Positions 1 through 64,000 of a DNA stretch of 64,000 nt are shown here, in pieces. A program made the translations under genes and the position numbers. Each line of letters starts with the position of its first letter. The stretch's first letter is position 1. The notes below the pieces were generated by a model, which had not been told where the DNA came from, did no database searches, and saw only the letters and a program-made list of their open reading frames with translations. This DNA comes from Microcoleus sp. FACHB-831 (lineage in GTDB: Bacteria > Cyanobacteriota > Cyanobacteriia > Cyanobacteriales > FACHB-T130): positions 62,001 to 126,000 of the forward strand of contig NZ_JACJON010000077.1 in the NCBI RefSeq assembly GCF_014695585.1. Reading direction: 5' to 3'.

Positions 1-59
1 ACGGCCAAGCCGTCATCAAAGCACGGAGAAAGAAGGGACGTTATCGGCTGGCAGTTTAG
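1..59 (+). CDS. rpmH: 50S ribosomal protein L34, C-terminal end (partial)
   Basis: The window opens inside a gene. Reading from base 3, the frame gives GQAVIKARRKKGRYRLAV and a TAG at 57-59. This is the basic C-terminus typical of ribosomal protein L34, a small protein of the large subunit. Only the last 18 codons are present and the start lies outside the window. It is followed after 30 bases by rnpA, the usual bacterial rpmH-rnpA order, which supports the call despite the short length. Confidence 0.9.
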   Translation, partial: GQAVIKARRKKGRYRLAV

Positions 60-89
60 CCAGAGTTGATATGGTAATGGCAGCTTACC

Positions 90-554
90 GTGGCATTGCC
101 TAAAGTAAATCGACTCAGGCGACGGCAAGATTTTCAGGCCGTGTATAAAAGGGGCATTCGTCGCAAAGCCCCTAATTTGACTTTATACGGTCTGCGTGCT
201 AATGCTGGAGGGAAACGTGATGGCGGCTTCCCCCCGTCTTTAGCAGGAGGGAAAACAGACTTAAAATCCGAGGCTACAGAGGGTAATAAACCCCGATTAA
301 AATCATCAGCTCTTGGTACGAATGCGACGCTAATTGGCATTTCTATAAGCCAAAAAGTGAGCAAAAAGGCAACAGTGAGGAATCGGATCAAGCGACAGAT
401 TCGGGCAGCCGCGCGATCGCTATTGCCCCGCCTAAAGCCAGGATGGCTGTTGGTAGTAGTAGTAGGACAGAAAGCTCCAGAGTGCGATTATGCTCAACTT
501 TTGGGACAATTAGAGCAGTTGTTGGTAGAAGCAGAGGTATTAAATGGGAATTAA
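90..554 (+). CDS. rnpA: Ribonuclease P protein component
   Basis: This is the protein subunit of RNase P, which helps the RNA subunit remove 5' leaders from pre-tRNAs. The start used is GTG at 90. The N-terminus (residues ~4-25, LPKVNRLRRRQDFQAVYKRG) and the family signature RNRIKRQIR near residue 98 are clear. At 154 residues it is longer than the usual ~115-125. The extra length is a low-complexity, Gly/Lys-rich insert of roughly 35-40 residues (about 38-78) between the first strands and the GISISQKVSKKA segment. It lies between rpmH and a PH-domain gene whose start overlaps its stop by 11 bases, so the block is probably co-transcribed. Confidence 0.95.
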   Translation: MALPKVNRLRRRQDFQAVYKRGIRRKAPNLTLYGLRANAGGKRDGGFPPSLAGGKTDLKSEATEGNKPRLKSSALGTNATLIGISISQKVSKKATVRNRIKRQIRAAARSLLPRLKPGWLLVVVVGQKAPECDYAQLLGQLEQLLVEAEVLNGN

Positions 555-933
555 AGAGGAAACTTTTTATGAAGGTGGCCCCCACGTTGGCGATCTGATA
601 ATCAATATCCTGCTGGGATTCACAGTGATTTGTTTGCCTCTAACAGTGGGATCGATTGTGAGAGCGCTTTGGCTGCGCTACCGCATCACAAATCGTCGCA
701 TCTCGGTAACGGGTGGTTGGATGGGGCGCGATCGCACCGACATCATCTACTCCGAAATTGTTAAGGCAGTCAAAATCCCCAGAGGCTTCGGCGCCTGGGG
801 AGACATGGTACTTACCCTGCGCGATGGCAGTCGTCTGGAGCTAAGATCCGTTCCTAATTTCCGGGAAATTTATTCCTACATAGAGGAGCAAGTCGCTGCC
901 AGAACAGGTAAAACCAGCGGCTTCCAAAAGTAA
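544..933 (+). CDS. PH-domain (bPH2-type) membrane protein
   Basis: A 129-residue protein with one or two hydrophobic stretches near the N-terminus (residues ~15-42), followed by a short beta-rich domain. The segment RYRITNRRISVTGGWMGRDR is typical of bacterial pleckstrin-homology (YdbS/YdbT-like) domains. The start overlaps the rnpA stop by 11 bases, suggesting translational coupling. Its place between rnpA and yidC recurs in cyanobacteria, which suggests a role linked to membrane protein biogenesis, but no biochemical function can be read from the sequence. Confidence 0.8.
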   Translation: MGIKEETFYEGGPHVGDLIINILLGFTVICLPLTVGSIVRALWLRYRITNRRISVTGGWMGRDRTDIIYSEIVKAVKIPRGFGAWGDMVLTLRDGSRLELRSVPNFREIYSYIEEQVAARTGKTSGFQK

Positions 934-1065
934 TAAAGTCTCTGCCACCATAAAGGCTGTCTTGCACAAAGCTGCCATTGGTGGCTTTGCATGACACCTA
1001 GATGTAACAAGATTCGATACATTAGATTAAGAAAACTTTACAGCGCCTAGCGGGACTAGGAACGA

Positions 1066-2229
1066 ATGGACTTTGGTATCTCGTTTCTCTCCAATAACGT
1101 CATGCTGCCGATCCTGGATTTTTTCTACGGGATCGTGCCCAGCTATGGTCTCGCCATCGTGGCGTTGACACTCGTGATTCGCTTTGCCCTCTATCCCCTC
1201 AGCGCTGGCTCCATTCGCAACATGAGGCGAATGAAAATCGCCCAACCGTTGATGCAAAAGCGAGTCAAAGAAATACAAGAGCGCTACAAAGACGATCCTG
1301 CTAAACAACAGCAGGAAATGAGCGATGTCTACAAAGAATTTGGCAACCCACTAGCAGGATGCTTCCCCGTCCTGCTGCAAATGCCAGTCTTATTTGCTCT
1401 ATTCGCCACCTTGCGGGGGTCCCCGTTCTCGGATGTAAACTACAACATCAACCTGCAAATCTTTCCGGCGGAACAAATTGAGCAAATCCAACCGCAAGCC
1501 TTCGCAACACCACCCCAAAACATCTACGTTGCCGATGGCGTTCATGCGCCATTAATAGCCAGTCTGCCAGGAGGCAACAATCTTGGAGTAGGGCAAAAAA
1601 CAAATATCGAATTTCAAACCGTTTCTGGCCAACCCCTGAAAGCCCTTGCTGCCGAATATCCAGATACGAAACTTGCACCGCGTTGGAAGGTGGCCAAAGG
1701 CGAAGATAAGGTTCAACTGAATGAAGATGGGACTATCGTTGCACTCCAACCAGGAGAGGTGACAATTCAAGGAAGTCTTCCAGGACTAGCGTCAGATAAA
1801 GGATTTCTGTTCATTGATGCACTAGGGCGCGTCGGCGCTGTGGATCAAGACGGAACCGTCCACTGGGATATTGTGGGGATGGTGATATTCTTTGGCGTCA
1901 GTTTGTATATCAACCAGCTTCTAAGCGGCAGCAATCAAGATGCAGGTTCAAACCCGCAGCAAGCGGCGCAAGGTACGGTTAACAAAATCACCCCAATAAT
2001 TTTCTCGGGGATGTTTTTGTTCTTCCCGCTACCAGCTGGGGTGCTGATGTACATGGTGATAGCCAACATTTTTCAAACCCTCCAGACATATATTCTGATG
2101 CGGGAGCCGCTGCCAGAAAACCTGCAAAAACTGGTAGAAGTGCAAGAAAAAGAAAAGGCCAAGAACGAAGAAAAAGCAATCCCTTTCGAGCCAAAAGCTT
2201 CTAAGAAAAAAGCTAGAGGGGAATCATGA
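1066..2229 (+). CDS. yidC: Membrane protein insertase YidC/Alb3/Oxa1 family
   Basis: YidC inserts and folds membrane proteins with or without the Sec translocon; in cyanobacteria it also serves thylakoid proteins. The 387-residue product has the conserved order: a TM segment near residues 22-45 followed by the SIRNMRRMK cytosolic loop, a [16 protein letters not shown] segment near 98-113, a non-conserved lumenal or periplasmic loop of ~150 residues, then TM segments near 268-285 and 308-345. The C-terminal tail is rich in Lys and Glu. ATG at 1066 follows CTAGGA. The stop overlaps the next gene as ATGA, so yidC and jag are coupled. Confidence 0.95.
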
Positions 2230-2762
2230 GCGATCGCCAAATAGAGCGGGGGCAGCAGTGGCTTGAAGAACTGCTTAAACAGGGACAGTTTAAAACAGGT
2301 GTCAAGGCAGAAAAGCAAGCTTTATATCAACATACGGCAGGCGAAGCTGAACCAGGCGAAAGTGACGGCGACCTACCAGAAGCAGACAGCTACTGGTTGA
2401 CCATCGACGAAACGAAACTGACACCGACACAAATCAATGCCTTGACTGGCCCTTCTGGTGCCACCCTCGATGCCATCCAGTATTTGGCTAATTCTATTCT
2501 CAACTTAGGTCAAGAGCGCGAGCTGCAAGGCTCATACACCATAGAACTCAACGGCTACCGCGTCCGGCGTCTGGCAGAACTCCGCGCTATGGCTCTTGAA
2601 GCCGCAGATACAGTGCGCTCCTCGGGTGAAGAAGTTGAATTGAGATCGCTCTCTTCAGCCGAGCGGCGGATGGTTCATACCTTTTTTCAGGATTGCGACG
2701 ATATAGAAACTTACAGTCGCGGATCTGAACCAGATAGGCGTCTCGTCCTGCGCCTGCGGTAA
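2226..2762 (+). CDS. Jag/KhpB-like KH-R3H RNA-binding protein
   Basis: A 178-residue protein with a KH-like middle ([28 protein letters not shown] is split over residues ~65-95) and a C-terminal R3H domain. The R3H motif is visible as [16 protein letters not shown] with the downstream basic stretch [12 protein letters not shown]. The family binds RNA and is often encoded next to yidC, as here, where the ATG overlaps the yidC stop by four bases. The N-terminal Jag_N domain of Firmicutes is absent, as is common in cyanobacteria. The acidic linker ([15 protein letters not shown]) is likely disordered. Confidence 0.85.
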
Positions 2763-2831
2763 TTTTAGATTTTAGATTTTAGATTGGAGATAGGGGATTT
2801 ATCCAAAATCAAAAATCTAAAATCCAAAATC
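2761..2831 (+). repeat. AT-rich inverted repeat upstream of the DUF177 gene
   Basis: The first arm is three runs of the unit TTTTAGAT. The second arm, from about 2800, is AATCAAAAATCTAAAATCC. Together they can fold into a long A-T hairpin around GGAGATAGGGGATTT. This is a dispersed cyanobacterial intergenic repeat type; a shorter variant occurs near 52300. It separates jag from the next gene and explains why an apparent TTG start at 2784 inside it should not be used. Confidence 0.6.
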
Positions 2832-2858
2832 ATGTTCGGGAGGAGGGCAAAAGCCATC

Positions 2859-3362
2859 ATGGAAAGTATTCACATTCCTCAACTGACAAAAGCGCCTCAA
2901 AAAACACAGGTAATTGAGGTTGATGAGTTTCTCCCCGACTTGGAAACGCTAACGCCAGTGCGCGGAAGGGTTTCTGTGGCACATAAGGGGAGCTACCTTG
3001 AGGTTTCCGCAACTGCGGAGACGATTATTACCTTAAATTGCCATCGGTGCTTGCAACAGTTCAATCATCGGTTATCGCTCAAAACATCGGAAATGATTTG
3101 GTTAGATGAATCCGCTGACCAACCTGATAATGGCCCGTTAGAACGAGAAACTGCCATTGAAGACTTGGTGGAGGCACTACCACCCCAAGGGTATTTTGAG
3201 CCAGAGGCGTGGCTATACGAACAGATGTGTCTGGCAATTCCTCCACGCCAACTGTGTGACGAAAACTGTCCAGGAATCCAGCCATCTGATAGCGTTGTTT
3301 CAGAACAAACTACGGATCGGCGCTGGGCATCTTTGGCAGATCTTAAAAAGCAGCTTTCCTAA
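2859..3362 (+). CDS. DUF177 (YceD-like) protein
   Basis: A 167-residue soluble protein of the YceD/DUF177 family. Seen directly: an N-terminal beta-rich part, a CxxC pair (CHRC, near residue 60) and C-terminal Cys residues (LCDENCPGI), the conserved cysteine pattern of this family. Relatives are linked to large rRNA accumulation (YceD in plants and bacteria), so a role in ribosome assembly is a reasonable inference. The ATG at 2859 is chosen because AGGAGGG lies 11 bases upstream. ATG at 2832 and TTG at 2784 would start inside a repeat. Confidence 0.8.
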   Translation: MESIHIPQLTKAPQKTQVIEVDEFLPDLETLTPVRGRVSVAHKGSYLEVSATAETIITLNCHRCLQQFNHRLSLKTSEMIWLDESADQPDNGPLERETAIEDLVEALPPQGYFEPEAWLYEQMCLAIPPRQLCDENCPGIQPSDSVVSEQTTDRRWASLADLKKQLS

Positions 3363-3484
3363 AAAGGAAAAAGGCGACCCCCTCCCCCCTTCGCACGGGG
3401 GGAGGCAAAAAAAAGGAAAAAGAAAAAATTTTTATTTTTCCTTTTTACTCTTAATTTTTATTTTTTACTTTTATAACTACTGCC
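3363..3484 (+). terminator. Two hairpins between the DUF177 and Ycf46-like genes
   Basis: A GC-rich stem CCTCCCCCC (3381-3389) pairs with GGGGGGAGG (3397-3405) around a 7-base loop. A second, A-T-rich hairpin follows, in which AAAAGGAAAA (from 3411) pairs with TTTTCCTTTT (to 3446). The second has the shape of an intrinsic terminator followed by further T runs. The first is more like a dispersed C-rich repeat. Together they probably end the rpmH-to-DUF177 transcript. Confidence 0.5.
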
Positions 3485-4999
3485 ATGACATTCAATGATG
3501 AGTTTGAACTGCTAATGCGTGCCCGCTATCCCTTGATTTATATTCCGACGCCGGAAGAAGAGCGAGTGGAAGCAGCGATCGCGCAGTGCGCTCAACGGCT
3601 GGGCAATCGCGCCGTATATATATGGGATTTCGTCGATGGATACCAGGGCAACCCCAACGACGTTGGATTTGGACGCAGAAATCCCCTCCAAGCATTGGAA
3701 TTTGTGGAAAAACTGCCTGCATCGTCAGCAGCAATTTTCATACTGCGCGATTTTCAAAGGTTTCTAGAAGATATCTCAGTATCTAGGAAACTAAGAAACT
3801 TGTCGCGCCGTCTAAAATCCCAGCCGAAAAACCTGGTCATCCTAGCACCTTCTATCGCCATCCCCGCTGACCTCACTGAAGTAAGTACAATTTTGGAGTT
3901 TCCACTGCCTGGAGCGAACGACATTCGCACTGAAGTGGAACGCCTAATTCATGCTACAGGCCAATCGCTTAGCGACAAAGTGTTGGATGAATTGGTGAGA
4001 TCCTGCCAGGGGTTGTCGATGGAACGGATTCGGAGGATTCTGGCAAAGGCGATCGCTACTAGAGGGGAAATACAACCAGAAGATGTTGAGCTAGTTCTCG
4101 AAGAAAAGCGCCAAACAATTCGCCAAACACAAATATTAGATTTCTACCCCGCCAAAGAAAACATTTCTGATATTGGCGGTTTAGATAACCTAAAAGACTG
4201 GCTGCTGCGACGAGGCGGCGCATTTTCCGAACGAGCGCGGCAATATGGGTTGCCTCACCCCAGAGGCTTGCTGCTGGTAGGAATTCAGGGAACTGGGAAA
4301 TCCTTAACCGCAAAAGCGATCGCCCATCACTGGCACTTACCCTTATTGCGTCTTGATGTGGGGCGTCTATTTGCTGGCTTAGTAGGAGAATCGGAATCCC
4401 GCACCAGGCAGATGATTCAGCTTGCAGAAGCCCTGGCTCCCTGCGTGCTGTGGATTGATGAAATTGACAAAGCATTCGCCGGAATTGACAGCAAAGGAGA
4501 CGCAGGCACCACCAGCCGCGTCTTTGGCACCTTTATCACCTGGCTGGCAGAAAAGAAGTCTCCTGTCTTTGTTGTCGCAACAGCCAATAATATCCAAGCA
4601 TTACCTCCGGAAATGCTCCGCAAAGGTCGGTTTGATGAAATATTCTTTGTTGGTTTGCCCAGCCAGGAGGAACGTCGTGCCATTTTTGGTGTACACTTAT
4701 CCAGACTGCGGCCTCACAACTTGAATAGCTACGACTTAGACCGACTCGCCTACGAAACCCCTGATTTTTCTGGGGCAGAAATTGAGCAAACTCTGATTGA
4801 AGCTATGCATATTGGCTTTAGCCAAAATCGAGACTTCTCTACAGACGACATCTTGGAAGCCGCGAGCCAGATTGTGCCCCTAGCTCGCACGGCTCAAGAG
4901 CAGATCGAGTTTTTGCAAAATTGGGCAGCGGCCGGGAAAGCCCGTTTAGCTTCCAGACACAACAATTTAAGCAGTCGCATTCAGCGTCAACTTCAATAA
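3485..4999 (+). CDS. Ycf46-like AAA+ ATPase
   Basis: A 504-residue AAA+ protein. The N-terminal ~200 residues are the Ycf46-type domain (IYIPTPEEERVEAAI near residue 19). The C-terminal half is one AAA module with Walker A GIQGTGKSLTAKA (near residue 265), Walker B CVLWIDEIDKAF (near 320), sensor 1 in VVATANN and an arginine finger in LRKGRFDEIFF. Family members occur in all cyanobacteria and some plastids; links to CO2 use have been proposed, but the substrate is unknown. There is no zinc protease motif, so it is not FtsH. ATG at 3485 is the only good start. Confidence 0.85.
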   Translation: MTFNDEFELLMRARYPLIYIPTPEEERVEAAIAQCAQRLGNRAVYIWDFVDGYQGNPNDVGFGRRNPLQALEFVEKLPASSAAIFILRDFQRFLEDISVSRKLRNLSRRLKSQPKNLVILAPSIAIPADLTEVSTILEFPLPGANDIRTEVERLIHATGQSLSDKVLDELVRSCQGLSMERIRRILAKAIATRGEIQPEDVELVLEEKRQTIRQTQILDFYPAKENISDIGGLDNLKDWLLRRGGAFSERARQYGLPHPRGLLLVGIQGTGKSLTAKAIAHHWHLPLLRLDVGRLFAGLVGESESRTRQMIQLAEALAPCVLWIDEIDKAFAGIDSKGDAGTTSRVFGTFITWLAEKKSPVFVVATANNIQALPPEMLRKGRFDEIFFVGLPSQEERRAIFGVHLSRLRPHNLNSYDLDRLAYETPDFSGAEIEQTLIEAMHIGFSQNRDFSTDDILEAASQIVPLARTAQEQIEFLQNWAAAGKARLASRHNNLSSRIQRQLQ

Positions 5000-5059
5000 T
5001 CCCCCAGACCATCGTCTGTTATCAACTGACAACTAACAACTAACAACTAATAAATATTC

Positions 5060-5575
5060 ATGAGTTTGTCAGGTCTTGCCAAATTTGTTCTAGGTGTTTT
5101 TCTGGCGATCGCCCTTTTGTTGGCTGCAACTGGCGCCACCGCCTTTTACTTTTTAACTAAACTCACAACAGCGCCTGAGAAACCCCTGTTTGCCGAGGAG
5201 CAACCCAAGTCTAAACCCGCTGCCAAAGGCAAAACTGCATCTGTAGCATCAAAATCAACACCCCCTTCCTCCAAAGCCAGCGCTTCAGCCACACCCGAAG
5301 AACCATCCACACCTAAACCGCTAGAACCAGGAGCCTACAAAGGCCGCGTTACCTGGCCCCAAGGCTTGAGTATGCGGGACGAACCAAATTTGGACGCTAA
5401 GAGAGTTGGTGGTATTGGATTCAACGAAACAATTGTGGTCTTACAAGAAAGCGCTGATAAAAAATGGCAGCAGGTGCGCGGGGAAACTGGTGAAGAAAAA
5501 GGTTGGGTCAAAGCTGGGAATATTGAGCGCGTTGACGAAAACGCTGAGAAAGCTAAAACAGAGTCAGCTCAATAG
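5060..5575 (+). CDS. Membrane-anchored SH3-domain protein
   Basis: A 171-residue protein with an uncleaved N-terminal membrane segment (residues ~8-33, very hydrophobic). A Pro/Ser/Lys-rich linker (~40-88) follows, then a bacterial SH3 domain (~95-160: RVTWPQGLSMRDEPNLDAKR, then KGWVKAGN). Such domains usually bind cell-wall peptides on the outer face of the plasma membrane. It precedes, after a 529-base gap, a cluster of peptidoglycan-binding proteins, so a cell-envelope role is consistent. No catalytic domain is present. Confidence 0.75.
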   Translation: MSLSGLAKFVLGVFLAIALLLAATGATAFYFLTKLTTAPEKPLFAEEQPKSKPAAKGKTASVASKSTPPSSKASASATPEEPSTPKPLEPGAYKGRVTWPQGLSMRDEPNLDAKRVGGIGFNETIVVLQESADKKWQQVRGETGEEKGWVKAGNIERVDENAEKAKTESAQ

Positions 5576-6104
5576 CTAATTGCAAATTTGTAATTGTTAA
5601 TTCATCAATCGGTCAACTACTCTAGGGCTTAAACTATTAGCCGCGAGTCATTAACCGATTAAAATTTTATATTTTAAGAAATTTTGATTAATACAAATAT
5701 TTATTTCGGTGGGAACTTAGGTTACACAACCTCATCAACACCATAACTGAAGTAAAACAAAGATTGGTTGCTAGCTCCATCGCGGGTTTGGGGGCTGCTA
5801 AGTTACTTCTTTGGTAATTATTCGAGGTCAAAAACCCACTGATAGATATGGGCATAGCTAGGTTAGGAGTGCAGCGTGTCTGGGTGCAGGGCTACCTATG
5901 CAAAAAAATATTTTTTTGTCAACAGCAAGGTAAGCAATCATTTGTTTAATAAATTCTCGGTAAAACCACGTAACAGAGGGGGGTGAGATGAACTAAAATA
6001 ACTGCAAAACACCAGAAAAAATTGACAAAAAGAGGGATATTGCCGCTCTAGGCGTCCTTCAACAAAAAAGCTGGATTAGGGATTAAAAGTTTTGCAGGAC
6101 AAGC
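5576..6104 (+). promoter_or_regulatory. 529-base gene-free leader with several hairpins
   Basis: No ORF with coding character was seen. The stretch holds inverted repeats: AGGTT-ACAC-AACCT near 5718; GCATAG near 5852 pairing with CTATGC just before a CAAAAAAATATTTTTTTG palindrome near 5900; and several G-rich segments (GGGTTTGGGGGCTG). The layout is more ordered than ordinary spacer and lies directly before four envelope genes. It may be a promoter plus structured leader of the first peptidoglycan-binding gene. A riboswitch class could not be recognised by eye. Confidence 0.35.
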
Positions 6105-6968
6105 ATGGAAACCCTTGCCTATCTTCATCTGGCGTTAGCCTACGAGGAAACACGAGACGCAGTTTCGCCCGATTTGGGGGAGATGCTCGAAAGTCTCAAC
6201 CCGACAAAAGAAACACTATTGGGCGAGAAACTGAAATTCGTTTCAAAACTAAACTGGCGATCGCTCTGTAGCGCTATAGCTATAGTCAGTATGGTTTTAC
6301 CTGCGTCAGCAATACAGAAACAGGACAAAGGTTCTGAAGTAACCGATCTGCAAAATAAGCTGACAGCAGCAGAATACTATGACGGGCCTGTAACGGGATA
6401 CTATGGCAAGTTGACCGAAGCAGCCGTTAAACAGTTTCAAAGTGCCAAGGGGTTAGCGGTAGATGGCGTAGCAGGTGAGGACACCCTAGAGGCGCTACAA
6501 AAACACATTGATGCTATCAGCAAGCGGGTAGTTGTCGTTGGTGTTGCTAAGCGCGGACTGCGATTGGGCGATCGCGGCGAAGAAGTAAAAGATATTCAGC
6601 AAAGGTTGAAAGCTGCTGGTTTTGATCCAGGGCCGATCGATGTGAAATTTGGAGCCAAAACCGCGCAAGCTGTCAGACAGTTTCAGGCAGACAGGGGTTT
6701 AGATGTAGATGGCATTGTGGGTAAAGAAACCTGGTTTGCCTTGGGCTATCTGGGATCTTCAAATTCTCCATACGTGGTAGCAGTAACGCCTTGGACTGGC
6801 GATACGATAAATCAAGTGATGCGCTATGCGCCTGATGCTTATCTGGATGAATCTAAATTTGCGAGTTATATTCATGCAGGAGCATTTCAAAATCAACCCA
6901 ATGCTGAAAGTCAAGCGCAAAAGTTGCGATCGCTGGGGCTTGATGCACGGGTAGTTTACCTAAGATAA
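6105..6968 (+). CDS. Peptidoglycan-binding protein 1 of 4 (two PGB domains, SPOR-like tail)
   Basis: A 287-residue protein. Order: conserved N-terminal peptide METLAYLHLALAYE (1-14), a polar stretch with LNWR, a hydrophobic signal or anchor segment (~54-72, ending in ASA), two PG_binding_1 domains (~76-133 and ~150-212; each has GDRGEEV-type start, an aromatic-rich middle and a QFQ...LxVDGIVG end), and a C-terminal ~65-residue domain with a SPOR-like pattern (YVVAVTPW...AGAF...ARVVYLR). It probably binds cell wall outside the plasma membrane. No hydrolase domain is seen. It is first of four tandem paralogues. Confidence 0.85.
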   Translation: METLAYLHLALAYEETRDAVSPDLGEMLESLNPTKETLLGEKLKFVSKLNWRSLCSAIAIVSMVLPASAIQKQDKGSEVTDLQNKLTAAEYYDGPVTGYYGKLTEAAVKQFQSAKGLAVDGVAGEDTLEALQKHIDAISKRVVVVGVAKRGLRLGDRGEEVKDIQQRLKAAGFDPGPIDVKFGAKTAQAVRQFQADRGLDVDGIVGKETWFALGYLGSSNSPYVVAVTPWTGDTINQVMRYAPDAYLDESKFASYIHAGAFQNQPNAESQAQKLRSLGLDARVVYLR

Positions 6969-7063
6969 ATAGTTGTTTCTTTGTTAAGCCAAACATACCT
7001 ATTAGGCATCTACTTTTGGCTATATAGGGTAAACTGTGTATCAAAAGTAAGCCTAGTAAACCT

Positions 7064-8074
7064 ATGGAAACTCTTGCTTATATTCATATTGCTCTAGCCT
7101 ACGATACATACTCAAACGCAGATGATTCTTCAGCTCACATCTGCTTAGAGAAGAGAATGGCTGGATGTGAGGGTGAGTCTGTACCGCAGAGCCGGAAACA
7201 AGGTTCACAAAATTACTGGCAAAAGCGCTCCCTGCGTGCAGGTATTTACTTACTATCGTTTGCCGTCGGATTTGCGGAGCTTTTGACGGTAAAATCGGCG
7301 ATCGCAGTGCTAAAGCAAGGAGCTAGAGGCGAGGAGGTAAGAACTGTCCAGCATCGCTTGCGCGATTGGGGCTACTTCAAACGTCGTCCCAGCGGTTATT
7401 TTGGCCCATTGACTAGGGATGCTGTAATGCGATTTCAGCAAGAAAATAACCTACCTGTTGATGGAATTGTGGGCGACGAAACCCAAGCATTATTAAACAA
7501 AGACAAGCCAACTCAGAAGGTGAGTTTGAACGCTGCTAGTCTTAGCAATACAAGTGAATTGCAGGCAGGCGATCGCGGCAAAGAAGTAGAACTGCTACAA
7601 GAACTGCTGACAGAACAAGGTTTCGACCCCGGTGGCACAGATGGGGTATTTGGCCCAAAAACCCAGGCTAGTCTCAAACAATTCCAAGAAAATAGGGGTC
7701 TAATCGCTAACGGCATTGCTGAGAAAAATACCCTAGCCGAACTGCGGTTCGACGACTATCGTCAAGCAAAAGCAGCCCAGCAAGAAGAAAGCGATCTTAC
7801 AAAAGCAACGCAAAAAGGTGCAAATTGCCCCCTGTCTCCCAACCGCCCTTTTACCAGAACTTCCTCTAAAAATCCCTATGTAGTTGTAGTACCGGGGAAT
7901 GTAGAGACACTGACTAAAGTGCGCGTGCATGAGCCTGATGCTTTTGTGGATAATGACCCAAAATTGGGGTGCCACGTTAACGCTAGAGAATTTGATGACA
8001 CTGCCAGCGCTGAAAGTCACAGCAAGCTGTTGCAAACACACCAGCTCGATGCTAGGGTGGTTTACTTTAAATAG
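7064..8074 (+). CDS. Peptidoglycan-binding protein 2 of 4
   Basis: A 336-residue paralogue of the preceding gene. The N-terminus is METLAYIHIALAYD, followed by ~45 polar residues, a WQKRSLRAG basic patch and a hydrophobic segment (~62-80). Two PG_binding_1 domains follow (~85-143 and ~170-230), then a linker and a SPOR-like tail (YVVVVPGN...CHVNAREF...ARVVYFK). The gap to the first copy is 95 bases. No Shine-Dalgarno sequence is visible before the ATG, as for the other three copies. A shared promoter ahead of the first copy or separate weak promoters are both possible. Confidence 0.85.
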   Translation: METLAYIHIALAYDTYSNADDSSAHICLEKRMAGCEGESVPQSRKQGSQNYWQKRSLRAGIYLLSFAVGFAELLTVKSAIAVLKQGARGEEVRTVQHRLRDWGYFKRRPSGYFGPLTRDAVMRFQQENNLPVDGIVGDETQALLNKDKPTQKVSLNAASLSNTSELQAGDRGKEVELLQELLTEQGFDPGGTDGVFGPKTQASLKQFQENRGLIANGIAEKNTLAELRFDDYRQAKAAQQEESDLTKATQKGANCPLSPNRPFTRTSSKNPYVVVVPGNVETLTKVRVHEPDAFVDNDPKLGCHVNAREFDDTASAESHSKLLQTHQLDARVVYFK

Positions 8075-8148
8075 ACACTGCATAGTATAGAGCTGTTTGT
8101 TAATAGCGAACGGCTAGGCTAGCTATTAAAAATTGGCCGGGTAAAAAT

Positions 8149-9108
8149 ATGGAAACCTTTGGTTATATTCATCTGGCTTTAGCTTACGAAACAGTAACAG
8201 AAGCCGATATTGTTCCTGTATGGGAGGAGCTGAAACTTTTTGAAAGGCTGAACTGGCGAAAGCTTTCTAGCAGGGCGAGTATTCATTTTCTATCCCTTGC
8301 CGTCGGCCTGTCGCTGTTAGCAATTGCAAGTCAGGCTCTAGCTGGGGTAAAACTTGGCAGTAGAGGTGAGGATGTAAAAGTAGTTCAGCAGCGTTTGCAA
8401 GAGCTGGGGTACTTTAACAGTCGTCCAAATGGCAATTTTGGCTCCCTCACTAGGACAGCAGTTATCCGATTCCAGCGAGATAACGGGCTGACGGCGGATG
8501 GCGAAGTGGGTAGAGAAACCGAAACGGTATTATTTGGTTCGCGTAGACTGCCTCAGATAGATAATTTCGACAGTTTTAGGGATAGCGATAGATTGCTAGG
8601 GCAGAGGCCGATTGAGAGGTTTGACTATGGTAGTCGCAGAAATCTATTACAACGTGGCGATCGCGGTGAGGATGTCAGTTTCCTCCAGCAATTGTTAGCA
8701 AGGCAAGGTTTCTACTATGGCAACATCGATGGGGTATTTGGTTCCCAAACAGAGCAAGGTGTACTGTCGTTCCAGCGGGCTAGGAATCTTTTCCCCGATG
8801 GTATTGCTGAAACAGAAACACTGAGGCAACTGGGTTATACAGGTAATATCGCCCAAGCACGACGCGATCGCTGTCCTACATCGGCATACAGCTTTTTTCC
8901 TAAAAATCGCTATGTAGTGGTAATACCGGGAACGGAAGATCGGCTCAGGCAAGTGCGGGCGTATCAGCCTGATGCTGTTTTGGAGCGGTCAAACTTAGGT
9001 TGCTATGTTAATGCTGGGGAATTTCCCAATCGGCAGCCTGCCGAAAATCTATCGAAGTTTTTACAAGCTTATAAGCTTAATGCTCGGGTAGTATACCGCC
9101 GTCGATAG
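8149..9108 (+). CDS. Peptidoglycan-binding protein 3 of 4
   Basis: A 319-residue paralogue. METFGYIHLALAYE starts the protein, followed by LNWRKLSSRAS at ~37-47 just before the hydrophobic segment (~48-68, ending SQALA). Two PG_binding_1 domains lie at ~70-128 and ~165-225. The C-terminal SPOR-like domain (YVVVIPGTEDRLRQVR...GCYVNAGEF...ARVVYRR) closely matches those of copies 1 and 2. The spacing from copy 2 is 74 bases. The conserved LNWRKLSSRA directly before the membrane segment suggests a positive-inside anchor or an extended signal region. Confidence 0.85.
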   Translation: METFGYIHLALAYETVTEADIVPVWEELKLFERLNWRKLSSRASIHFLSLAVGLSLLAIASQALAGVKLGSRGEDVKVVQQRLQELGYFNSRPNGNFGSLTRTAVIRFQRDNGLTADGEVGRETETVLFGSRRLPQIDNFDSFRDSDRLLGQRPIERFDYGSRRNLLQRGDRGEDVSFLQQLLARQGFYYGNIDGVFGSQTEQGVLSFQRARNLFPDGIAETETLRQLGYTGNIAQARRDRCPTSAYSFFPKNRYVVVIPGTEDRLRQVRAYQPDAVLERSNLGCYVNAGEFPNRQPAENLSKFLQAYKLNARVVYRRR

Positions 9109-9177
9109 AGGCGAAAAGAGTGCAACTTAATAGAATATTCGGGCTAAACTTACAAGCAGAAATTTCTCTGTGAAATT

Positions 9178-10698
9178 ATGGAAACCCTTGCCTATATCCA
9201 TATTGCTCTGGCCTACGAGGAAGCTGTCGCACCGCAGGTGCGCCAAGGGTACGACGCCGAAACGCTTCCTGTGCTAGAGAATGTGAAACTTTTTGAGGGA
9301 GTTGTCTGGCGTAAGCTTTCTAGCCGCGCCTGGATGTATTTTCTATCAGTTGCTATCGCCTGGGGATTTCTGGGTATAGCCAGTAAGGCTCTAGCTCAAC
9401 TTAAACAAGGAAGTAGCGGCCCGGAGGTGACAGCCCTCCAGCAGCGTTTGCAGCAGCAGGGTTACTTGGGCGGGCGCATAACAGGCAATTTTGGTCCTGC
9501 AACCAGAGATGCCGTTATGGTATTCCAGAAAGATAAGGGGCTGACACCCAATGGCGTTGTAGGGTCGGAAACCCAGGCAGCTTTGCGGGGGAACCGAGTG
9601 AGGCGTCAAACGCAGGTTATCAGCCAACGTCGCCGCAACAACCAGCAGCAAAGTTATAGTGCTTCATCGACAAGAGGTTCCAGAAACGTCGAGCAGCAAA
9701 ACTATAACGCGGGGGCAACAAGACAGCCTACCGAAAATATTATGGCTCCGGGCGCTCGCGGTGCGGCTGTGACAACACTTCAGCAACGCTTGAGGGCGGC
9801 TGGCGTTTATGATGGCCCTACCAATGGGGTATTCGATGCCGCTACCGAAGCTGCTGTTAAGCAATTCCAGCAAGCTAATAACCTAACTGCTGATGGCTTG
9901 GTGGGGTCGCGAACCGAGGCGGCGTTACGGGGGAACCGAGCGAGGCGTCAAACGCAGGCTATCAGCCAACGTCGTACCAACAGCCAGCGGCAAGCCTACA
10001 ACACGGCAGCTACAAAACGTTCTAGAACCAGCGCTCGGCAAGAATCTAGCACGCCTACCCCCACACAACCTGCGGAAAACGTCTTGGGTCTAGGCGATCG
10101 CGGTGCGGCAGTTACAGCCCTTCAGGAACGCTTGAAAATGGCTGGTGTTTATAATGGCGCCACCACTGGGGTATTTGATGCAGATACAGAAGCGGCTGTC
10201 AAGCAGTTCCAGCAAGTTAATAAACTAGCTGCTGATGGTCTTGTGGGGCGGCAAACTATGGCGAAAATTGTAGCTATAGCCAAACCAACAACCCCAGCGG
10301 GACTGACAACCCCAGCGGGACTGACAACTCCAACGGGACTGAAGCCAGGCGACAAAGGCTCAGAAGTTGTCAACCTTCAGCAGCGGTTAAGGGATCTGGG
10401 ATATTTTAAGGGGCGGCTGAGTGGCGAGTTTGATGAAGATACTAAGAACGCGGTTATCGACTTCCAACAAGCTGAAAAATTACCCACTGATGGAGTTGCT
10501 GGACAGAAGACAGTTGTAGCCATAAACAAGGCAACCGATCGTTTTAGCGTTCTAGCTTTGCAAAAGCGCTTGCAAGAGAGGGGCTTTTATAGTGGCCCTA
10601 TAGATGGTGTTTTAAATGCACAAACCAAACAAGCGATCGCTACTGCCCAGCAAGCTTATGGCGTTAGTGCTGATGACATAATCAACGGACGCTACTAA
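9178..10698 (+). CDS. Peptidoglycan-binding protein 4 of 4 (five PGB domains)
   Basis: A 506-residue paralogue with the same start (METLAYIHIALAYE) and VWRKLSSRAW before the hydrophobic segment (~50-72). It then differs from the others: five PG_binding_1 units lie at roughly 77-138, 190-250, 303-362, 390-450 and 455-500, and the SPOR-like tail is missing. Units 1-2 and 2-3 are joined by similar Arg/Gln/Ser-rich linkers (RRQTQVISQRR / RRQTQAISQRR), evidence of internal duplication. An 18-base repeat (10291-10344) codes for TTPAGL twice and TTPTGL once. The many binding units suggest higher avidity for the wall. Confidence 0.85.
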   Translation: METLAYIHIALAYEEAVAPQVRQGYDAETLPVLENVKLFEGVVWRKLSSRAWMYFLSVAIAWGFLGIASKALAQLKQGSSGPEVTALQQRLQQQGYLGGRITGNFGPATRDAVMVFQKDKGLTPNGVVGSETQAALRGNRVRRQTQVISQRRRNNQQQSYSASSTRGSRNVEQQNYNAGATRQPTENIMAPGARGAAVTTLQQRLRAAGVYDGPTNGVFDAATEAAVKQFQQANNLTADGLVGSRTEAALRGNRARRQTQAISQRRTNSQRQAYNTAATKRSRTSARQESSTPTPTQPAENVLGLGDRGAAVTALQERLKMAGVYNGATTGVFDADTEAAVKQFQQVNKLAADGLVGRQTMAKIVAIAKPTTPAGLTTPAGLTTPTGLKPGDKGSEVVNLQQRLRDLGYFKGRLSGEFDEDTKNAVIDFQQAEKLPTDGVAGQKTVVAINKATDRFSVLALQKRLQERGFYSGPIDGVLNAQTKQAIATAQQAYGVSADDIINGRY

Positions 10699-10720
10699 AA
10701 GAAAGTAGAAATAAAAAGTT

Positions 10721-10756
10721 AAAAGGCAAAAGAAAAAATAAATTCTTTTGCCTTTT
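10721..10756. terminator. Bidirectional intrinsic terminator
   Basis: AAAAGGCAAAAGAA (10721-10734) pairs perfectly with TTCTTTTGCCTTTT (10743-10756) around an A-rich loop, with T-rich sequence on the plus-strand 3' side and A-rich sequence on the other. It lies between the convergent ends of the fourth peptidoglycan-binding gene and furA, so it can serve both. A near copy of the stem occurs at 53852-53889, again between convergent genes. Confidence 0.75.
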
Positions 10757-10774
10757 GCTTTTTTTAATTTTGAC

Positions 10775-11230
10775 TTACATAGGGCTGAGCGATCGCTGGC
10801 AAGATGGACACACAGCATGAATAGTCAGTTGGCAATCAAGCAGGTGGTAGCCTTCTTTTTTAGCAGTCCGCGTGCCAATTTTTAAAATAGAGTCGTTTTT
10901 GAATTCAATCGTCTTGTTACACCGCACGCAGATCAAATGGTCGTGATGATGGGGGTAAGGTTGATTGAGTTCGTAATGTTTATGTCCTTCCGCTAGTTCT
11001 AGTTCCCGCAAAATTCCCATACGGGCCATTAACTTTAGCGTTCGGTATATAGTGGACAGGCTGATACTCTCTCCTTCATCTTGCAGCAGATCGTAAAGGT
11101 CTTCAGCACTTAAATGCTGGCCTCTAGGGAGATGCTGAAAGACGTTCAGGATTGTCTCTCGCTGGGGAGTCAGACGCCAGCCGAGTTCGTTAAGTTCAGC
11201 CTTGAGTGAGCCTGCTGTGTAGAAAGACAT
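10775..11230 (-). CDS. furA: Ferric uptake regulator FurA
   Basis: A 151-residue Fur-family repressor. The N-terminal winged helix includes GWRLTPQRETIL and the recognition region SLSTIYRTLKLMARMGI. The dimerization part has the metal-site cluster PYPHHHDHLICVRCNKTIEF and a second Cys pair CPSC. From memory it is very close to the FurA of heterocystous cyanobacteria, rather than to Zur (FurB) or PerR (FurC). It would represses iron-uptake genes with Fe(II) as co-repressor. ATG at 11230 is preceded by a weak AAGG. The upstream gene is sigC on the same strand, 215 bases away. Confidence 0.88.
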   Translation of the reverse strand: MSFYTAGSLKAELNELGWRLTPQRETILNVFQHLPRGQHLSAEDLYDLLQDEGESISLSTIYRTLKLMARMGILRELELAEGHKHYELNQPYPHHHDHLICVRCNKTIEFKNDSILKIGTRTAKKEGYHLLDCQLTIHAVCPSCQRSLSPM

Positions 11231-11445
11231 ACTTACCTTCTCAAGGAATCCGCCCTATTGAGAAGGATAACGAATTGCCAGCAGATTTGCAACAATTTTA
11301 GCTTATTGAGAATAATAGTTAATAAGTAAATCTTAAGAATGCATGATTAATAAAGGCTAGTGAGTTAATAATGGCTAATAGGTAGTTGGAATATATCCTA
11401 ATAACTACCTATTAACCATTACTCTTTAGCAATTACCAATTACCT

Positions 11446-12696
11446 CTAGCTGAGGGATTCCAGATAATCCCGCACGCGATTGCGGCGCTTGGGTTGGCGC
11501 AACTTTTGCAAAGCTTTGGCTTCAATTTGACGGACTCGTTCGCGGGATAGATCTAAAGCGCGACCGATTTCTGCGAGGGAGTAAGGATGTCCATCTCCCA
11601 TCCCGAACCGCATCCTAATCACATCTCTTTCGCGGGTGGTGAGATCCGCAAGCAAATCCTGTAAATCGCGGTGTAATGCTTCTCGCATTAACACTTCTTC
11701 GGGAGAAACCTCTTCCGTCTCCAGCAAATCGCCTAATTCGGTATCTTTCTCTTTACCGACCTTAATTTCTAAAGAAACAGAACGAGGAACGCGCAGTAAG
11801 ACTTCGCGTACTTGAGGCGCGTCCATATCTAGCTCTTTGGCAATGTCCTCGATAGTCGCGGTGCGACCTTTTTCTTGAGAAATTTTGCGTTGAGCCTTTT
11901 TAATTTTGTTGAGTTTTTCGGTGATATGTACGGGCAACCTAATAGTGCGGCTTTGGGTAGCCAGCGCCCGCGTAATTCCCTGACGAATCCACCAGTATGC
12001 ATAGGTGCTAAACCTATAACCCTTGGTAGGGTCAAACTTCTCGACTGCCCGTTCTAGACCCAATGTGCCTTCTTGGATTAAATCGAGGAGTTCCAAGCCG
12101 CGATTTTGATACTTTTTGGCAACCGACACCACTAGGCGCAGGTTGGCTTTAATCATGTGTTCCTTAGCCTGCACCCCTTCAGCGTGAATGGTATCAAGTT
12201 CCTCAACAGTCAGATCGACTATTTCTGCCCAGCGACGCTTTCCGGCTGCTAAACTTGGTTTCAGTTCCGATACGGGAACGCCACCCGCAGTAGCCCAACG
12301 CTCTAAAGAAGGACGGTGGCCAAGTTGGGACGCTAGACGATCGCGTGACTCAATCAAGCGGACGTAGCGCTGAATTACTTCATCTGTGTCTCCGGCGACT
12401 TCAGCTCGGAGTTCCAGCAGGCGCATATAGCGCTGAACTTTTTGAGATTCTGAGACTTCTTCATCCCGCCTCAGCAAACGAACGCGGCCAATTTCTTGAA
12501 GGTATAAGCGCACCAGATCGGTGGTACGACGGTTAGCAGTTACTGACAAGTTAGTAGCATCGTCGGTACCTTCCATATCAAGGTCAACAAGCTCATCCAC
12601 CAGGGGTACCGCCTCATAGTGGCTCGACGGCTCAAAGCCGCTGGCTTCAACCTGAGCGTCGTATTCTGTTTCTGCGTAGAAAGGAGTGGCTGGCAT
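11446..12696 (-). CDS. sigC: Group 2 RNA polymerase sigma factor SigC
   Basis: A 416-residue sigma-70 factor. Region 1.2 is TTDLVRLYLQEIGRVRLL (near 57-75). Regions 2.1-2.4 run from HMIKANLRLVVSVAKKYQ to FSTYAYWWIRQGITRA (~178-243). Region 3 follows, and region 4.2 is the helix-turn-helix SLAEIGRALDLSRERVRQIE (~370-390). The spacer between 1.2 and 2 and the N-terminal extension differ from SigA and match the SigC type, including SQLGHRPSLERWA. SigC in model cyanobacteria responds to carbon, nitrogen and stationary-phase state. The start is the ATG at 12696; the Shine-Dalgarno is weak. Confidence 0.85.
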   Translation of the reverse strand: MPATPFYAETEYDAQVEASGFEPSSHYEAVPLVDELVDLDMEGTDDATNLSVTANRRTTDLVRLYLQEIGRVRLLRRDEEVSESQKVQRYMRLLELRAEVAGDTDEVIQRYVRLIESRDRLASQLGHRPSLERWATAGGVPVSELKPSLAAGKRRWAEIVDLTVEELDTIHAEGVQAKEHMIKANLRLVVSVAKKYQNRGLELLDLIQEGTLGLERAVEKFDPTKGYRFSTYAYWWIRQGITRALATQSRTIRLPVHITEKLNKIKKAQRKISQEKGRTATIEDIAKELDMDAPQVREVLLRVPRSVSLEIKVGKEKDTELGDLLETEEVSPEEVLMREALHRDLQDLLADLTTRERDVIRMRFGMGDGHPYSLAEIGRALDLSRERVRQIEAKALQKLRQPKRRNRVRDYLESLS

Positions 12697-13356
12697 AGTG
12701 ATCTCTCAATTGCGACCGGGGACTACAGGGTTGCTTTTTGTCAGTTGCTTGTTATTAACGTTCCCACCGTCAAGAAAAGGGCGATCGCGGCTTATTGTTT
12801 CGTTACTTTCGATAGCTAACAATCTGCATTGTCGGTGGGAGGGCAACGATCGCTTATACGGACACCCTGACGCGATCGTGCGTGCATACAAGATTCAACA
12901 TTGGCTAAAGCAGCGAACCTACCTTTAGTAGGATTCGTTTCTTACCAATGTTGGCTAGTATAATCACCTTTTAAAACCAAAGTAGTGACGTTGGTCAAGG
13001 CTTATGTTAATCTTCATCACCTCTAAGAGTGATTCCAGAAAATTTCCCTATTCAATAGAGAATATTTATTACAAGCTAGAAACGTTGCTGGCATTAGCAC
13101 GAGGCTGTATTTAACTCGCGGTTTATTATAGAAATTGCGATCGCGCCCATTCGCCTAAACTAATCGTCTGAGATGTTTCGCGAAGCTCAACATGACATTT
13201 CACGAACCAGGACAAATAGACTTGTGGTAAAAGTCGAAAAATTGTGGATGTCATTCACGCAAACGCAGTGTAGCAAAGCATCTCGTGAGATGTTTGGCTT
13301 CGCTCAACCTGACATTTCGAGCATTTTTGCAACAGGTTTAAGTAACGCTCTTAGTT
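12697..13356 (-). promoter_or_regulatory. sigC upstream region with nested inverted repeats and a dispersed direct repeat
   Basis: 660 bases with no credible gene. CCCACCG near 12764 pairs with CGGTGGG near 12835. Further out, CAACATTGG (12896-12904) pairs with CCAATGTTG (12945-12953) and encloses a second stem (CGAACCTAC / GTAGGATTCG), a compact cruciform-like element about 200 bases before the sigC start. At 13169-13202 and 13287-13318 there are two copies of a dispersed repeat (GAGATGTTT...GCTCAAC.TGACATTTC). The sigC promoter should lie here, but no single one can be chosen. Confidence 0.45.
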
Positions 13357-14310
13357 CTACTCCGGCTTTGTGTCTCGTAGCATTAATGCCTCAAATGCCT
13401 CTAGGGGGCTAACTTCTCCCTGAAGCAACCGATAAACTTGATAAGAGATCGGAACGTAAATATCCTGGCTTTGCGATCGCTGTATTAAAACTGGTGTGGT
13501 GTTGACGCCTTCGGCTGTTCCCTCAAGATTAGCAAGAACTTGTGCAAGCGTCTTACCCCCAGCTAGCTGATATCCCACCTGATAGTTACGGCTGAGGTTG
13601 CTGTTGCAGGTAGCTAGCAAGTCTCCCAGACCCGACAAACCATAGAAGGTTTCAGCCTTTGCACCCCAGCGATCGCCAATTCTAATAATTTCTGTTAAGC
13701 CACGAGTTAATAAAGCGGCTTTGGCGTTAGTCCCTAGATGCAAACCATCACACGCACCCGCAGCGATCGCCATGACGTTTTTTAGCGTCCCGCCCAATTC
13801 CACTCCCAGCGGGTCGCTATTAGTATATACCCGGAAATTCAGCGACGAAAACACTCTTTGCACCGCCACAGCCGCTTCGTTATCAATACTGGCGACAACG
13901 CTAGCCCCTGGTAATCCCTGTTGAAGTTCTTTAGCAAGATTAGGGCCAGATAGAACAACTATAGGATGCGTTGGGAACGCCGCTTGCCAAATTTGCGAGG
14001 GGGTGTCGGTAGTAACAGGGTCTAAACCTTTAGTCGCGGTTACGATAATTGCGTGAGGAGAAATTGCTCTGCTTATAGTCTCCACCACTGTTCTGACGCC
14101 GGACATTGAGACAGCAGATAGCACTATATCTGCTTTTTCCAGAACATCTTCCAGCCTTTGGGGACTGCGACGCGACCACAACTGCACATCCTGACCGTTC
14201 CTGGAGGCTAAGGTTGCTAGGGTACTACCCCAAGCACCACCGCCAATAATCGCTATGGATTTTGTTGGTTGTTCGTTGTTCATGGTTGATTGTTGCGAAC
14301 TATGAGCCAT
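13357..14310 (-). CDS. gpsA: Glycerol-3-phosphate dehydrogenase [NAD(P)+]
   Basis: GpsA reduces dihydroxyacetone phosphate to sn-glycerol-3-phosphate for lipid synthesis. The 317-residue product shows the dinucleotide fold (IAIIGGGAWGSTLA, ~18-31), VVLSGPNLAKEL, the catalytic-region GGTLKNVMAIAAGACDGL with the conserved Lys, TNAKAALLTRGLTEI, and GLSGLGDLLATC. The loop between the second and fourth strands is about 30 residues shorter than in E. coli, as in other cyanobacterial GpsA proteins. An internal ATG at 14283 (MNNEQPTK) is an equally plausible start, because the first nine codons come from repeat-like sequence. Confidence 0.92.
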   Translation of the reverse strand: MAHSSQQSTMNNEQPTKSIAIIGGGAWGSTLATLASRNGQDVQLWSRRSPQRLEDVLEKADIVLSAVSMSGVRTVVETISRAISPHAIIVTATKGLDPVTTDTPSQIWQAAFPTHPIVVLSGPNLAKELQQGLPGASVVASIDNEAAVAVQRVFSSLNFRVYTNSDPLGVELGGTLKNVMAIAAGACDGLHLGTNAKAALLTRGLTEIIRIGDRWGAKAETFYGLSGLGDLLATCNSNLSRNYQVGYQLAGGKTLAQVLANLEGTAEGVNTTPVLIQRSQSQDIYVPISYQVYRLLQGEVSPLEAFEALMLRDTKPE

Positions 14311-14333
14311 GAATAATGAACAATCGATTTATT

Positions 14334-14469
14334 AGACCTATTGCAAAAGTTGAAGTTAACCCCCCTTAATCCCCCCTTGGTAAGGGGGGAAAAACTTGAA
14401 ATCTTGCCCCCTCCCCTTAGTAAGGGGAGGGCTGGGGAGGGGTGATTCATGGATTTTTGCAAGAGGTCT
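14334..14469. mobile_element. 136-bp MITE-like element, copy 1
   Basis: The ends are inverted: AGACCTATTGCAAAAG on the left and TTTTTGCAAGAGGTCT on the right. The inside has two C/G hairpins: CCCCCCTTGGTAAGGGGGG, then CCCCTCCCCTTAGTAAGGGG. It has no ORF. Two more copies, at 23734-23860 and 24760-24895, share the whole sequence and, where complete, the same length. It is therefore a short, non-autonomous, structured element. Here it lies just upstream of gpsA, between gpsA and lipA. Confidence 0.7.
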
Positions 14470-14477
14470 CTTGATAA

Positions 14478-14615
14478 CTTCCAACTCAAAATTCAAAACT
14501 CAAAATTCAAAACTCCGACGCGATGAATCGCGTCTCTACAACTCAAAACTCAAAACTCAAAACTCAAAACTTAAAATTCCCAACTCAAAACTCAAAACTC
14601 AAAACTCAAAACTTT
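14478..14615. repeat. Tandem AACTCAAA low-complexity tract with a palindrome
   Basis: About 14 near-identical units of the form AACTCAAA or AATTCAAA run from 14483 to 14611. They are broken once by GACGCGAT-GA-ATCGCGTC (14517-14534), a perfect hairpin that is itself a dispersed repeat (a second copy is at 55105-55122). The tract ends at the lipA stop codon. It is slippage-prone spacer and likely varies in length between strains. Confidence 0.7.
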
Positions 14616-15509
14616 TTACCGGGGGTAGCGTTTCATTAATTCTCTTACTTGTTCTGCATGATAAGAGCTGCGGGTGAGGGGTGAGGCTACAACTTGCAAT
14701 AAGCCGATAGACTCGCCAAATTCTCTCCAAGCGTCAAACTGCGCTGGTGTTACAAAGTCTTTAACTTGCAAATGCTTTTGGCTGGGTTGGAGATATTGAC
14801 CGATGGTTAAAATATCGCAGTCTACGTCGCGCAAGTCTTGGATAGTTTGGCGAATTTCGGCGTCGGTTTCTCCGAGTCCTACCATGATGCCAGATTTGGT
14901 GTAGACGGAAGGAGCTAGGTCGCGGCTGCGGCGCAATACTTCAAGCGATCGCTCGTAATTTCCTTGAGGACGCACTCGCCGATAGAGGCTGGGGACGGTT
15001 TCTGTGTTGTGGTTCAGTACTTCTGGTCGGGCTTGCAAAATCCCCGCCAATGCGTCCCAATTGCCGCAAAGGTCTGGAATCAATACTTCAATGGTTGTAT
15101 CGGGCGAAATGGCGCGTATAGCTTCGATACAGCTAACAAATTGAGACGCACCCCCATCCGGCAAATCGTCGCGATTTACCGAAGTAATGACGACATGGTT
15201 TAAACGCAGTCGGCGGACAGCTTCGGCCAAGCGGGTTGGTTCCGTCGGGTCTAGCGGTTGGGGTTTTTTCTCAAAATCTATATCGCAGTAGGGACAAGCT
15301 CGCGTGCAGGCTGGCCCCATAATCAGGAAAGTGGCAGTTCCGGCATTGAAGCACTCACCGATGTTAGGGCAAGATGCTTCCTCGCAGACGGTATTTAGGG
15401 ACAAATCCCGGAGAATTTCTTTAACATTGCCGACGCGCTCCCACTGAGGGGCTTTTACTCGCAGCCAATCTGGTTTAACAGCCACAACCGCTTTTCCCAC
15501 TGAAGTCAT
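14616..15509 (-). CDS. lipA: Lipoyl synthase
   Basis: LipA is a radical-SAM enzyme that inserts two sulfur atoms into octanoyl chains on the E2 and GcvH proteins. The 297-residue product has both iron-sulfur motifs: the auxiliary-cluster Cys set C(x)4C(x)5C ([13 protein letters not shown], ~38-50) and the radical-SAM CxxxCxxC (CTRACPYC, ~66-73). [18 protein letters not shown] and the C-terminal RSSYHA are also typical. ATG at 15509. The neighbour upstream is tRNA-Pro on the opposite strand, 110 bases away. Confidence 0.95.
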
Positions 15510-15618
15510 ACAGAGTTATATGGTATCAAGCAAAAGGTAATTTGGGTCAATTTTTATCGCGCGGTGTTGGTAATTTGCTGTTGACGTGATATTCTTGATT
15601 AATAGTGCCGTATGGCAT

Positions 15619-15692
15619 CGGGATGTAGCGCAGCTTGGTAGCGCACCTCGTTCGGGACGAGGGGGTCGCAGGTTCAAATCCTGTCATCCCGA
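15619..15692 (+). tRNA. tRNA-Pro (anticodon CGG)
   Basis: A 74-base cloverleaf. The acceptor arms CGGGATG (15619-15625) and CATCCCG (15685-15691) pair fully, with discriminator A at 15692. The D arm is GCGCAGCTTGGTAGCGC. The anticodon stem CCTCG/CGAGG holds the loop TTCGGGA, giving the anticodon CGG. The T arm has GGTTCAAATC. CCA is not encoded. The restriction island begins about 450 bases downstream, but no copy of the tRNA 3' end was seen at the far side. Confidence 0.95.
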
Positions 15693-15793
15693 TTTTTATT
15701 GTAGAATTTGCAAAACTCGCGCAAGGGCTGGTTAAACCGGACGGCGCCGGGTGAGTATTGGCTTGGCTAACAGGAATGAAGAGGAGGTAGAAA

Positions 15794-16039
15794 ATGGCGC
15801 GAGAAGTTACTGATGCTGAGGGAATTACTTGGTCTTGCATTCAGGCTTATGCGGGGCTTTCGGATGGGGGGGAGAACCAGGAGGCGGCTAAGGTAAAGGG
15901 CGAGAAAGATAGTTACTGGGTTGTTTGTACTCCCTCTGGCGGTGCGAAGTCGGTGCGGCTGGAATTGCAAGGGGAATGGGAATCGTCTTATTCTGATGAG
16001 GCGTTGCTTGAGCAGATTGAAGCGCAGCTAAAGGCTTGA
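15794..16039 (+). CDS. Small conserved protein of unknown function
   Basis: An 81-residue acidic protein starting MAREVTDAEGITWSCIQAYAGL. GAGGAGG lies eight bases before the ATG, a strong ribosome binding site that supports translation. It is predicted to be soluble, with alternating strands (YWVVCTPSGGAKSVRLEL) and a C-terminal helix. Similar short proteins exist in other cyanobacteria to the best of my recollection, but no function is known. It is transcribed in the direction of the tRNA and opposite to the restriction island. Confidence 0.6.
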   Translation: MAREVTDAEGITWSCIQAYAGLSDGGENQEAAKVKGEKDSYWVVCTPSGGAKSVRLELQGEWESSYSDEALLEQIEAQLKA

Positions 16040-16143
16040 GGTTATTGGGTAGCAGGGTAATTATAAGGTTCGGCTGCGGTGCTGAATGTTGGGTTGTTCT
16101 GGGTTGTGATGAATAGGGGTGATTTTTTAAGTTAGCTGCGCGG

Positions 16144-17688
16144 TTACTCGAATCCTGGAAAGCTCAATTGTTTTGGTTCGGGTTCGGGTTTTGCTTTGCG
16201 GCTTTTATTTTCAGTTTTACTTTTTGCTTTTTTGTTTGTATCCAGTTTCTCGCGTTCGGCGCGGATGCGTTCTAAGAGGACTGAGGCGGTTTCGTCGTTG
16301 GGGTCTTGGGGAACCAGTTCGCCTCTGAATGCTTTGGCGAGAATGGATTGATCGAGTTGAGCTAGGTAGGCTTTTGACTCTTGGTATTGTTGCTTAATAC
16401 AGTCAGCAGTTTTAAGGAGAGCTTCTACTCGGCGAACAAGCTCTTGTTGCTCTAAATACGGTGGTAACGGTATCTGTAAGGCTCTAACATCTCCGATATT
16501 GATTCCTCGAACTGCAACTCCTTTAATCGCCTTTTGCATCCTCTCTTGAGTTGCTTTAGCTTTAAGAAACCAAAAAACATAGTCAGAAAACACGTCTGTT
16601 TGAATACTTAATCTGGCAGAATCTTGGGTAATATTAGCTCCATTCAATAGAGGCGGAATTTTACATAAACGACCAACAGTTCCTCGGATAGAAAGTAGTA
16701 AATCTCCTGTTTTTAATCGAGACCTTGCATACTGCACATCTATTTCAAAGGAAGTTTTTCTAATGGTTTCTGGATTAAGCTGGTCATTTGGAAAATCCGC
16801 AACTCGAATATAAGGTACACCATCATGTACCTCAAAACCAGGTTTTAAAATTCCATAAGTGATAGGGCGACCCGGTTCACAAATATCCTTTAATTCTGCT
16901 ATCTTCCACGTTTTAGGAAATGCCTCGGAAGTTAAATTATGAACACCATCTGTAGGTGGAGCTGCATTTCCTCGTTTATGTCCACCTGCCAATTCATGTG
17001 CTTTCAAGATTTTGTGTAACAAACTGCTTGCAGGTTCAACATCGGGGTTTTTCTCTCGCCAGTCGGCGGTAAGATCGCCACGAAAAGCGGCAGCGAGGAC
17101 AGATTGGCGGAACTGGTCTAAGAGGGGCGCGATCGCCTCAAGTTCCTCCTTCACCCCCTGGCTCCGAGCCTTCAACGCCTCAATCTTGCCAACTATGCGG
17201 CGTTGTTCGTTGAGGGGCGGTAAGGAGATTTCAAACTCCGAAACTTGCTTTAGATTTAAATTTTGCAGTCCAACACCACGACGCTGCTCTCGAATCCTAG
17301 CTTCAAGTAAATGGGATGATAAAAAATGAGCAATATACTCAGGCAATATTGGTTTTACGAGGCGAATAATAGATACAGCTTGATTAGTATTAGCTGGCAA
17401 GTCATTCTGATGAACAATCCCAATTCTTCCGAGAGTTCCTGCAATTGAAAATAAGATGTCATCTTCTTGCAAACGTGAGCGTGCTAAAGCTTCATCAGCA
17501 TCTGGGTCAATATAGGTACATAGCGCATGATTTATACGCTGATCTGAGATACTTTCAACTTTTACAAACAGAATACCTTTGTCAGTAAAGTTAAAGCCCA
17601 ATGATGTAGGAGTTGTACCTTTTGTAATCCGATATGATAGTTCTCCGAGTGGTACTCGACACCAACCAGGAATATTTTTCTTAATCAA
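16144..17688 (-). CDS. hsdS: Type I restriction-modification specificity subunit
   Basis: HsdS recognises the bipartite DNA target for the HsdM/HsdR complex. The 514-residue product has two target-recognition domains (~1-150 and ~245-400). The first ends with FEISLPPLNEQRRIVGKIEAL and the second with LQIPLPPYLEQQELVRRVEAL, the conserved region-boundary motif before each long spacer helix. The C-terminal tail is Lys-rich. The start is TTG at 17688 with GAGGAAG just upstream. That TTG overlaps the stop of a relic hsdM tail (TTGA), so the original hsdM-hsdS coupling is still visible. Confidence 0.93.
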   Translation of the reverse strand: MIKKNIPGWCRVPLGELSYRITKGTTPTSLGFNFTDKGILFVKVESISDQRINHALCTYIDPDADEALARSRLQEDDILFSIAGTLGRIGIVHQNDLPANTNQAVSIIRLVKPILPEYIAHFLSSHLLEARIREQRRGVGLQNLNLKQVSEFEISLPPLNEQRRIVGKIEALKARSQGVKEELEAIAPLLDQFRQSVLAAAFRGDLTADWREKNPDVEPASSLLHKILKAHELAGGHKRGNAAPPTDGVHNLTSEAFPKTWKIAELKDICEPGRPITYGILKPGFEVHDGVPYIRVADFPNDQLNPETIRKTSFEIDVQYARSRLKTGDLLLSIRGTVGRLCKIPPLLNGANITQDSARLSIQTDVFSDYVFWFLKAKATQERMQKAIKGVAVRGINIGDVRALQIPLPPYLEQQELVRRVEALLKTADCIKQQYQESKAYLAQLDQSILAKAFRGELVPQDPNDETASVLLERIRAEREKLDTNKKAKSKTENKSRKAKPEPEPKQLSFPGFE

Positions 17689-17789
17689 CCTACTTCCTCA
17701 CTATCCAACAACTCTGACAGCGCCTCCATTTTTTCCATCGCCGCCTGCAACCTCACTAGAATTAAGAGCCGCAATTTCAGAAGGCGCTC
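17685..17789 (-). pseudogene. Relic of hsdM 3' end (relic 3, next to hsdS)
   Basis: Read on the minus strand, this piece encodes PSEIAA, a one-base frame slip, then VRLQAAMEKMEALSELLDSE and a TGA that overlaps the TTG start of hsdS. It matches the C-terminus of intact HsdM (IMVRLQTAMEEMTELMVLLDE). It follows the VapC stop codon directly. Nothing upstream could express it as a gene. The coupling at its end shows it was the true hsdM end before other genes were inserted. Confidence 0.75.
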
Positions 17790-18197
17790 TCACCCCACCT
17801 CTTCCCAATCCTCAATCTGTAATCCATTCACACGGCTAAATTCACCCGTATTATGCGTAACCAATATTAGATTATTCACCAAAGCAATAGCCGCAATTTG
17901 TAAATCATAGGGGCCAATAGGCGTACCCAATGCCGCTAATTGAGCGCGAACTTGGCCTGCAACTTCAGCAGAGCGAGAGTCTAAAGGCAAAATAGGAAAC
18001 TGACTGATAAACCGTTGTAGCACCGCTAAATTTTGTTCAACATTACCACTGCGATACGCTCCATAAAATAGCTCCATTTGTACAATAGTACACAGATAAA
18101 TATCATTTGGCTGTTTTGCTGCCAGCCGAGTAGTAACCAGAGGACTGGTATTGTTCAACAATCGGATACAAACATTAGTATCAAGCAGGTAAGTCAA
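17790..18197 (-). CDS. vapC: PIN-domain toxin VapC
   Basis: A 135-residue PIN-domain ribonuclease of a type II toxin-antitoxin pair. The acidic active-site residues are in place: LLDTNV (Asp near 6), QMELFYG (Glu near 42), and GPYDLQIAA (Asp near 98), followed by THNTGEFSRVNGL. Length is normal. The start is TTG at 18197, overlapping the antitoxin stop as TTGA, so the pair is translationally coupled. It lies inside the hsdM-hsdS interval and is flanked on both sides by relics of the hsdM 3' end. Confidence 0.88.
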   Translation of the reverse strand: MTYLLDTNVCIRLLNNTSPLVTTRLAAKQPNDIYLCTIVQMELFYGAYRSGNVEQNLAVLQRFISQFPILPLDSRSAEVAGQVRAQLAALGTPIGPYDLQIAAIALVNNLILVTHNTGEFSRVNGLQIEDWEEVG

Positions 18198-18448
18198 AAC
18201 AGCGGCTCCCGCGTCTCATACTCTCCCTGCGGTTCGCGCACTAGCGGTTCTCCCACCCAACCCCCAATCACTTCTTCAAAAAAACCAGGATTCCAGCCTA
18301 ATTCCTCTGGTGTTTTCGATGGCGTTGATAATTCAATCGGCTGATAAATCACCATCACTTCAAACTCTTTATCTTGTATTCCTACGGGAATATCAAGATG
18401 CAAAATACCATCTTTTCCCACAAGCGATCGCGTTTTAATACTCTTCAT
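18194..18448 (-). CDS. Antitoxin of the VapBC pair
   Basis: An 84-residue protein. The N-terminal ~40 residues form a short beta-rich domain (GKDGILHLDIPVGI). The C-terminal half (TPEELGWNPGFFEEVIGGW near 46-64, then GEYETREPLF) is the toxin-neutralising region common to cyanobacterial partners of this VapC type. The gene ends within the vapC start (four-base overlap). The antitoxin normally binds its own promoter with the toxin. No clear ribosome binding site is seen. Its start lies 17 bases after the stop of an hsdM relic. Confidence 0.8.
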   Translation of the reverse strand: MKSIKTRSLVGKDGILHLDIPVGIQDKEFEVMVIYQPIELSTPSKTPEELGWNPGFFEEVIGGWVGEPLVREPQGEYETREPLF

Positions 18449-18465
18449 ACTTTTTTACCTACTAA

Positions 18466-18576
18466 CTACTCTTCCAACAATATCGTCAGCGCTTCCATCT
18501 CCTCCATCGCCGTCTGCAACCTCATCATAATCAATAGCCGCAATTTCAGAAAGCGATCGCATACAGCAACTTACAT
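18466..18576 (-). pseudogene. Relic of hsdM 3' end (relic 2)
   Basis: On the minus strand it reads SEIAA, a one-base slip, then IMMRLQTAMEEMEALTILLEE and a TAG at 18466-18468. It matches the HsdM C-terminus and is closer still to the other relics, which share SEIAA and MEAL. The preceding sequence (GTAAGTTGCTGTATGCGATCGC) is also shared with relic 1. It lies between the ParD-ParE fusion and the VapBC pair. Confidence 0.75.
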
Positions 18577-19116
18577 TTAACCCTCGTCTTCATCTTGGAA
18601 AAGCGCCTCTAAATCCCGATAACCACTAACAACCCGCAAAATCTCAATTCCTCCCTCAATCGGGCGACAAAAAATCAAGTAATCATCAACTCGCCCTATA
18701 TCAGGAAAATTGGCTAAAGTCTTACACTTTTGATTTATTTTGTTGAGCAAGCGCTGCGCTGTATCCAAACTAATATTGCCAGCAACATAGTCGATAATGC
18801 TTTCAATATCTCGACTAGCCGGAACAGTAAACCTACAAATATTACTCATTCCACCTTCTCGCTCACGAAGCCGTTGCAGCTTCTGTTGCAGTTGGCTGAA
18901 AACTATCTCGTCATCAACAACCTCTCCCCGTTTAGACGCTTCAACACCAACCCTAATTTCCCGTCTCAACTCCTCAAAGCGCCCCTTGTAGATGCGTTCC
19001 CGTTCTTCAAACGCCCTAAGTGCCGCTAGGATAACTTCGTCAGGCGAGGTGTACTTGCCACTCTCTACTTGACTTTGAATAAACTGTTCAATTTCTGGAG
19101 TTAATGATACGTTCAT
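18577..19116 (-). CDS. ParD antitoxin-ParE toxin fusion, toxin part shortened
   Basis: A single 179-residue frame. Residues ~1-88 are a ParD-type antitoxin (MNVSLTPEIEQFIQSQVESG, then SPDEVILAALRAFEERE). From the internal Met at ~89 (MSNICRFTVPAS) it is a ParE/RelE-fold toxin ending GIEILRVVSGYRDLEALF. Usually the two are separate, overlapping genes. The toxin lacks about 13 residues that normally follow GR (the R.DL.PGLRSFPV strand and turn) and has Cys in place of the usual Tyr in IFYRP. The toxin is probably weakened or inactive. A GAAGGTGGA before the internal ATG could still allow separate synthesis. Confidence 0.8.
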   Translation of the reverse strand: MNVSLTPEIEQFIQSQVESGKYTSPDEVILAALRAFEERERIYKGRFEELRREIRVGVEASKRGEVVDDEIVFSQLQQKLQRLREREGGMSNICRFTVPASRDIESIIDYVAGNISLDTAQRLLNKINQKCKTLANFPDIGRVDDYLIFCRPIEGGIEILRVVSGYRDLEALFQDEDEG

Positions 19117-19150
19117 TGATGTTTACTCTTTAGTCTTGTTAATCATCTTC

Positions 19151-19298
19151 CTATTCTAGAAGCGCGGTTTCAGTCTCTTCCTCATCCTCAAGCAACGCTG
19201 TCAGCGCCTCCATCTCCTCCATCGCTGTCTGCAACCTCACCATAATCTGTGCGGCAATTTCAGAAGGCGATCGCATACAGCAACTTACTTTTAACCCT
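19151..19298 (-). pseudogene. Relic of hsdM 3' end (relic 1)
   Basis: On the minus strand this reads, without a frameshift, SEIAAQIMVRLQTAMEEMEA and onward to LLEDEEETETALLE and a TAG at 19151-19153. It aligns with the last ~30 codons of the intact hsdM. It has no start of its own and lies 75 bases after the Rpn gene and 34 bases before the ParD-ParE fusion. It is the least damaged of the three relics. Confidence 0.75.
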
Positions 19299-19373
19299 GG
19301 CGATCGCGAATCCTTTACCCCATAGGTTGCTAATCGTATTTCTATTCTAGAAACTGTTTTAAATGCAACTTCA

Positions 19374-20303
19374 TCAACTCAATCTATCCAGCCATTCGAT
19401 AAGCTCTGCTTCGCTAGAAAAGTCTAAAAGTGCCTCTCCCAAGTCTTCAACCCGATCGATTTCTAGGCGGCTAATTCGCTCCCTCAAATCGAGCCGCAAA
19501 GTTCCCAAACGGCGATTTAATTGCCGTAGCACTAATGCTACCTCTCTTTGTTGTCCCTGGTGCAATCCGCGCCGGATTCCCTCTTCCATCCAGCTTGTGA
19601 CAATTTCCATAACCCTCTCCTCTTCAGTTAGTCCCATCCTATCAAGCTCAACCTCAAACGCCGCTTCCTCCCTTGTATCCAACCGCAAGTAGGTATCCAC
19701 AAACCCTGAAATCAACCGCATCCGCGCTGGATCTAGCTTTAGAGTCGCCAACAGACGTAAACACTCCGCCTTCACCTTCGGACGTTCCTCCGGTTGAATC
19801 TTCATTTTTGCCATTAATGCTGCTGCTACGGGATTGCGCTGCTGCAAAAAATCCCGCCAATTCATCTGATTGAGTTGAATGGTCGTAAAATTGAATTCCA
19901 ACACCTTTAATTGTGGGAAATCTACCCGATATTGTGTTGTCTCTGCTCGTTGTGGTTCATCGAAAGAAAACACCACAACTGGATAGACGGGTAACAAATA
20001 CTCCTGATGCAATTTAGCAAAATAGAAGAACATCCGCCGAGCAAAATTCGACTCCGTGTAAGACTGATTCTCCACATGGATAATAAAAAATGCCGACTGC
20101 TCGCGAAACCCCACTTGAGCAACAATATCTAGAAGTTTGCGATCGCCAGAAACAAGATCGGTAAAATACTCCTGGGGTAAAAAAGTAATAGAGTCTCGTT
20201 CCAGAAAACCCGCTACATCGGGCAGAAATAACTCAATGAACTCTATAAAAAACGTTGAGAGGAGTTCTTTGAACAACTGGTCATGGTTAATTTGCTCACT
20301 CAT
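19374..20303 (-). CDS. Rpn/PD-(D/E)XK family protein with DUF4351 tail
   Basis: A 309-residue protein. The N-terminal ~200 residues follow the Rpn/putative-transposase nuclease pattern: HDQLFKELL at the start, then KLLDIVAQVGF and FFIIHVENQSY, where Asp and Glu/Gln sit in the places of the nuclease motif (Glu-x-Gln replaces the common E-x-Q/K). The C-terminal 60 residues are a DUF4351 domain (LVLRQLNRRLGTL...LEALLDF-like end). Rpn proteins are recombination-promoting nucleases and some act in phage defence. ATG at 20303 overlaps the hsdM stop by eight bases. Confidence 0.8.
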   Translation of the reverse strand: MSEQINHDQLFKELLSTFFIEFIELFLPDVAGFLERDSITFLPQEYFTDLVSGDRKLLDIVAQVGFREQSAFFIIHVENQSYTESNFARRMFFYFAKLHQEYLLPVYPVVVFSFDEPQRAETTQYRVDFPQLKVLEFNFTTIQLNQMNWRDFLQQRNPVAAALMAKMKIQPEERPKVKAECLRLLATLKLDPARMRLISGFVDTYLRLDTREEAAFEVELDRMGLTEEERVMEIVTSWMEEGIRRGLHQGQQREVALVLRQLNRRLGTLRLDLRERISRLEIDRVEDLGEALLDFSSEAELIEWLDRLS

Positions 20304-21717
20304 CAAGCAACACCATGAGTTCCGTCATCTCCTCCATCGCCGTCTGCAATCTCACCATAATCTCAGCAGCAATAATCTCCGGTTCTGGCAAACCATCGCC
20401 CGATTGCAAACTTTCATCCCTTAACCAAGAAATATCGAGATTTTCCCCGCGCTTGGCTATCTCCTCCCTAGTAAAACAACGCCAGCGTCCGGTTTCCCCT
20501 TGGTCAACACGCGGACTGTTGCCATTCGGGTCATCTCCATAGGCTAATTCAAATTCTTGGAAATGCGATTGGGTCAGGGGAATCCGCTTCCCAAAACTGG
20601 GCATATTCGTCCGCAAATCATAAATCCACACAGCTTTAGTATTCCCCTTTTCCGTCGTCCCCCGCTGAAAAAATAGCACGTTCGTCTTCACACCTTGGGC
20701 GTAAAAAATCCCCGTAGGTAAGCGCAAAATTGTATGTAAATTGCACTTATCCATCAAATCTGCCCGGACGTTGCGCCCCTGTCCATCCTCAAATAAAACA
20801 TTATCAGGTAACACCACCGCCGCCCGTCCTTCCGGTAGCAGACTGCGATAAACGTGCTGCAAAAATACCAATTGCTTGTTAGAACTGGGATAAGTAAAAT
20901 CATCCCGCGTCGGACTTCCACCGCCTTTTTTAGTACCAAAAGGTGGATTAGTTAAAATTACATTTGCCCTACCTAATCGCTGTCCATCGGGTGAGAGAGT
21001 ATCCCCCAAAGTTACTTCCCCCTCAATACCGTGCAGCATCATATTCATCAACAGCAAGCGATGGGCATCTTGCACCAATTCCATGCCATAAAATGCCTGC
21101 TGTCGTTGAAACACCTGTTCAGCTTCCGAGAGGGAAAACAATTCATCAGTGCGCTGTTTAATATAGCGGTCAGCAGCAATCAAAAAACCACCCGTTCCCG
21201 CTGCTGGATCTTGTAGCAGTTCCCCCGGTTGCGGTTTCATCAAAGACACCATGCAATCAATCAGCGGACGCGGTGTAAAATATTGCCCCGCCCCAGATTT
21301 CTTCTCGCTGGCGTTCTTTTCTAATAGCCCTTCATAGAGGTCGCCTAACCCTTCTTCCTTAGCAGAATACCAATCCAACTTATCAATACTATCGACGAGC
21401 TTGCTTAAAATGCGCGGTTGTTTTAGCGCCGTTTGAGCATTAGCAAAAATCGCCTGCACCCTTAACGAAGAAGCTTTTGACCCCAATTCTAAGAGCAGCG
21501 AACGGTAAAATGTCAACTGTTCTATCCCTTCTTTTGCTGTCAAATTTGCCCAGCGCATTTCTTCGGGCAATTGGTCTTCTACCCCCGTCTCCTGCGCCAT
21601 CTTGAGAAATAGCAAGTAAGTCAGTTCCGTAACATATTGCAGGTAAGTAATGCCATCATCCCGCAGGACGTGGCACAGGTTCCACAGTTTTTGGACAATA
21701 TCAGTTGTTGCGTTCAT
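20296..21717 (-). CDS. hsdM: Type I restriction-modification DNA methyltransferase subunit
   Basis: HsdM methylates adenine in the target and forms the core complex with HsdS. The 473-residue product has the N-terminal helical HsdM_N domain (~1-130), the AdoMet motif DPAAGTGGFLIAA (~185-197) after GAGQYFTPRPL, and the catalytic NPPF (VILTNPPFG, near 258). ATG at 21717 is preferred over an upstream start because NATTDIVQKLWNLCHVL is the usual N-terminus. It overlaps the end of the upstream 622-residue gene by 17 bases. The last 30 codons recur as three relics downstream. Confidence 0.95.
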   Translation of the reverse strand: MNATTDIVQKLWNLCHVLRDDGITYLQYVTELTYLLFLKMAQETGVEDQLPEEMRWANLTAKEGIEQLTFYRSLLLELGSKASSLRVQAIFANAQTALKQPRILSKLVDSIDKLDWYSAKEEGLGDLYEGLLEKNASEKKSGAGQYFTPRPLIDCMVSLMKPQPGELLQDPAAGTGGFLIAADRYIKQRTDELFSLSEAEQVFQRQQAFYGMELVQDAHRLLLMNMMLHGIEGEVTLGDTLSPDGQRLGRANVILTNPPFGTKKGGGSPTRDDFTYPSSNKQLVFLQHVYRSLLPEGRAAVVLPDNVLFEDGQGRNVRADLMDKCNLHTILRLPTGIFYAQGVKTNVLFFQRGTTEKGNTKAVWIYDLRTNMPSFGKRIPLTQSHFQEFELAYGDDPNGNSPRVDQGETGRWRCFTREEIAKRGENLDISWLRDESLQSGDGLPEPEIIAAEIMVRLQTAMEEMTELMVLLDE

Positions 21718-23569
21718 TTTCGGTTTTTTCAGAAGTTGAAAATGCACTAGGTTTTATAGGATCGCTTACATACTTAATTTTCTTATTTAATGATGTAATT
21801 TTTAGGATTTTATCTTTAATGTCTACTTCTCCTTCAAGTGTCCATTCTCCCTCATTATTATAGTTTTCTCTAATAAATATGTTAAGCAAATTTGTATTGG
21901 TAGTCGATGAAGGTTTAATTGATATAGATATTTGACCACAGTTGAATATTTTTTTCAAAATGATTAGCATATCCAGGCTATCGTTATAATTACTAGAGAC
22001 TGGCTCCAATATTTCATAGCGATTTTGATTAAATAAATATCTAACTAAAAATTTATCTATCCAACTAGCTGTGTATTTTTTTCTATCTTTTTGAATTAAT
22101 TCTAAAATTAGCTCTAAACTTTTTTCATCTAATAAACGCTCTACTATTTCATAATCTTTATATAAAAAATTAAATAAGCCAGAAATCAAGAAATCAAATG
22201 GCTTATTGTACATTTCATATCTTAATATAATTCTATCGTCAGGATGTACTTTCTTTATTTCGTCCTGAAAAACAGGATTTATTCTTTCTTCAAGCTCATT
22301 TAATTCGTGATTTAATTGTAAAAGTGATTGTTCATCTCTTGATATACATTGATAGTAGGTTATAATTACAGATTTTTGGATAAAGTCAACTCTTTCTCGT
22401 AGGTTATCCGGAGCTTGGAAAACTAATTCTTCATCCTCTAATACTTCTTTTTTTATCTTAACAATATTATTGAAAAACATATCAAACCATTCATTTGAGA
22501 AAAATGTTAATTTATAATATACTCTATAAAGATTTCCTTCTAATTTCCAAAGCTCTCTTAACCATGCTTGATTCTCAAAATGAGTTAAACAGTCTTTTAT
22601 AGCTCGTTTAATTTCATCTGCAATAGAACTGAAAGACAGAGAATCAGAAAGCATTTCATTATTCGGCAGAATTTTAACAAGTAAGGCAATTAAATTTTGA
22701 CGATGGCAGATTGCAGGGCGTCCTCTCAAAACTTGGAGAATAGTCGTAACAACTTTAGACTTTTCAAGATTATTTAATAATTCAAATTTTGAATTAAATG
22801 CTTCATATATAATCTTAAAATCCCCAAAAGTGTTGGAAAAGCTAAAACTTAGCTTTATTAATTCATCTAAAGTACTACTAAAGCAAATTTGCTTGAAGCT
22901 TTGCTCAGATTCAAGGGCTTTTCTAAAATAAATGTTCCTTCGATTTTCTTGTACTACTGGACGAGCAGATTCTAAAATAGAGTCTACTGCCAAAGAGAAC
23001 TCTTGCAGTCGTTCTTCCATTACTTCAACAGATAAAATATCTCTAATATCGTCAAGTACACGCTGTTTTAGCATTGGGAGAAGATTTTTTGCACCCAATA
23101 TTTTATTTAGCATCAAAAATTTTTGCGGTAATTCAGTTGAGCTGATATTTAAAATTGGTTGATAAGCCTCATCAATGTTTCGTGAATCATAAACTACAAT
23201 ATTCCACCCATTAATAACGGCAAAGTAACGAGCATTGACTTCGGGGTGTAAAGCATATAAATGTGCTTGAAAAATACTTTTTTCTTCGATTTGTCTAGGA
23301 GAAGATGGTTTTGCCTCAATTATCCAAAACTGTTTTTTACGAACCAATAGTGCATAATCTATATCAATTCTTTTACGCCCTACCATGAGGAAGGGTTTAT
23401 GTAATTGATGTTTCTCTTCGCGGTTTATATCGTAGTCAGTATTCTTGCGATATCCTAATAATTTTAACAAAGGTTGGATAAATTCTTCCCTAACATCATT
23501 TTCGTTCCAGTCATTAAAATCAAAATTTGACAGCCTAGAAAGTTCTTTGCCCAGATCTTCTATTGTCAT
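21701..23569 (-). CDS. Protein with N-terminal PD-(D/E)XK (HsdR_N-like) domain and large helical region, unknown
   Basis: A 622-residue protein. Residues ~1-150 form a nuclease-like domain: EEFIQPLLKLLGYR, RIDIDYALLV (Asp), FWIIEAKPS (ExK) and IFQAHLYAL (motif IV Gln). The other ~450 residues are mostly helical with no motif I recognise. There is no helicase or ATPase motif, so it is not a second HsdR. It is visibly richer in A+T than its neighbours, a sign of separate origin. It sits between hsdR and hsdM and overlaps hsdM by 17 bases. It may be an added nuclease or regulator of the system; this is inference. Confidence 0.65.
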   Translation of the reverse strand: MTIEDLGKELSRLSNFDFNDWNENDVREEFIQPLLKLLGYRKNTDYDINREEKHQLHKPFLMVGRKRIDIDYALLVRKKQFWIIEAKPSSPRQIEEKSIFQAHLYALHPEVNARYFAVINGWNIVVYDSRNIDEAYQPILNISSTELPQKFLMLNKILGAKNLLPMLKQRVLDDIRDILSVEVMEERLQEFSLAVDSILESARPVVQENRRNIYFRKALESEQSFKQICFSSTLDELIKLSFSFSNTFGDFKIIYEAFNSKFELLNNLEKSKVVTTILQVLRGRPAICHRQNLIALLVKILPNNEMLSDSLSFSSIADEIKRAIKDCLTHFENQAWLRELWKLEGNLYRVYYKLTFFSNEWFDMFFNNIVKIKKEVLEDEELVFQAPDNLRERVDFIQKSVIITYYQCISRDEQSLLQLNHELNELEERINPVFQDEIKKVHPDDRIILRYEMYNKPFDFLISGLFNFLYKDYEIVERLLDEKSLELILELIQKDRKKYTASWIDKFLVRYLFNQNRYEILEPVSSNYNDSLDMLIILKKIFNCGQISISIKPSSTTNTNLLNIFIRENYNNEGEWTLEGEVDIKDKILKITSLNKKIKYVSDPIKPSAFSTSEKTENERNN

Positions 23570-23600
23570 AAAATTTATTTCCACAAATTTAATTATTTTA

Positions 23601-23733
23601 ATTTTTTCCAGAGACTATTGTTAATCTCACCTAAAATCTCTTCTAACCGTCGGTCAAAAGTTTTATTAAGTCGCTCAAATCCTCCGCCTTGCTCCTTTAA
23701 TGCTCTGCGATCGCAAGCATCCCGATCTACAAT
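23601..23733 (-). pseudogene. Relic of hsdR 3' end (relic B)
   Basis: This plus-strand segment, AATCTCTTCTAACCG...CAAATCCTCCGCCTTG...CATCCCGATCTACAAT, matches the last ~130 bases of the intact hsdR (25524-25664) with many substitutions. It is broken off at a MITE-like element at the same base (after GATCTACAAT) as relic A. It carries no open frame of useful length. It lies between the 172-residue membrane gene at 24027 and the PD-(D/E)XK gene. Confidence 0.7.
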
Positions 23734-23860
23734 AGACCTCTTGCAAAAGTTGAAGTTACCCCCCTTAATCCCCCCTTGGTAAGGGGGGAAAAACTTGGAA
23801 ATCTTGCCCCTCCCCTTAGTAAGGGGAGGGCTGGGGAGGGGTCATTGATGGATTTTTGCA
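23734..23860. mobile_element. MITE-like element, copy 2 (right end altered)
   Basis: The left end AGACCTCTTGCAAAAGTTGA and both internal C/G hairpins match copy 1. The right end stops at GGATTTTTGCA and runs into another TCTTGCAAAAGTT, which looks like a second, broken left end. Beyond it, GTTGGGT (about 23881) and ACCCAAC (about 23902) form a different dispersed hairpin. The element is inserted in an hsdR relic at the same site as copy 3. Confidence 0.65.
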
Positions 23861-24026
23861 TCTTGCAAAAGTTCTAGTAGGTTGGGTAAAGCGATCGCGA
23901 AACCCAACAGCACCACCTAAATAAAGTTGGGTTTCGTTACCTCAACTCCAGGTCGCTAGGGTGGGAGACTTACCGCTTTTCGTGTGGCTCCCCAACGTAC
24001 TGACTATTTAACACGATCCAGCAATA

Positions 24027-24545
24027 TCATTCGTTTCGGGGTGCCTTCATCCTTACAATTATGCTATTTATTATTATCAAATTAGCAAGTCCAATAATCA
24101 ACCCTGCCACCCAATAACTCTCCCCGCGACTGTCATCTTCTTGAGCGACAATGGATGTTTGATTGGGGTCTTTAATAAATTCATTAATCTCAGCAGGTAG
24201 GGAGGCTGTATTCCCACTCGGCCCATAAAATCCAGTAGGGAGGGGAATTTTCCCATTCTCCGTTTTCAAAAGGGTATAATAGTAAGTTTTTTTGGAAGAA
24301 TAAGAATAACTTTCCAAGGATGCTGATTTTAATTCTTTTACGGGGAACGCACGAAGCTGTTTTTTATTAAATGGCCCTGTGAATGTTGTCAATTCGCAGT
24401 TTCCTTGGTTGGGTTTTATTCGCTGACAATTAAATGTGGTAAAACTTGTAGGAGATGCCAATAAAATTACTGTCGTACATACACCATTAAAGACTAATAA
24501 TAGTCCCACTAAACTGAAAAAGTCACGTACTTTGTTCAAATTCAT
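24027..24545 (-). CDS. Two-TM membrane protein, second copy, unknown
   Basis: A 172-residue protein. TM segments lie at ~10-32 and ~145-163. Between them is an external or periplasmic domain with the pattern TTFNCQR...GNCEL (two Cys that may pair), KKQLRAFPVKELKSASLES and a Tyr-rich strand. It is paralogous to the gene at 24942: the same length, the same MNLNK start, the same order of motifs. Many cyanobacteria carry proteins with this Cys pattern, with no known role. It forms a duplicated unit with the hsdR 3' relic that precedes it. Confidence 0.7.
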   Translation of the reverse strand: MNLNKVRDFFSLVGLLLVFNGVCTTVILLASPTSFTTFNCQRIKPNQGNCELTTFTGPFNKKQLRAFPVKELKSASLESYSYSSKKTYYYTLLKTENGKIPLPTGFYGPSGNTASLPAEINEFIKDPNQTSIVAQEDDSRGESYWVAGLIIGLANLIIINSIIVRMKAPRNE

Positions 24546-24617
24546 TGTCTGATTATTTACAGATTGCTTATCAGAGGTTAAATCTAAGTAATCGCAAGTA
24601 AAAATATACTATTATTT

Positions 24618-24938
24618 CTATGCCATCTCCTGCCAAAGAGCGTCGTTAATATCCACCAAAATTTATTCTAGGCGTCCGTCAAACGCCTTATTAATTCGCT
24701 CAAATCCTCCACCTTGCGCCTTGAAAGCTCCGCGATTGCAAGCATCCCGATCTACAATATACCTCTTGCAAAAGTCGAATTTACCCCCCTTAATCCCCCC
24801 TTAGTAAGGGGGGAAAAACTTGAAATCTTGCCCCCTCCCCGAACTCGCGGGGAGGGCTGGGGAGGGGTCATTCATAGATTTTTGCAACACGTCTAATAAC
24901 CTCTGTCTTCAACTATTGGCCAATCCTTTCGAGCCACT
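24618..24938 (-). pseudogene. Relic of hsdR 3' end (relic A), split by a MITE-like element
   Basis: The plus-strand sequence from CTATGCCATCTCCTGCCA (24618) to CGATCTACAATA matches the intact hsdR end at 25524-25664 at most positions. It resumes after the element at 24896 (ATAACCTCTGTCTTCAAC) up to GAGCCACT at 24938. Read on the minus strand it has an internal TAA (CGCCTAGAATAA). It sits between the two paralogous membrane genes. The upstream gene stop is three bases away. Confidence 0.8.
24760..24895. mobile_element. 136-bp MITE-like element, copy 3, with visible target site
   Basis: The ends TACCTCTTGCAAAAG and TTTTTGCAACACGTCTA are inverted, with the same internal hairpins as copy 1. The empty site is known from the intact hsdR: CTACAATAACCTCTG. 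Here the flanks are CTACAATA and ATAACCTCTG, so ATA (or TA) was duplicated on insertion. This is direct evidence that the unit has moved as a discrete element. Confidence 0.75.
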
Positions 24939-24941
24939 GTC

Positions 24942-25460
24942 TCATTCGTTTCTGAGTTCCTGAATACCCAATTTTAGAGCATGAATTGCTATTAAATTAG
25001 GAATTGAAAGAAACAACCCTCCAAATATATACATCTGCAAACGAAAATCATCTTCTTGAACGTTTAGGGATGTCTCCTTTGGGTTTTTAATAAAATTATT
25101 AATTTCAGTAACTAAAGAGGCTCTAGTCCCAGTCGATCCATAGGCATCGGTACGGAGATCGATGTCTTCTGTCTGTGTTTTCAAAGAAACATAGTAAGTT
25201 TTTCTCGATGAAGAAGAAGTAGATCTTTCCAGAGAAGCTGATTTCAATTCTTTGAGGGGAAACGTGCGAATCTTTTCTTTATTGGATGGCCCCGTGACCG
25301 TTCTTAATTCACAGCTTCCTTGATTCGAGTCTATACGCTGACAATTAAATGTAGTAAAACTTGCCATCCAAAAAATCATTGCCAACCCTGCGCTAGAAAA
25401 GAGCAAGCTAAACAACAATCCCATGAAAATGTAAAAATGGCTTGCTTTGTTTAAATTCAT
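24942..25460 (-). CDS. Two-TM membrane protein, first copy, unknown
   Basis: A 172-residue paralogue of the 24027 gene. It starts MNLNKASHFYIFMGLLF, with TM segments at ~8-32 and ~147-165. The central domain again has TTFNCQR...GSCEL, KEKIRTFPLKELKSASLE and an ITEINNFIKNP-like end. It begins 63 bases after the hsdR stop; the spacer before it is nearly identical to the one before the second copy, which shows that the duplicated unit included this spacer. It may be a membrane-linked accessory of the restriction system or a simple passenger. Confidence 0.7.
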   Translation of the reverse strand: MNLNKASHFYIFMGLLFSLLFSSAGLAMIFWMASFTTFNCQRIDSNQGSCELRTVTGPSNKEKIRTFPLKELKSASLERSTSSSSRKTYYVSLKTQTEDIDLRTDAYGSTGTRASLVTEINNFIKNPKETSLNVQEDDFRLQMYIFGGLFLSIPNLIAIHALKLGIQELRNE

Positions 25461-25523
25461 TGTTACAAGTTGCTTATTAGAGGAAAAATCTAAGTAATTG
25501 CAAGTAAAAATATACTATTATTT

Positions 25524-28500
25524 CTATGCCATCTCCTGCCAAAGAGCTTCGTTAATATCCACCAGAATCTCTTCTAACCGTCCGTCAAACGCCTTATTAA
25601 TACGCTCAAATCCTCCACCTTGCGCCTTGAATGCTCCGCGATCGAAAGCATCCCGATCTACAATAACCTCTGTCTTCAACTGTTGGCCAATCCTTTCGAG
25701 CCACTTGCGCTGCGGTGCAGTCCAAGCACGACTCGCCAAGATTTTCTTCATCGCTTTATCCACGCGATCGCCATAAGGAACCAACGCATTTCCTAGCGCC
25801 GCCTGCCGAATAAATCCGATAATAGAAGCAGCAATATCCTCGTTTGTAGTCTCCCGCCACGCCACTTGCAAATTAGTTTCAGAGAAACCCGCCGCATCCA
25901 ATAACAGACGCACTTCCTTGAGTTGCGATCGCGTCAATTCGCGGGGTCGCTGAGTCACCACCAACAGCGCCGGAATCTTATTCAAATTCTCCCCTAAAAA
26001 GGCGTTAAAGCTGTTTAAATAATCTTGCGGCTTTTCCCCCTTTCCATACCCCCGTTCTACACTCCTCAAAACATTGGGGTGATGGGAAATTAAAACCGCT
26101 TGCAACCCGCCATCGCGTCGGTCTAACACTTCAGCGATCGCTTTTTTATCCCGCAACCACTGCGCCGCCTGGGTGGGACTAGATTCGCGCAGATGGCTTA
26201 CCACGTCATCAACAGACATATTTGCCAAGAGTGCGATCGCTTCCTTGCTGTCATCGGAAAGCGATCTTTTTTTGCGCTGCAACTTCGCCAACAGCTCATC
26301 AATAATACACGCGATCGCTGTCGAATCTTTCACCCTCCCCAACTCATCAACTAGCTGACTAAAAGAAATATTCGGCTGTTTAACCACTGGCTTCATTTCC
26401 GACACTTTCGAGATAGTGCTATAGATATCTACCGCATCAAAAACGCGAAACACCTCTTTACCAATCTCATCACAAAGGCGAGTAGCGCGTCCTATCATTT
26501 GGTCATACAATATCCGGGAATTCACCCGTCGCATAAACACTAAATTGCAGATTTCGGGAACATCAATCCCCGTCGTCAACAAATCTACCGTCACCGCAAT
26601 CTTAGGATTAGCCTCATTTTTAAAACGGCGAATCAACTGCATCGGTTTATCAGCATTCCCCGTAATCTTCAACACCGCGTCATCTTCGACGCTACCATAC
26701 TGCTTTTCTAAAGCGAGTTTCAGTTGGTCAACCACCATATCCGCATGATCTGTATTGACGCAAAAAATTAGCGTTTTCCCCGGTAACGCTGGGTCAATAT
26801 TTTCAGCCAAATATTCACAAACCACCCGATTAAATTCTTTAGTAACCACCCGCCGATTAAACTTATCAACATCAATGCGAACGGTATCCGGCGCGTGAAC
26901 TAAATCCAATTCCCCCGTTTTAGGGTCAAAAAACTCCATCTGGTCGCCTGGGTTCCAGACAATACCATCTTCAGATAACGCTGTTTTAATTTCATAAGGC
27001 GGTTCGTGGTCAATCAACCAACCATCAATTACGGCTTCCGGATAACTGTAGGTAAAAACAGGTTCGCCAAATATCTGGGTTGTATGCAGCGCTGGCGTTG
27101 CTGTCAGACCAATTTTTACCGCATCGAAGTAATCCAACACCCGGCGATACTTAGAAATGTAGTCGTTGAAGTCGCGGAAGGTTAGTTGTGTCTCGCTTAA
27201 CTCTTGGTCGAGCAAATAACCGCGATGGCACTCATCAACTACAATGCAATCATATAGATCGACCGTTGGAATAACAGTTTTTTCAGAGGGATAAATCAGG
27301 CGTTTGACAAAACTTTGGACGGTTGCAATGTGAACTTTAGTATCGCTATCAATATCGCGATCGCCTAATTCCTTAATCTCAAAAATATCGGCAAAAGTCT
27401 GTAAACTCTCCATCCGCGAATCTTTAAAAGCATTCGCCGACTGTTCCCCTAATGCCGTGCGGTCTACTAAGAACAAAACGCGGCGAAAGCGCTTAGTTTT
27501 CAACAACCGATATACCAAAGCAATGCAGGTTTTAGTTTTCCCCGTCCCCGTCGCCATTGCGATCAAAAGTTGGCGCTTATTATCAGCAAGTTCTGCCTCA
27601 ACCTTTTGAATTGCCTTAATCTGATAATCTCTAAGCTTCAGGTTGTAGCTAAAACCTTCTTCAGCCAGCTTTCTATGCGCTTCCTCTAAATCCTGACTCA
27701 GCGTATCAACCAAACCTTGCGGACTGTACCAACTCGGTAACGGTCGGCGCAAATTTTCAGGACGGCGCAAGTCGCAAAACCAAATACCGCTTTTAGTCCG
27801 CAGTTGCTCTAAAAATTCCCTGCCATTTGTTGCAAATACAAACGGGACTTTAAATTCACCCCAAGGGTTGCCATTTGCTATTTCATCCCCTTTGATTTGA
27901 TAGCCGCGACTGTAGCGCTTCGCCTGGTCAATTGCTGCGGAAACATCCTTACTCTGGCGCTTAGCTTCTACAACTGCGACAACTTGCAATCCTACAAACA
28001 ACGCATAATCAGCGCGTCCATCGGCTGTGGGATATTCTGCGATCGCTAAATTCTTCCCTTTTTGCGGACGAGTACCGTTATTATATTTAAGTTCTTCCGA
28101 GTCTACTTCCCAACCTGCTGCTCTTAGTTGCGCGTCAATCAAGCGGCGCGTCTCGGCCTCATCGAGAACAACTTCCTTTTCCGCCTGCTGCACTTGACGA
28201 AGAGTTTGTTGCAAAACTTCAGCAGGTTGACTAACAGTACGCGCTTGCAGTTCAGCCAAATTATTTAATGCTGTTTTAGCTTCTGCTTCCGCTTCTTCCA
28301 ACAACTGTTCGGCTAACTGTCTGAGTTCTGTTTCCTTTGCGGCTTTAGCCAAAGCCATTTCCACCGCCGAACGCCTTTCGTCAGCTTCCTGTCGCAGCCG
28401 TTCTAATTCTTGCTGGAGTGCTTGCGTTTCATTTAGCGGGTCGGGTGGCGGAATAAACGCCCCCGCTTTAAAGTTTGCATCTCTACCAAAACTTCTGTGA

Positions 28501-28877
28501 AACCAAATGCCTAATTCCCTGGCATATTTAAGGTTACTTAGCGCTGTGCGATGGTCGCCGGATAAGGCATGATTGGCATCATTTCCCGCACGTCGCAACT
28601 CGTGGAATAGTTGATTAGTTCGACCTGGTAAATACCCCTTATCCCGCAAGCGATTGAGTAACTCAATCTGCGATTCGCCAGCGTCAGGATCGTATTGACC
28701 AAAATTTGCTGCTACTAACTGCGCCAAAAGTTCGCCAAACTGACGCAGTTTCATCAAGCAGGTTACTGGGTCATTAACAAAATACTGTTCGGCCAGAGTT
28801 CCTAAGCGCAATAACTGCGGTTCGCGCTCGCCTAAAAAGGCAAAGTTAGGAGATTTGAGACTATTATCCTGTGGCAT
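25524..28877 (-). CDS. hsdR: Type I restriction endonuclease and translocase subunit
   Basis: HsdR moves DNA with its helicase motor and cuts far from the recognition site. The 1117-residue product has an N-terminal DUF4145 domain (~15-125), a coiled coil (~140-235), the PD-(D/E)XK nuclease domain (DYALFVGLQVVAVVEAKRQS, near 290-310), then motor motif I (MATGTGKTKT), motif II (VVDECHRGY), motif III (GLTATPA) and motif VI (DQMIGRATRL). The C-terminal EcoEI-type domain ends the protein. ATG at 28877 is chosen over a TTG three bases upstream. It starts 17 bases after the upstream gene, so one transcript is likely. Confidence 0.95.
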   Translation of the reverse strand: MPQDNSLKSPNFAFLGEREPQLLRLGTLAEQYFVNDPVTCLMKLRQFGELLAQLVAANFGQYDPDAGESQIELLNRLRDKGYLPGRTNQLFHELRRAGNDANHALSGDHRTALSNLKYARELGIWFHRSFGRDANFKAGAFIPPPDPLNETQALQQELERLRQEADERRSAVEMALAKAAKETELRQLAEQLLEEAEAEAKTALNNLAELQARTVSQPAEVLQQTLRQVQQAEKEVVLDEAETRRLIDAQLRAAGWEVDSEELKYNNGTRPQKGKNLAIAEYPTADGRADYALFVGLQVVAVVEAKRQSKDVSAAIDQAKRYSRGYQIKGDEIANGNPWGEFKVPFVFATNGREFLEQLRTKSGIWFCDLRRPENLRRPLPSWYSPQGLVDTLSQDLEEAHRKLAEEGFSYNLKLRDYQIKAIQKVEAELADNKRQLLIAMATGTGKTKTCIALVYRLLKTKRFRRVLFLVDRTALGEQSANAFKDSRMESLQTFADIFEIKELGDRDIDSDTKVHIATVQSFVKRLIYPSEKTVIPTVDLYDCIVVDECHRGYLLDQELSETQLTFRDFNDYISKYRRVLDYFDAVKIGLTATPALHTTQIFGEPVFTYSYPEAVIDGWLIDHEPPYEIKTALSEDGIVWNPGDQMEFFDPKTGELDLVHAPDTVRIDVDKFNRRVVTKEFNRVVCEYLAENIDPALPGKTLIFCVNTDHADMVVDQLKLALEKQYGSVEDDAVLKITGNADKPMQLIRRFKNEANPKIAVTVDLLTTGIDVPEICNLVFMRRVNSRILYDQMIGRATRLCDEIGKEVFRVFDAVDIYSTISKVSEMKPVVKQPNISFSQLVDELGRVKDSTAIACIIDELLAKLQRKKRSLSDDSKEAIALLANMSVDDVVSHLRESSPTQAAQWLRDKKAIAEVLDRRDGGLQAVLISHHPNVLRSVERGYGKGEKPQDYLNSFNAFLGENLNKIPALLVVTQRPRELTRSQLKEVRLLLDAAGFSETNLQVAWRETTNEDIAASIIGFIRQAALGNALVPYGDRVDKAMKKILASRAWTAPQRKWLERIGQQLKTEVIVDRDAFDRGAFKAQGGGFERINKAFDGRLEEILVDINEALWQEMA

Positions 28878-28894
28878 CAACTAATTGTTAATTT

Positions 28895-29530
28895 CTAGGT
28901 TAAGTTGCTTCTAATTCGCGCGATCGCGTCCTTTAATCCGTCACTATGAATCCAGCCTACATAACCACCGTAAACCATCCGGTCATTAGCATCGGCTAAG
29001 AAAACGTGGTCAACTCCCAGAGGATTTTTCCAGGTTTTCACTGCTGTTCCGTCCCTCAGCCTGATAATTGGGTCGGAACTTTTAAAGTCTCTGTGGTGTG
29101 CTGGAGTTATACCGGGGACACTTTCTAAAAGCGCGATCGCTTCTTGTGTTGCATCCGAAGTTTGAGCGTTTACCGCAGTCGAACAACCGCACCCATCTAT
29201 TACAGTTACTTTTAGCCTATCCCTAATATCGCCATCAAATAGCGACAACGAATTAATCTCTTCTAAAAGCTTCCCAGCCGCTTCAGACTGTCGTCGTTGG
29301 CAATAAATCGCCGTTAGTAAATCCTCAAGCCCCACTTTAGCCAAAGCATCAGTAATTAATCCCGTCAGCCCTAAAACAGCCATTCCCCCTAACATTCCCC
29401 CAGGGCCACCCAAGAAGGCTAAAGCTGCTGTAATAGCAGCAGCCCCGGTTAAACCAGTAGCAGCCATTGTGATGACCAGAATTACACCCGGTAATCCTAA
29501 AGCCGCAATTTTTTTGACGACTTCATCCAT
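28895..29530 (-). CDS. Gly/Ala-rich membrane protein of unknown function upstream of hsdR
   Basis: A 211-residue protein. Residues ~10-68 are strongly hydrophobic and Gly-rich (GLPGVILVITMAATG, AALAFLGGPGGMLGG, AVLGLTGLI), with a composition and spacing that recall the Ifi6/ISG12-like membrane domain. A short Cys-rich part (DGCGCSTAV near 113) and a soluble C-terminal domain (~140-211, WKNPLGVDHVFLADAND) follow. It is the first gene of the apparent restriction operon. A membrane-active role in defence is possible but is only an inference from position and composition. Confidence 0.6.
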   Translation of the reverse strand: MDEVVKKIAALGLPGVILVITMAATGLTGAAAITAALAFLGGPGGMLGGMAVLGLTGLITDALAKVGLEDLLTAIYCQRRQSEAAGKLLEEINSLSLFDGDIRDRLKVTVIDGCGCSTAVNAQTSDATQEAIALLESVPGITPAHHRDFKSSDPIIRLRDGTAVKTWKNPLGVDHVFLADANDRMVYGGYVGWIHSDGLKDAIARIRSNLT

Positions 29531-29869
29531 TGCCTTTAACCCTAATTGCTACATCGCAAAGTATTGTTTTAGCAAATTTTTGCCTTTAGCGCACCTTTCA
29601 TTAAAAACTCATAATAATTTTTTCAAGCTAAATTTTCGCTTGATTATGCAAAAAATCTATTTGTTGCAAACAAATAGTAAAATGTTGTTAAAGAAAAAAA
29701 TATATTATTTCGATTGCCCTTTAATTAATATAGCTGAAATATTTTTATCGCAGTCCTAAATGATTCGTGAAGCGAGATACCCGATTTCTTATAGAAGTCG
29801 GGTATCTGAATATAGCAAACGTGCTAAGCGACATTTGTTGTCCAGTCCCAGCGTTGATGCTGGGTGATG
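29531..29869. terminator. Spacer with two strong hairpins
   Basis: Two hairpins lie downstream of the minus-strand small gene at 29870. CCCAGC-GTTGAT-GCTGGG is at about 29847-29864. AGATACCCGA (29775-29784) pairs with TCGGGTATCT (29798-29807), a dispersed cyanobacterial repeat type that can act as a terminator. The remainder, 29531-29774, is very AT-rich and probably holds the promoter of the restriction operon, reading leftward. No gene was seen. Confidence 0.55.
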
Positions 29870-30118
29870 TCATCCCGGCGTCTGGTTAATAGATCTCATC
29901 TGACGATCGACAACATTACCGCTAAAATCTACGCCAGGGCCTTTGGGAATTGGGATATCAACGTTTTCGCTATCGTGGCTAGAGTCATTGAGGTCTTGCG
30001 GGCGATCGCTTGAATAATCAGCGCGTGAGGTATCCGGGCCTGCATCCGCCGTAAGGAAACCACTGCCATTAGCATCAGCGCCTACTGCATCAACGTGCAT
30101 GGGTTGCTGTGAACTCAT
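29870..30118 (-). CDS. Small acidic, probably disordered protein
   Basis: An 82-residue protein, MSSQQPMHVDAVGADANGSG at the start, rich in Asp, Ser, Asn and Pro, with no hydrophobic stretch. The ATG at 30118 is chosen because AAGGAGG lies seven bases upstream, a strong site. A longer in-frame start exists nine codons earlier but ignores that site. Composition suggests an intrinsically disordered protein. I recognise no family. It is a monocistronic gene between the restriction island and a secreted protease. Confidence 0.55.
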   Translation of the reverse strand: MSSQQPMHVDAVGADANGSGFLTADAGPDTSRADYSSDRPQDLNDSSHDSENVDIPIPKGPGVDFSGNVVDRQMRSINQTPG

Positions 30119-30420
30119 CCTATTTCCTCCTTGTACAAAGCACAAAGCTTGCTGTTAGTTCTGTAACAAGTGTTGAAATTTTAGTTGATGCTTACCTCAG
30201 TCTGAAGGCTTATAATATTTATTTTTTTGATGCTAGGCTTGTAAATTTCCGGCTGCACCTCCTCATAAATCGCAATAATTTCCTTAATCCTGTTTCCCTA
30301 AATGCAACGTCTGAATGAGGTTTTATTCTATTGCTCTTTCTTGCGGTATTTCATAACTAACAAATTGGGCGAATTCAAAATAACACTTTTAGAAAGAGCG
30401 TGGGGTGTCAAGCAAGAGCA
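30119..30420. other. Gene-free spacer
   Basis: This region of about 300 bases is AT-rich, with no coding frame of note. It contains the upstream region of the 82-residue gene on the left side and the downstream region of the subtilase on the right. I see no clear hairpin with a T run at the subtilase end. Confidence 0.4.
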
Positions 30421-33228
30421 TCACACAAGCCATGAGACACTAGAATAAAGATTGGCAAGGTTATAGTTACTCGCTAGTGCCCAAGAACGACGCACAGCCG
30501 CATCCGCATTAACTAATCCATAGCCATAAGTATTATCCCGGCCAGTTGTTCCCAAATCCATCGCTGTATCAACTAGAATTTGACGTACTTGCCCACCATC
30601 CAAGTTACTATTAACGCTCCAAACCAGAGAGGCAATTCCAGCCATATTGGGATTAGCGGAAGACGTTCCTCCAAATATTTCCATCTGCCCTAGCTTATTC
30701 ATAGCTGGCGAATTTGTAGCAGCAACTAAGGTTAAATTAGAACCCCGGTTGGAATATGGCGCAAGAGCTACGCCTTGGGGGTTCTTTAAGTTATTGACAT
30801 AATTTGGGGAATAATCATAATACCCACCATTATCTTTTGCTGGTAAAAGCGCCCCAACAGATACTACATTGCTGTGAGTAGTTTCTAACTTAGCTACACC
30901 GCTAACACTGGTTAGATAATCCGGATCGTCAAGATTACCGCCAGGGCCACCATTACCTGCGGCAACAGCAAAAAAAGCAATATCGGAGTTATTTTTGATT
31001 AATTGCTCTAGCTCCGCTTGCGTGCCACCATAATTAAGCCAACCCTCACCTTGAATTCCACCCTGAAAAACAACCCGCTGATTATTTGCTCGTGCGTAAC
31101 TTATTGCATCCTTTATTCCTTGCTGTAGAGATACGCCGTTGTAAACATCATTAATATACACATTGCTATTCCAGTTAATGCCAGCAATACCTGAGTTGTT
31201 GTTAGCAGTCGAAGACATGATGCTGGTAGAAAGATGCCCGTGCCCATGATCGTTGTAGTTATCATCATCGGATGGATCGGTAATTAACCTACTTGTTGAA
31301 ATGTCAGTTATACCGCCACTCCCTCCAGCTTGTGTCAAAATTCCAGTATCCAAAGAAACCAACAGCACATTTTTAGAACCTTGAGTAAAACGCCATGCAC
31401 TATCTACATCAGATACATGGAGATTCCACTGTTCGCCGAAGTAAGTGTCATTGGTGCGAACTTGCAGTTCTAATCTTGAACCATCTGAAAACTTAAGGTT
31501 TTCAATGCCTTGGAAGTAAAGCTCCCGGCCATCAGCTAGAGTTAAATAGTCAAAAGCTGTACCGCCGAAGATCGCTTGATTATTTGTCGAACCATACAAC
31601 GGATTAAAAGCACTAAGGCTGATGCCATTTATACTCGTAACATTAGCGCGGGAGACATTAAAAAGATCTACCGTGTCCGTACCGCCGCGACCTGTAATGA
31701 CAGCACCAGTTCCTAGACCAGCTGAGTAATTGAGGGTGTCAGCAGCAAAAGTGCCATTAGTTTGATTCCAACCCAAAACTTTCATAGCCTGGGAAGAGGA
31801 GAAAATGTCTTGATCGTTGGTAGTGCGCGCAACCGCGAGGAGTTGATAATCACCCCCAGTCAAGCTGGAAAAGTTAGCCAGGTTTATTAACTGATTGGAT
31901 AAACTATCTCCAGTCCAAGTTCCTAGAGTAGATACAACGTTGCCATTGCTCGTTACTAACAACCGAACATTTGACAAAAATGCCGGGTTTGTCAAGTTAT
32001 AGCTAAAATTTATAGCCCCATTCTGAAAAACGGTATTGTTAGTGTTGTCACCAGAAGCATCTATGGCACTAACGCTGCTGAAACTGGGAGCTGTAAATAC
32101 AGTAGTTACGCTCAGATTGTAGCTAGTATTCGCGTTTGTAGCGGAGTAGACGCGAATGTAATAAGTGTCTGCATTAAGGTTAGTATTAATCCCCTCTGCT
32201 GCTGTGTCGGAATTTACCGAACTATAGATAACTGCTCCGCTGCTGTTGAGGAGTTGCACGTCAGCATTTGCACCCAAGCCGTTGACAGCTAAATTGAAGT
32301 CGCTTTTCGTGCCGAAAGTGAATTTATAGTAGTCATTCCTGTCAGAGCTGCCTACCGAATCTTTATATGTGGTGATGCTAGAACTTACTGTTATGTCGCG
32401 GGCATAAGCTACTGTGTTGGGGGCCTTCTCTAGAACCGCATCATTTAGCCCAATCTCCCAGTTGAGGTCGTTGTTCGAGGTGAGTAACAAACTATTAGCG
32501 AAGGTTGTGCCATTCATCTCCCACACGGCATTTTGCCCCGTCGCATAGTTGCGCCAGACTAAATCGCTTTTGCCATCACCGTTGAAGTCGCCCGTTCCCG
32601 ATATTTGCCAGTTGAGGTCGTTGTTTGAGGTGAGGAATATACCGTTAGCGAAGGTTGTGCCGTTCATCTCCCACACGACATTTTGCCCTGTCGCATAGTT
32701 GCGCCAAACTATATCGCTTTTGCGATCGCCGTTGAAGTCGCCCGTTCCCGATATTTGCCAGTTGAGGTCGTTGTTTGAGGTGAGGAATATACCGTTAGCG
32801 AAGGTTGTGCCGTTCATCTCCCACACGACATTTTGTCCCGTCGCATAGTTGCGCCAGAGCAGGTCGTCGTTTTTGCCATCGCCCGTAAAGTCACCTGTCC
32901 CTTCTAATTTCCAGTTGAGGTCATTGTTTGAGGTGAGGAACAAACCGTTAGTGAAGGTTGTGCCGTTCATCTGCCACACGACATTTTGCCCTGTCGCATA
33001 GTTGCGCCAGAGTATGTCGCTTTTGCCATCGCTGTTGAAGTCGTAGCCTTTCACAGCACTGCTTGGAGGGGTTGATGCCGAGACGGAGGGCGCAGTACTG
33101 CTGGAATTGTAGGTAGGAACGCTGAGTCCGGGCGCGATCGCTGATGTTCCCAATGTTGGTGGAGTCAGCTCTTGAAAGCTAGACCCGTTGGAGCTGAGGC
33201 GTTCTTGCAAATTTGATGTGCTAGGCAT
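30421..33228 (-). CDS. Secreted subtilisin-like serine protease with FG-GAP repeats and PPC domain
   Basis: A 935-residue protein. Order: Ser/Thr/Pro-rich N-terminus with no signal peptide; four ~46-residue FG-GAP/VCBS-like repeats (~65-255, unit FNGDGKSDIVWRNYATGQN); a bacterial pre-peptidase C-terminal (PPC) domain (~275-375); a CARDB-like and Ca-binding-like part (~380-580); and an S8 protease domain (~600-935). The catalytic triad is Asp in VSLDTGI, His in NDHGHGHLSTSI and Ser in GGTSSANPNMAG. The lack of a signal peptide and the Asp/Gly/Asn-rich repeats fit export by type I secretion. The domain order, with catalysis last, is unusual. Confidence 0.85.
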   Translation of the reverse strand: MPSTSNLQERLSSNGSSFQELTPPTLGTSAIAPGLSVPTYNSSSTAPSVSASTPPSSAVKGYDFNSDGKSDILWRNYATGQNVVWQMNGTTFTNGLFLTSNNDLNWKLEGTGDFTGDGKNDDLLWRNYATGQNVVWEMNGTTFANGIFLTSNNDLNWQISGTGDFNGDRKSDIVWRNYATGQNVVWEMNGTTFANGIFLTSNNDLNWQISGTGDFNGDGKSDLVWRNYATGQNAVWEMNGTTFANSLLLTSNNDLNWEIGLNDAVLEKAPNTVAYARDITVSSSITTYKDSVGSSDRNDYYKFTFGTKSDFNLAVNGLGANADVQLLNSSGAVIYSSVNSDTAAEGINTNLNADTYYIRVYSATNANTSYNLSVTTVFTAPSFSSVSAIDASGDNTNNTVFQNGAINFSYNLTNPAFLSNVRLLVTSNGNVVSTLGTWTGDSLSNQLINLANFSSLTGGDYQLLAVARTTNDQDIFSSSQAMKVLGWNQTNGTFAADTLNYSAGLGTGAVITGRGGTDTVDLFNVSRANVTSINGISLSAFNPLYGSTNNQAIFGGTAFDYLTLADGRELYFQGIENLKFSDGSRLELQVRTNDTYFGEQWNLHVSDVDSAWRFTQGSKNVLLVSLDTGILTQAGGSGGITDISTSRLITDPSDDDNYNDHGHGHLSTSIMSSTANNNSGIAGINWNSNVYINDVYNGVSLQQGIKDAISYARANNQRVVFQGGIQGEGWLNYGGTQAELEQLIKNNSDIAFFAVAAGNGGPGGNLDDPDYLTSVSGVAKLETTHSNVVSVGALLPAKDNGGYYDYSPNYVNNLKNPQGVALAPYSNRGSNLTLVAATNSPAMNKLGQMEIFGGTSSANPNMAGIASLVWSVNSNLDGGQVRQILVDTAMDLGTTGRDNTYGYGLVNADAAVRRSWALASNYNLANLYSSVSWLV
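32450..33060 (-). repeat. Four tandem ~138-bp repeats inside the subtilase gene
   Basis: The segment TTGCGCCAGA.TA..TCGCTTTTGCCATC (or a close form) returns at regular 135-144-base spacing near 32545, 32700, 32840 and 33000. Long stretches of the second and third units are identical, including the third codon positions. That points to recent duplication or gene conversion. Copy number is likely to vary among strains. Confidence 0.8.
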
Positions 33229-33380
33229 ACGATAATTACACCTGTATGGCTGTCAGACAGGCGTCAATATTTTTATGAAGTCTCTAATCTACGTCTACTC
33301 TGCCCCCGGACGGGCGACAACTGTGTTTATACGAGTAAACTTAGAACTTTGCCAAATCTTTAAGTTGCCTGCCAGTTCCA

Positions 33381-33902
33381 TTGACTGATGCCCAAGAGCA
33401 AAAGATGAACCACTTAAGGCCAGACATTGGTTACATTCCGACAGCTTTAGATCTTGTCAATGCAATGCTCGCTCTAGCCAATGTGAATTCTAATGACATT
33501 CTTTACGATTTGGGCAGTGGAGATGGACGAGTGGCGATCGCGGCGGCTCAACAGTGTGGTGCGCGGGGTGTCGGTATCGACATCGATCCAGAACGCATAC
33601 GCATCGCTAAGGAAAACGCTTTTCTTGCTGGAGTTAGCGATCGCGTAGAGTTTCGCCAACAAAATTTGTTTGAGTGTGATTTCAGTGATGCTACGGTTAT
33701 TTTTCTGTACCTATTACCCCATCTTAATCTCAAGCTAGTACCCCAACTATTTTGCCAGCTCAAGCCCGGTACGCGCATCGTGTCTCATGACTTCGACATA
33801 GGTAATTGGAAGCCCGATCGTACAATTCAAATGATTTCCTCAGAAGACGAAGAATCCACCCTCTACTACTGGGTAATGCCAGAGGATATTCCACAGGTCT
33901 AA
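33381..33902 (+). CDS. Class I SAM-dependent methyltransferase
   Basis: A 173-residue protein with the AdoMet-binding core: motif I NDILYDLGSGDGRVAIAAA (residues ~40-58), motif post-I GVGIDIDPERI and a later RVEFRQQNLFE. The length, the GYIPT N-terminus and the weak C-terminus are typical of small methyltransferases that act on unknown acceptors. The start is either TTG at 33381 or ATG at 33405; neither has a good ribosome binding site. It is transcribed away from the protease gene. The substrate cannot be inferred. Confidence 0.75.
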   Translation: MTDAQEQKMNHLRPDIGYIPTALDLVNAMLALANVNSNDILYDLGSGDGRVAIAAAQQCGARGVGIDIDPERIRIAKENAFLAGVSDRVEFRQQNLFECDFSDATVIFLYLLPHLNLKLVPQLFCQLKPGTRIVSHDFDIGNWKPDRTIQMISSEDEESTLYYWVMPEDIPQV

Positions 33903-34092
33903 GGTGCGATCGCGCCAATAAAACCTACAGCTTTTTTAAACCGACAAACAAAACTAAGCGCTCCCTCCGTTGCGTCGCTTTCAGTATTTTTCAATTAATT
34001 AATGACACTTTCAACACTAGATATCAGCTTTGTGCAAAACCACCCCTAGAATGCCATATTTATTCGATACCTAGACCCGTTTCTGGAGCAGC

Positions 34093-34281
34093 TTATGGTA
34101 ACACAGGTCGGTCTGAATCTGTAGTTTCCGTAGGTACGCCCAGATGCTTGCGAGCGTCTTGTTCTGCCATCTGGTGGTCGTGTTCGCTGTTAAATTGACT
34201 TTCATCTAGTAGATGTTCGCTCCGTGCCGCTTCATCTCGGGTTGGGGGAGCGCCATTTTTCCACTTGTACTTGATATCCAT
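34093..34281 (-). CDS. Small hydrophilic protein
   Basis: A 62-residue charged protein, MDIKYKWKNGAPPTRDEAAR at the start, with no membrane segment. The ribosome binding site AGGAGG lies seven bases before the ATG at 34281. The frame is open with no in-frame alternative of similar quality. I recognise no family. It precedes the methyltransferase gene in the opposite direction with 191 bases between their ends. Confidence 0.5.
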   Translation of the reverse strand: MDIKYKWKNGAPPTRDEAARSEHLLDESQFNSEHDHQMAEQDARKHLGVPTETTDSDRPVLP

Positions 34282-34619
34282 GTTTCTGCCTCCTAATTAC
34301 CTTAATATCAAGGATGTGCGATGTCAGGGCTAGCGGTGTCTGTCCAGAGGCAGAATTATAGCTTTACATGATAACTCCTGGCTCAAAAAATGGGCTTGTT
34401 GAGAAGATCCAAATTATAAGTCATACTCAGCTCTTACATTTTGATGTATAGGCTTTTAGGCCTATTACTTAAGCATGAATTTTCTCCTATTCGACAATAT
34501 CTTTAAAATTAAAGAGCGTTGGTATAACAATATAAATGGCGAAATTTATAGCCATCTAAGTCATTGTTAGAGATAAAAATATATTTTCAATTTGTATCAA
34601 TAACTGTTGTTTCAGCACG
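34282..34619. other. AT-rich gene-free spacer
   Basis: 338 bases between two minus-strand genes. It should hold the promoter of the 62-residue gene. AGGCCTA near 34456 and a T-rich run near 34550 were the only features noted. No coding frame, tRNA or strong terminator hairpin was seen. Confidence 0.35.
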
Positions 34620-35060
34620 TCAGCGATCGCGCATATATGGTGTAATATAACGACTATTTGCTCTAACGTAACACCTCATTCTATCTGGACTATTTTTAGC
34701 CCGCTCGTACCTAACAGGCATCCAGGGCTTACCTGCAATGTCTCTGGCATTAAGGAGAACTTCATCAGAACCACCACGCCCCACTTCGGCTTGAATTACA
34801 TCATCTTTATTAAACTTCTTGATAATCCGGTTATTTGTTCCTGGGGTGCTGCGACAGTTTAAATTATTACTAACAACACGCCACACCGAACCTGCCATCA
34901 AACTAGAATTAAGGGGGAGAGTTGCTTTAACTGGAGCATCATTGCTGTAGTAGTCTCCGAATCTATTTGGAGAGCTTTTATCTATGTCTTGGGCAAAGGC
35001 TACAGAATTAAGGCTGTAAACTAAACCAATGATTTTTATCGCAATTAGGCGGTAATTCAT
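34620..35060 (-). CDS. Secreted SH3-like protein
   Basis: A 146-residue protein with a cleavable signal peptide (~1-23, ending VAFAQD). The mature part has one SH3b-like domain (~58-140: WRVVSNNLNCRSTPGTNNRI, then PWMPVRY and CYVRANSRYI). Two Cys (~70 and ~130) may form a disulfide. Such small proteins are found in the cyanobacterial periplasm. The function is unknown. ATG at 35060 lacks a clear ribosome binding site. Confidence 0.65.
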   Translation of the reverse strand: MNYRLIAIKIIGLVYSLNSVAFAQDIDKSSPNRFGDYYSNDAPVKATLPLNSSLMAGSVWRVVSNNLNCRSTPGTNNRIIKKFNKDDVIQAEVGRGGSDEVLLNARDIAGKPWMPVRYERAKNSPDRMRCYVRANSRYITPYMRDR

Positions 35061-35152
35061 AATAAAGGCAATATTAATGTTTGGGGCGATCGCGCTCTGC
35101 CATAATTAAAGTATGCCCAAAAATAAAAATGGCAAACGTGCAGGAGAAGCAA

Positions 35153-35269
35153 ATGGAAAATACAGCTTGGCTAGACTTAGTAACAGGTGGAATAGCGATC
35201 GCTATTCTCATAAGCGGAATCGCTATGCTCTTACGTGGAGTTTTAGCCTTTGGCGATAAAAAGAAATAA
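35153..35269 (+). CDS. 38-residue single-TM small protein
   Basis: A short frame, MENTAWLDLVTGG and onward, with one TM helix (~11-33) and a Lys-rich tail GDKKK. AGGAG lies six bases before the ATG at 35153. A longer in-frame start at 35081 exists but has no site. The size and layout match the class of small cyanobacterial membrane proteins that join larger complexes, though no known family was recognised. It lies on the plus strand among minus-strand genes. Confidence 0.5.
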   Translation: MENTAWLDLVTGGIAIAILISGIAMLLRGVLAFGDKKK

Positions 35270-35296
35270 TCGAAACCAAATCCTAAAACGAACGCA

Positions 35297-35506
35297 TCAG
35301 GAATCGCCCAAATTAACAGAAAAAGTTTGCCCTTCAACCATCACGCGATCGCCTTCTACTAATTGCCGTCCTCGTCGGGTTTCGATCGTGCCGTTGACTT
35401 TTACCTCGCCCCCTTGAATCATCAGTTTGGCGTGCCCACCAGTTTCCGCTACACCTAGAAGCTTTAAAAACTGGTCGAGTTTAATTGTGTTGCCGCTTGT
35501 CGTCAT
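35297..35506 (-). CDS. S4-domain RNA-binding protein (YaaA/YbcJ-like)
   Basis: A 69-residue protein that is essentially a single S4 domain: IKLDQFLKLLGVAETGGHAK, then GGEVKVNGTIETRRGRQL and EGDRVMVEG. S4 domains bind structured RNA, and the free-standing type is linked to ribosome function. ATG at 35506 is preferred to an upstream TTG at 35524, which only adds six residues. It lies between a small TM protein and a hairpin-rich spacer. Confidence 0.85.
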   Translation of the reverse strand: MTTSGNTIKLDQFLKLLGVAETGGHAKLMIQGGEVKVNGTIETRRGRQLVEGDRVMVEGQTFSVNLGDS

Positions 35507-35663
35507 AATAAGTTTTGCACTCAACTTGCTATGTTTAATTGTACAAACAGCGATCGCCAGAATGCTCTCGTTTCGCTTCAGGGCTTACAAAAATGCCCCG
35601 TAAAAAGGGGCGAAAATTCTATAGCCTCCCTTTTTAAGGGGCATAGTTTAAACAGCACGCCTT

Positions 35664-36773
35664 CTACTTCTGAAGGGCCAATTCCCAAAGATCGTAGCCG
35701 CGACGAGTCAGATGCACTCCATCTGTTGTCAAATCAGCACGCAAATTGCCTTCAAGATCGGTAAAACGAGAATGAAGATCTAAATAGCTTGCCCCTTGTT
35801 GTTGAGCGATCGCAGCTATTTGCCTGTTAAGATAACGAATCCGAATGTTAGAAATTGTTGACACCCGCGTGGGCAAAATTGATTGCACAACTACCTCAGA
35901 ACGTGGGTGATTTAAGCGCAAGCGGCGAATTATCTGCCTGATATTACTAAGAATCGCCTCGTTTGTAGCACCTTGTTTTAAATCATTGACGCCAGCTAGA
36001 ACATAAATAGCATCGGGTTGTGTTTGAGAAAAAGCTGACAATCTTTTTAAAATACCAGTGGAATTATCCCCAGAAATTCCCTGATTTAGCCACAAAGTTC
36101 CATAGGGAAGTTTCTCTTGAGGAAACCACAATGTAAGAGAATCTCCAACTAAGATAGCTAGACGATTCTCGCCCCGACCGTGCGCGATCGCTTTTGCTTC
36201 CTTTACTAATAAGCGCTTCCACTGCTCATAGGCGGGTTTTTTCTTAGCCTTCTCCCAATAGGATTTAAAGCTATAAGCAGGCAAGCGCGTATAAATCTGC
36301 CCAGATTGTAACGCTGCTACCCGTTGGTAAAATAGCTGAGTTCCCGAGATGGGTTTTATAGTTGCAAAATCAGATAAATTATCTGAATTCTTGATAATAT
36401 CTGAACCGGTAAACTTTACGTCAGATAAAAGAATTGGATTAGATAGTTTTGAGTTTTGTAGGGCAGTAGTTTCTCGACTCCCAACAACCGACTCAGGACT
36501 AAATTGAGAGTTGAGCGCGATCGCTGATGTTGGCAAACCTGCAATTGGGGAACCATCAGCAAGCGGGCGATCCAACAAACTGCTGAATTCCAAAGTCGGC
36601 AATTCTAAACTAGGGACGCTGTGGTTACCAACAAGTTGCAAAAACTCCGTATCGTAGGCATCAAACTGTGCTAAAGGTGGGTCTGGTGGTAGCGTAGAAG
36701 GATTAGCGATCGCCCCATCTGATATTGACCCTTGCGTTAAAAGACCTGTAGCCAGTAGATAAAAATGGCTCAT
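35664..36773 (-). CDS. SGNH/GDSL-type hydrolase
   Basis: A 369-residue protein. The N-terminal ~170 residues begin with a likely signal or anchor (FYLLATGLLTQ) and are otherwise low in structure. The C-terminal ~200 residues are an SGNH hydrolase: block I LVGDSLTLW (Ser near 201), block II NQGISGDN (Gly), block III LAGVNDLK (Asn) and block V DGVHLTRRGY (Asp/His). This enzyme class removes acyl or acetyl groups from polysaccharides or lipids. The substrate is unknown. Confidence 0.8.
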   Translation of the reverse strand: MSHFYLLATGLLTQGSISDGAIANPSTLPPDPPLAQFDAYDTEFLQLVGNHSVPSLELPTLEFSSLLDRPLADGSPIAGLPTSAIALNSQFSPESVVGSRETTALQNSKLSNPILLSDVKFTGSDIIKNSDNLSDFATIKPISGTQLFYQRVAALQSGQIYTRLPAYSFKSYWEKAKKKPAYEQWKRLLVKEAKAIAHGRGENRLAILVGDSLTLWFPQEKLPYGTLWLNQGISGDNSTGILKRLSAFSQTQPDAIYVLAGVNDLKQGATNEAILSNIRQIIRRLRLNHPRSEVVVQSILPTRVSTISNIRIRYLNRQIAAIAQQQGASYLDLHSRFTDLEGNLRADLTTDGVHLTRRGYDLWELALQK

Positions 36774-37029
36774 TCCGTCACTCCATCATGTCCTCTTCTC
36801 CCTTTCACAGGCTTTGTTGTTAAAGTCCGGAAAGTTTGATAGGGCATTTGCCTAGCAACGCATACAGTCAGGCGCGTGACTATACCATATCCTTTGGCAT
36901 AGAATCTTCAGTTTGTCATTATTCTAAGCTTCTTCCTCGATCGAGAGTTTTGTCGATTCGGGTGAGTAAATCTAAATCGATATACCCCATTGGTGCGATC
37001 TGCCGCGTCTTCAATCCTGCAAATTACCA

Positions 37030-39360
37030 TCAGTTTTTTTCTTGATTGTTCAAGGGTAGCCTCACAGTAAACGTAGTTCCAACCCCAACTTCACTCTTGA
37101 CATCAATTTGACCACCATGTAAGTCAACCGACCTTTTAACAATTGCTAATCCCAGACCAGTACCCCGAATCGTACCGACGTTTTTCGCCCTATGAAAACT
37201 CTCATACAGTCTTTTTAAATCTTCAGGAGGAATGCCTATGCCAGCGTCTTTAATGTAAAAGATGGCTTGTTCATCCTCACAATTAATTTCAAAATCTACA
37301 GTGCTACCTTCAGGGGAATACTTAATAGCATTTGAAAGTAAATTATTGAGGATGTGCCGTAGTAGCTTTTCATCCATATGAGCATTGGTGTAGCTCCCTG
37401 TAGAGCTAGAATTCAAACTATTGCGTACTACGAAATTAACCTTATGTTGAATACCAACACCCAAAACAATTTCTTCCACAAGTTCGCGGCAGAAGTTTTC
37501 TAGATCGAGGAGGGCTGGTTTAAACTCTAATTTTTTCGCTTCGGCTTTTCCGATAAGCAGCACATCATCCAACAACTCCGTCATCCTTTGAACACCTGCT
37601 TGAATGCGATGCAGATGAGTGATTTTTTTATCTTCTGCTAATTTATGGCCATAATCTTCTAGCAACCCGGCAGAAAATAAGATCGTGGATAGCGGAGTGC
37701 GGAATTCGTGAGAAGCCATTGATACAAAGCGGGATTTTAGTTCGTTGAGTTCTTTTTCTTTTTCCAGCGTTTTGTACATTTCCGCTTCAGCTAGCTTACG
37801 CTTGCTGATGTCGCGGAATATCAACACCGCTCCCTGTAACACCCCATTTTTAGAGCGAATGGGTGCAACACTGTCATCAATTGGTATTTCTCTACCATCC
37901 CTTTGGATCAAAATTGTATTATCAGCTAATTCAAGAACAATACCCTCGCGCAATGCCCGTTCTACAGGAATTTCAGCAGGCTGTCGCGTCTGCTCGTTGA
38001 TAATACAAAAGACCTCATCAATTTTTCGTTCCTTAGCTTCGTTAATAGGCCATCCTGTTAGCGCTTGTGCTACAGGATTCATAAAAGTGATAACTGCTGA
38101 TGTGTCAGTGGTAATGACAGCATCACCGATGCTTGAAAGCGTAACTTCTAGCCACTGCTGTTGTACTTTCAATGCCTGCTCTGCCCGCTTGCGATCGGTC
38201 ATCTCACGATAAATTAAGTAGTAGACCAAAGCGAGAATCACAAAAGTCAGGATGATGCCAGCCGAGACTATAACGATTGTGTTGCGGGCGCTGGTTTGAG
38301 CAATTGCAGCGCGCTGGTTTAATAGTCTTGCCTCCTCATTCTCCATTTCGCGAATAGTGTAGCGGATATTATCCATAAGTGACTTTCCGCGATCGCTCAA
38401 CACTACTTGCAATGCAGCCTCAAACCCTTTGGTCGATCGCAATTCAATAGTCTGTTTGAGTTCGGATGATTTTGCGGCAATCAGCGGAACCAGGATATCA
38501 ATCTGCTGCTGGTGTTTGGGGTTATCTGCTGTTAGTTTCCTAAGCTCATCAATTTGTCGTTCGACATTTTCAACTGCAACTTCGTAAGGTTCCAAATAAT
38601 AATTTTTTCCAGTAATAATATAGCCGCGTTGTCCAGTCTCCGCATCCTTCATATACGAGAGTAATTCTTCAAGCTTGGTGATCTTCTTTTGAGTTTGTGC
38701 AACCTGTTTGCTGGTATTAATTACTTCTCTGATGCTATGGTATGAAACTGTAGCAATCAAAACTAAAATTGTCGAAGTTAACCCAAATCCTCCGGCAATT
38801 TTTTTAAAGAATTTCCTGCGCGTTTTCTCTGCTAGCTTATACTCATTAGTCGGTGCTAGTTTCAGACTTTCTAAGTTGTGCCGTAGCTCTAGTTGCTGGG
38901 TTACTCGGCGGGCAATCGTTCGCAATGCCTCTAATTGTTTCGGGCTGAGTTCCCTTGGTACGCGATCGATCGCGCAGAGCGCTCCCAGTGCGTGTCCATC
39001 AGGGGTAATTACGGGGATACCCGCGTAAAACCGTATATAGGGTTCGGATGTTACTAGGGGGTTAGTGGCAAACCGTTCATCAGCTAGCGCATCAGGAACT
39101 ATAAAAACGTCAGATTGTAAAATTGTATGGGCGCAAAAGGCGTCATCGCGGGGTGTTTCCACAAGATCCAAACCCACTTTTGACTTGATCCATTGGCGTT
39201 TTGTATCAATTAGGCTGATTAAAGCAATGGGAGTTTCACAAATATAAGAAGCTAAACGGGTGAGATCGTCGAATGACTCTTCAGGTGCTGTGTCGAGGAT
39301 TTTATACTGCAAAAGCGCCTCGATTCTGTCTATTTCGTTATCAGGCAACGATACTCTCAT
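37030..39360 (-). CDS. GAF-CHASE3-PAS sensor histidine kinase
   Basis: A 776-residue sensor kinase. It has an N-terminal GAF domain (~15-165, FCAHTILQSD and GALCAIDRVPRELSPKQ), TM helices at ~187-210 and ~355-375 bracketing a CHASE3-like sensor domain (TGQRGYIITGK), a PAS domain (~395-520), HisKA (ASHEFRTPLS, His near 551) and HATPase_c (NAIKYSP, DAGIGIP, GTGLGLAIV). GAGGAG lies six bases before the ATG. There is no response regulator nearby, so its partner is unknown. Confidence 0.9.
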   Translation of the reverse strand: MRVSLPDNEIDRIEALLQYKILDTAPEESFDDLTRLASYICETPIALISLIDTKRQWIKSKVGLDLVETPRDDAFCAHTILQSDVFIVPDALADERFATNPLVTSEPYIRFYAGIPVITPDGHALGALCAIDRVPRELSPKQLEALRTIARRVTQQLELRHNLESLKLAPTNEYKLAEKTRRKFFKKIAGGFGLTSTILVLIATVSYHSIREVINTSKQVAQTQKKITKLEELLSYMKDAETGQRGYIITGKNYYLEPYEVAVENVERQIDELRKLTADNPKHQQQIDILVPLIAAKSSELKQTIELRSTKGFEAALQVVLSDRGKSLMDNIRYTIREMENEEARLLNQRAAIAQTSARNTIVIVSAGIILTFVILALVYYLIYREMTDRKRAEQALKVQQQWLEVTLSSIGDAVITTDTSAVITFMNPVAQALTGWPINEAKERKIDEVFCIINEQTRQPAEIPVERALREGIVLELADNTILIQRDGREIPIDDSVAPIRSKNGVLQGAVLIFRDISKRKLAEAEMYKTLEKEKELNELKSRFVSMASHEFRTPLSTILFSAGLLEDYGHKLAEDKKITHLHRIQAGVQRMTELLDDVLLIGKAEAKKLEFKPALLDLENFCRELVEEIVLGVGIQHKVNFVVRNSLNSSSTGSYTNAHMDEKLLRHILNNLLSNAIKYSPEGSTVDFEINCEDEQAIFYIKDAGIGIPPEDLKRLYESFHRAKNVGTIRGTGLGLAIVKRSVDLHGGQIDVKSEVGVGTTFTVRLPLNNQEKN

Positions 39361-40359
39361 TCTTGCTCCTCATCAACTGCTGAAGTAGTCACAATCGCTG
39401 AACAAAAAAGATATATAATTGCTGCTCAATCGAATACTTCAGCAACAGAAAAATATTTCCCTTCATAGCAGCGGAAATCTTTAGACAGTGCAATGTCTCA
39501 GGTTAAGGTTCGCTCTCAGGAGTGGGTTTACCCACCCCTGCTATGGAGCCAGTGGTGTATTTCTGCCGAGCTGCTTTAGGGGTAACAATTATGTTGTACT
39601 CGATCTATTCGCTGCCAGCTGCGATCCGAGATACGATGGGTAAGGCTGCGTATTATAACTGGCCTGGATTTGCGCGATCGCAACTTTATTTTATTGCTTC
39701 TAGTTAACCTGGGGTTAACCTGTATTTATCTACATTTTTAACAATTTAGCCGTAAATTTGGCATAGATCTAAAGTATAAACTCACTTGAGCAATCCCAAC
39801 AACAGCAACTGTAATTAACCTGTTGATGTTTCGGTATTCGCAGCATCACCCCGAAGCCAACTAACATAAAAAGCCTACCAATATCCCCCCACCCCCCTTA
39901 TTTGTCTAGTTTAAGAGGGAAGCGTAATTCAAAGCTTATGTTTGCAGGGGGATCAAAAATTATGTTTTTTACTCCCACGCAAGTAAGGGGAAGATATGTC
40001 AAAATTTATTACCGTAGGGATTGGAGCGATCGCTCTTAATTGGTAATTAGGGAACAGTTTTTGTACCACTCATTATCCCTTACCACCTCAATCAAAAAAC
40101 AAACGAAACATCTTGCCTAACTTTTCGACTAAAAAGAACTATTAATCTTGAAAAAAGTGGTCAAACGCACTTTACAGCTCTTAACGCCTAATTCCTCCTG
40201 AATTCTCGCAAAATCGAATATTTATTCCCTCTCAAACACGTACAACTCTGACAGCTACTCTGTAGGTAAAAATCTGCGGTAGAACCCCCAAGGGAAGGAT
40301 GAAGAATGAACCACGAACGATAAATAATAAATGCTTCTCATCGCAAAATCCTTGAATCT
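39361..40359. other. 1-kb gene-free region with one strong hairpin
   Basis: No convincing gene. At 39518-39541, AGGAGTGGGT and ACCCACCCCT form a stem with one mismatch. Two T/G-rich stretches with long homopolymer runs (near 39880 and 39960) and a HIP1 site (40027) follow. An ORF from a GTG at 39522 was rejected. The promoters of the sensor kinase (leftward) and the GH31 gene (rightward) should be here. Nothing else was recognised. Confidence 0.4.
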
Positions 40360-42696
40360 ATGCCGCAATACTTCGGACAACTCCAAAAAACGGAACAGCC
40401 TTGGTCAACCCTTGGCCCGGTACAAATTATAAACCGCGACGAACGCTGCATTCGCTTCGCTTGTGGCGGTTCCCTCATCGTCCTCAGCGTCCTAGCGCCC
40501 AACTTAATCCGCGTGCGACTAACACCAACGGGCGATTTTATGCCGCGTCGATCTTGGGCAGTAACCCTAGATGATGGAGAATGGCCAACTGTACCGTTTG
40601 AGTTGCGAGAATCTGATGAAGCGGTAGAAATCGAAACCCAACAAATGCGTGCGTGCGTTTACCGCAACCCCTGTCGCATCGCCTGCTTCGATAAAACTGG
40701 CAAACCCTTCGCCCACGATACAGATTTAGGGATGGGTTGGCGCATGGGTGCTGTTGCTGCTTGGAAACGCATCGAAACTGACGAACACTTCTATGGCTTC
40801 GGCGAACGTACTGGGCTGCTTGACAAACTTAGCGAAGTAAAAACCAACTGGACAACTGACGCGCTTGACTATAATTCGCTTACAGATGAAATGTACCAGG
40901 CGATTCCATTTTTTATTGGTTTGCGCCCAGAATTAGCCTACGGTATCTTTTTTAACACAACCTTCTGGAGCCAGTTCGATATCGGCGCGGAAAAACCAGG
41001 TATCTTGCGAATGGAAACACGCGGGGCTGAACTAGATTACTACATCATCTACGGCCCCGAACCCTCACAAATTCTCAGTACCTACACTGAACTCACTGGT
41101 AGAATGCAACTACCGCCAAAATGGGCGCTGGGCTACCACCAATGTCGCTGGAGTTACGAGTCGGAAGAGATCGTGCGGGAATTGGCTAAGGAATTTCGCG
41201 ATCGCCGCATTCCTTGCGATGTCATCCATCTCGATATCGACTATATGCGCGGCTACCGCGTGTTTACGTGGAGTCCCAAGCGCTTCGCCAATCCCGCAAA
41301 ATTGGTGGGTGACTTAGCGCAAAATGGCTTTAAGACGGTGACAATTATCGATCCAGGCGTTAAATACGAGCCAGAGGGTGATTACCACGTATTCGACGAA
41401 GGTATCGAACACGACTACTTTGTGCGTAAAGCCGACGGAAAGCTATTTCACGGCTACGTCTGGCCTGAAAAGTCTGTATTTCCCGACTTTATGCGCTCTG
41501 AAGTGCGTAAGTGGTGGGGCGATTTGCAAAAAAGTTTAACTGATGTGGGTGTTGCTGGTATCTGGAACGACATGAACGAACCCACCATTGACGAGCGCCC
41601 ATTTGGGGATGGTGGGAGAAAAATTGCCTTTCCCCTAGATACGCCGCAAGGTGACGCCGAGGAGATATCTAACCATGCGGAAACCCACAATTTGTATGGG
41701 TTGATGATGTCTAAGGCGTGTTGCGAAGGACTGGAGCGATCGCGCCCAAACGAGCGCTCGTTTGTCTTAACGCGATCGGGTTATGCTGGCATTCAGCGTT
41801 GGTCATCGGTGTGGATGGGTGACAACCAATCGCTGTGGGAACATCTAGAAATGTCGCTGCCCATGCTGTGTAATATGGGGCTGTCGGGCGTGGCTTTTGT
41901 GGGTTGCGATGTTGGCGGCTTTGCTGGAAATGCGACGGCTGAGTTGTTTGCGCGTTGGATGCAAGTGGCGATACTCTATCCATTGATGCGCGGACATTCA
42001 GCGATGAGTACGGCGCGACATGAACCTTGGGTATTTGGCGATCGCACCGAGAAAATTTGCCGCGAATATATCAATCTGCGATATCAGCTACTCCCCTACA
42101 TCTACACCTTATTCTGGGAAGCAACAACAACAGGCGCACCGATATTGCGCCCTTTGCTCTATCATTATCCAAGCGATCGCCACACTTACGCCCTCTACGA
42201 CCAAGTATTGCTCGGTTCGGCCCTAATGGCTGCACCAGTCTATCGTCCTGGCGTAGAGTACCGCGCCGTCTATCTTCCCGAAGGCGTTTGGTACGACTGG
42301 TGGAGTGGCGAACGTTACCAAGGCTCGACGCATATTTTAGCCCACGCACCCCTAGAGCAGATGCCCCTCTACGTGCGTGCTGGCGCTATTATTCCCCTCG
42401 CACCCATAGTGCAATATGCAGACGAGCGTCCTCTGGATGAGCTAACATTACGCATCTTCCCAGGAAACGGCGAATTTACCCTCTACGAAGACGACGGTCA
42501 TAGCTTTGAATATCAGACAGGCGCTTGGGCAACAACAACTTATCGCGTTTATTCTGAAGGGCAACAAACAATAGTTGAAATTGCTCAACGTGAGGGCAAT
42601 TTTACACCAGCAGCGCGGGAAATTATAGTGCAACTCGTTGGTGTGGGAGAACAACGATTCAGAGATGATGGCACGCCCCGTAACCTGACATTTTAA
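40360..42696 (+). CDS. Glycoside hydrolase family 31 alpha-glucosidase
   Basis: A 778-residue enzyme that releases terminal alpha-linked sugars, likely alpha-glucose. The N-terminal beta domain (~20-240) is followed by the barrel: FYGFGERTG, WALGYHQCRWSY, DVIHLDIDYM, the nucleophile region GIWNDMNEP (Asp near 407), RSGYAGIQRW and the acid/base region WMGDNQSLWEH. A C-terminal beta domain follows. The length is normal. There is no signal peptide, so the enzyme acts in the cytosol, perhaps on glycogen breakdown products. Confidence 0.92.
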   Translation: MPQYFGQLQKTEQPWSTLGPVQIINRDERCIRFACGGSLIVLSVLAPNLIRVRLTPTGDFMPRRSWAVTLDDGEWPTVPFELRESDEAVEIETQQMRACVYRNPCRIACFDKTGKPFAHDTDLGMGWRMGAVAAWKRIETDEHFYGFGERTGLLDKLSEVKTNWTTDALDYNSLTDEMYQAIPFFIGLRPELAYGIFFNTTFWSQFDIGAEKPGILRMETRGAELDYYIIYGPEPSQILSTYTELTGRMQLPPKWALGYHQCRWSYESEEIVRELAKEFRDRRIPCDVIHLDIDYMRGYRVFTWSPKRFANPAKLVGDLAQNGFKTVTIIDPGVKYEPEGDYHVFDEGIEHDYFVRKADGKLFHGYVWPEKSVFPDFMRSEVRKWWGDLQKSLTDVGVAGIWNDMNEPTIDERPFGDGGRKIAFPLDTPQGDAEEISNHAETHNLYGLMMSKACCEGLERSRPNERSFVLTRSGYAGIQRWSSVWMGDNQSLWEHLEMSLPMLCNMGLSGVAFVGCDVGGFAGNATAELFARWMQVAILYPLMRGHSAMSTARHEPWVFGDRTEKICREYINLRYQLLPYIYTLFWEATTTGAPILRPLLYHYPSDRHTYALYDQVLLGSALMAAPVYRPGVEYRAVYLPEGVWYDWWSGERYQGSTHILAHAPLEQMPLYVRAGAIIPLAPIVQYADERPLDELTLRIFPGNGEFTLYEDDGHSFEYQTGAWATTTYRVYSEGQQTIVEIAQREGNFTPAAREIIVQLVGVGEQRFRDDGTPRNLTF

Positions 42697-42807
42697 TAAA
42701 TTTTTCTATTTAGCCCCCACTCGATCCGCTTGCCATTGCGGGTTTTTTCTAGCTAAATGCGATTAATGGCAGATCGGGCATCGCCCCGCAAAAATGCTAT
42801 AAACGCA

Positions 42808-42835
42808 AAAAGGACAGGCATCTTGCCTGTCCTTT
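42808..42835. terminator. Intrinsic terminator between convergent genes
   Basis: AAAGGACAGGCA (42808-42819) pairs with TGCCTGTCCTTT (42824-42835) around a short loop. The stem is perfect. It lies between the GH31 gene and the convergent small gene at 42860. Confidence 0.75.
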
Positions 42836-42859
42836 AAAGCATATATGGCGATCGTATAG

Positions 42860-43099
42860 CTAGCCCGCCTGTCGAGAAACTAGCTTTTCAATATTCGCCT
42901 GGGTTTGATGCAATAGCTGCTCTCGGGTATCTCCCGCATGGGTGAGCGTGGGAACCAAGTTACGGGCTTGTAAAGCCATGTGAAGCTGCAAGTGGGCCAC
43001 GTACTCACTAAAATCTTCGCGAAATGCAGGATTTGGGGATTGCTTTGAATCAAAGGCCACAGTGTTGTCCGTCCCTGTCTCTAAGCTGTTTATCATCAT
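42860..43099 (-). CDS. Small conserved cyanobacterial protein
   Basis: A 79-residue, mainly helical protein, with a disordered N-terminal third and a helix-rich part (AFREDFSEYVAHLQLHMALQ, then REQLLHQTQANIEKL). Soluble. No Shine-Dalgarno sequence is seen. I do not recognise the family. It lies at the edge of a terminator and faces the divergent hydrolase gene. Confidence 0.5.
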   Translation of the reverse strand: MMINSLETGTDNTVAFDSKQSPNPAFREDFSEYVAHLQLHMALQARNLVPTLTHAGDTREQLLHQTQANIEKLVSRQAG

Positions 43100-43237
43100 T
43101 AGAAATTATCACGCACTTTTTGCTCTGTTTTAATTTCGCAACGAACTTTAATCATTTTTCGCTTAAATGTTAAGAACCGTAAAATAGTTGTAGCGATTTT
43201 TCTAATCTTCATTGCCTGAGTCCAGGCGAGTCAAGCT

Positions 43238-44155
43238 ATGTCATCAATCAACAAACACATCCTGACGGTACACCTGGATATCGAGCCGCTCCGTCAAGTT
43301 CCCCAGCCAGCCGCCTACCTAGAAGATGTAGAGACTAGCAATGCAACGTCTCTACCACCGTTGCTGATGCTGCACGGCTTTATGGGCACTAAAGCTTGCT
43401 GGTTGCCGTTGATTGAACAGCTAAAATCCTCTCGTTTCCAGGACTCTGCCTGGGAACGTCGTTGCATCAGCTTAGACTTAATGGGTTTTGGCGAGTCAGG
43501 CAAACCAGCCATCCGCTACGACATCGCGAAGGAAGTCGCCTTCGTGCGTTGCGTCGTCGAGGCACTCAAGTTAGACCCCTGCTATATTATCGGACACTCG
43601 TTTGGCGGCTGGGTGGCGTCTGCTTATGCGTTGCAGTATCCCAATGCGGTTAAAGGCTTGATACTTGCAGCACCAGCAGGGATTCGAGATGATAGTTTTT
43701 GCGGTCGCTACGACCACTTGCGTCCTTTATTATGGCCTACACCTGTAGTTGATTGGGCGTTGCGGCTAGCCAAGCCATTTGCTAATACTACAGATAAACG
43801 CGCAACATTAGATAGAATTAGCTGGTTTAGACAAGAATTGATGTCACAGCCAGCAGCAAGATCGTTTTTACTCGACCGGATGCGACCTGAAGATGCAATT
43901 GATACAGTTGAGAAAGAAATTCATAGGCTGCGGGTTCCGACGCTGGTAATTACTGGTGACGGCGATGAAACTATTCCTCTGTGGCATAGCGAAACCTATG
44001 CTAAAGAAATTCCAGCCGCTCAGATAGCTATAATCCCAGGTGCAAGCCATGCATTGCCGCAAAATCATGCTTCGGAAATGGCAGATCTCATATTGCAATT
44101 CCTGGCGAGTTCAATTCAACCTTTCCCAGCATTAAACCATGACATCTCAGATTGA
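43238..44155 (+). CDS. Alpha/beta hydrolase
   Basis: A 305-residue alpha/beta-hydrolase fold protein. LMLHGFMGTKACW is the oxyanion-hole region, GHSFGGW holds the nucleophile Ser (near 120), VVITGDGDETIPLW holds the acid, and IPGASHALPQNH holds the His. The lid lies between. It is close to non-heme haloperoxidases and esterases in fold, but the substrate is unknown. The stop lies 17 bases inside the start of the next gene, so the two are co-translated. Confidence 0.85.
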   Translation: MSSINKHILTVHLDIEPLRQVPQPAAYLEDVETSNATSLPPLLMLHGFMGTKACWLPLIEQLKSSRFQDSAWERRCISLDLMGFGESGKPAIRYDIAKEVAFVRCVVEALKLDPCYIIGHSFGGWVASAYALQYPNAVKGLILAAPAGIRDDSFCGRYDHLRPLLWPTPVVDWALRLAKPFANTTDKRATLDRISWFRQELMSQPAARSFLLDRMRPEDAIDTVEKEIHRLRVPTLVITGDGDETIPLWHSETYAKEIPAAQIAIIPGASHALPQNHASEMADLILQFLASSIQPFPALNHDISD

Positions 44156-45317
44156 ATACGGTAGCATCGCCAACCCTGAAGAAGCTGAAAAACTTGGGGT
44201 AATTCTCAATCAGTGCTTTAACAGTCCGCCTAACAGTTGGCAAACTTACAGCGATCGCATCGGCTTAGAAAACTTTCGCATAATTCGCAAAGGCGGAGAA
44301 CTGATGGGCGGCTTGGCGATTTACCACATGGGGCAATATTATGGCCTTGAGAGCGTACCAATGGGGGGAATTGCTGCCGTTGGCATAGCACCAGAGTATC
44401 GCGGATCTGGAGCAGCGATCGCCCTGATGCAGCACGCCGTCAAAGAACTTTATGCCAAAGGATTGCCAATTTCTGTACTTTATCCAGCAACTCAGCGACT
44501 TTATCGCAAAGCTGGATACGAACAAGGCGGGATATATTGCAGTTGGGAAATACCCACTGAAACTATCCAAATAAAAGATAGCAACCTCCCGATAAAATCT
44601 GTCAGTTCCATCAGCCACGAAGTCTTTAAAGACCTTTATCACCAACAGTCGAAAGTCAATAACGGCAATTTAGATAGAAACAAAGCCATCTGGGACGGAG
44701 CCATAAAACCCCAAACTGAAGAACCAGTCTATGCCTATCTCATCGGCAAAGAAACCCAACCCGAAGGCTACATTATTTTGGCTCAATATCAAGAAGACAA
44801 CAACAACCTAATTTTAATCAAAGATTGGGTAGTTTTAACAGCAGCAGCAGCGAATACTTTATGGACATTTTTAGCTGGTCATCGCTCCCAAATTAAAAAA
44901 ATGAGGTGGCGCAGTTCACCAGTTGACCCTTTAACATTGTTGCTTCCAGAGCAGACAGCAAACATTCGCAATTTGGAACGCTGGATGCTGCGAGTAATTG
45001 ATGTTCCCAAAGCATTGGAAAAACGAGGCTATCCCTTGGGAATAGAAACCGAGTTGCATTTGCAAGTAGAGGACGAATTGCTACCTGAAAATAACGGTAA
45101 ATTTGTTTTAAAAGTATCCAACGGACGCGGTGAAGTCACAAAGGGAGGAAAAGGCGAATTACACCTAGACGTGCGGGGATTAGCACCACTCTACACAGGT
45201 CTGTTCGCGCCACATCAACTGCAACTCGCAGGGAAACTAGAAGCTACAGAAACAGCATTATCAGTTGCTACCAGCTTGTTTGCTGGTTCGCAACCTTGGC
45301 TGCCAGATTTCTTTTAA
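44139..45317 (+). CDS. Eis-like GNAT N-acetyltransferase
   Basis: A 392-residue protein with the two-lobed layout of Eis-type acetyltransferases: an N-terminal GNAT domain (VGIAPEYRGSGAAIALMQHA, ~80-99, is the acetyl-CoA site), a second GNAT-like domain (~190-290) and a C-terminal SCP2-like domain (~300-392) ending LPDFF. It overlaps the alpha/beta hydrolase gene by 17 bases. Eis relatives acetylate amines such as aminoglycosides or lysines; the substrate here is unknown. Confidence 0.85.
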   Translation: MTSQIEYGSIANPEEAEKLGVILNQCFNSPPNSWQTYSDRIGLENFRIIRKGGELMGGLAIYHMGQYYGLESVPMGGIAAVGIAPEYRGSGAAIALMQHAVKELYAKGLPISVLYPATQRLYRKAGYEQGGIYCSWEIPTETIQIKDSNLPIKSVSSISHEVFKDLYHQQSKVNNGNLDRNKAIWDGAIKPQTEEPVYAYLIGKETQPEGYIILAQYQEDNNNLILIKDWVVLTAAAANTLWTFLAGHRSQIKKMRWRSSPVDPLTLLLPEQTANIRNLERWMLRVIDVPKALEKRGYPLGIETELHLQVEDELLPENNGKFVLKVSNGRGEVTKGGKGELHLDVRGLAPLYTGLFAPHQLQLAGKLEATETALSVATSLFAGSQPWLPDFF

Positions 45318-45349
45318 GCTTCGTAGCCCACCAGCGCCGGACTACTGTT

Positions 45350-47974
45350 TCAAAAATCAACCGGGGGTTCATCTAGATCGAGTCCTTTCCGCAGCCCGAT
45401 TGCTATCTTACTATGCTTTTCAATTTGCCCCATCACTTGCTTGGCTCGACTTATCACAGAGGGCGGTAAACCAGCCAATCGTCCAGCTTCAATTCCATAA
45501 GATTTATCTGCACCTCCAGGCTGAACTTGGTGCAGAAATATAATTTGGTCGGCTAACTCTTTCACCGTCACTTGATAATTAGCAACGTTAGATAAAATCG
45601 ACGCTAATTCGTTAAGTTCGTGATAGTGAGTGGCAAAAATAGTCCGCGCCTGAATATCATTTGCCAGATATTCTGCAACAGCCCAAGCAATCGAAAGGCC
45701 GTCAAAAGTAGCCGTACCTCTCCCAATTTCATCTAACAAAACTAGGGATTTAGGCGTTGCATGATTGAGAATATTAGCTGTCTCATTCATCTCCACCATA
45801 AAAGTAGATTGACCAGTAGCCAGATCGTCAACAGCGCCAACCCTAGTAAAGATGCGATCGCATATCCCCAAAGTAGCCGAACGCGCAGGCACAAAACTAC
45901 CCATCTGCGCCATCAACTGAATCAAACCCACCTGGCGCAAATAACAACTCTTCCCGCTAGCATTAGGCCCCGTCAAAATAATTAAATCCGGCCTCTCCTC
46001 TGCTCTCTCTGCGCCTTTGCGGTTCGCTAATTCTTCCCTACCCAACTGAGTCGAATTCGGTACAAAAAAGCCAGCAGGCAGCGATTGTTCTACAACAGGA
46101 TGACGCCCATCAATAATATTAATTTCCCGACTTTCAACCATCTCCGGACGACAGTAACCCTGATAAACTGCAACCTCTGCTAAACCGCACAAAACATCAG
46201 CAGCAGCAACAGCGCGTGAGACATTGCGAATTTGTTCTGCGTATTCTGCAACCTCTAAGCGCAAGTTACTAAAAATCTCATACTCCAGCCTATTTAGATC
46301 GTCACGCGCTGTCAAAATTCGCGCTTCCCGTTCCTTCAATTCGGGAGTAATATAACGCTCCTCAGTCGTTAAAGTTTGCTTGCGAATGTAGTTATCTGGA
46401 ACTTGATCTGCCTTAGCGCGAGAGATACTGATGTAATAGCCAAAAGTTTTATTAAAGCCTACCTTTAGTGTAGAAATACCTGAGCGAGCTTTTTCGGTAA
46501 CTTCCAAATTTGCTATCCATTTTTGGTCGTCTTCCGCTTCTGCACGCAGTTTATCCAAATCAGCGTTGATACCAGGTCGAATTAAACCGCCTTCCTTTAG
46601 GTGGAGGGGGGGCGCTTCTACTAGATTAACGTGTAGCTTCTGTGCCAGTTGTTCCAAGATAGGCGGCACTTTCTGCAAAGCTCTAAGAAAGGGAGAACTA
46701 CCGTTAGCTGCTATTTCAGCTAATTCGGGTAATTTTGCTAATGAATCTGCCAAAGCAACTAAATCTTTAGCATTAGCAGTCCCGGAACCGGCGCGACCTG
46801 TTAATCTTTCTAGGTCATATATTTGGCGGAGTAACTGTCGCAAATCGCCGCGAAGAAAGTTATTTTCTACTAATTCTTGAATAGTGTCTTGTCTAGCGCC
46901 AATTCCTTTAATATCTAGTAGTGGTTGCAACACCCAACGGCGCAAAGCACGGCCACCCATTGCGGTGCAGGTTTTGTCTATTGCCCAGAGTAGGGAACCG
47001 TGCAACGTGCCATCGCGGACGGTTTGAATAATTTCGAGGTTGCGGCGGCTTTGGTGGTCGAGGATGAGGTAATCGGTGAGGGTATAGGTGCGTAGGGTTT
47101 GGAGTGGAACTGGGTTTTCTTTTTGGGTGTCTTCGAGATATTCTAATAATCCACCAGCAGCGCGAACTGCGAGGGGGAGGTGTTCGCAACCCAATCCTTC
47201 AAGCGATCGCACTTTAAATTTTTGCAATAGTCGCTGTCTTGCTTCTGCTGGGGTAAAGGGAATTTGCGATCGCAGTGCATAACAGAAAGACGGCGGCAAA
47301 CAGTTAGGCAAATGCTCGCTAGTTTCACCCGGTCGCAGCAAACTTCCCAAATCCGGAGCATTAGTTGGAACCAGCACTTCTGAAGGCTGCAATCTCATCA
47401 ATTCGTGAGTTAGTTGTTCTAATTCACTGGCTTGAGTGGTGAAGAATTCGCCAGTAGAAATATCTGCATAAGCCAACCCCCAATGATTCCCGGCAATAAC
47501 TATAGCTGCTAGAAAATTATTGCGCCTCGCTGTTAGCATCCCCTCATCTAATAGCGTACCGGGGGTGAGGACGCGAGTTACTTGGCGGCGTACCAAATTT
47601 TTGCCTTCAACTTCAGAGGCTTCTTCCATTTGGTCGCAAATAGCAACGGCATACCCCTTTTCTACCAGCATTGTGCAATATCTATCTATTGCATGATGAG
47701 GAACTCCCGACATCGGTACGCGACCGATTTCTTTGCCACCATTGATACTTGTTAGAACAAGTTCTAATTGCTGAGAAACAATACACGCATCCTGAAAAAA
47801 TACCTCGTAAAAATCGCCAACACGATACAGCAGTAACGCATGAGGATACTGATCTTTAATATCAGCATAATGCTGCATCATCGGCGTCAGCTTAGTTCGG
47901 TCTAGCTTGTGATAATCAGCGTTCCGGATCTTGGGTTGATTGGGTTCTTGAGGGGTAGATGCCGAGTAATTCAT
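45350..47974 (-). CDS. mutS: DNA mismatch repair protein MutS
   Basis: An 874-residue MutS, which recognises mismatches and recruits MutL. The N-terminal domain I has the mismatch wedge FYEVFFQDA (Phe/Glu near 55), followed by connector, core and clamp domains. The ATPase has Walker [16 protein letters not shown], Walker [17 protein letters not shown] and [11 protein letters not shown]. Length and order match the standard MutS1. No accessory gene is beside it. Long antisense ORFs here are shadows. Confidence 0.95.
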
Positions 47975-48087
47975 AGACGCTGGCGATATGCTTAAACCTT
48001 TAATGACTTTAGCGCAAGGTGACTCTAACAGTTGTTAAAGCTTTGTTAATATGTCGCGAGGAAGCAAGGTAAGTAACCTCATCCTTA

Positions 48088-48951
48088 TTATTGATGGGTA
48101 ATCTCGCGAAACTCTTTTAAAATTCTGCGAAATAGGGGATGGGTTGACGAGTCGTACTGATATGGATGAATGCTTGTCAGCGGCTTTAACTCCATCATGG
48201 TAGCAGCTAAGAAAGCAGCATCAAAATTACCTAATTCTTCAGGTCTAATATCGCGTTCAATCACCTCAATCCCCTCGGATATTGCAATATCAAGTATGGT
48301 AGCGCGGGTAATGCCGGGGAAAATATTCGGAGTTAGCGCAGGTGTAATAATAGTGTCTTTTTTCAGGAAAAAAAGATTAGCCACCGCAGCTTCGGTAATT
48401 CTGCCTTCCCTGTCTAGCAGGATAGCATCATTGAATCCAGCTAACTCGGCGGCGCGACGGCTTAAATAACTATTTACATAGGTTCCGCATATCTTCCACG
48501 TAATTGGAATGGCACTACCAGAAACGCGCTCATATTGAGATATATGGCAAGTAAGAGAGGTGTCTACATCCCGTGCAATAGTAACAGCCAAAATTGTCAC
48601 ATCGACAGGCATTGCATCGCTAAAGTTCAGTTGTGGCACTGAACGGTAAACAATCGGTCTAATGTAATAATTAGTTTTTGGGACTTCATCTAGCAATGAC
48701 AGAATACCCATTTTAAGGTCTTCGTTTGACCAGGCAAATTCCAGCCCCATGTTTGTCGACCCATTGCGAAGGCGGTCTAAATGTGATTCTAGACGATGAA
48801 TATAATAGCGATCGCCATTCCAATAAGCCATTATGCCATCAAAAACGCCTATGCCCAAGTGAAGAGAATGGCTAGCAATTGAGGGTGCAGCTTGTTCGCG
48901 TTCAACCAGTTTTCCGTTATGCCAAGCAATCGGCGTAGCTTCAAGAAACAT
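48088..48951 (-). CDS. Branched-chain amino acid aminotransferase-like (class IV PLP enzyme)
   Basis: A 287-residue class IV aminotransferase. Visible: GVFDGIMAYW and RLRNGS in the N-terminal domain, the PLP Lys in TWKICGTYVNS (near 159), ITEAAVANLFF and the phosphate-binding GITRATILD. The fold covers branched-chain aminotransferases (IlvE) and 4-amino-4-deoxychorismate lyases; the length and active-site context fit IlvE better. It would make or break down Leu, Ile and Val. The start is ATG at 48951. Confidence 0.8.
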   Translation of the reverse strand: MFLEATPIAWHNGKLVEREQAAPSIASHSLHLGIGVFDGIMAYWNGDRYYIHRLESHLDRLRNGSTNMGLEFAWSNEDLKMGILSLLDEVPKTNYYIRPIVYRSVPQLNFSDAMPVDVTILAVTIARDVDTSLTCHISQYERVSGSAIPITWKICGTYVNSYLSRRAAELAGFNDAILLDREGRITEAAVANLFFLKKDTIITPALTPNIFPGITRATILDIAISEGIEVIERDIRPEELGNFDAAFLAATMMELKPLTSIHPYQYDSSTHPLFRRILKEFREITHQ

Positions 48952-48995
48952 TCAGGTAATTCCTATTTAACCCAAATAAGTCCAAATGCTTGAAA

Positions 48996-49208
48996 TTATA
49001 ATAAATTTACTGCAATAAACAAACTTGAATTCTGCATTTGCTCTAACAACCAAGCACCAACTTGCGTATTATCCATTTGCCGACTGCGCCCCAGTGCTTC
49101 TTGCAGTAAAGTTATCTCCAATCCAGGCAAAACTTGAGAGTGATTAATTCTCCTACTACAACCACCAGCAATGGAAAAAGCAACTAATGCTGCCCTATGA
49201 AAAAATGC
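48996..49208 (-). pseudogene. Relic of an unidentified protein C-terminus (possibly Uma2-like)
   Basis: An open frame on the minus strand, with no start codon, directly after a TAA at 49209-49211. It encodes FFHRAALVAFSIAGG, then SQVLPGLEITLLQEALGRSR and VGAWLLEQM up to a TAA at 48996. The pattern LPGL...ALxxSR...WL resembles the end of DUF820/Uma2 proteins, but this is tentative. It fills the gap between an AI-2E transporter and a class IV aminotransferase, and is likely the remnant of a lost gene. Confidence 0.45.
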
Positions 49209-49222
49209 TTATGCGATCGCCA

Positions 49223-50347
49223 TCAGTTTCCAGCATCACTAGCTAATCCCTTCGATGCTATTACAACCGATTCATTTAAAGCTGTCGATTCAGATTCACT
49301 GCCATCTAATTGCTTCATTATTACCTCGCGCAAACTATCTGCAATACTTTTAAAAAAGCTAGCCAAGGGTACAGCAATCAAAACCCCTAGCAAACCTCCT
49401 AGCTTCCCTCCTATGAGTAAAGAAACAAAAACCCACACAGGATTTAATCCTGTTAAATTACCCAAAAGGCGAGGAGCAATAAAATTAGCATTAACCTGAT
49501 CTATCGCTACGGCTATAGCTAAAACTTCCACGCCAAGCCAAAAATTTTGTAACGCTACCAACAAACTCACTAAGCTGATTCCTATCCCCGTACCAAACGG
49601 GAAGAAAGCTAAAAATCCAATTCCGATTCCAAACAGCAACCCTAAAGGAACTCGCAGAGCTAAAAAGGCCAGTGTCATGGCAAATCCAACAATAGTTGCC
49701 AACGTTGCCTGACCGATAAAATAATTATTAAAGTCCTCGCGTAAAGATTGCCGCACTTGAGGACTAAACCTAGCAGGCAACCATTTAAAAACTCCATCCC
49801 ACATACGCTCTCCGTTCAATACCAGGTAGAAAGTTAAAACTACAGTTACCAGTATGTTGAAGACGCTACCAATGGTATCAAAAGCAAAACTAACAAGTTG
49901 ACCTGTTAAGTTCTGGAGTTGGCTAGATAATCTGTCTGTAAATTGGGTGGCTAATCCACTTAAATTAACTGGAAGTTGCTGGTTTACAGCCCACTCTTGA
50001 AAAGTCTGTATTTGTTGCCTTCCCGAATCGATCCAACTGGGCAAAATCGTAGCAAGTTCGTTGAGCTGTTGTAAAATAATCGGAACTAAGGTTATACCCA
50101 AACCCCCTATTATCACTAACGCCAGCAACAAAACGACCACAACAGCCGTGTCACGTTTAACTCCTCTTTGCTGTAAAAATTGGATCGGATAATCCAAAAT
50201 AAAAGCAACCAGAATTGCTGCCGCAAAAACGCTAACGAGGGGTTGAAAATATTGCAAAACCAGGAGCAATAGCCAACCATTCAAAACAGCAAGAGGAAAT
50301 GCCAAACAGATAATTAACCATCGCGGGAATTTGTTTGCTGATTGCAT
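49223..50347 (-). CDS. AI-2E family transporter
   Basis: A 374-residue membrane protein of the AI-2E transporter/PerM family. It has eight predicted TM segments: two at the N-terminus (~14-60), a long soluble helix region (~90-150), then a cluster from ~160 to the end. LIGGKLGGLLGVLIAVPLAS near 320 is a typical family segment. Members export autoinducer-2 or other solutes; the substrate is not inferable. The C-terminal tail is acidic. ATG at 50347. Confidence 0.9.
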   Translation of the reverse strand: MQSANKFPRWLIICLAFPLAVLNGWLLLLVLQYFQPLVSVFAAAILVAFILDYPIQFLQQRGVKRDTAVVVVLLLALVIIGGLGITLVPIILQQLNELATILPSWIDSGRQQIQTFQEWAVNQQLPVNLSGLATQFTDRLSSQLQNLTGQLVSFAFDTIGSVFNILVTVVLTFYLVLNGERMWDGVFKWLPARFSPQVRQSLREDFNNYFIGQATLATIVGFAMTLAFLALRVPLGLLFGIGIGFLAFFPFGTGIGISLVSLLVALQNFWLGVEVLAIAVAIDQVNANFIAPRLLGNLTGLNPVWVFVSLLIGGKLGGLLGVLIAVPLASFFKSIADSLREVIMKQLDGSESESTALNESVVIASKGLASDAGN

Positions 50348-50406
50348 GGGGTCACGTTCCGAACTGAAACTTCATAAAGATAAAAAGAACTTTTGTGTCT
50401 GGCTAC

Positions 50407-50847
50407 TCAGGCAATGGAGGGGAACTTGTCGAGAAAATCCAGTAAAATTTTTTGATGAGGACTCCCCAGAGGTCGCACTTGCCCAGCGGCTTCAGAGTAG
50501 CGATCGCCCCTTCTAATCTCGTCTGGTGTTAATAACCCCATATCCCACCCTTCGCCTAACACTAACTGGTCGATTTCTACAGCAAGCGGTGCGTGAAAAA
50601 CATGGCGCAACACTTTTTCATCAGGATAATAGCCAAACAATGTAGCCTCTGGCGGAGCATAGCCAATTTCCTCTAATAATTCCCGCTTTAGAGCCTCTTG
50701 GGGACTTTCATCCGGTTCGATGTGACCGCCAAAAAAGCCCCAATGTCCGGGATAGTAAATACCGGGGATATTATCTCGCAGTTGCAGAAGAAATTGACCG
50801 TCGCGATATAGGATAGCGATCGCTACCTCAACTAATTTATCCTTCAT
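50407..50847 (-). CDS. NUDIX hydrolase
   Basis: A 146-residue protein with a perfect NUDIX box: GHIEPDESPQEALKRELLEE (residues ~41-60), fitting GX5EX7REUXEEXGU. It hydrolyses nucleoside diphosphates linked to another moiety; the exact substrate is unknown. The ATG overlaps the stop of the lipoprotein gene upstream (ATGA), so both are translated together. The C-terminus is a short helix. Confidence 0.9.
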   Translation of the reverse strand: MKDKLVEVAIAILYRDGQFLLQLRDNIPGIYYPGHWGFFGGHIEPDESPQEALKRELLEEIGYAPPEATLFGYYPDEKVLRHVFHAPLAVEIDQLVLGEGWDMGLLTPDEIRRGDRYSEAAGQVRPLGSPHQKILLDFLDKFPSIA

Positions 50848-51239
50848 TCTTTATTTACCGTCTTCTTTTCTACCTGTTCTTGCTCCTGCACGTATACTTC
50901 TCCTAAATCTTTGCCGCCAATAGGAATGCTTTTATACTGCACTTGGCTCTTAATTAACAATTCATCCCCCTTATCTGGAAGAGTCTTGTTAGTTATAACC
51001 CAAATACTGCCGCTACCATCCTGCAATTCATAAGCGCCACTTCCCATAAACGGCGCAACAGTAGCCACTTTGCCTTTGATGTAAACGGTTGAATTGGTAT
51101 CTCGACTCTTTTGGATATCTTCGATTTTTTTGACAGGTACACCATTAACCAACTGAGTAAAGTTACCACAGCCGGACAAACCACCCAGCAGCAGCGCAGC
51201 CGTACCTAATTGCAACACCCGGATTTTAACTAGCTTCAT
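50844..51239 (-). CDS. Predicted lipoprotein with OB-fold-like domain
   Basis: A 131-residue protein with a lipoprotein signal: hydrophobic ~10-22 and the lipobox LSGC (Cys near 24). The mature part (~40-115) has alternating strands like an OB fold (TVYIKGKVATVAPFMGSGAY, then GSIWVITNK). A charged C-terminal tail follows. It would be anchored in the membrane facing the periplasm. Stop and start overlap with the NUDIX gene, but a functional link is not obvious. Confidence 0.75.
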   Translation of the reverse strand: MKLVKIRVLQLGTAALLLGGLSGCGNFTQLVNGVPVKKIEDIQKSRDTNSTVYIKGKVATVAPFMGSGAYELQDGSGSIWVITNKTLPDKGDELLIKSQVQYKSIPIGGKDLGEVYVQEQEQVEKKTVNKE

Positions 51240-51369
51240 ATCATCAGGGAAATTTAAGAGCGCTACACGATAAAAGAATGATACCTATCCCAAGTGGGTG
51301 TGATGATTGACGAAATCTGCGAAACTATCCATAGGATAGCCAATAAGAGCCAACATTCTTTAAAGCCTG

Positions 51370-52242
51370 ATGCAATCCACAACTGCCGAGCTTTTAGACG
51401 GTAAAGCCCTGTCTGAACAAATTTACACGCAACTGCAACAGCAGATTCAGCAGCAGCAACCCCAAATCGGACGCCCTCCGGGGTTGGCCGTCCTGATGGT
51501 TGGCGATAACCCAGCCAGTGCTGCCTACGTGCGGAATAAAGAACGCGCCTGCGCTAAAGTGGGTATTGCCTCGTTTGGGCGTCATTTCCCTACTGAAACG
51601 ACGCAGCAAGAGCTAGAGCAAGTCATTCACGCGCTAAATCAAGACGATCGCGTTGATGGCATTCTAGTTCAACTGCCCCTACCGCCGCACCTCGATGCTA
51701 TTTCGCTGTTATATCAAATCGATCCAGATAAAGACGCCGATGGACTGCACCCGATTAATTTGGGGCGACTTGTGCGGGGAGAACCTGGGTTACGCAGCTG
51801 CACCCCTGCTGGGGTGATGCGCCTGTTGCAAGAATATAAGATTGATGTCAAGGGAAAACAGGCGGTTGTCGTTGGACGCAGCATTCTGGTGGGTAAACCG
51901 CTGGCTTTGATGCTGCTAGCAGAGGATGCTACTGTAGCGATCGCTCATTCTCGCACCCCCGACCTCGCTGCTATTACCCGCACTGCTGATATCCTGCTTG
52001 CAGCCGTAGGGCGTCCGTCACTCATCACCGCCGACATGGTAAAACCTGGGGCTGTAGTTATCGATGTCGGCATCAATCGCATAGAAGATGAAGGCGGTAA
52101 ATCTCGCCTCGTAGGAGATGTAGACTTTGATTCTGTCCGCAACGTCGCCCAATTTCTCACCCCCGTCCCCGGCGGCGTTGGCGCGATGACAGTCGCGATG
52201 TTGTTGCAAAATACCGTATCAAGCTACAACAGGCGCCATTAA
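51370..52242 (+). CDS. folD: Methylenetetrahydrofolate dehydrogenase/cyclohydrolase
   Basis: FolD interconverts 5,10-methylene- and 10-formyl-THF in one-carbon metabolism. The 290-residue product shows [14 protein letters not shown] with the active-site Lys, [11 protein letters not shown], the NADP-binding [17 protein letters not shown] and the end [18 protein letters not shown]. Length is normal. It lies divergent to the lipoprotein gene with 130 bases between. ATG at 51370. Confidence 0.95.
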
Positions 52243-52379
52243 GGTTTGGGCCTTGGGGATTCTTAGTTAGGAGTAATGGGATTCCCCATGTCTCATTCCA
52301 AAATGTAAAATCCAAAATCTAAAATGCCATAGTCCCGTAAAATTGTTACGGACACGACAGCAGCTCAAGGAATTGAGGG

Positions 52380-53309
52380 ATGATAGCGACAGATGACCTT
52401 CATGCCCCCCAGGGGGAATCTCCAGCCTTCGATCTATCGGCCTATTTAACCCAGCAAGCCGTGCTGGTAGAAGCAGCCCTAGATCGTTCCCTCCCACTCA
52501 CCTATCCAGAAAAGATTTATGAGGCGATGCGCTACTCGCTGTTGGCTGGAGGAAAGCGCCTGCGTCCCATCCTTTGTCTTGCTAGCTGTACTTTGATGGG
52601 TGGAAGCGTGGAAATGGCGATGCCAACAGCCTGCGCCCTGGAAATGATTCATACGATGTCGTTGATTCACGATGATTTACCAGCGATGGACAACGACGAC
52701 TATCGGCGGGGCAAGCCCACAAATCACAAGGTTTATGGTGAAGATATTGCGATTCTGGCTGGGGATGGTTTGTTGTCTTATGCCTTTGAATTTATTGCTA
52801 CCCAGACCCAAAACGTACCAGCAGAACGGGTATTGCAGGTAATTGCTCGTTTAGGTCGCGCTGTGGGCGCGGCAGGGTTGGTTGGCGGTCAAGTTGTTGA
52901 CCTGGAATCGGAAGGAAAGCCGGATATATCTCTGGAAACGCTTAACTTTATCCACACCCACAAAACTGGTGCTTTGTTGGAAGCTTGTGTGGTTTGCGGT
53001 GGCGTTTTGGCAGGTAGTAGTGAATCGGACTTGCAACGGCTGTCTCGCTATGCCGAGAATATCGGGTTGGCGTTTCAGATTGTAGATGACATTCTGGATA
53101 TCACGGCAACGGCTGAGGAGTTGGGGAAAACTGCGGGTAAGGATTTGCAAGCTCAAAAGGCAACTTTTCCCAGCCTGTGGGGACTGGAGGAATCTAGAAG
53201 ACAAGCCCAACAACTGATTGATGCGGCAAAGGCTGAACTTGAACCGTTTGGGGAGAGGGCAATACCGCTGAGTGCGATCGCAGATTTTATTATCTCCCGC
53301 ACTAACTAA
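52380..53309 (+). CDS. crtE: Geranylgeranyl diphosphate synthase
   Basis: A 309-residue trans-isoprenyl diphosphate synthase. Both Asp-rich motifs are present: the first DDLPAMDND (Asp near 98-106) and the second DDILD (near 240), plus GGKRLRP at the start. The spacing in the first motif (DDxxxxD) fits bacterial and plant type II GGPP synthases. It supplies carotenoids, chlorophyll side chain and quinones. It starts 137 bases after folD, possibly in one transcript. Confidence 0.92.
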
Positions 53310-53377
53310 AAATTTTCCTTGTCTTTGAGCGCAAATCACGAACTTAGTTATTAGTAGCAGGCGAAGCCGCGAACCGA

Positions 53378-53833
53378 ATGCATGACTTTAACCACATCCT
53401 AAATAACCAGGTGCTGATGGTTGCTCTCCTGGCTTGTTTAATTGCACAAGCATCTAAGCTTGTCATCGAACTGGCCAAAAATCGCAAATTTAATTTTCGC
53501 GTTTTAGTCACAACTGGGGGAATGCCTAGCTCGCATTCAGCATTGGTAACAGCCTTAGCAACTGGTGTCGGACAGACGGTGGGATGGGACAGCGCCGAGT
53601 TTGCGATCGCTACCATTTTTGCCATCATTGTTATGTACGACGCCGCTGGCGTCCGTCAGGCTGCTGGCAAGCAAGCCCGCATTCTCAACCAAATCATTGA
53701 TGAGTTTTTTCAGGAAAAACCAGAGTTTAATGAAGCCCGCCTTAAAGAGTTACTGGGACACACACCCGTTCAGGTAATTGTAGGCTCGATATTGGGCGTG
53801 GCGATTTCTTGGTTAGCTGGCCCCGCTTATTAA
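53378..53833 (+). CDS. Divergent PAP2-family membrane protein
   Basis: A 151-residue protein with three to four TM segments (~10-27, ~57-80, ~132-150). The pattern TGGMPSSHSALVTALATGVG (~46-65) and YDAAGVRQAAGKQA is that of the divergent PAP2 (DUF212) family, related to acid phosphatases of lipids. It follows crtE by 68 bases on the same strand, a common cyanobacterial arrangement. The substrate is unproven. Confidence 0.9.
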   Translation: MHDFNHILNNQVLMVALLACLIAQASKLVIELAKNRKFNFRVLVTTGGMPSSHSALVTALATGVGQTVGWDSAEFAIATIFAIIVMYDAAGVRQAAGKQARILNQIIDEFFQEKPEFNEARLKELLGHTPVQVIVGSILGVAISWLAGPAY

Positions 53834-53851
53834 AAGTAAAAAGTGAAAAGT

Positions 53852-53889
53852 AAAAAGGCAAAAGAAAGAATTTTATCTTTTGCCTTTTT
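53852..53889. terminator. Bidirectional intrinsic terminator
   Basis: AAAAAGGCAAAAGA (53852-53865) pairs with TCTTTTGCCTTTTT (53876-53889). It is nearly the same hairpin as at 10721-10756 and lies between convergent genes. Confidence 0.75.
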
Positions 53890-53899
53890 ATTTTATCTG

Positions 53900-54565
53900 C
53901 TAAAAATTAACAGCAGGTCTAATCAGGGTGACTTTGCGACTATCGACTATCATCACCAAGAAATTACGATCGCTCAACCTCTGTAAAATAGAATTCGCTT
54001 CAGTCTGGTTAGTTGTATAACTCGCCAGCAAATAAGGGCGCTGTGCGTATGAAGCCAGCCCTACATTTGCTCCTAACAACTGACGCACCTGAATTGCCAC
54101 TTCTGGCCTGTTGGAGTAATCTACCAAAACAGCATAACCAGCTCCCAAAGCTTGAGGGTTATAGGCTTGTGCAGCCGGGGTAGGGGGTGGCTCTGCGGGT
54201 CGAGCGACGGACGCCTCTAATCCAACAATTTCATTGACAAAACGCGCCCAACCGTTGGCATCCTCAACAGTTCTCAAGCCACTAATGCGAGTGACAATAT
54301 TGTTCAAATATCTACAAACGCTAGTCTTGGTGTTTGCAGGCAAAGTGCGTTGCAGTTGTTCCTGACGCTCCCTTGTCTCGCTGACCACCAACACCAAATA
54401 CTCACCGCGCTGCGGCGGCTGGCATTGCTGCGGCGGCGCTTGAGCTACTACAAAGTCTACTGCAACAGTCAATCCGGCAGCTGTTACCAGAGCCGAACCC
54501 AGTAGGGGCCGCATAATTGATGCCCACGTTAAGGTCAAAAACCCTTTCACACCACTTTGACGCAT
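53900..54565 (-). CDS. Secreted protein with two SPOR-like segments
   Basis: A 221-residue protein with a signal sequence (~12-40, ending VVAQAPP). Two ~70-residue segments follow: the first, GEYLVLVVSETRERQEQLQR (~53-120), and the second, GYAVLVDYSNRPEVAIQVRQ (~140-215). Both have the alternating pattern seen in the SPOR-like tails of the peptidoglycan-binding proteins at 6105-9108. They are joined by a Pro/Ala linker. A wall- or septum-binding role is inferred. ATG at 54565. Confidence 0.65.
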   Translation of the reverse strand: MRQSGVKGFLTLTWASIMRPLLGSALVTAAGLTVAVDFVVAQAPPQQCQPPQRGEYLVLVVSETRERQEQLQRTLPANTKTSVCRYLNNIVTRISGLRTVEDANGWARFVNEIVGLEASVARPAEPPPTPAAQAYNPQALGAGYAVLVDYSNRPEVAIQVRQLLGANVGLASYAQRPYLLASYTTNQTEANSILQRLSDRNFLVMIVDSRKVTLIRPAVNF

Positions 54566-54743
54566 GACCTTTCTGAGCTATGAGTAAGGAATTAATTATG
54601 CATTCTAAGGCTAATTGTCAATTCTGTTAATACCTCCCTTTACTGATAGTTGATTTCTACTCTACACAGCAATTGAATTAGCCAACGCTAAAACTCTCTT
54701 AGATATGATGTTTTAGCAGTCAATAGCCAATCAAAAATGCTTT

Positions 54744-55076
54744 CTAGCTCTGAGACATAGCTAAGGATGCGATCGCATCGGGAATGGTCGGGGACGGAGC
54801 CTGAAATTCTCCCGTCGTAGCGAACTCCACCCGCAGTTTTAAAAAGGTAATGAATTGAGAATTTGTGGAAATTACAGCAGCAGCAGGTTGGGGACATTTA
54901 GCCTTAATTTCTGCCATTTCCGGTGCCTCCAGAAAAGCTGGTTGCTTTACTAACCAAAAATCAATTTCTTTTTCTTGTTCGTGATAGTTGCGCCTGCGTT
55001 CTTTCAGCACTTCTTCCAAGGGTTCTTCTTCAAGCAAAAAGCGTTGACTAGCCAAAATGTAGTAGTAAGTTTTCAT
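54744..55076 (-). CDS. ycf54: Ycf54, Mg-protoporphyrin monomethyl ester cyclase subunit
   Basis: A 110-residue protein whose N-terminus MKTYYYILASQRFLLEEEP and QEKEIDFWLVKQPAFL match the Ycf54 (DUF2488) family. Ycf54 is needed for the aerobic cyclase that makes the isocyclic ring of chlorophyll, acting with AcsF at the thylakoid. The C-terminal region (NSQFITFLKLRVEF, then TGEFQAPSPTIP) also fits. This is a firm oxygenic-phototroph marker. ATG at 55076. Downstream of pdxJ, with 141 bases between. Confidence 0.92.
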   Translation of the reverse strand: MKTYYYILASQRFLLEEEPLEEVLKERRRNYHEQEKEIDFWLVKQPAFLEAPEMAEIKAKCPQPAAAVISTNSQFITFLKLRVEFATTGEFQAPSPTIPDAIASLAMSQS

Positions 55077-55104
55077 GGGTTAATGTTGAGTGGTGACTTG
55101 TAGA

Positions 55105-55122
55105 GACGCGATAAATCGCGTC
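55105..55122. repeat. Dispersed palindrome
   Basis: GACGCGAT-AA-ATCGCGTC is a perfect hairpin. The same arms occur at 14517-14534, and the surrounding TGTAGAGACG is repeated once more at 55136. It lies between pdxJ and ycf54. Confidence 0.6.
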
Positions 55123-55217
55123 TGAATGTTAACTTGTAGAGACGTGGGCGATCGCCTCAGAATTTTGAGTATTGAATTACCAAAAAATACTCATAACTCA
55201 TATGAGTAACTCAAAAC

Positions 55218-55940
55218 TCATAACTCTCCCCGCATGGCTTGTTTCATCTCTCGAACTGCTCTTTCGATACCTACAAGAGCCGCCCGACTGATGATAGTAT
55301 GGCCAATGTTTAATTCTTCCATACCTGGTAGGGAAGCAACGGGGTAGACGTTCCAGTAAGTGAGGCCGTGACCTGCGTTGACGCGAATGCCAGCAGCGAT
55401 CGCTTGTTCGCAACCTTTGGCTAAATAGGTTAATTCTTTGTGGCGACTGGTTTCATCAGTTGCTTCGGCATAGCGACCCGTATGCAGTTCAATAAACTTT
55501 GCCTTGATAATAGCAGCAGTTCTAATCTGGTCTGCATCAGCATCGATAAATAAGCTGACTGGGATGCCAGCGTCTTGCAATTTGGTGACAACAGATGTCA
55601 TTTTATCGACTTGACCCGCAACATCTAAACCGCCTTCGGTTGTTACTTCTTCTCGTTTTTCTGGGACGAGAGTGACGTAATCGGGTTTGATGTCTAAAGC
55701 GATCGCTACCATTTCATCAGTAGCCGCCATCTCCAGATTGAGATGAGTCCGCACCGTCTGCCGCAATAATCGCACATCCCTATCTTGAATGTGCCGCCTG
55801 TCTTCGCGCAAATGCACGGTAATGCCATCAGCACCAGCGAGTTCTGCCAACACCGCCGCCGCGACGGGATCTGGTTCGACGGTGCGACGCGCTTGGCGGA
55901 TGGTGGCGATGTGGTCAATGTTGACGCCGAGTGTAGCCAA
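55218..55940 (-). CDS. pdxJ: Pyridoxine 5'-phosphate synthase
   Basis: PdxJ condenses 1-deoxyxylulose-5-phosphate with 3-amino-2-oxopropyl phosphate to make pyridoxine phosphate. The 240-residue product shows the family blocks [15 protein letters not shown] at the N-terminus, [36 protein letters not shown] and [10 protein letters not shown]. The start is TTG at 55940, with AGGGAG at a suitable distance upstream; no ATG is in frame nearby. Length is normal. Confidence 0.95.
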
Positions 55941-56163
55941 TCTGAACTTCTCCCTATGCCCTCAAGTCTTCCGCACTTTATCTTACCGGAAAGGCTGGAA
56001 GTCTTGCGCGGGTATATAGCGCGATCGCCATTTACAAGCGATCTTTCTCAACTGAGGAGTCAAGGCGCGATCGCTAGCTAAACCACTGTCTTAGAAACTT
56101 CTATTTAGGAATTCAAGACATAATTAGGTTGTGACAAACTTATAAAAAATTGGAGGCGCGATC

Positions 56164-56724
56164 GTGTCAGTTAAACTACTAAAACGCCTATTCACAGTCA
56201 AGGAATATCACCAGATGGTTGATGCTGGTATCCTCAATGAGGATGACCGAGTGGAACTCATCGCAGGAGAAATTATTAGGATGTCCCCTATAGGCAGACG
56301 CCATGCAGCTTGTGTGAAGTGCTTAAACAAACTATTGTCTCAAAGATTAGGCGATCGCGCCTTGGTAAGCGTGCAAGATCCAGTTCAATTGGATGACTAC
56401 TCCGAACCCCAGCCTGACTTAGCATTGCTTGCACCACGCGCCGATTTTTACGAATCAGGACATCCCCAGCCAGATGATATTTTGCTAGTAATTGAAGTAG
56501 CAGATACCACAGTTGAATCTGACAGAGATGTAAAAATTCCTAACTATGCTCAAAGCGGCATTTGTGAAGTGTGGCTGGTAAATATTAACGAGCAATGCGT
56601 TGAAGTTTACCTGATGCCTGCACCCAATGGCTATATAAATGTGCAGAAGTTCTACCGGGGTCAATGTCTTTCCCCTCAAGCGTTCCCTGATGTTAATTTA
56701 ACTGTAGATGAGATACTGGGATAG
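56164..56724 (+). CDS. Uma2-family endonuclease-like protein (DUF820)
   Basis: A 186-residue protein of the Uma2 (DUF820) family, greatly expanded in cyanobacteria. It has a restriction-endonuclease-like fold: RVELIAGEIIRMSP, then PQPDLALL (Asp), LLVIEVADTT (Glu) and the helix that follows. GTG at 56164 is the start; GGAGG lies seven bases upstream. Uma2 genes are abundant, but their function is unknown. It is a lone gene. Confidence 0.88.
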   Translation: MSVKLLKRLFTVKEYHQMVDAGILNEDDRVELIAGEIIRMSPIGRRHAACVKCLNKLLSQRLGDRALVSVQDPVQLDDYSEPQPDLALLAPRADFYESGHPQPDDILLVIEVADTTVESDRDVKIPNYAQSGICEVWLVNINEQCVEVYLMPAPNGYINVQKFYRGQCLSPQAFPDVNLTVDEILG

Positions 56725-56838
56725 GGTTGCTGGTGCTTTTGGAGAGCGATCGCCATCTTCATAAAAAGCGCGGTAGCGAAGCCCCGGCAATAGCGATCGC
56801 GTTACAACAGTAGAAACCGATAAAATTCATCATTTCTA

Positions 56839-58950
56839 CTAGCTATCATTCCGAATACTCCCATCTGGCATAATGGTGTTGCTAAATATGGCATGACTCA
56901 GATTAGCATCATACAAATCGGCTTCGCTGAAGTTAGCGCCAGTCAAATTTGCACCTTCTAAATTGGCTTGAAATAGTCCTGCGCGATACAAGTTAGCACT
57001 ACTCAAATTAGCTCCACTGAGAGCGGCTCTACTTAGATCGGTTCTGCTTAAATCCGCACCTGACAAATTGGTTTTGTTCAGGTTGACTTTACTTAGTTGA
57101 AAACCGCTCATGTTTACACCTTTTAAATAAGCGTCACTCAGATTACGACTACAGTTAATAGCTTTTTTCAGCATCATGTGAGTGAGACTGGGGTATTGGA
57201 TTGAGTAATCTTTATATTCTGGGTCAAAGTTGCGTACAGGTGCTATTTCTTCTTTTCCCAAAACAACCACATACGCACCACAATTATCAGACGCCTCACC
57301 AAAAACGAAAAGCCAGTGCGCGTCCCCTTCATCGCCATAATCAGTAGCAAACCCTCTAGATTTTGCTATTGCTTTTTCCAGCGGTAAAAAATTCTGGGTA
57401 TCGACGAAAGCTGCCCATCCAAGCCAACCTTCTCTCAGTTCTTGCATCCCATTACGCCACTGGTATAGTTGATAGACTTCTTCTGGTATGCGACAAGAGA
57501 AACCTGTGAGTTTTTCATCAATTTGTTCGCGGGTTAAACCGGGTTGCAAAGATGAAGCAATATCGGGTTGATTTTCCAGAAAATAGTCTAAAATTCTATC
57601 TAATACTTCTGTCAGAGGTGTTTTGAGTTGGTTTGTTGCGATCGCTTCCTGTGATGGAAAATTAATTGCATCTGTCAGGTTAGCTCCCAAATAGACAGCC
57701 TTGGTTAAATTAGCATTACTCAGATTAGCACCGCTCAGGTTAGCTTCATTGAGCAGCGATTGACTGAGGTTAGCATCGCTCAAATCAGCGTTACTAAGAT
57801 TAGCATTGATTAGGTTAGCTTGATTGAGGTTAGCTTGTATGAAGTTGGCATTACTCAGGTTCGCTTGGTTCAGGTTGGCCCGACTCAGGTTAGCCCCGTT
57901 AAGGATAGCTTGAGTAAGATTGACACGGCTCAAATCGGAATCGCTCAGGTTAGCATTACTGAGGTTAGCTTGCTCCAGATTAGCATCAACTAAGATAACA
58001 TCGCTGAGGTCAGTACCGCTTAAATTAGTACCGCTGAGGTTAGCGCCTTCCAGTTTAGTTCCTTTAAGGTCGGCATCTATCAAATTTTGACCAGTCGCTT
58101 GCTGATTGACAATTCGCCACACTAAATAGGATTTGTCTGTTAAACCACTAACATTATCAATTTTTGCTCCAGTCCAGATAACTCCGTTTTGGTTGGTGTT
58201 GTTGAGATTTGTGCCGCTTAAATCAGCATTAGTTAAATTAACCTTTGTCAAGTTGCTGCCACTCAAGTTGGCATCAATTAAGTTTGCATTGCTGAGGTTA
58301 GCTTTTGTTAAATCAGCATTAATCAAGTTAGCGCCGCTGAGATTAGCATTTGTAAGGTTAACATATTTAAAATTAGTAACACTGAGGTTAGAATTGCTTA
58401 AATTGGTATAACTCAAATCTAATTCAGCAAAGGTTTTCCCACTCAAATCGAGTTCGCTCAAGTTGGCACGACTTAACTTTGCACGATACCAATACAAGTT
58501 TGCTTCTCGAAAAATTGCGCCCTCTAATTTTGCTCCTTTAAAGTTCGCACCCATGAAGTCGCCAGTTAGTTTAGCATTAGTACAATCGGTGTTGCTGAGG
58601 TCAGCATCGCAAGGGCCAGTGCCATTAGCACCAAAGTCAGCATTAGTTAAGTTAGCTCCTTTCAAGTTAGCTTTATTCAGGTGACAAGGGCTAATTTGAG
58701 CATCTGTCAAGTCAGCACCGCTGAGGTCAACATCATTTAGGTAGCCGTTCAATCTGGCACCTCTAAGGTTGGCATTTCTCAGATTGGCATTGTTCAGGTT
58801 GACATGGCTTAAAATTGCACCACTCAAATTAGCATCGCTTAGATTAACACCACTCAGGTTAATTTCCCCACCCTGAGAACCATAAAATGCAACACCTGAA
58901 AAATCTCTTTGCCCTGCTGCGTAGCGTCTGAGCAGTTCATCGCGGTTCAT
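56839..58950 (-). CDS. Pentapeptide-repeat protein with inserted SMI1/KNR4 domain
   Basis: A 703-residue protein. Pentapeptide repeats of the form A(N/D)LxN fill ~10-430 and ~600-695, which fold as a right-handed beta-helix. Between them (~455-590) is an SMI1/KNR4-type domain (RIPEEVYQLYQWRNGMQELR, then FLPLEKAI). SMI1/KNR4 domains are often immunity proteins against polymorphic toxins. The combination is unusual. It has no signal peptide. It starts 95 bases from the plus-strand gene at 59046, head to head. Confidence 0.85.
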   Translation of the reverse strand: MNRDELLRRYAAGQRDFSGVAFYGSQGGEINLSGVNLSDANLSGAILSHVNLNNANLRNANLRGARLNGYLNDVDLSGADLTDAQISPCHLNKANLKGANLTNADFGANGTGPCDADLSNTDCTNAKLTGDFMGANFKGAKLEGAIFREANLYWYRAKLSRANLSELDLSGKTFAELDLSYTNLSNSNLSVTNFKYVNLTNANLSGANLINADLTKANLSNANLIDANLSGSNLTKVNLTNADLSGTNLNNTNQNGVIWTGAKIDNVSGLTDKSYLVWRIVNQQATGQNLIDADLKGTKLEGANLSGTNLSGTDLSDVILVDANLEQANLSNANLSDSDLSRVNLTQAILNGANLSRANLNQANLSNANFIQANLNQANLINANLSNADLSDANLSQSLLNEANLSGANLSNANLTKAVYLGANLTDAINFPSQEAIATNQLKTPLTEVLDRILDYFLENQPDIASSLQPGLTREQIDEKLTGFSCRIPEEVYQLYQWRNGMQELREGWLGWAAFVDTQNFLPLEKAIAKSRGFATDYGDEGDAHWLFVFGEASDNCGAYVVVLGKEEIAPVRNFDPEYKDYSIQYPSLTHMMLKKAINCSRNLSDAYLKGVNMSGFQLSKVNLNKTNLSGADLSRTDLSRAALSGANLSSANLYRAGLFQANLEGANLTGANFSEADLYDANLSHAIFSNTIMPDGSIRNDS

Positions 58951-59045
58951 GTCGTTTATCCCTGAATCAATTGACTAATTAGTACAAATATACTATCATG
59001 CCTGCAAAAGTCGCGGCGTAATTGCCTGAAAAGGGGGCACAAGAG
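58951..59045. promoter_or_regulatory. Shared divergent promoter region
   Basis: This 95-base stretch lies between the start codons of two large repeat-protein genes reading in opposite directions. It must contain both promoters. TACTATC near 58990 and TTGACTAATTAG near 58969 are possible core elements, but no unique assignment can be made. Confidence 0.4.
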
Positions 59046-60848
59046 ATGACTGAAGGTTGGCATTCTGAAGCGGCTACAGCCCTAAAAACCACCCCACTAG
59101 AACAAGATCGGCAGCAGTTGTGTGACTTAGCTGCCATTGATGCTATTCCTAATTTTCTCGTAGCAGCAATTAACCCAGAAATTCGGGTAGCGATCGCCCA
59201 AAACCCCAACACAACCCCTCACCTACTAGCACACTTGGCAAGCGATGAAGATGAGTACGTTCGTGAAGCCGCAGCCGCTAATCCTAACACTCCCGTCGAT
59301 GCACTAGAACAGCTGGCAAAAGATAGAAATCTGGATGTTCGCACGGCTTTAGTTAAAAATCTCAATACTCCTAGCAAAGCACTAGAACATTTATCGGATG
59401 ATATTTATGAAAGCATCCGTCGAGCCGTTGCCAAACATCGCAATACACCCGGAAATGTGCGGATAAAGCTGTTAGAAGTCATCCCGCAGCACGTTCAAGA
59501 ACCTCCCAAGTTAGCGGCTGCGGCAGACCCCAACACGCCTGTAAGTACCTTGGAAGAGTTAGCCAAGAGTCGAGAGATGCGTATCATTAGTAGCGTTGCT
59601 GCCAATCCTAGCACCCCTATCAAAACGGTTGAGCAATTAGCAGCAAATGAGGAGTTTTATGTACGTTGCGCTGTAGGTCAAAGTTGCACAATTGTGAGTA
59701 TTTTGGAACAACTTTCTAGAGACTCTAGGTTTCCTGTCCGCGAATCTGTTGCCAAAAACCCCAATACACCCGTCCATATTTTAGAACGTTTGGCTAAAGA
59801 TTCTGAATATCACGTCAGTAGCGATGTTAGCCGTAACCCCAAAACACCTGCACTCATTTTGGAGCAGTTAGTAGAACGTCATCCCACTGGTGTAGCAATA
59901 AATCCAAATACGGCTGAGGAAACGCTTCGTCGTCTAGCTAACCATCCAAACAACGACCCCCGCAGAGGTGTTGCTAACAATCCCCACACGCCTGCTGACG
60001 TGCTAGAGAGGTTGGCAGAAGATAAAGAAGGGGGGACTCGCAAAGCTGTTGCGAAGAATCCTAATACACCAGCAAGTGCGCTGGCAAAACTGGCTGATGA
60101 TGAAACCAAAATCGGTAATATGGAGACGACCTCCATCACGATTTTAAAATTCTACATACAAGAAGCTGTTGCTCGTAACCCCAACACGCCTGAAGGTGTT
60201 TTGCAAAAGTTGGCAGATAGGAAAAATCTGTTTGTCTGTGAAGCGATCGCCCAAAATCCTAAAACTCCTGCAAGCATCTTAGAGCAGTTATCAACAGAGA
60301 GTAACCTATCATATCCCTGCACGAAGTTCATCGCACCTAAGACTGTTCCAATCGAACGAACTAACAATTACTCGCGCTACTTATTGGGGGTGCGTATGGC
60401 GATCGCTACAAATCTAAATACCCCACAAAGCGTTTTAGATCTGTTGGCAGAAGATGAGGATGAAAAAGTTCGTCTTGCTGCTAAAAAAAACCGCCTTACC
60501 GTCCGTGCTAACCTCGCTAAAAACCCAAATACACCTGTCAATGATTTAGAGAAATTTTTGCAGGATGAAAACCAAGATGTGCGTCTAGCAGTTACTCAGC
60601 ATCCCCAAGGTTTGCCATTATTTCTGACAACTTGTGCAAACTATTCTGCTAACTTTACCCGCTTGGTTGCTCTCTTTCATTCGCAAATTCCTGTTAGTAT
60701 ACTGGAGGAAACCGCTGCTTCGCCATCTTGGTGGGAACGTTACGCGATCGCTCACAACTCTAGTACGCCTGCTGAGATACTTCAACAATTAGCGCAAGAC
60801 AGGAACCAGATCGTGCAAGTTACTGCCAGCGCAAAACTCCCAACCTAA
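59046..60848 (+). CDS. Leucine-rich-variant (LRV) repeat protein
   Basis: A 600-residue protein made almost wholly of ~24-residue repeats of the type VRxAVAxNPNTPxxxLExLAxD, typical of LRV-like alpha-solenoids. I count about 20 units. It is likely a protein- or nucleic-acid-binding scaffold. ATG at 59046 is preferred; a TTG at 59022 adds eight residues. It has no signal, Cys cluster or catalytic motif. It is head to head with the pentapeptide gene. The two could work as a pair, but this is inference. Confidence 0.8.
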   Translation: MTEGWHSEAATALKTTPLEQDRQQLCDLAAIDAIPNFLVAAINPEIRVAIAQNPNTTPHLLAHLASDEDEYVREAAAANPNTPVDALEQLAKDRNLDVRTALVKNLNTPSKALEHLSDDIYESIRRAVAKHRNTPGNVRIKLLEVIPQHVQEPPKLAAAADPNTPVSTLEELAKSREMRIISSVAANPSTPIKTVEQLAANEEFYVRCAVGQSCTIVSILEQLSRDSRFPVRESVAKNPNTPVHILERLAKDSEYHVSSDVSRNPKTPALILEQLVERHPTGVAINPNTAEETLRRLANHPNNDPRRGVANNPHTPADVLERLAEDKEGGTRKAVAKNPNTPASALAKLADDETKIGNMETTSITILKFYIQEAVARNPNTPEGVLQKLADRKNLFVCEAIAQNPKTPASILEQLSTESNLSYPCTKFIAPKTVPIERTNNYSRYLLGVRMAIATNLNTPQSVLDLLAEDEDEKVRLAAKKNRLTVRANLAKNPNTPVNDLEKFLQDENQDVRLAVTQHPQGLPLFLTTCANYSANFTRLVALFHSQIPVSILEETAASPSWWERYAIAHNSSTPAEILQQLAQDRNQIVQVTASAKLPT

Positions 60849-60879
60849 AACTAGGTTGATACTAGATAATCATGCGATC

Positions 60880-60942
60880 GCTCCCTAGCCCGCGCAGGCG
60901 GGCTTTGTTCGTATAGCCGCGACTTCAGTCGCGCGGGCTATT
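60880..60942. repeat. Dispersed GC-rich hairpin
   Basis: Two hairpins in a row: AGCCCGC-GCAG-GCGGGCT (about 60886-60903) and CCGCGACTTCAGTCGCG (about 60917-60935). The type is common between genes in filamentous cyanobacteria. It separates convergent genes and may also end transcription. Confidence 0.55.
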
Positions 60943-62590
60943 ATCTCCTCAATCTCCCCGATCTCAAAATAGTAATCACCAACCACAACCCCAAAAAACT
61001 AGCAGATGCAAACAAAACATTACTAATCAAAGACAACTGATTCGTTTGAGCGCTACTAGAAATAATCGCCGCACCAATAATCAAACAACCCACCACAATA
61101 CTAAACGAAAGCCTATTAGCCGAATCATCCAAACTGCGGCGCAAAGGGTCAATTTCCTTAATAGTCAAATTCCATTTTAACGTCTCCGAAGTCACCCTAT
61201 CTAACAACAACTCCGTCAACCGAGGAGATTGCAGCGACAAACTTTTAATATCCAGCGCCGTTCTTAAAAGAGCTTGCAACGGATCTTCTCCAAGTAGCTG
61301 ACGCCGGAACAAATCTGTCATCAAAGGCTTGATTTCCTCAATCAGATTAAGTTCCGGGTCAAAAATCCTACCCGTTCCCTCCAAATTAGCTAAAGTCTTC
61401 GCATACAAACCCAAATTGCTAGGCATCCTGATTTTATTATTCCTAGCAGTTTGCAGCACCTCATAAAATATCTTAGAAAAATTCATCTGCGACAAGCTGA
61501 GATTAAAATACTTTCTCAGCATCCGCGCATAATCATTTTCCAAACGAACTAAATTCACCGCACCCGATGAATCAGACAACTGCAAAGTTAGCTGAGTACA
61601 CCTCTGGGCATCTAAATCGACAATTGCTAACAGCATCTCAGTCAAAATTTGCTGCGTGCGCGGGTCGAGTCGCCCCACCAAACCGCAGTCAATCAGCGCC
61701 ACGCGACCATCGTCTAGATAAAACAAATTCCCCGGATGCGGGTCAGCATGGAAAAATCCATCAATGTACAATTGCTGAAAGAAAGCGCGTAATAAAAGAG
61801 TTGTAATTTCTCGCCTTTGCGTCCTGGGATCTTTACCGTTTTTTGTGACTAAATCTGCCGATAGTAGCGGTACGCCGTGCAGCCACTCCATCACCAGTAA
61901 CTTTTCTGTCGTAAACTCCCAGTAAATTTCTGGTACTACCAACTGCTTCGGATCGAACCAGCGGCTTTTGGAAAGATTGCGCCGCAACTGGTCGGTGTAA
62001 CCTGCTTCTTGGGTGAAATCAAGTTCTGCTTGCAGCGCGTTACTAAATTCGTCAGCTATGGAGACAATATCGAAGGTTTGTCCAAAATCTGTCCTCGCTA
62101 CTAATTCCGCCAAAGTTTTTAGCAGCGAGATATCTTGGGCAACAATAGCATCAATCCCAGGACGCTGAATTTTCAGCGCGACTTCACGACCATCAGCTAA
62201 GGTTGCTCTATGGGTCTGTGCGATGGAACCTGCTGCAACTGGTTGAAAATTAATTTTGGCGAAGGTTTCTTCTAGGGGTAGTCGCAGTTGTTGCCTAATG
62301 ACGATTTCTACCTCTGACCAGGGAACGGGCGGGACTTCTGCTTGTAGAGTAGAAAGGACTTCAATGTAGTCGGCTGGCAGTAGGTCGGGGCGGGTACTCA
62401 TCAACTGCCCAAGTTTAATATAAACGGGGCCTAAATCCACCAAAATATTACGCAAAACGGCAGGAGTAGGCAATTTTGGTTCGTCAGCTTTGCCGCCCGT
62501 CAGCAGCACTCGCATATAGTCCCAACCGTTGCGTAATACTACTTCGATTATGTCTCTCTGTCTAGAAGTGGTTTGGGTTAAGCTAAACAT
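60941..62590 (-). CDS. ABC1/UbiB-type atypical kinase
   Basis: A 549-residue ABC1 (ADCK/UbiB) kinase. The KxGQ signature is YIKLGQLMSTRPDLLPADYI; the Ala-rich loop AAGSIAQTHRA replaces the usual P-loop; VALKIQRPGI has the Lys; HADPHPGNLFYLDDGRVALI has the catalytic loop and the DCG. Two TM helices lie at the C-terminus (~490-545). UbiB proteins support quinone synthesis; cyanobacteria carry several paralogues, so a specific role (plastoquinone, tocopherol) cannot be assigned. Confidence 0.9.
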   Translation of the reverse strand: MFSLTQTTSRQRDIIEVVLRNGWDYMRVLLTGGKADEPKLPTPAVLRNILVDLGPVYIKLGQLMSTRPDLLPADYIEVLSTLQAEVPPVPWSEVEIVIRQQLRLPLEETFAKINFQPVAAGSIAQTHRATLADGREVALKIQRPGIDAIVAQDISLLKTLAELVARTDFGQTFDIVSIADEFSNALQAELDFTQEAGYTDQLRRNLSKSRWFDPKQLVVPEIYWEFTTEKLLVMEWLHGVPLLSADLVTKNGKDPRTQRREITTLLLRAFFQQLYIDGFFHADPHPGNLFYLDDGRVALIDCGLVGRLDPRTQQILTEMLLAIVDLDAQRCTQLTLQLSDSSGAVNLVRLENDYARMLRKYFNLSLSQMNFSKIFYEVLQTARNNKIRMPSNLGLYAKTLANLEGTGRIFDPELNLIEEIKPLMTDLFRRQLLGEDPLQALLRTALDIKSLSLQSPRLTELLLDRVTSETLKWNLTIKEIDPLRRSLDDSANRLSFSIVVGCLIIGAAIISSSAQTNQLSLISNVLFASASFLGLWLVITILRSGRLRR

Positions 62591-62626
62591 CTCTAAAAGT
62601 ATGAAGTATGAATTATCGTAATTCTC

Positions 62627-62730
62627 GTTCGCAGGCTGGAGCCTGCGAACGCCTGTAACTGGGCTGCCGCCTCTATTCCAGGAGGCTAGAGCCTACCGAA
62701 TCTACATTCCCAAGCGGAAGCCTGGGAATG
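62627..62730. repeat. Cluster of three dispersed hairpins
   Basis: GTTCGCAGGCTG-GAGCCTGCGAAC (62627-62650), AGGCT-AG-AGCCT (62683-62694) and CATTCCCAAGC-GG-AAGCCTGGGAATG (62705-62730). Their arms are GC-rich. They fill most of the gap between the ABC1 kinase and the guanylyltransferase genes, and probably act as a transcriptional boundary. Confidence 0.6.
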
Positions 62731-62803
62731 AGAGCGTATCTCTTATCCTGCTGATTGTTGTAACGTTCAGTAGCGGTGCCTGCCAATGCACCTGGGGAGG
62801 AAA

Positions 62804-63865
62804 TTACAGCAGATTTTGCAGGTTGGGGTCATCTTGCAGGGTTTTAAGTACCTGCTTAATTTCTTGGGTGCGTTCTTTGTTGACAATTAGGGTAACGTTG
62901 CGATCGCGCACTATCACTACATCCTCCAACCCAATCGTCACAATCACTTCATCCTCACTGCTGGAGTAAAGAATCGCCCCCTTTGTATCTAAACCCACAT
63001 GCTTGGCTAACTCCACATTCGGCTTATCTCCCTTCAGCAAACGCTCAATCGCATTCCAATCCCCCAAATCATCCCAACTAAACGACGCTGGCAATACATA
63101 CGCTAGTTGCGTCTTCTCCATCAACGCATAGTCAATACTCTTCTTGGCTAGCTCTGAATAAGCCGCCGCACCTTTTTCTTCCAAAGGCACAATAATCTCT
63201 GGCGCGTGGGCGTGCAGTTCCTCTAAAACAACCCCAGCCTGGAAGAAAAACATCCCGCTATTCCAGCTAAAACGGCCAGTTGCCAAAAAATTTTCCGCAG
63301 TTTCTCGGTTTGGTTTTTCAGTAAACCGACTCACCCGATAAGCTGGGAGTCCATTAAAACTGCCAATAGATTCACCTTGTTCAATATAGCCGTAGCCAGT
63401 CGAAGCATAACTTGGAGTAATCCCCAGAGTCACAATAGCCTTCTGGGATGCAGCCAACTGAGTAGCCGCAGAAATAGTATCTTTAAAAGCTTCTTGGTCG
63501 CCAATCCAGTGATCCGCAGGGAAGAAGCAAATAACAGTATTCTCGCCATAGCGCTTGGCAATTTCTAGAGTAGCCCAAGCAACAGCCGGTGCAGTATCGC
63601 GTCCTTCCGGTTCCACCAGTAAATTCTCTACGGGCAAAGAAGGTAGCTGTTCTTGCACCCCTTGCGCCAACAGGCTCGACGTTACCACCCAAAGATCGTC
63701 ATACTTACCACCAGACGAGGGTTCCGTAAGTCGGTCAGCCGTTGCCTGCAAGAGACTCCTGCCGCTACCATCCAAACATAAAAACTGCTTGGGGCGCTGT
63801 TTGCGGCTGAGAGGCCAAAACCGTTCCCCTTTGCCACCTGCGAGAATAACGGGTATAAAGTGCAT
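62804..63865 (-). CDS. Mannose-1-phosphate guanylyltransferase
   Basis: A 353-residue sugar nucleotidyltransferase that makes GDP-mannose. The N-terminal signature is LAGGKGERFWPLSRKQRPKQ (~9-28), followed by FFPADHWIG and the Lys-containing FTEKP. The C-terminal left-handed beta-helix domain is short and there is no phosphomannose isomerase domain, so it is the single-function form (ManC/CpsB-like). GDP-mannose feeds exopolysaccharide and glycan synthesis. The start is ATG at 63865. Confidence 0.9.
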   Translation of the reverse strand: MHFIPVILAGGKGERFWPLSRKQRPKQFLCLDGSGRSLLQATADRLTEPSSGGKYDDLWVVTSSLLAQGVQEQLPSLPVENLLVEPEGRDTAPAVAWATLEIAKRYGENTVICFFPADHWIGDQEAFKDTISAATQLAASQKAIVTLGITPSYASTGYGYIEQGESIGSFNGLPAYRVSRFTEKPNRETAENFLATGRFSWNSGMFFFQAGVVLEELHAHAPEIIVPLEEKGAAAYSELAKKSIDYALMEKTQLAYVLPASFSWDDLGDWNAIERLLKGDKPNVELAKHVGLDTKGAILYSSSEDEVIVTIGLEDVVIVRDRNVTLIVNKERTQEIKQVLKTLQDDPNLQNLL

Positions 63866-64000
63866 TCTTGTGTCTCCCCAGCCTCAAGCTATAATCCACG
63901 TTGAGCTTAAGTATACAAAACGCAATGGTTCATAGTTCATAGTTCATATTTTTAAGTCATCAATGAACAATGAGCAATAAACAATGAGCAAAGGTGTGAG
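63866..64000. other. End of window, no gene seen
   Basis: Holds the region before the guanylyltransferase start. From ~63925 there are short tandem units (GGTTCATAGTTCATAGTTCAT, AACAATGAGCAATAAACAATGAGCA split by a few bases), a slippage-type spacer. No ORF of useful length enters from the right edge. Confidence 0.4.

Follow-up and report, generated by a model that had tools for sequence, protein, structure and literature searches.

The gap between hsdM and hsdS in the analysed window (64 kb of DNA from Microcoleus sp. FACHB-831) holds three gene units, each followed by a partial copy, or relic, of the hsdM 3' end. From their sequences, the relics seem to be native hsdM tails that have been displaced, each still attached to the gene that formerly stood next to hsdM. 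The best explanation, to which we assign a probability of about 0.65, is that alternative gene junctions from one operon family have been stacked into this array by incoming DNA that carried a gene tail together with an accessory gene.

All of the features described here lie on the reverse strand. Based on Pfam matches, hsdR (25524–28880; 1118 aa; EcoEI_R_C, E-value 1e-38, ResIII and HSDR_N), an intact methyltransferase subunit gene hsdM (20296–21717; N6_Mtase, E-value 8e-74, and HsdM_N) and the specificity subunit gene hsdS (16144–17688; Methylase_S, E-value 5e-25) are predicted to form the gene set of a type I restriction-modification operon. The additional genes found between them are on the same strand and represent embedded, predicted defence genes. 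The start of the first, a DUF4351/Rpn-like gene (19374–20303; DUF4351, E-value 3e-18), overlaps the hsdM stop; its match to the Rpn-type family PF04754 stays below the gathering score (19.1 vs. 21 bits), as does that of a relative in L190 (20.9 bits), and a 64% identical relative is located behind hsdM in L190/G407. The second unit is a parD-parE fusion gene (18577–19116; ParE, E-value 2e-11; ParD, E-value 2e-7). The third has the predicted VapBC arrangement, with a vapC-type PIN toxin gene (17790–18197; PIN, E-value 5e-18) behind a small gene for an 84-aa protein (18194–18448). The latter is termed a putative vapB because it precedes the PIN gene and because other gaps contain the same pair, recognised by DNA and protein similarity; the protein itself has no match to a Pfam antitoxin family.

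The preliminary description had proposed that a copy of the hsdM 3' end follows each of these units, and this was confirmed by scanning 15 kb of the coding strand with an hsdM C-terminal peptide. The intact hsdM (at 20376) scored 79 and the relics R1 (19261), R2 (18546) and R3 (17777) scored 105, 79 and 71, respectively, while the best of the 20 shuffles used as a control reached 29. R1 (19151–19261; 111 nt) is joined to parD and has an intact frame, R2 (18466–18547; 82 nt) is joined to vapB and is frameshifted, and R3 (17685–17778; 94 nt), with the L217/R3-like type as its nearest native tail, is joined to hsdS, the TTG start of which overlaps the R3 stop (TTGA). The profile score drops with the distance from hsdM (80.0 bits for R1, 62.3 for R2 and 51.7 for R3). 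A 1-nt insertion common to R2 and R3 puts the SEIAA motif out of frame with the rest of the tail; with a frameshift in two of the three relics, the objection that they may be functional domains of separate genes was not borne out. A weak fourth trace, R0 (19327–19352), comprising the end of the hsdM tail and the spacer, was found after the Rpn-like gene (score 32–37 vs. shuffle maxima of 25–27). No hsdM-tail copies beyond the intact end and R1, R2 and R3 were detected in the genome itself, the next match having an E-value of 0.02.

It had also been suggested that the relics resemble each other more than they resemble the intact hsdM. This holds for R1 and R2 and only loosely for R3, since R1 has 91% identity with R2 over 100 nt (37 nt of which are a shared upstream stretch), R3 reaches 79% with R1 (100 nt) and 78% with R2 (106 nt), R1 is 80% identical to the intact hsdM over 82 nt, and R2 contains a 37-nt core with 95% identity to hsdM. 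The start of R1, previously placed at 19298, had to be moved. The segment 19262–19298 is not hsdM; it duplicates the 3' end of parDE along with a spacer and a HIP1 octamer (score 64 vs. a shuffle maximum of 24), identical at 35 of 37 positions to the joint preceding R2 (18548–18584). The 11-nt joint before R3 (17779–17789) immediately follows the vapC stop and seems to be a shortened version of the same sequence. As one 5' joint is common to all three relics of the window, they do not represent three independent first joints, and the idea of three independent and equal insertions is not supported. Together with the parDE 3'-end copy before R1, which points to a parDE unit that was duplicated and has since been deleted, the common joint suggests that recombination between repeats enlarged part of the array.

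Comparison with other genomes revealed that the relics and the genes behind them have counterparts as intact junctions. In genome G065, the intact hsdM|parD junction matches R1 and the adjoining parD (19261–19059) with 93% identity over 203 nt. Whether each unit is present elsewhere with the same flank had been put forward as a check, and all four junction kinds of the window occur singly behind an intact hsdM: the Rpn-like gene in L190, parD in L112, vapBC in L044, and hsdS directly in L031, L111, L217, L033 and L054. The latter five, out of 48 readable relatives, also provide the uninterrupted hsdM-hsdS junction on which the initial proposal depended. In Nostoc L046, the relic and its downstream sequence match the intact L048 (79%, 1113 nt) and L050 (85%, 833 nt), and in Nostoc L049 they match the intact L044 (91%, 1064 nt); overlaps of 4 nt (L046) and 3 nt (L049) at the joints may be due to chance. 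L230 and L191 contain gene-relic-gene-relic arrays. Because a relic and the next gene match an intact junction elsewhere as one continuous block, it appears that the resident end was shifted downstream and that the present hsdM end arrived with the newer gene. No clear step indicative of a recombination breakpoint was seen along the hsdM of the window in a comparison with three near relatives.

Tail displacement is not peculiar to hsdM, since the hsdR-hsdM gap of the same operon shows the same pattern with hsdR tails. A gene for a 172-aa protein (gene A, 24942–25460) lies behind the intact hsdR and is followed by hsdR relic 1 (24618–24766; score 240 vs. a shuffle maximum of 30), a paralogue of gene A that also encodes 172 aa (gene B, 24027–24545), hsdR relic 2 (23620–23741; 86% identical to the hsdR end over 122 nt) and a 627-aa gene (21701–23584) with weak HSDR_N-type similarity (24.7 bits, cut-off 25.1). 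Genes A and B have no Pfam match. Relic 2 and the gene joined to it (23741–23302) correspond to an intact junction in L031 (78% identity over 445 nt), where a gene 72% identical to the 627-aa gene is found directly behind hsdR.

The paralogous genes A and B look like a tandem duplication, as the unit of relic 1 and gene B (24766–24027) is 75% identical over 752 nt to the hsdR tail with gene A (25671–24942). This raises the alternative that the relics as a whole arose by partial tandem duplication within one genome, in which unequal crossover copies a gene tail with its neighbour, the copies diverge, and the neighbour is later replaced, with no outside DNA needed for the relics. The parDE 3' end, which occurs twice in the window, would fit such a history, and so would L230, where relic A matches the native tail at 93% identity over 114 nt, extending beyond the stop, and L046, where vapC-parD is present twice (93% over 323 nt). 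However, most of the relics in the window, L230 and L191 are flanked by differing genes. Moreover, the upstream vapC-parD of L046 is nearest to that of L048 (93%) and the vapBC downstream of its relic to the L044/L050 types, which suggests that two allele types have been joined there. We consider duplication an unlikely general source of the relics.

The footprint recurs in other cyanobacteria. After 10 duplicate loci had been dropped, and with 3 of the 51 cyanobacterial-type loci excluded due to hsdS not being in reach, copies of the locus's own tail were found in 8 of 43 insert-bearing hsdM-hsdS gaps and in none of the 48 upstream controls. Two of the eight, L188 and L047, are weak members (scores 48 and 46 vs. 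26 and 24); in L230 and L047 the gap end was set by hand, hsdS being undetected (in L230 it was not found at all), and L085 was left out for having a profile match (16 bits) and no match to its own tail. As no own-tail copy reached the threshold in the other 35 gaps, inserts usually arrive, or end up, without one. Own-tail copies within 2.6 kb were found for 13 of 137 hsd genes vs. 3 of 199 other ORFs (ORFs near hsdM only), an enrichment that is biased, given that the loci were picked by hsdM, the window is included and hits from the same operon are not independent, so that its p-value serves as no more than a guide; an earlier count, in which hsd genes were not set apart, gave 9 of 285 non-hsdM ORFs. 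No relic of at least 15 bits was detected in 63 loci outside the cyanobacterial type with the profile, which was built from cyanobacterial tails, and own-tail scans over 6 kb of such loci (an earlier set) gave marginal scores (best 37 vs. a shuffle maximum of 30). The 145 gap ORFs include matches to the PADLOC candidate families PDC-S09 (7), PDC-S03 (6) and PDC-S70 (3). The only other gap with a close relative of the Rpn-like gene, that of L190, has no relic, so this gene is not needed for the footprint.

The preliminary description had offered two routes, insertion with regeneration of the hsdM end or recombination with another hsdM allele; this interpretation is partly supported, and the data favour a mixture of both. 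According to the preferred reading, DNA from a related operon, comprising the 3' end of hsdM (or hsdR) and an accessory gene X, would recombine into the resident gene end. The resident gene would adopt the incoming end with X, its own tail would be shifted downstream as a relic with the old neighbour attached, and repeated rounds would yield hsdM-X1-[tail]-X2-[tail]-hsdS. In each lineage, an illegitimate event probably created the first joint, for example when a linear fragment closed imperfectly into a circle and integrated by one crossover; the arrangement expected of such an event, an insert with part of the target gene end repeated behind it, is seen in the window and in other loci. With a tail repeat in place, homologous recombination between repeats could then duplicate, swap or delete units, and the toxin-antitoxin or nuclease genes may confer some benefit within the operon. 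More tentatively, and with rather less than even odds, cyanobacterial hsd operons might grow as recombinase-free cassette arrays, in which genes behind hsd tails are added at the 3' end and the displaced tails (in one lineage starting from a HIP1 octamer) act as portable homology by which strains exchange toxin-antitoxin and nuclease cassettes, be it at hsdR, hsdM or hsdS.

A site-specific system, in which a recombinase recognising the gene tail or the HIP1 octamer inserts cassettes, as in integrons or in islands at gene 3' ends, might account for the joint core TGCGATCGC, which, with about 5 nt before the tail, follows three different genes at R1, at R2 and at the two relics of L230. HIP1 has also been linked to recombination in the literature (PMC4390886). 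Nevertheless, HIP1 lies within 20 nt of only 4 of the 11 joints examined and is common in the window (90 in 64 kb). The breakpoints vary in L191, L046, L049, L226 and L047, a constant one being seen within the window and L230, and no integrase family and few transposases were found among the 25 listed of the 32 Pfam families of the 145 gap ORFs. Such a system is quite improbable. The HIP1 octamer of the joint may belong either to the hsdM tail or to the preceding gene; HIP1 occurs in the last 200 nt of 13 of the 51 native hsdM ends, and L219 has GCGATCGCTTCTGAAATT inside its own hsdM. The joint pattern CGCYTTCTGAAATTGC was also tried and rejected: it matched 9 of 388 genomes of the order, including this one, the other eight contexts looking unrelated by eye, and in its exact form it does not fit the variant joint of L230.

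Slightly less probable still is that the relics were retained for a function, e.g., as translational couplers that bring the native ribosome entry to the next gene. The R3-hsdS overlap and the R1-parD spacing, which is as in G065, agree with this; simple junction displacement would preserve the native spacing anyway, most inserts lack a relic, and codon-position differences (20, 12 and 37 in relics vs. 8, 5 and 24 in native tails) do not separate constrained from unconstrained frames. Chance similarity or an assembly artefact, conceivable for a draft genome of 85 contigs, can practically be dismissed, as the relic scores are far above those of shuffles, the copies differ by 9–20%, and the same pattern is found in other assemblies (Nostoc L046/L049, L230 and L191).

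Islands and cassettes are known to insert at gene 3' ends, as at tRNA genes, at the target gene of SCC elements and in integron cassette arrays. The hsd arrays resemble them in that the gene end is renewed, the old end is moved downstream and the units can be stacked; they differ in that no recombinase was seen at the hsd gaps among the 25 listed of the 32 Pfam families and that the breakpoints vary by lineage. The displaced tails suggest that recombination at shared gene ends can assemble compact defence arrays without a transposase or integrase. Overproduced Rpn (YhgA-like) proteins are reported to raise RecA-independent recombination in E. coli (PMC5350276, PMC10327210), and the unit adjoining hsdM is a distant relative of these nucleases, although its PF04754 match is below the cut-off. 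Laboratory single-crossover events give products of the same shape: PCR showed part of the target gene end to be duplicated in 56 of 60 clones, and 14 sequenced clones had partial copies of 109–950 bp (PMC3240628). There, too, part of the gene end reappears after an insert behind the gene, as it does after the units in the window with copies of 82–111 nt; those events are single, whereas the events in hsd operons would be serial and extend across species. The classical form of homology-facilitated illegitimate recombination is marked by microhomology of 3–10 bp at most joints and by deletion of resident DNA; in that study, three of four E. coli joints lacked microhomology (PMC3240628). No such deletion was seen in the hsd operons, where the gene end is instead duplicated.

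Embedded defence genes in defence operons are already known, including 'guilt by embedding' candidates, DarTG2 between hsdS and hsdR, and the rlo/mlo genes of Campylobacter jejuni hsd loci (PMC12988326, PMC12255303, PMC5183652). For the displaced-tail footprint, no description was found in the literature searched. How embedded genes arrived is seldom visible, and displaced gene tails provide a readable footprint; its presence in several other cyanobacteria hints at how defence operons accumulate extra genes. If the preferred reading is correct, the tails would give the order of acquisition, with the youngest unit adjoining the intact gene, reveal what kind of allele was the donor, and supply a rule by which recent captures can be searched for. 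The window shares with the described cases the toxin-antitoxin and nuclease genes set between genes of a type I restriction operon; the available text of those reports does not mention copied gene ends, whereas the units of the window are marked by displaced tails of the host genes.

The type I restriction-modification operon lies on the minus strand of the window and comprises hsdR (25524-28880; 1118 aa), two paralogous 172-aa genes, a 627-aa gene with a weak HSDR_N-type domain only (21701-23584), hsdM (20296-21717), a DUF4351/Rpn-like gene (rpn), a ParD-ParE fusion gene (parDE), a VapBC pair and hsdS (16144-17688). In the Tychonema locus L031, a gene 72% identical to the 627-aa gene stands directly behind hsdR.

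The three copies of the hsdM 3' end claimed between hsdM and hsdS in the preliminary description are real (scores of 105, 79 and 71; the highest score among 20 shuffles was 29). Numbered from hsdM, the hsdM-like parts of these relics span 19261-19151 (R1), 18547-18466 (R2) and 17778-17685 (R3). The stretch 19298-19262, previously assigned to the first relic, is instead a copy of the parDE end and spacer (35 of 37 nt identical), which suggests a duplicated parDE unit, one copy of which has since been lost. A weak fourth trace of the hsdM end follows rpn (19352-19327; score 32-37, shuffle maxima 25-27). The DNA profile scores of the relics drop with distance from hsdM (80, 62 and 52 bits), which is what one would predict were the relic closest to hsdS the oldest.

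Comparison with other genomes revealed the junctions of the window singly. Over 203 nt, R1 together with the parD start (19261-19059) shares 93% identity with the corresponding stretch of genome G065, where an intact hsdM runs into the start of parD; the HsdM proteins of G065 and the window are 92% identical. In G065, only 19 codons of parD are present, followed just before hsdS by a short stretch resembling the R3 end (score 29; a single one of 1000 shuffles scored as high). R3 with hsdS is similar to the tail of L217, where hsdM directly precedes hsdS, while rpn is found directly behind hsdM in L190/G407 (protein 64% identical) and vapBC in Nostoc L044. Thus, each of the four junction kinds that the window carries in series exists behind an intact hsdM elsewhere.

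Independent cases were found in other loci. In L046 (Nostoc sp. FACHB-152), a relic (11720-11801) is 94% identical to the locus's own hsdM end, and the relic with the following DNA aligns with the end of an intact hsdM plus downstream sequence in Nostoc paludosum L048 (79%, 1113 nt) and with the intact junction of L050 (85%, 833 nt); the vapC-parD copy upstream of this relic is 93% identical to L048. Similarly, the relic and downstream DNA of L049 (Nostoc NMS2) match the intact L044 junction (91%, 1064 nt). Two relics flank vapBC in L230 (G195), which is 78% identical to the window over 946 nt, from the R2 joint (just 5' of the relic) through vapBC to R3; the gene next to hsdM differs from that of the window, and hsdS was not found on the short L230 contig. 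L191 (G444) has a 200-aa gene, Uma2-like by reading, between two relics that are of the locus's own tail type.

In total, 114 distinct hsdM loci were collected (124 including the window, minus 10 duplicates), 51 of which encode an HsdM at least 74% identical, and 48 of these could be read all the way from hsdM to hsdS or, for L230 and L047, up to an end placed by hand. Five had no insert (L111, L031, L217, L033 and L054), and 43 carried 0.3-4.8 kb between hsdM and hsdS. Among the 145 mechanically called ORFs of at least 60 aa in these 43 gaps, the commonest families were PIN (28), DUF2281 (19), Uma2 (9), HepT-like (7) and nucleotidyltransferase (7), followed by UPF0175 (3), ParD (3), ParE (2), DUF4351 (2) and others; toxin-antitoxin and nuclease families accumulate in this gap. 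The PADLOC candidates PDC-S09, S03 and S70 also match gap ORFs. Searching the 133 kb of gap sequence with a DNA profile of hsdM ends yielded relics scoring 15 bits or more at seven loci; the 486 kb upstream of hsdM gave no match better than 11.8 bits. When the query was the tail of the same locus, a score of at least 40 was reached in 8 of the 43 gaps (window, L230, L191, L046, L047, L049, L188 and L226), not in the other 35, and in none of 48 stretches upstream of hsdM.

In the control on other genes, hsdR of the window proved to follow this pattern too. A copy of the last 148 nt of hsdR (24766-24618; score 240 against 30) and a partial copy of its end (23741-23620) each stand behind one of the 172-aa paralogues. 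This arrangement in the hsdR-hsdM gap (23620-25705, minus strand) has the architecture of the hsdM-hsdS gap. The stretch 23741-23302, comprising the second relic and the start of the next gene, is 78% identical over 445 nt to the L031 junction, where hsdR is intact. Inside both relics, at the same place, lies a dispersed repeat of ~130 nt (24767-24894 and 23742-23860), with a third copy near 14.4 kb (about 14333-14469). A 44-nt hsdR piece (25705-25662) recurs at 24938-24895, immediately behind gene A, the first paralogue, which looks as though the relic was cut in two by the repeat. Under one criterion, own-tail copies within 2.6 kb downstream were found for 3/45 hsdR, 7/51 hsdM, 3/41 hsdS and 3/199 other ORFs; the resulting p = 0.001 (hsd genes 13/137 versus 3/199) is a guide only, because the loci were picked by hsdM, the window is included, and same-operon matches are not independent. 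The hsdS cases are L039 12155-13774 (score 88), L054 1708-3303 (139) and L189 5887-7389 (44), and the non-hsd genes are L047 15196-15945, L049 6365-7504 and L189 12848-13651, the last tyrosine recombinase-like by reading only. In addition, ~174 C-terminal HsdR codons are repeated in the hsdR-hsdM gap of L217 (3272-3793), and L046 has an hsdR tail copy behind hsdR itself (4009-7338; score 62 against 26).

The main rival explanation of the relics is tandem duplication within one lineage; at hsdR, with its paralogous genes A and B, such duplication clearly played a part. The relics probably originated from homology combined with an illegitimate joint, or from an imperfect circle. Incoming DNA, in which an accessory gene X follows a gene tail, would be joined to the resident by homology within the gene, and the second joint would be illegitimate, inside the resident tail; alternatively, the incoming DNA may close into an imperfect circle and integrate by one crossover. 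The product would read gene, X, partial tail, old neighbour. In an E. coli study of conjugated plasmids, most of the rare recombinants carried a partly duplicated target gene end (56 of 60 clones by PCR; 109-950 bp among the 14 sequenced), which the authors attributed to a single crossover with a circle lacking some of the homology (PMC3240628).

The joints of R1, R2 and the two L230 relics have a common core: TGCGATCGC, some 5 nt, then the tail. Three different genes precede these relics, and the R3 joint appears to be a shortened form of the core. Joint breakpoints vary among lineages, and the overlaps of 4 nt in L046 and 3 nt in L049 may be due to chance. Either a single founding joint spread as tail repeats exchanged sequence, or several joints formed under the guidance of the HIP1 octamer; a publication on HIP1 (PMC4390886) refers to signs of recombination, both site-specific and illegitimate. 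The octamer, GCGATCGC, occurs 90 times in the 64-kb window, with about 0.65 copies expected from base composition.

No description of displaced hsd tails was found in the portions of the open-licence literature searched, which is weak evidence of absence. The displaced-tail footprint is apparently undescribed, and the mechanism behind it is one that we infer; the embedding of genes in hsd operons is known. Published descriptions put rlo and mlo genes between hsd genes in Campylobacter (PMC5183652) and DarTG2 between hsdS and hsdR (PMC12255303), and 'guilt by embedding' yields defence candidates, among them the PDC-S09, S03 and S70 matched by gap ORFs here.
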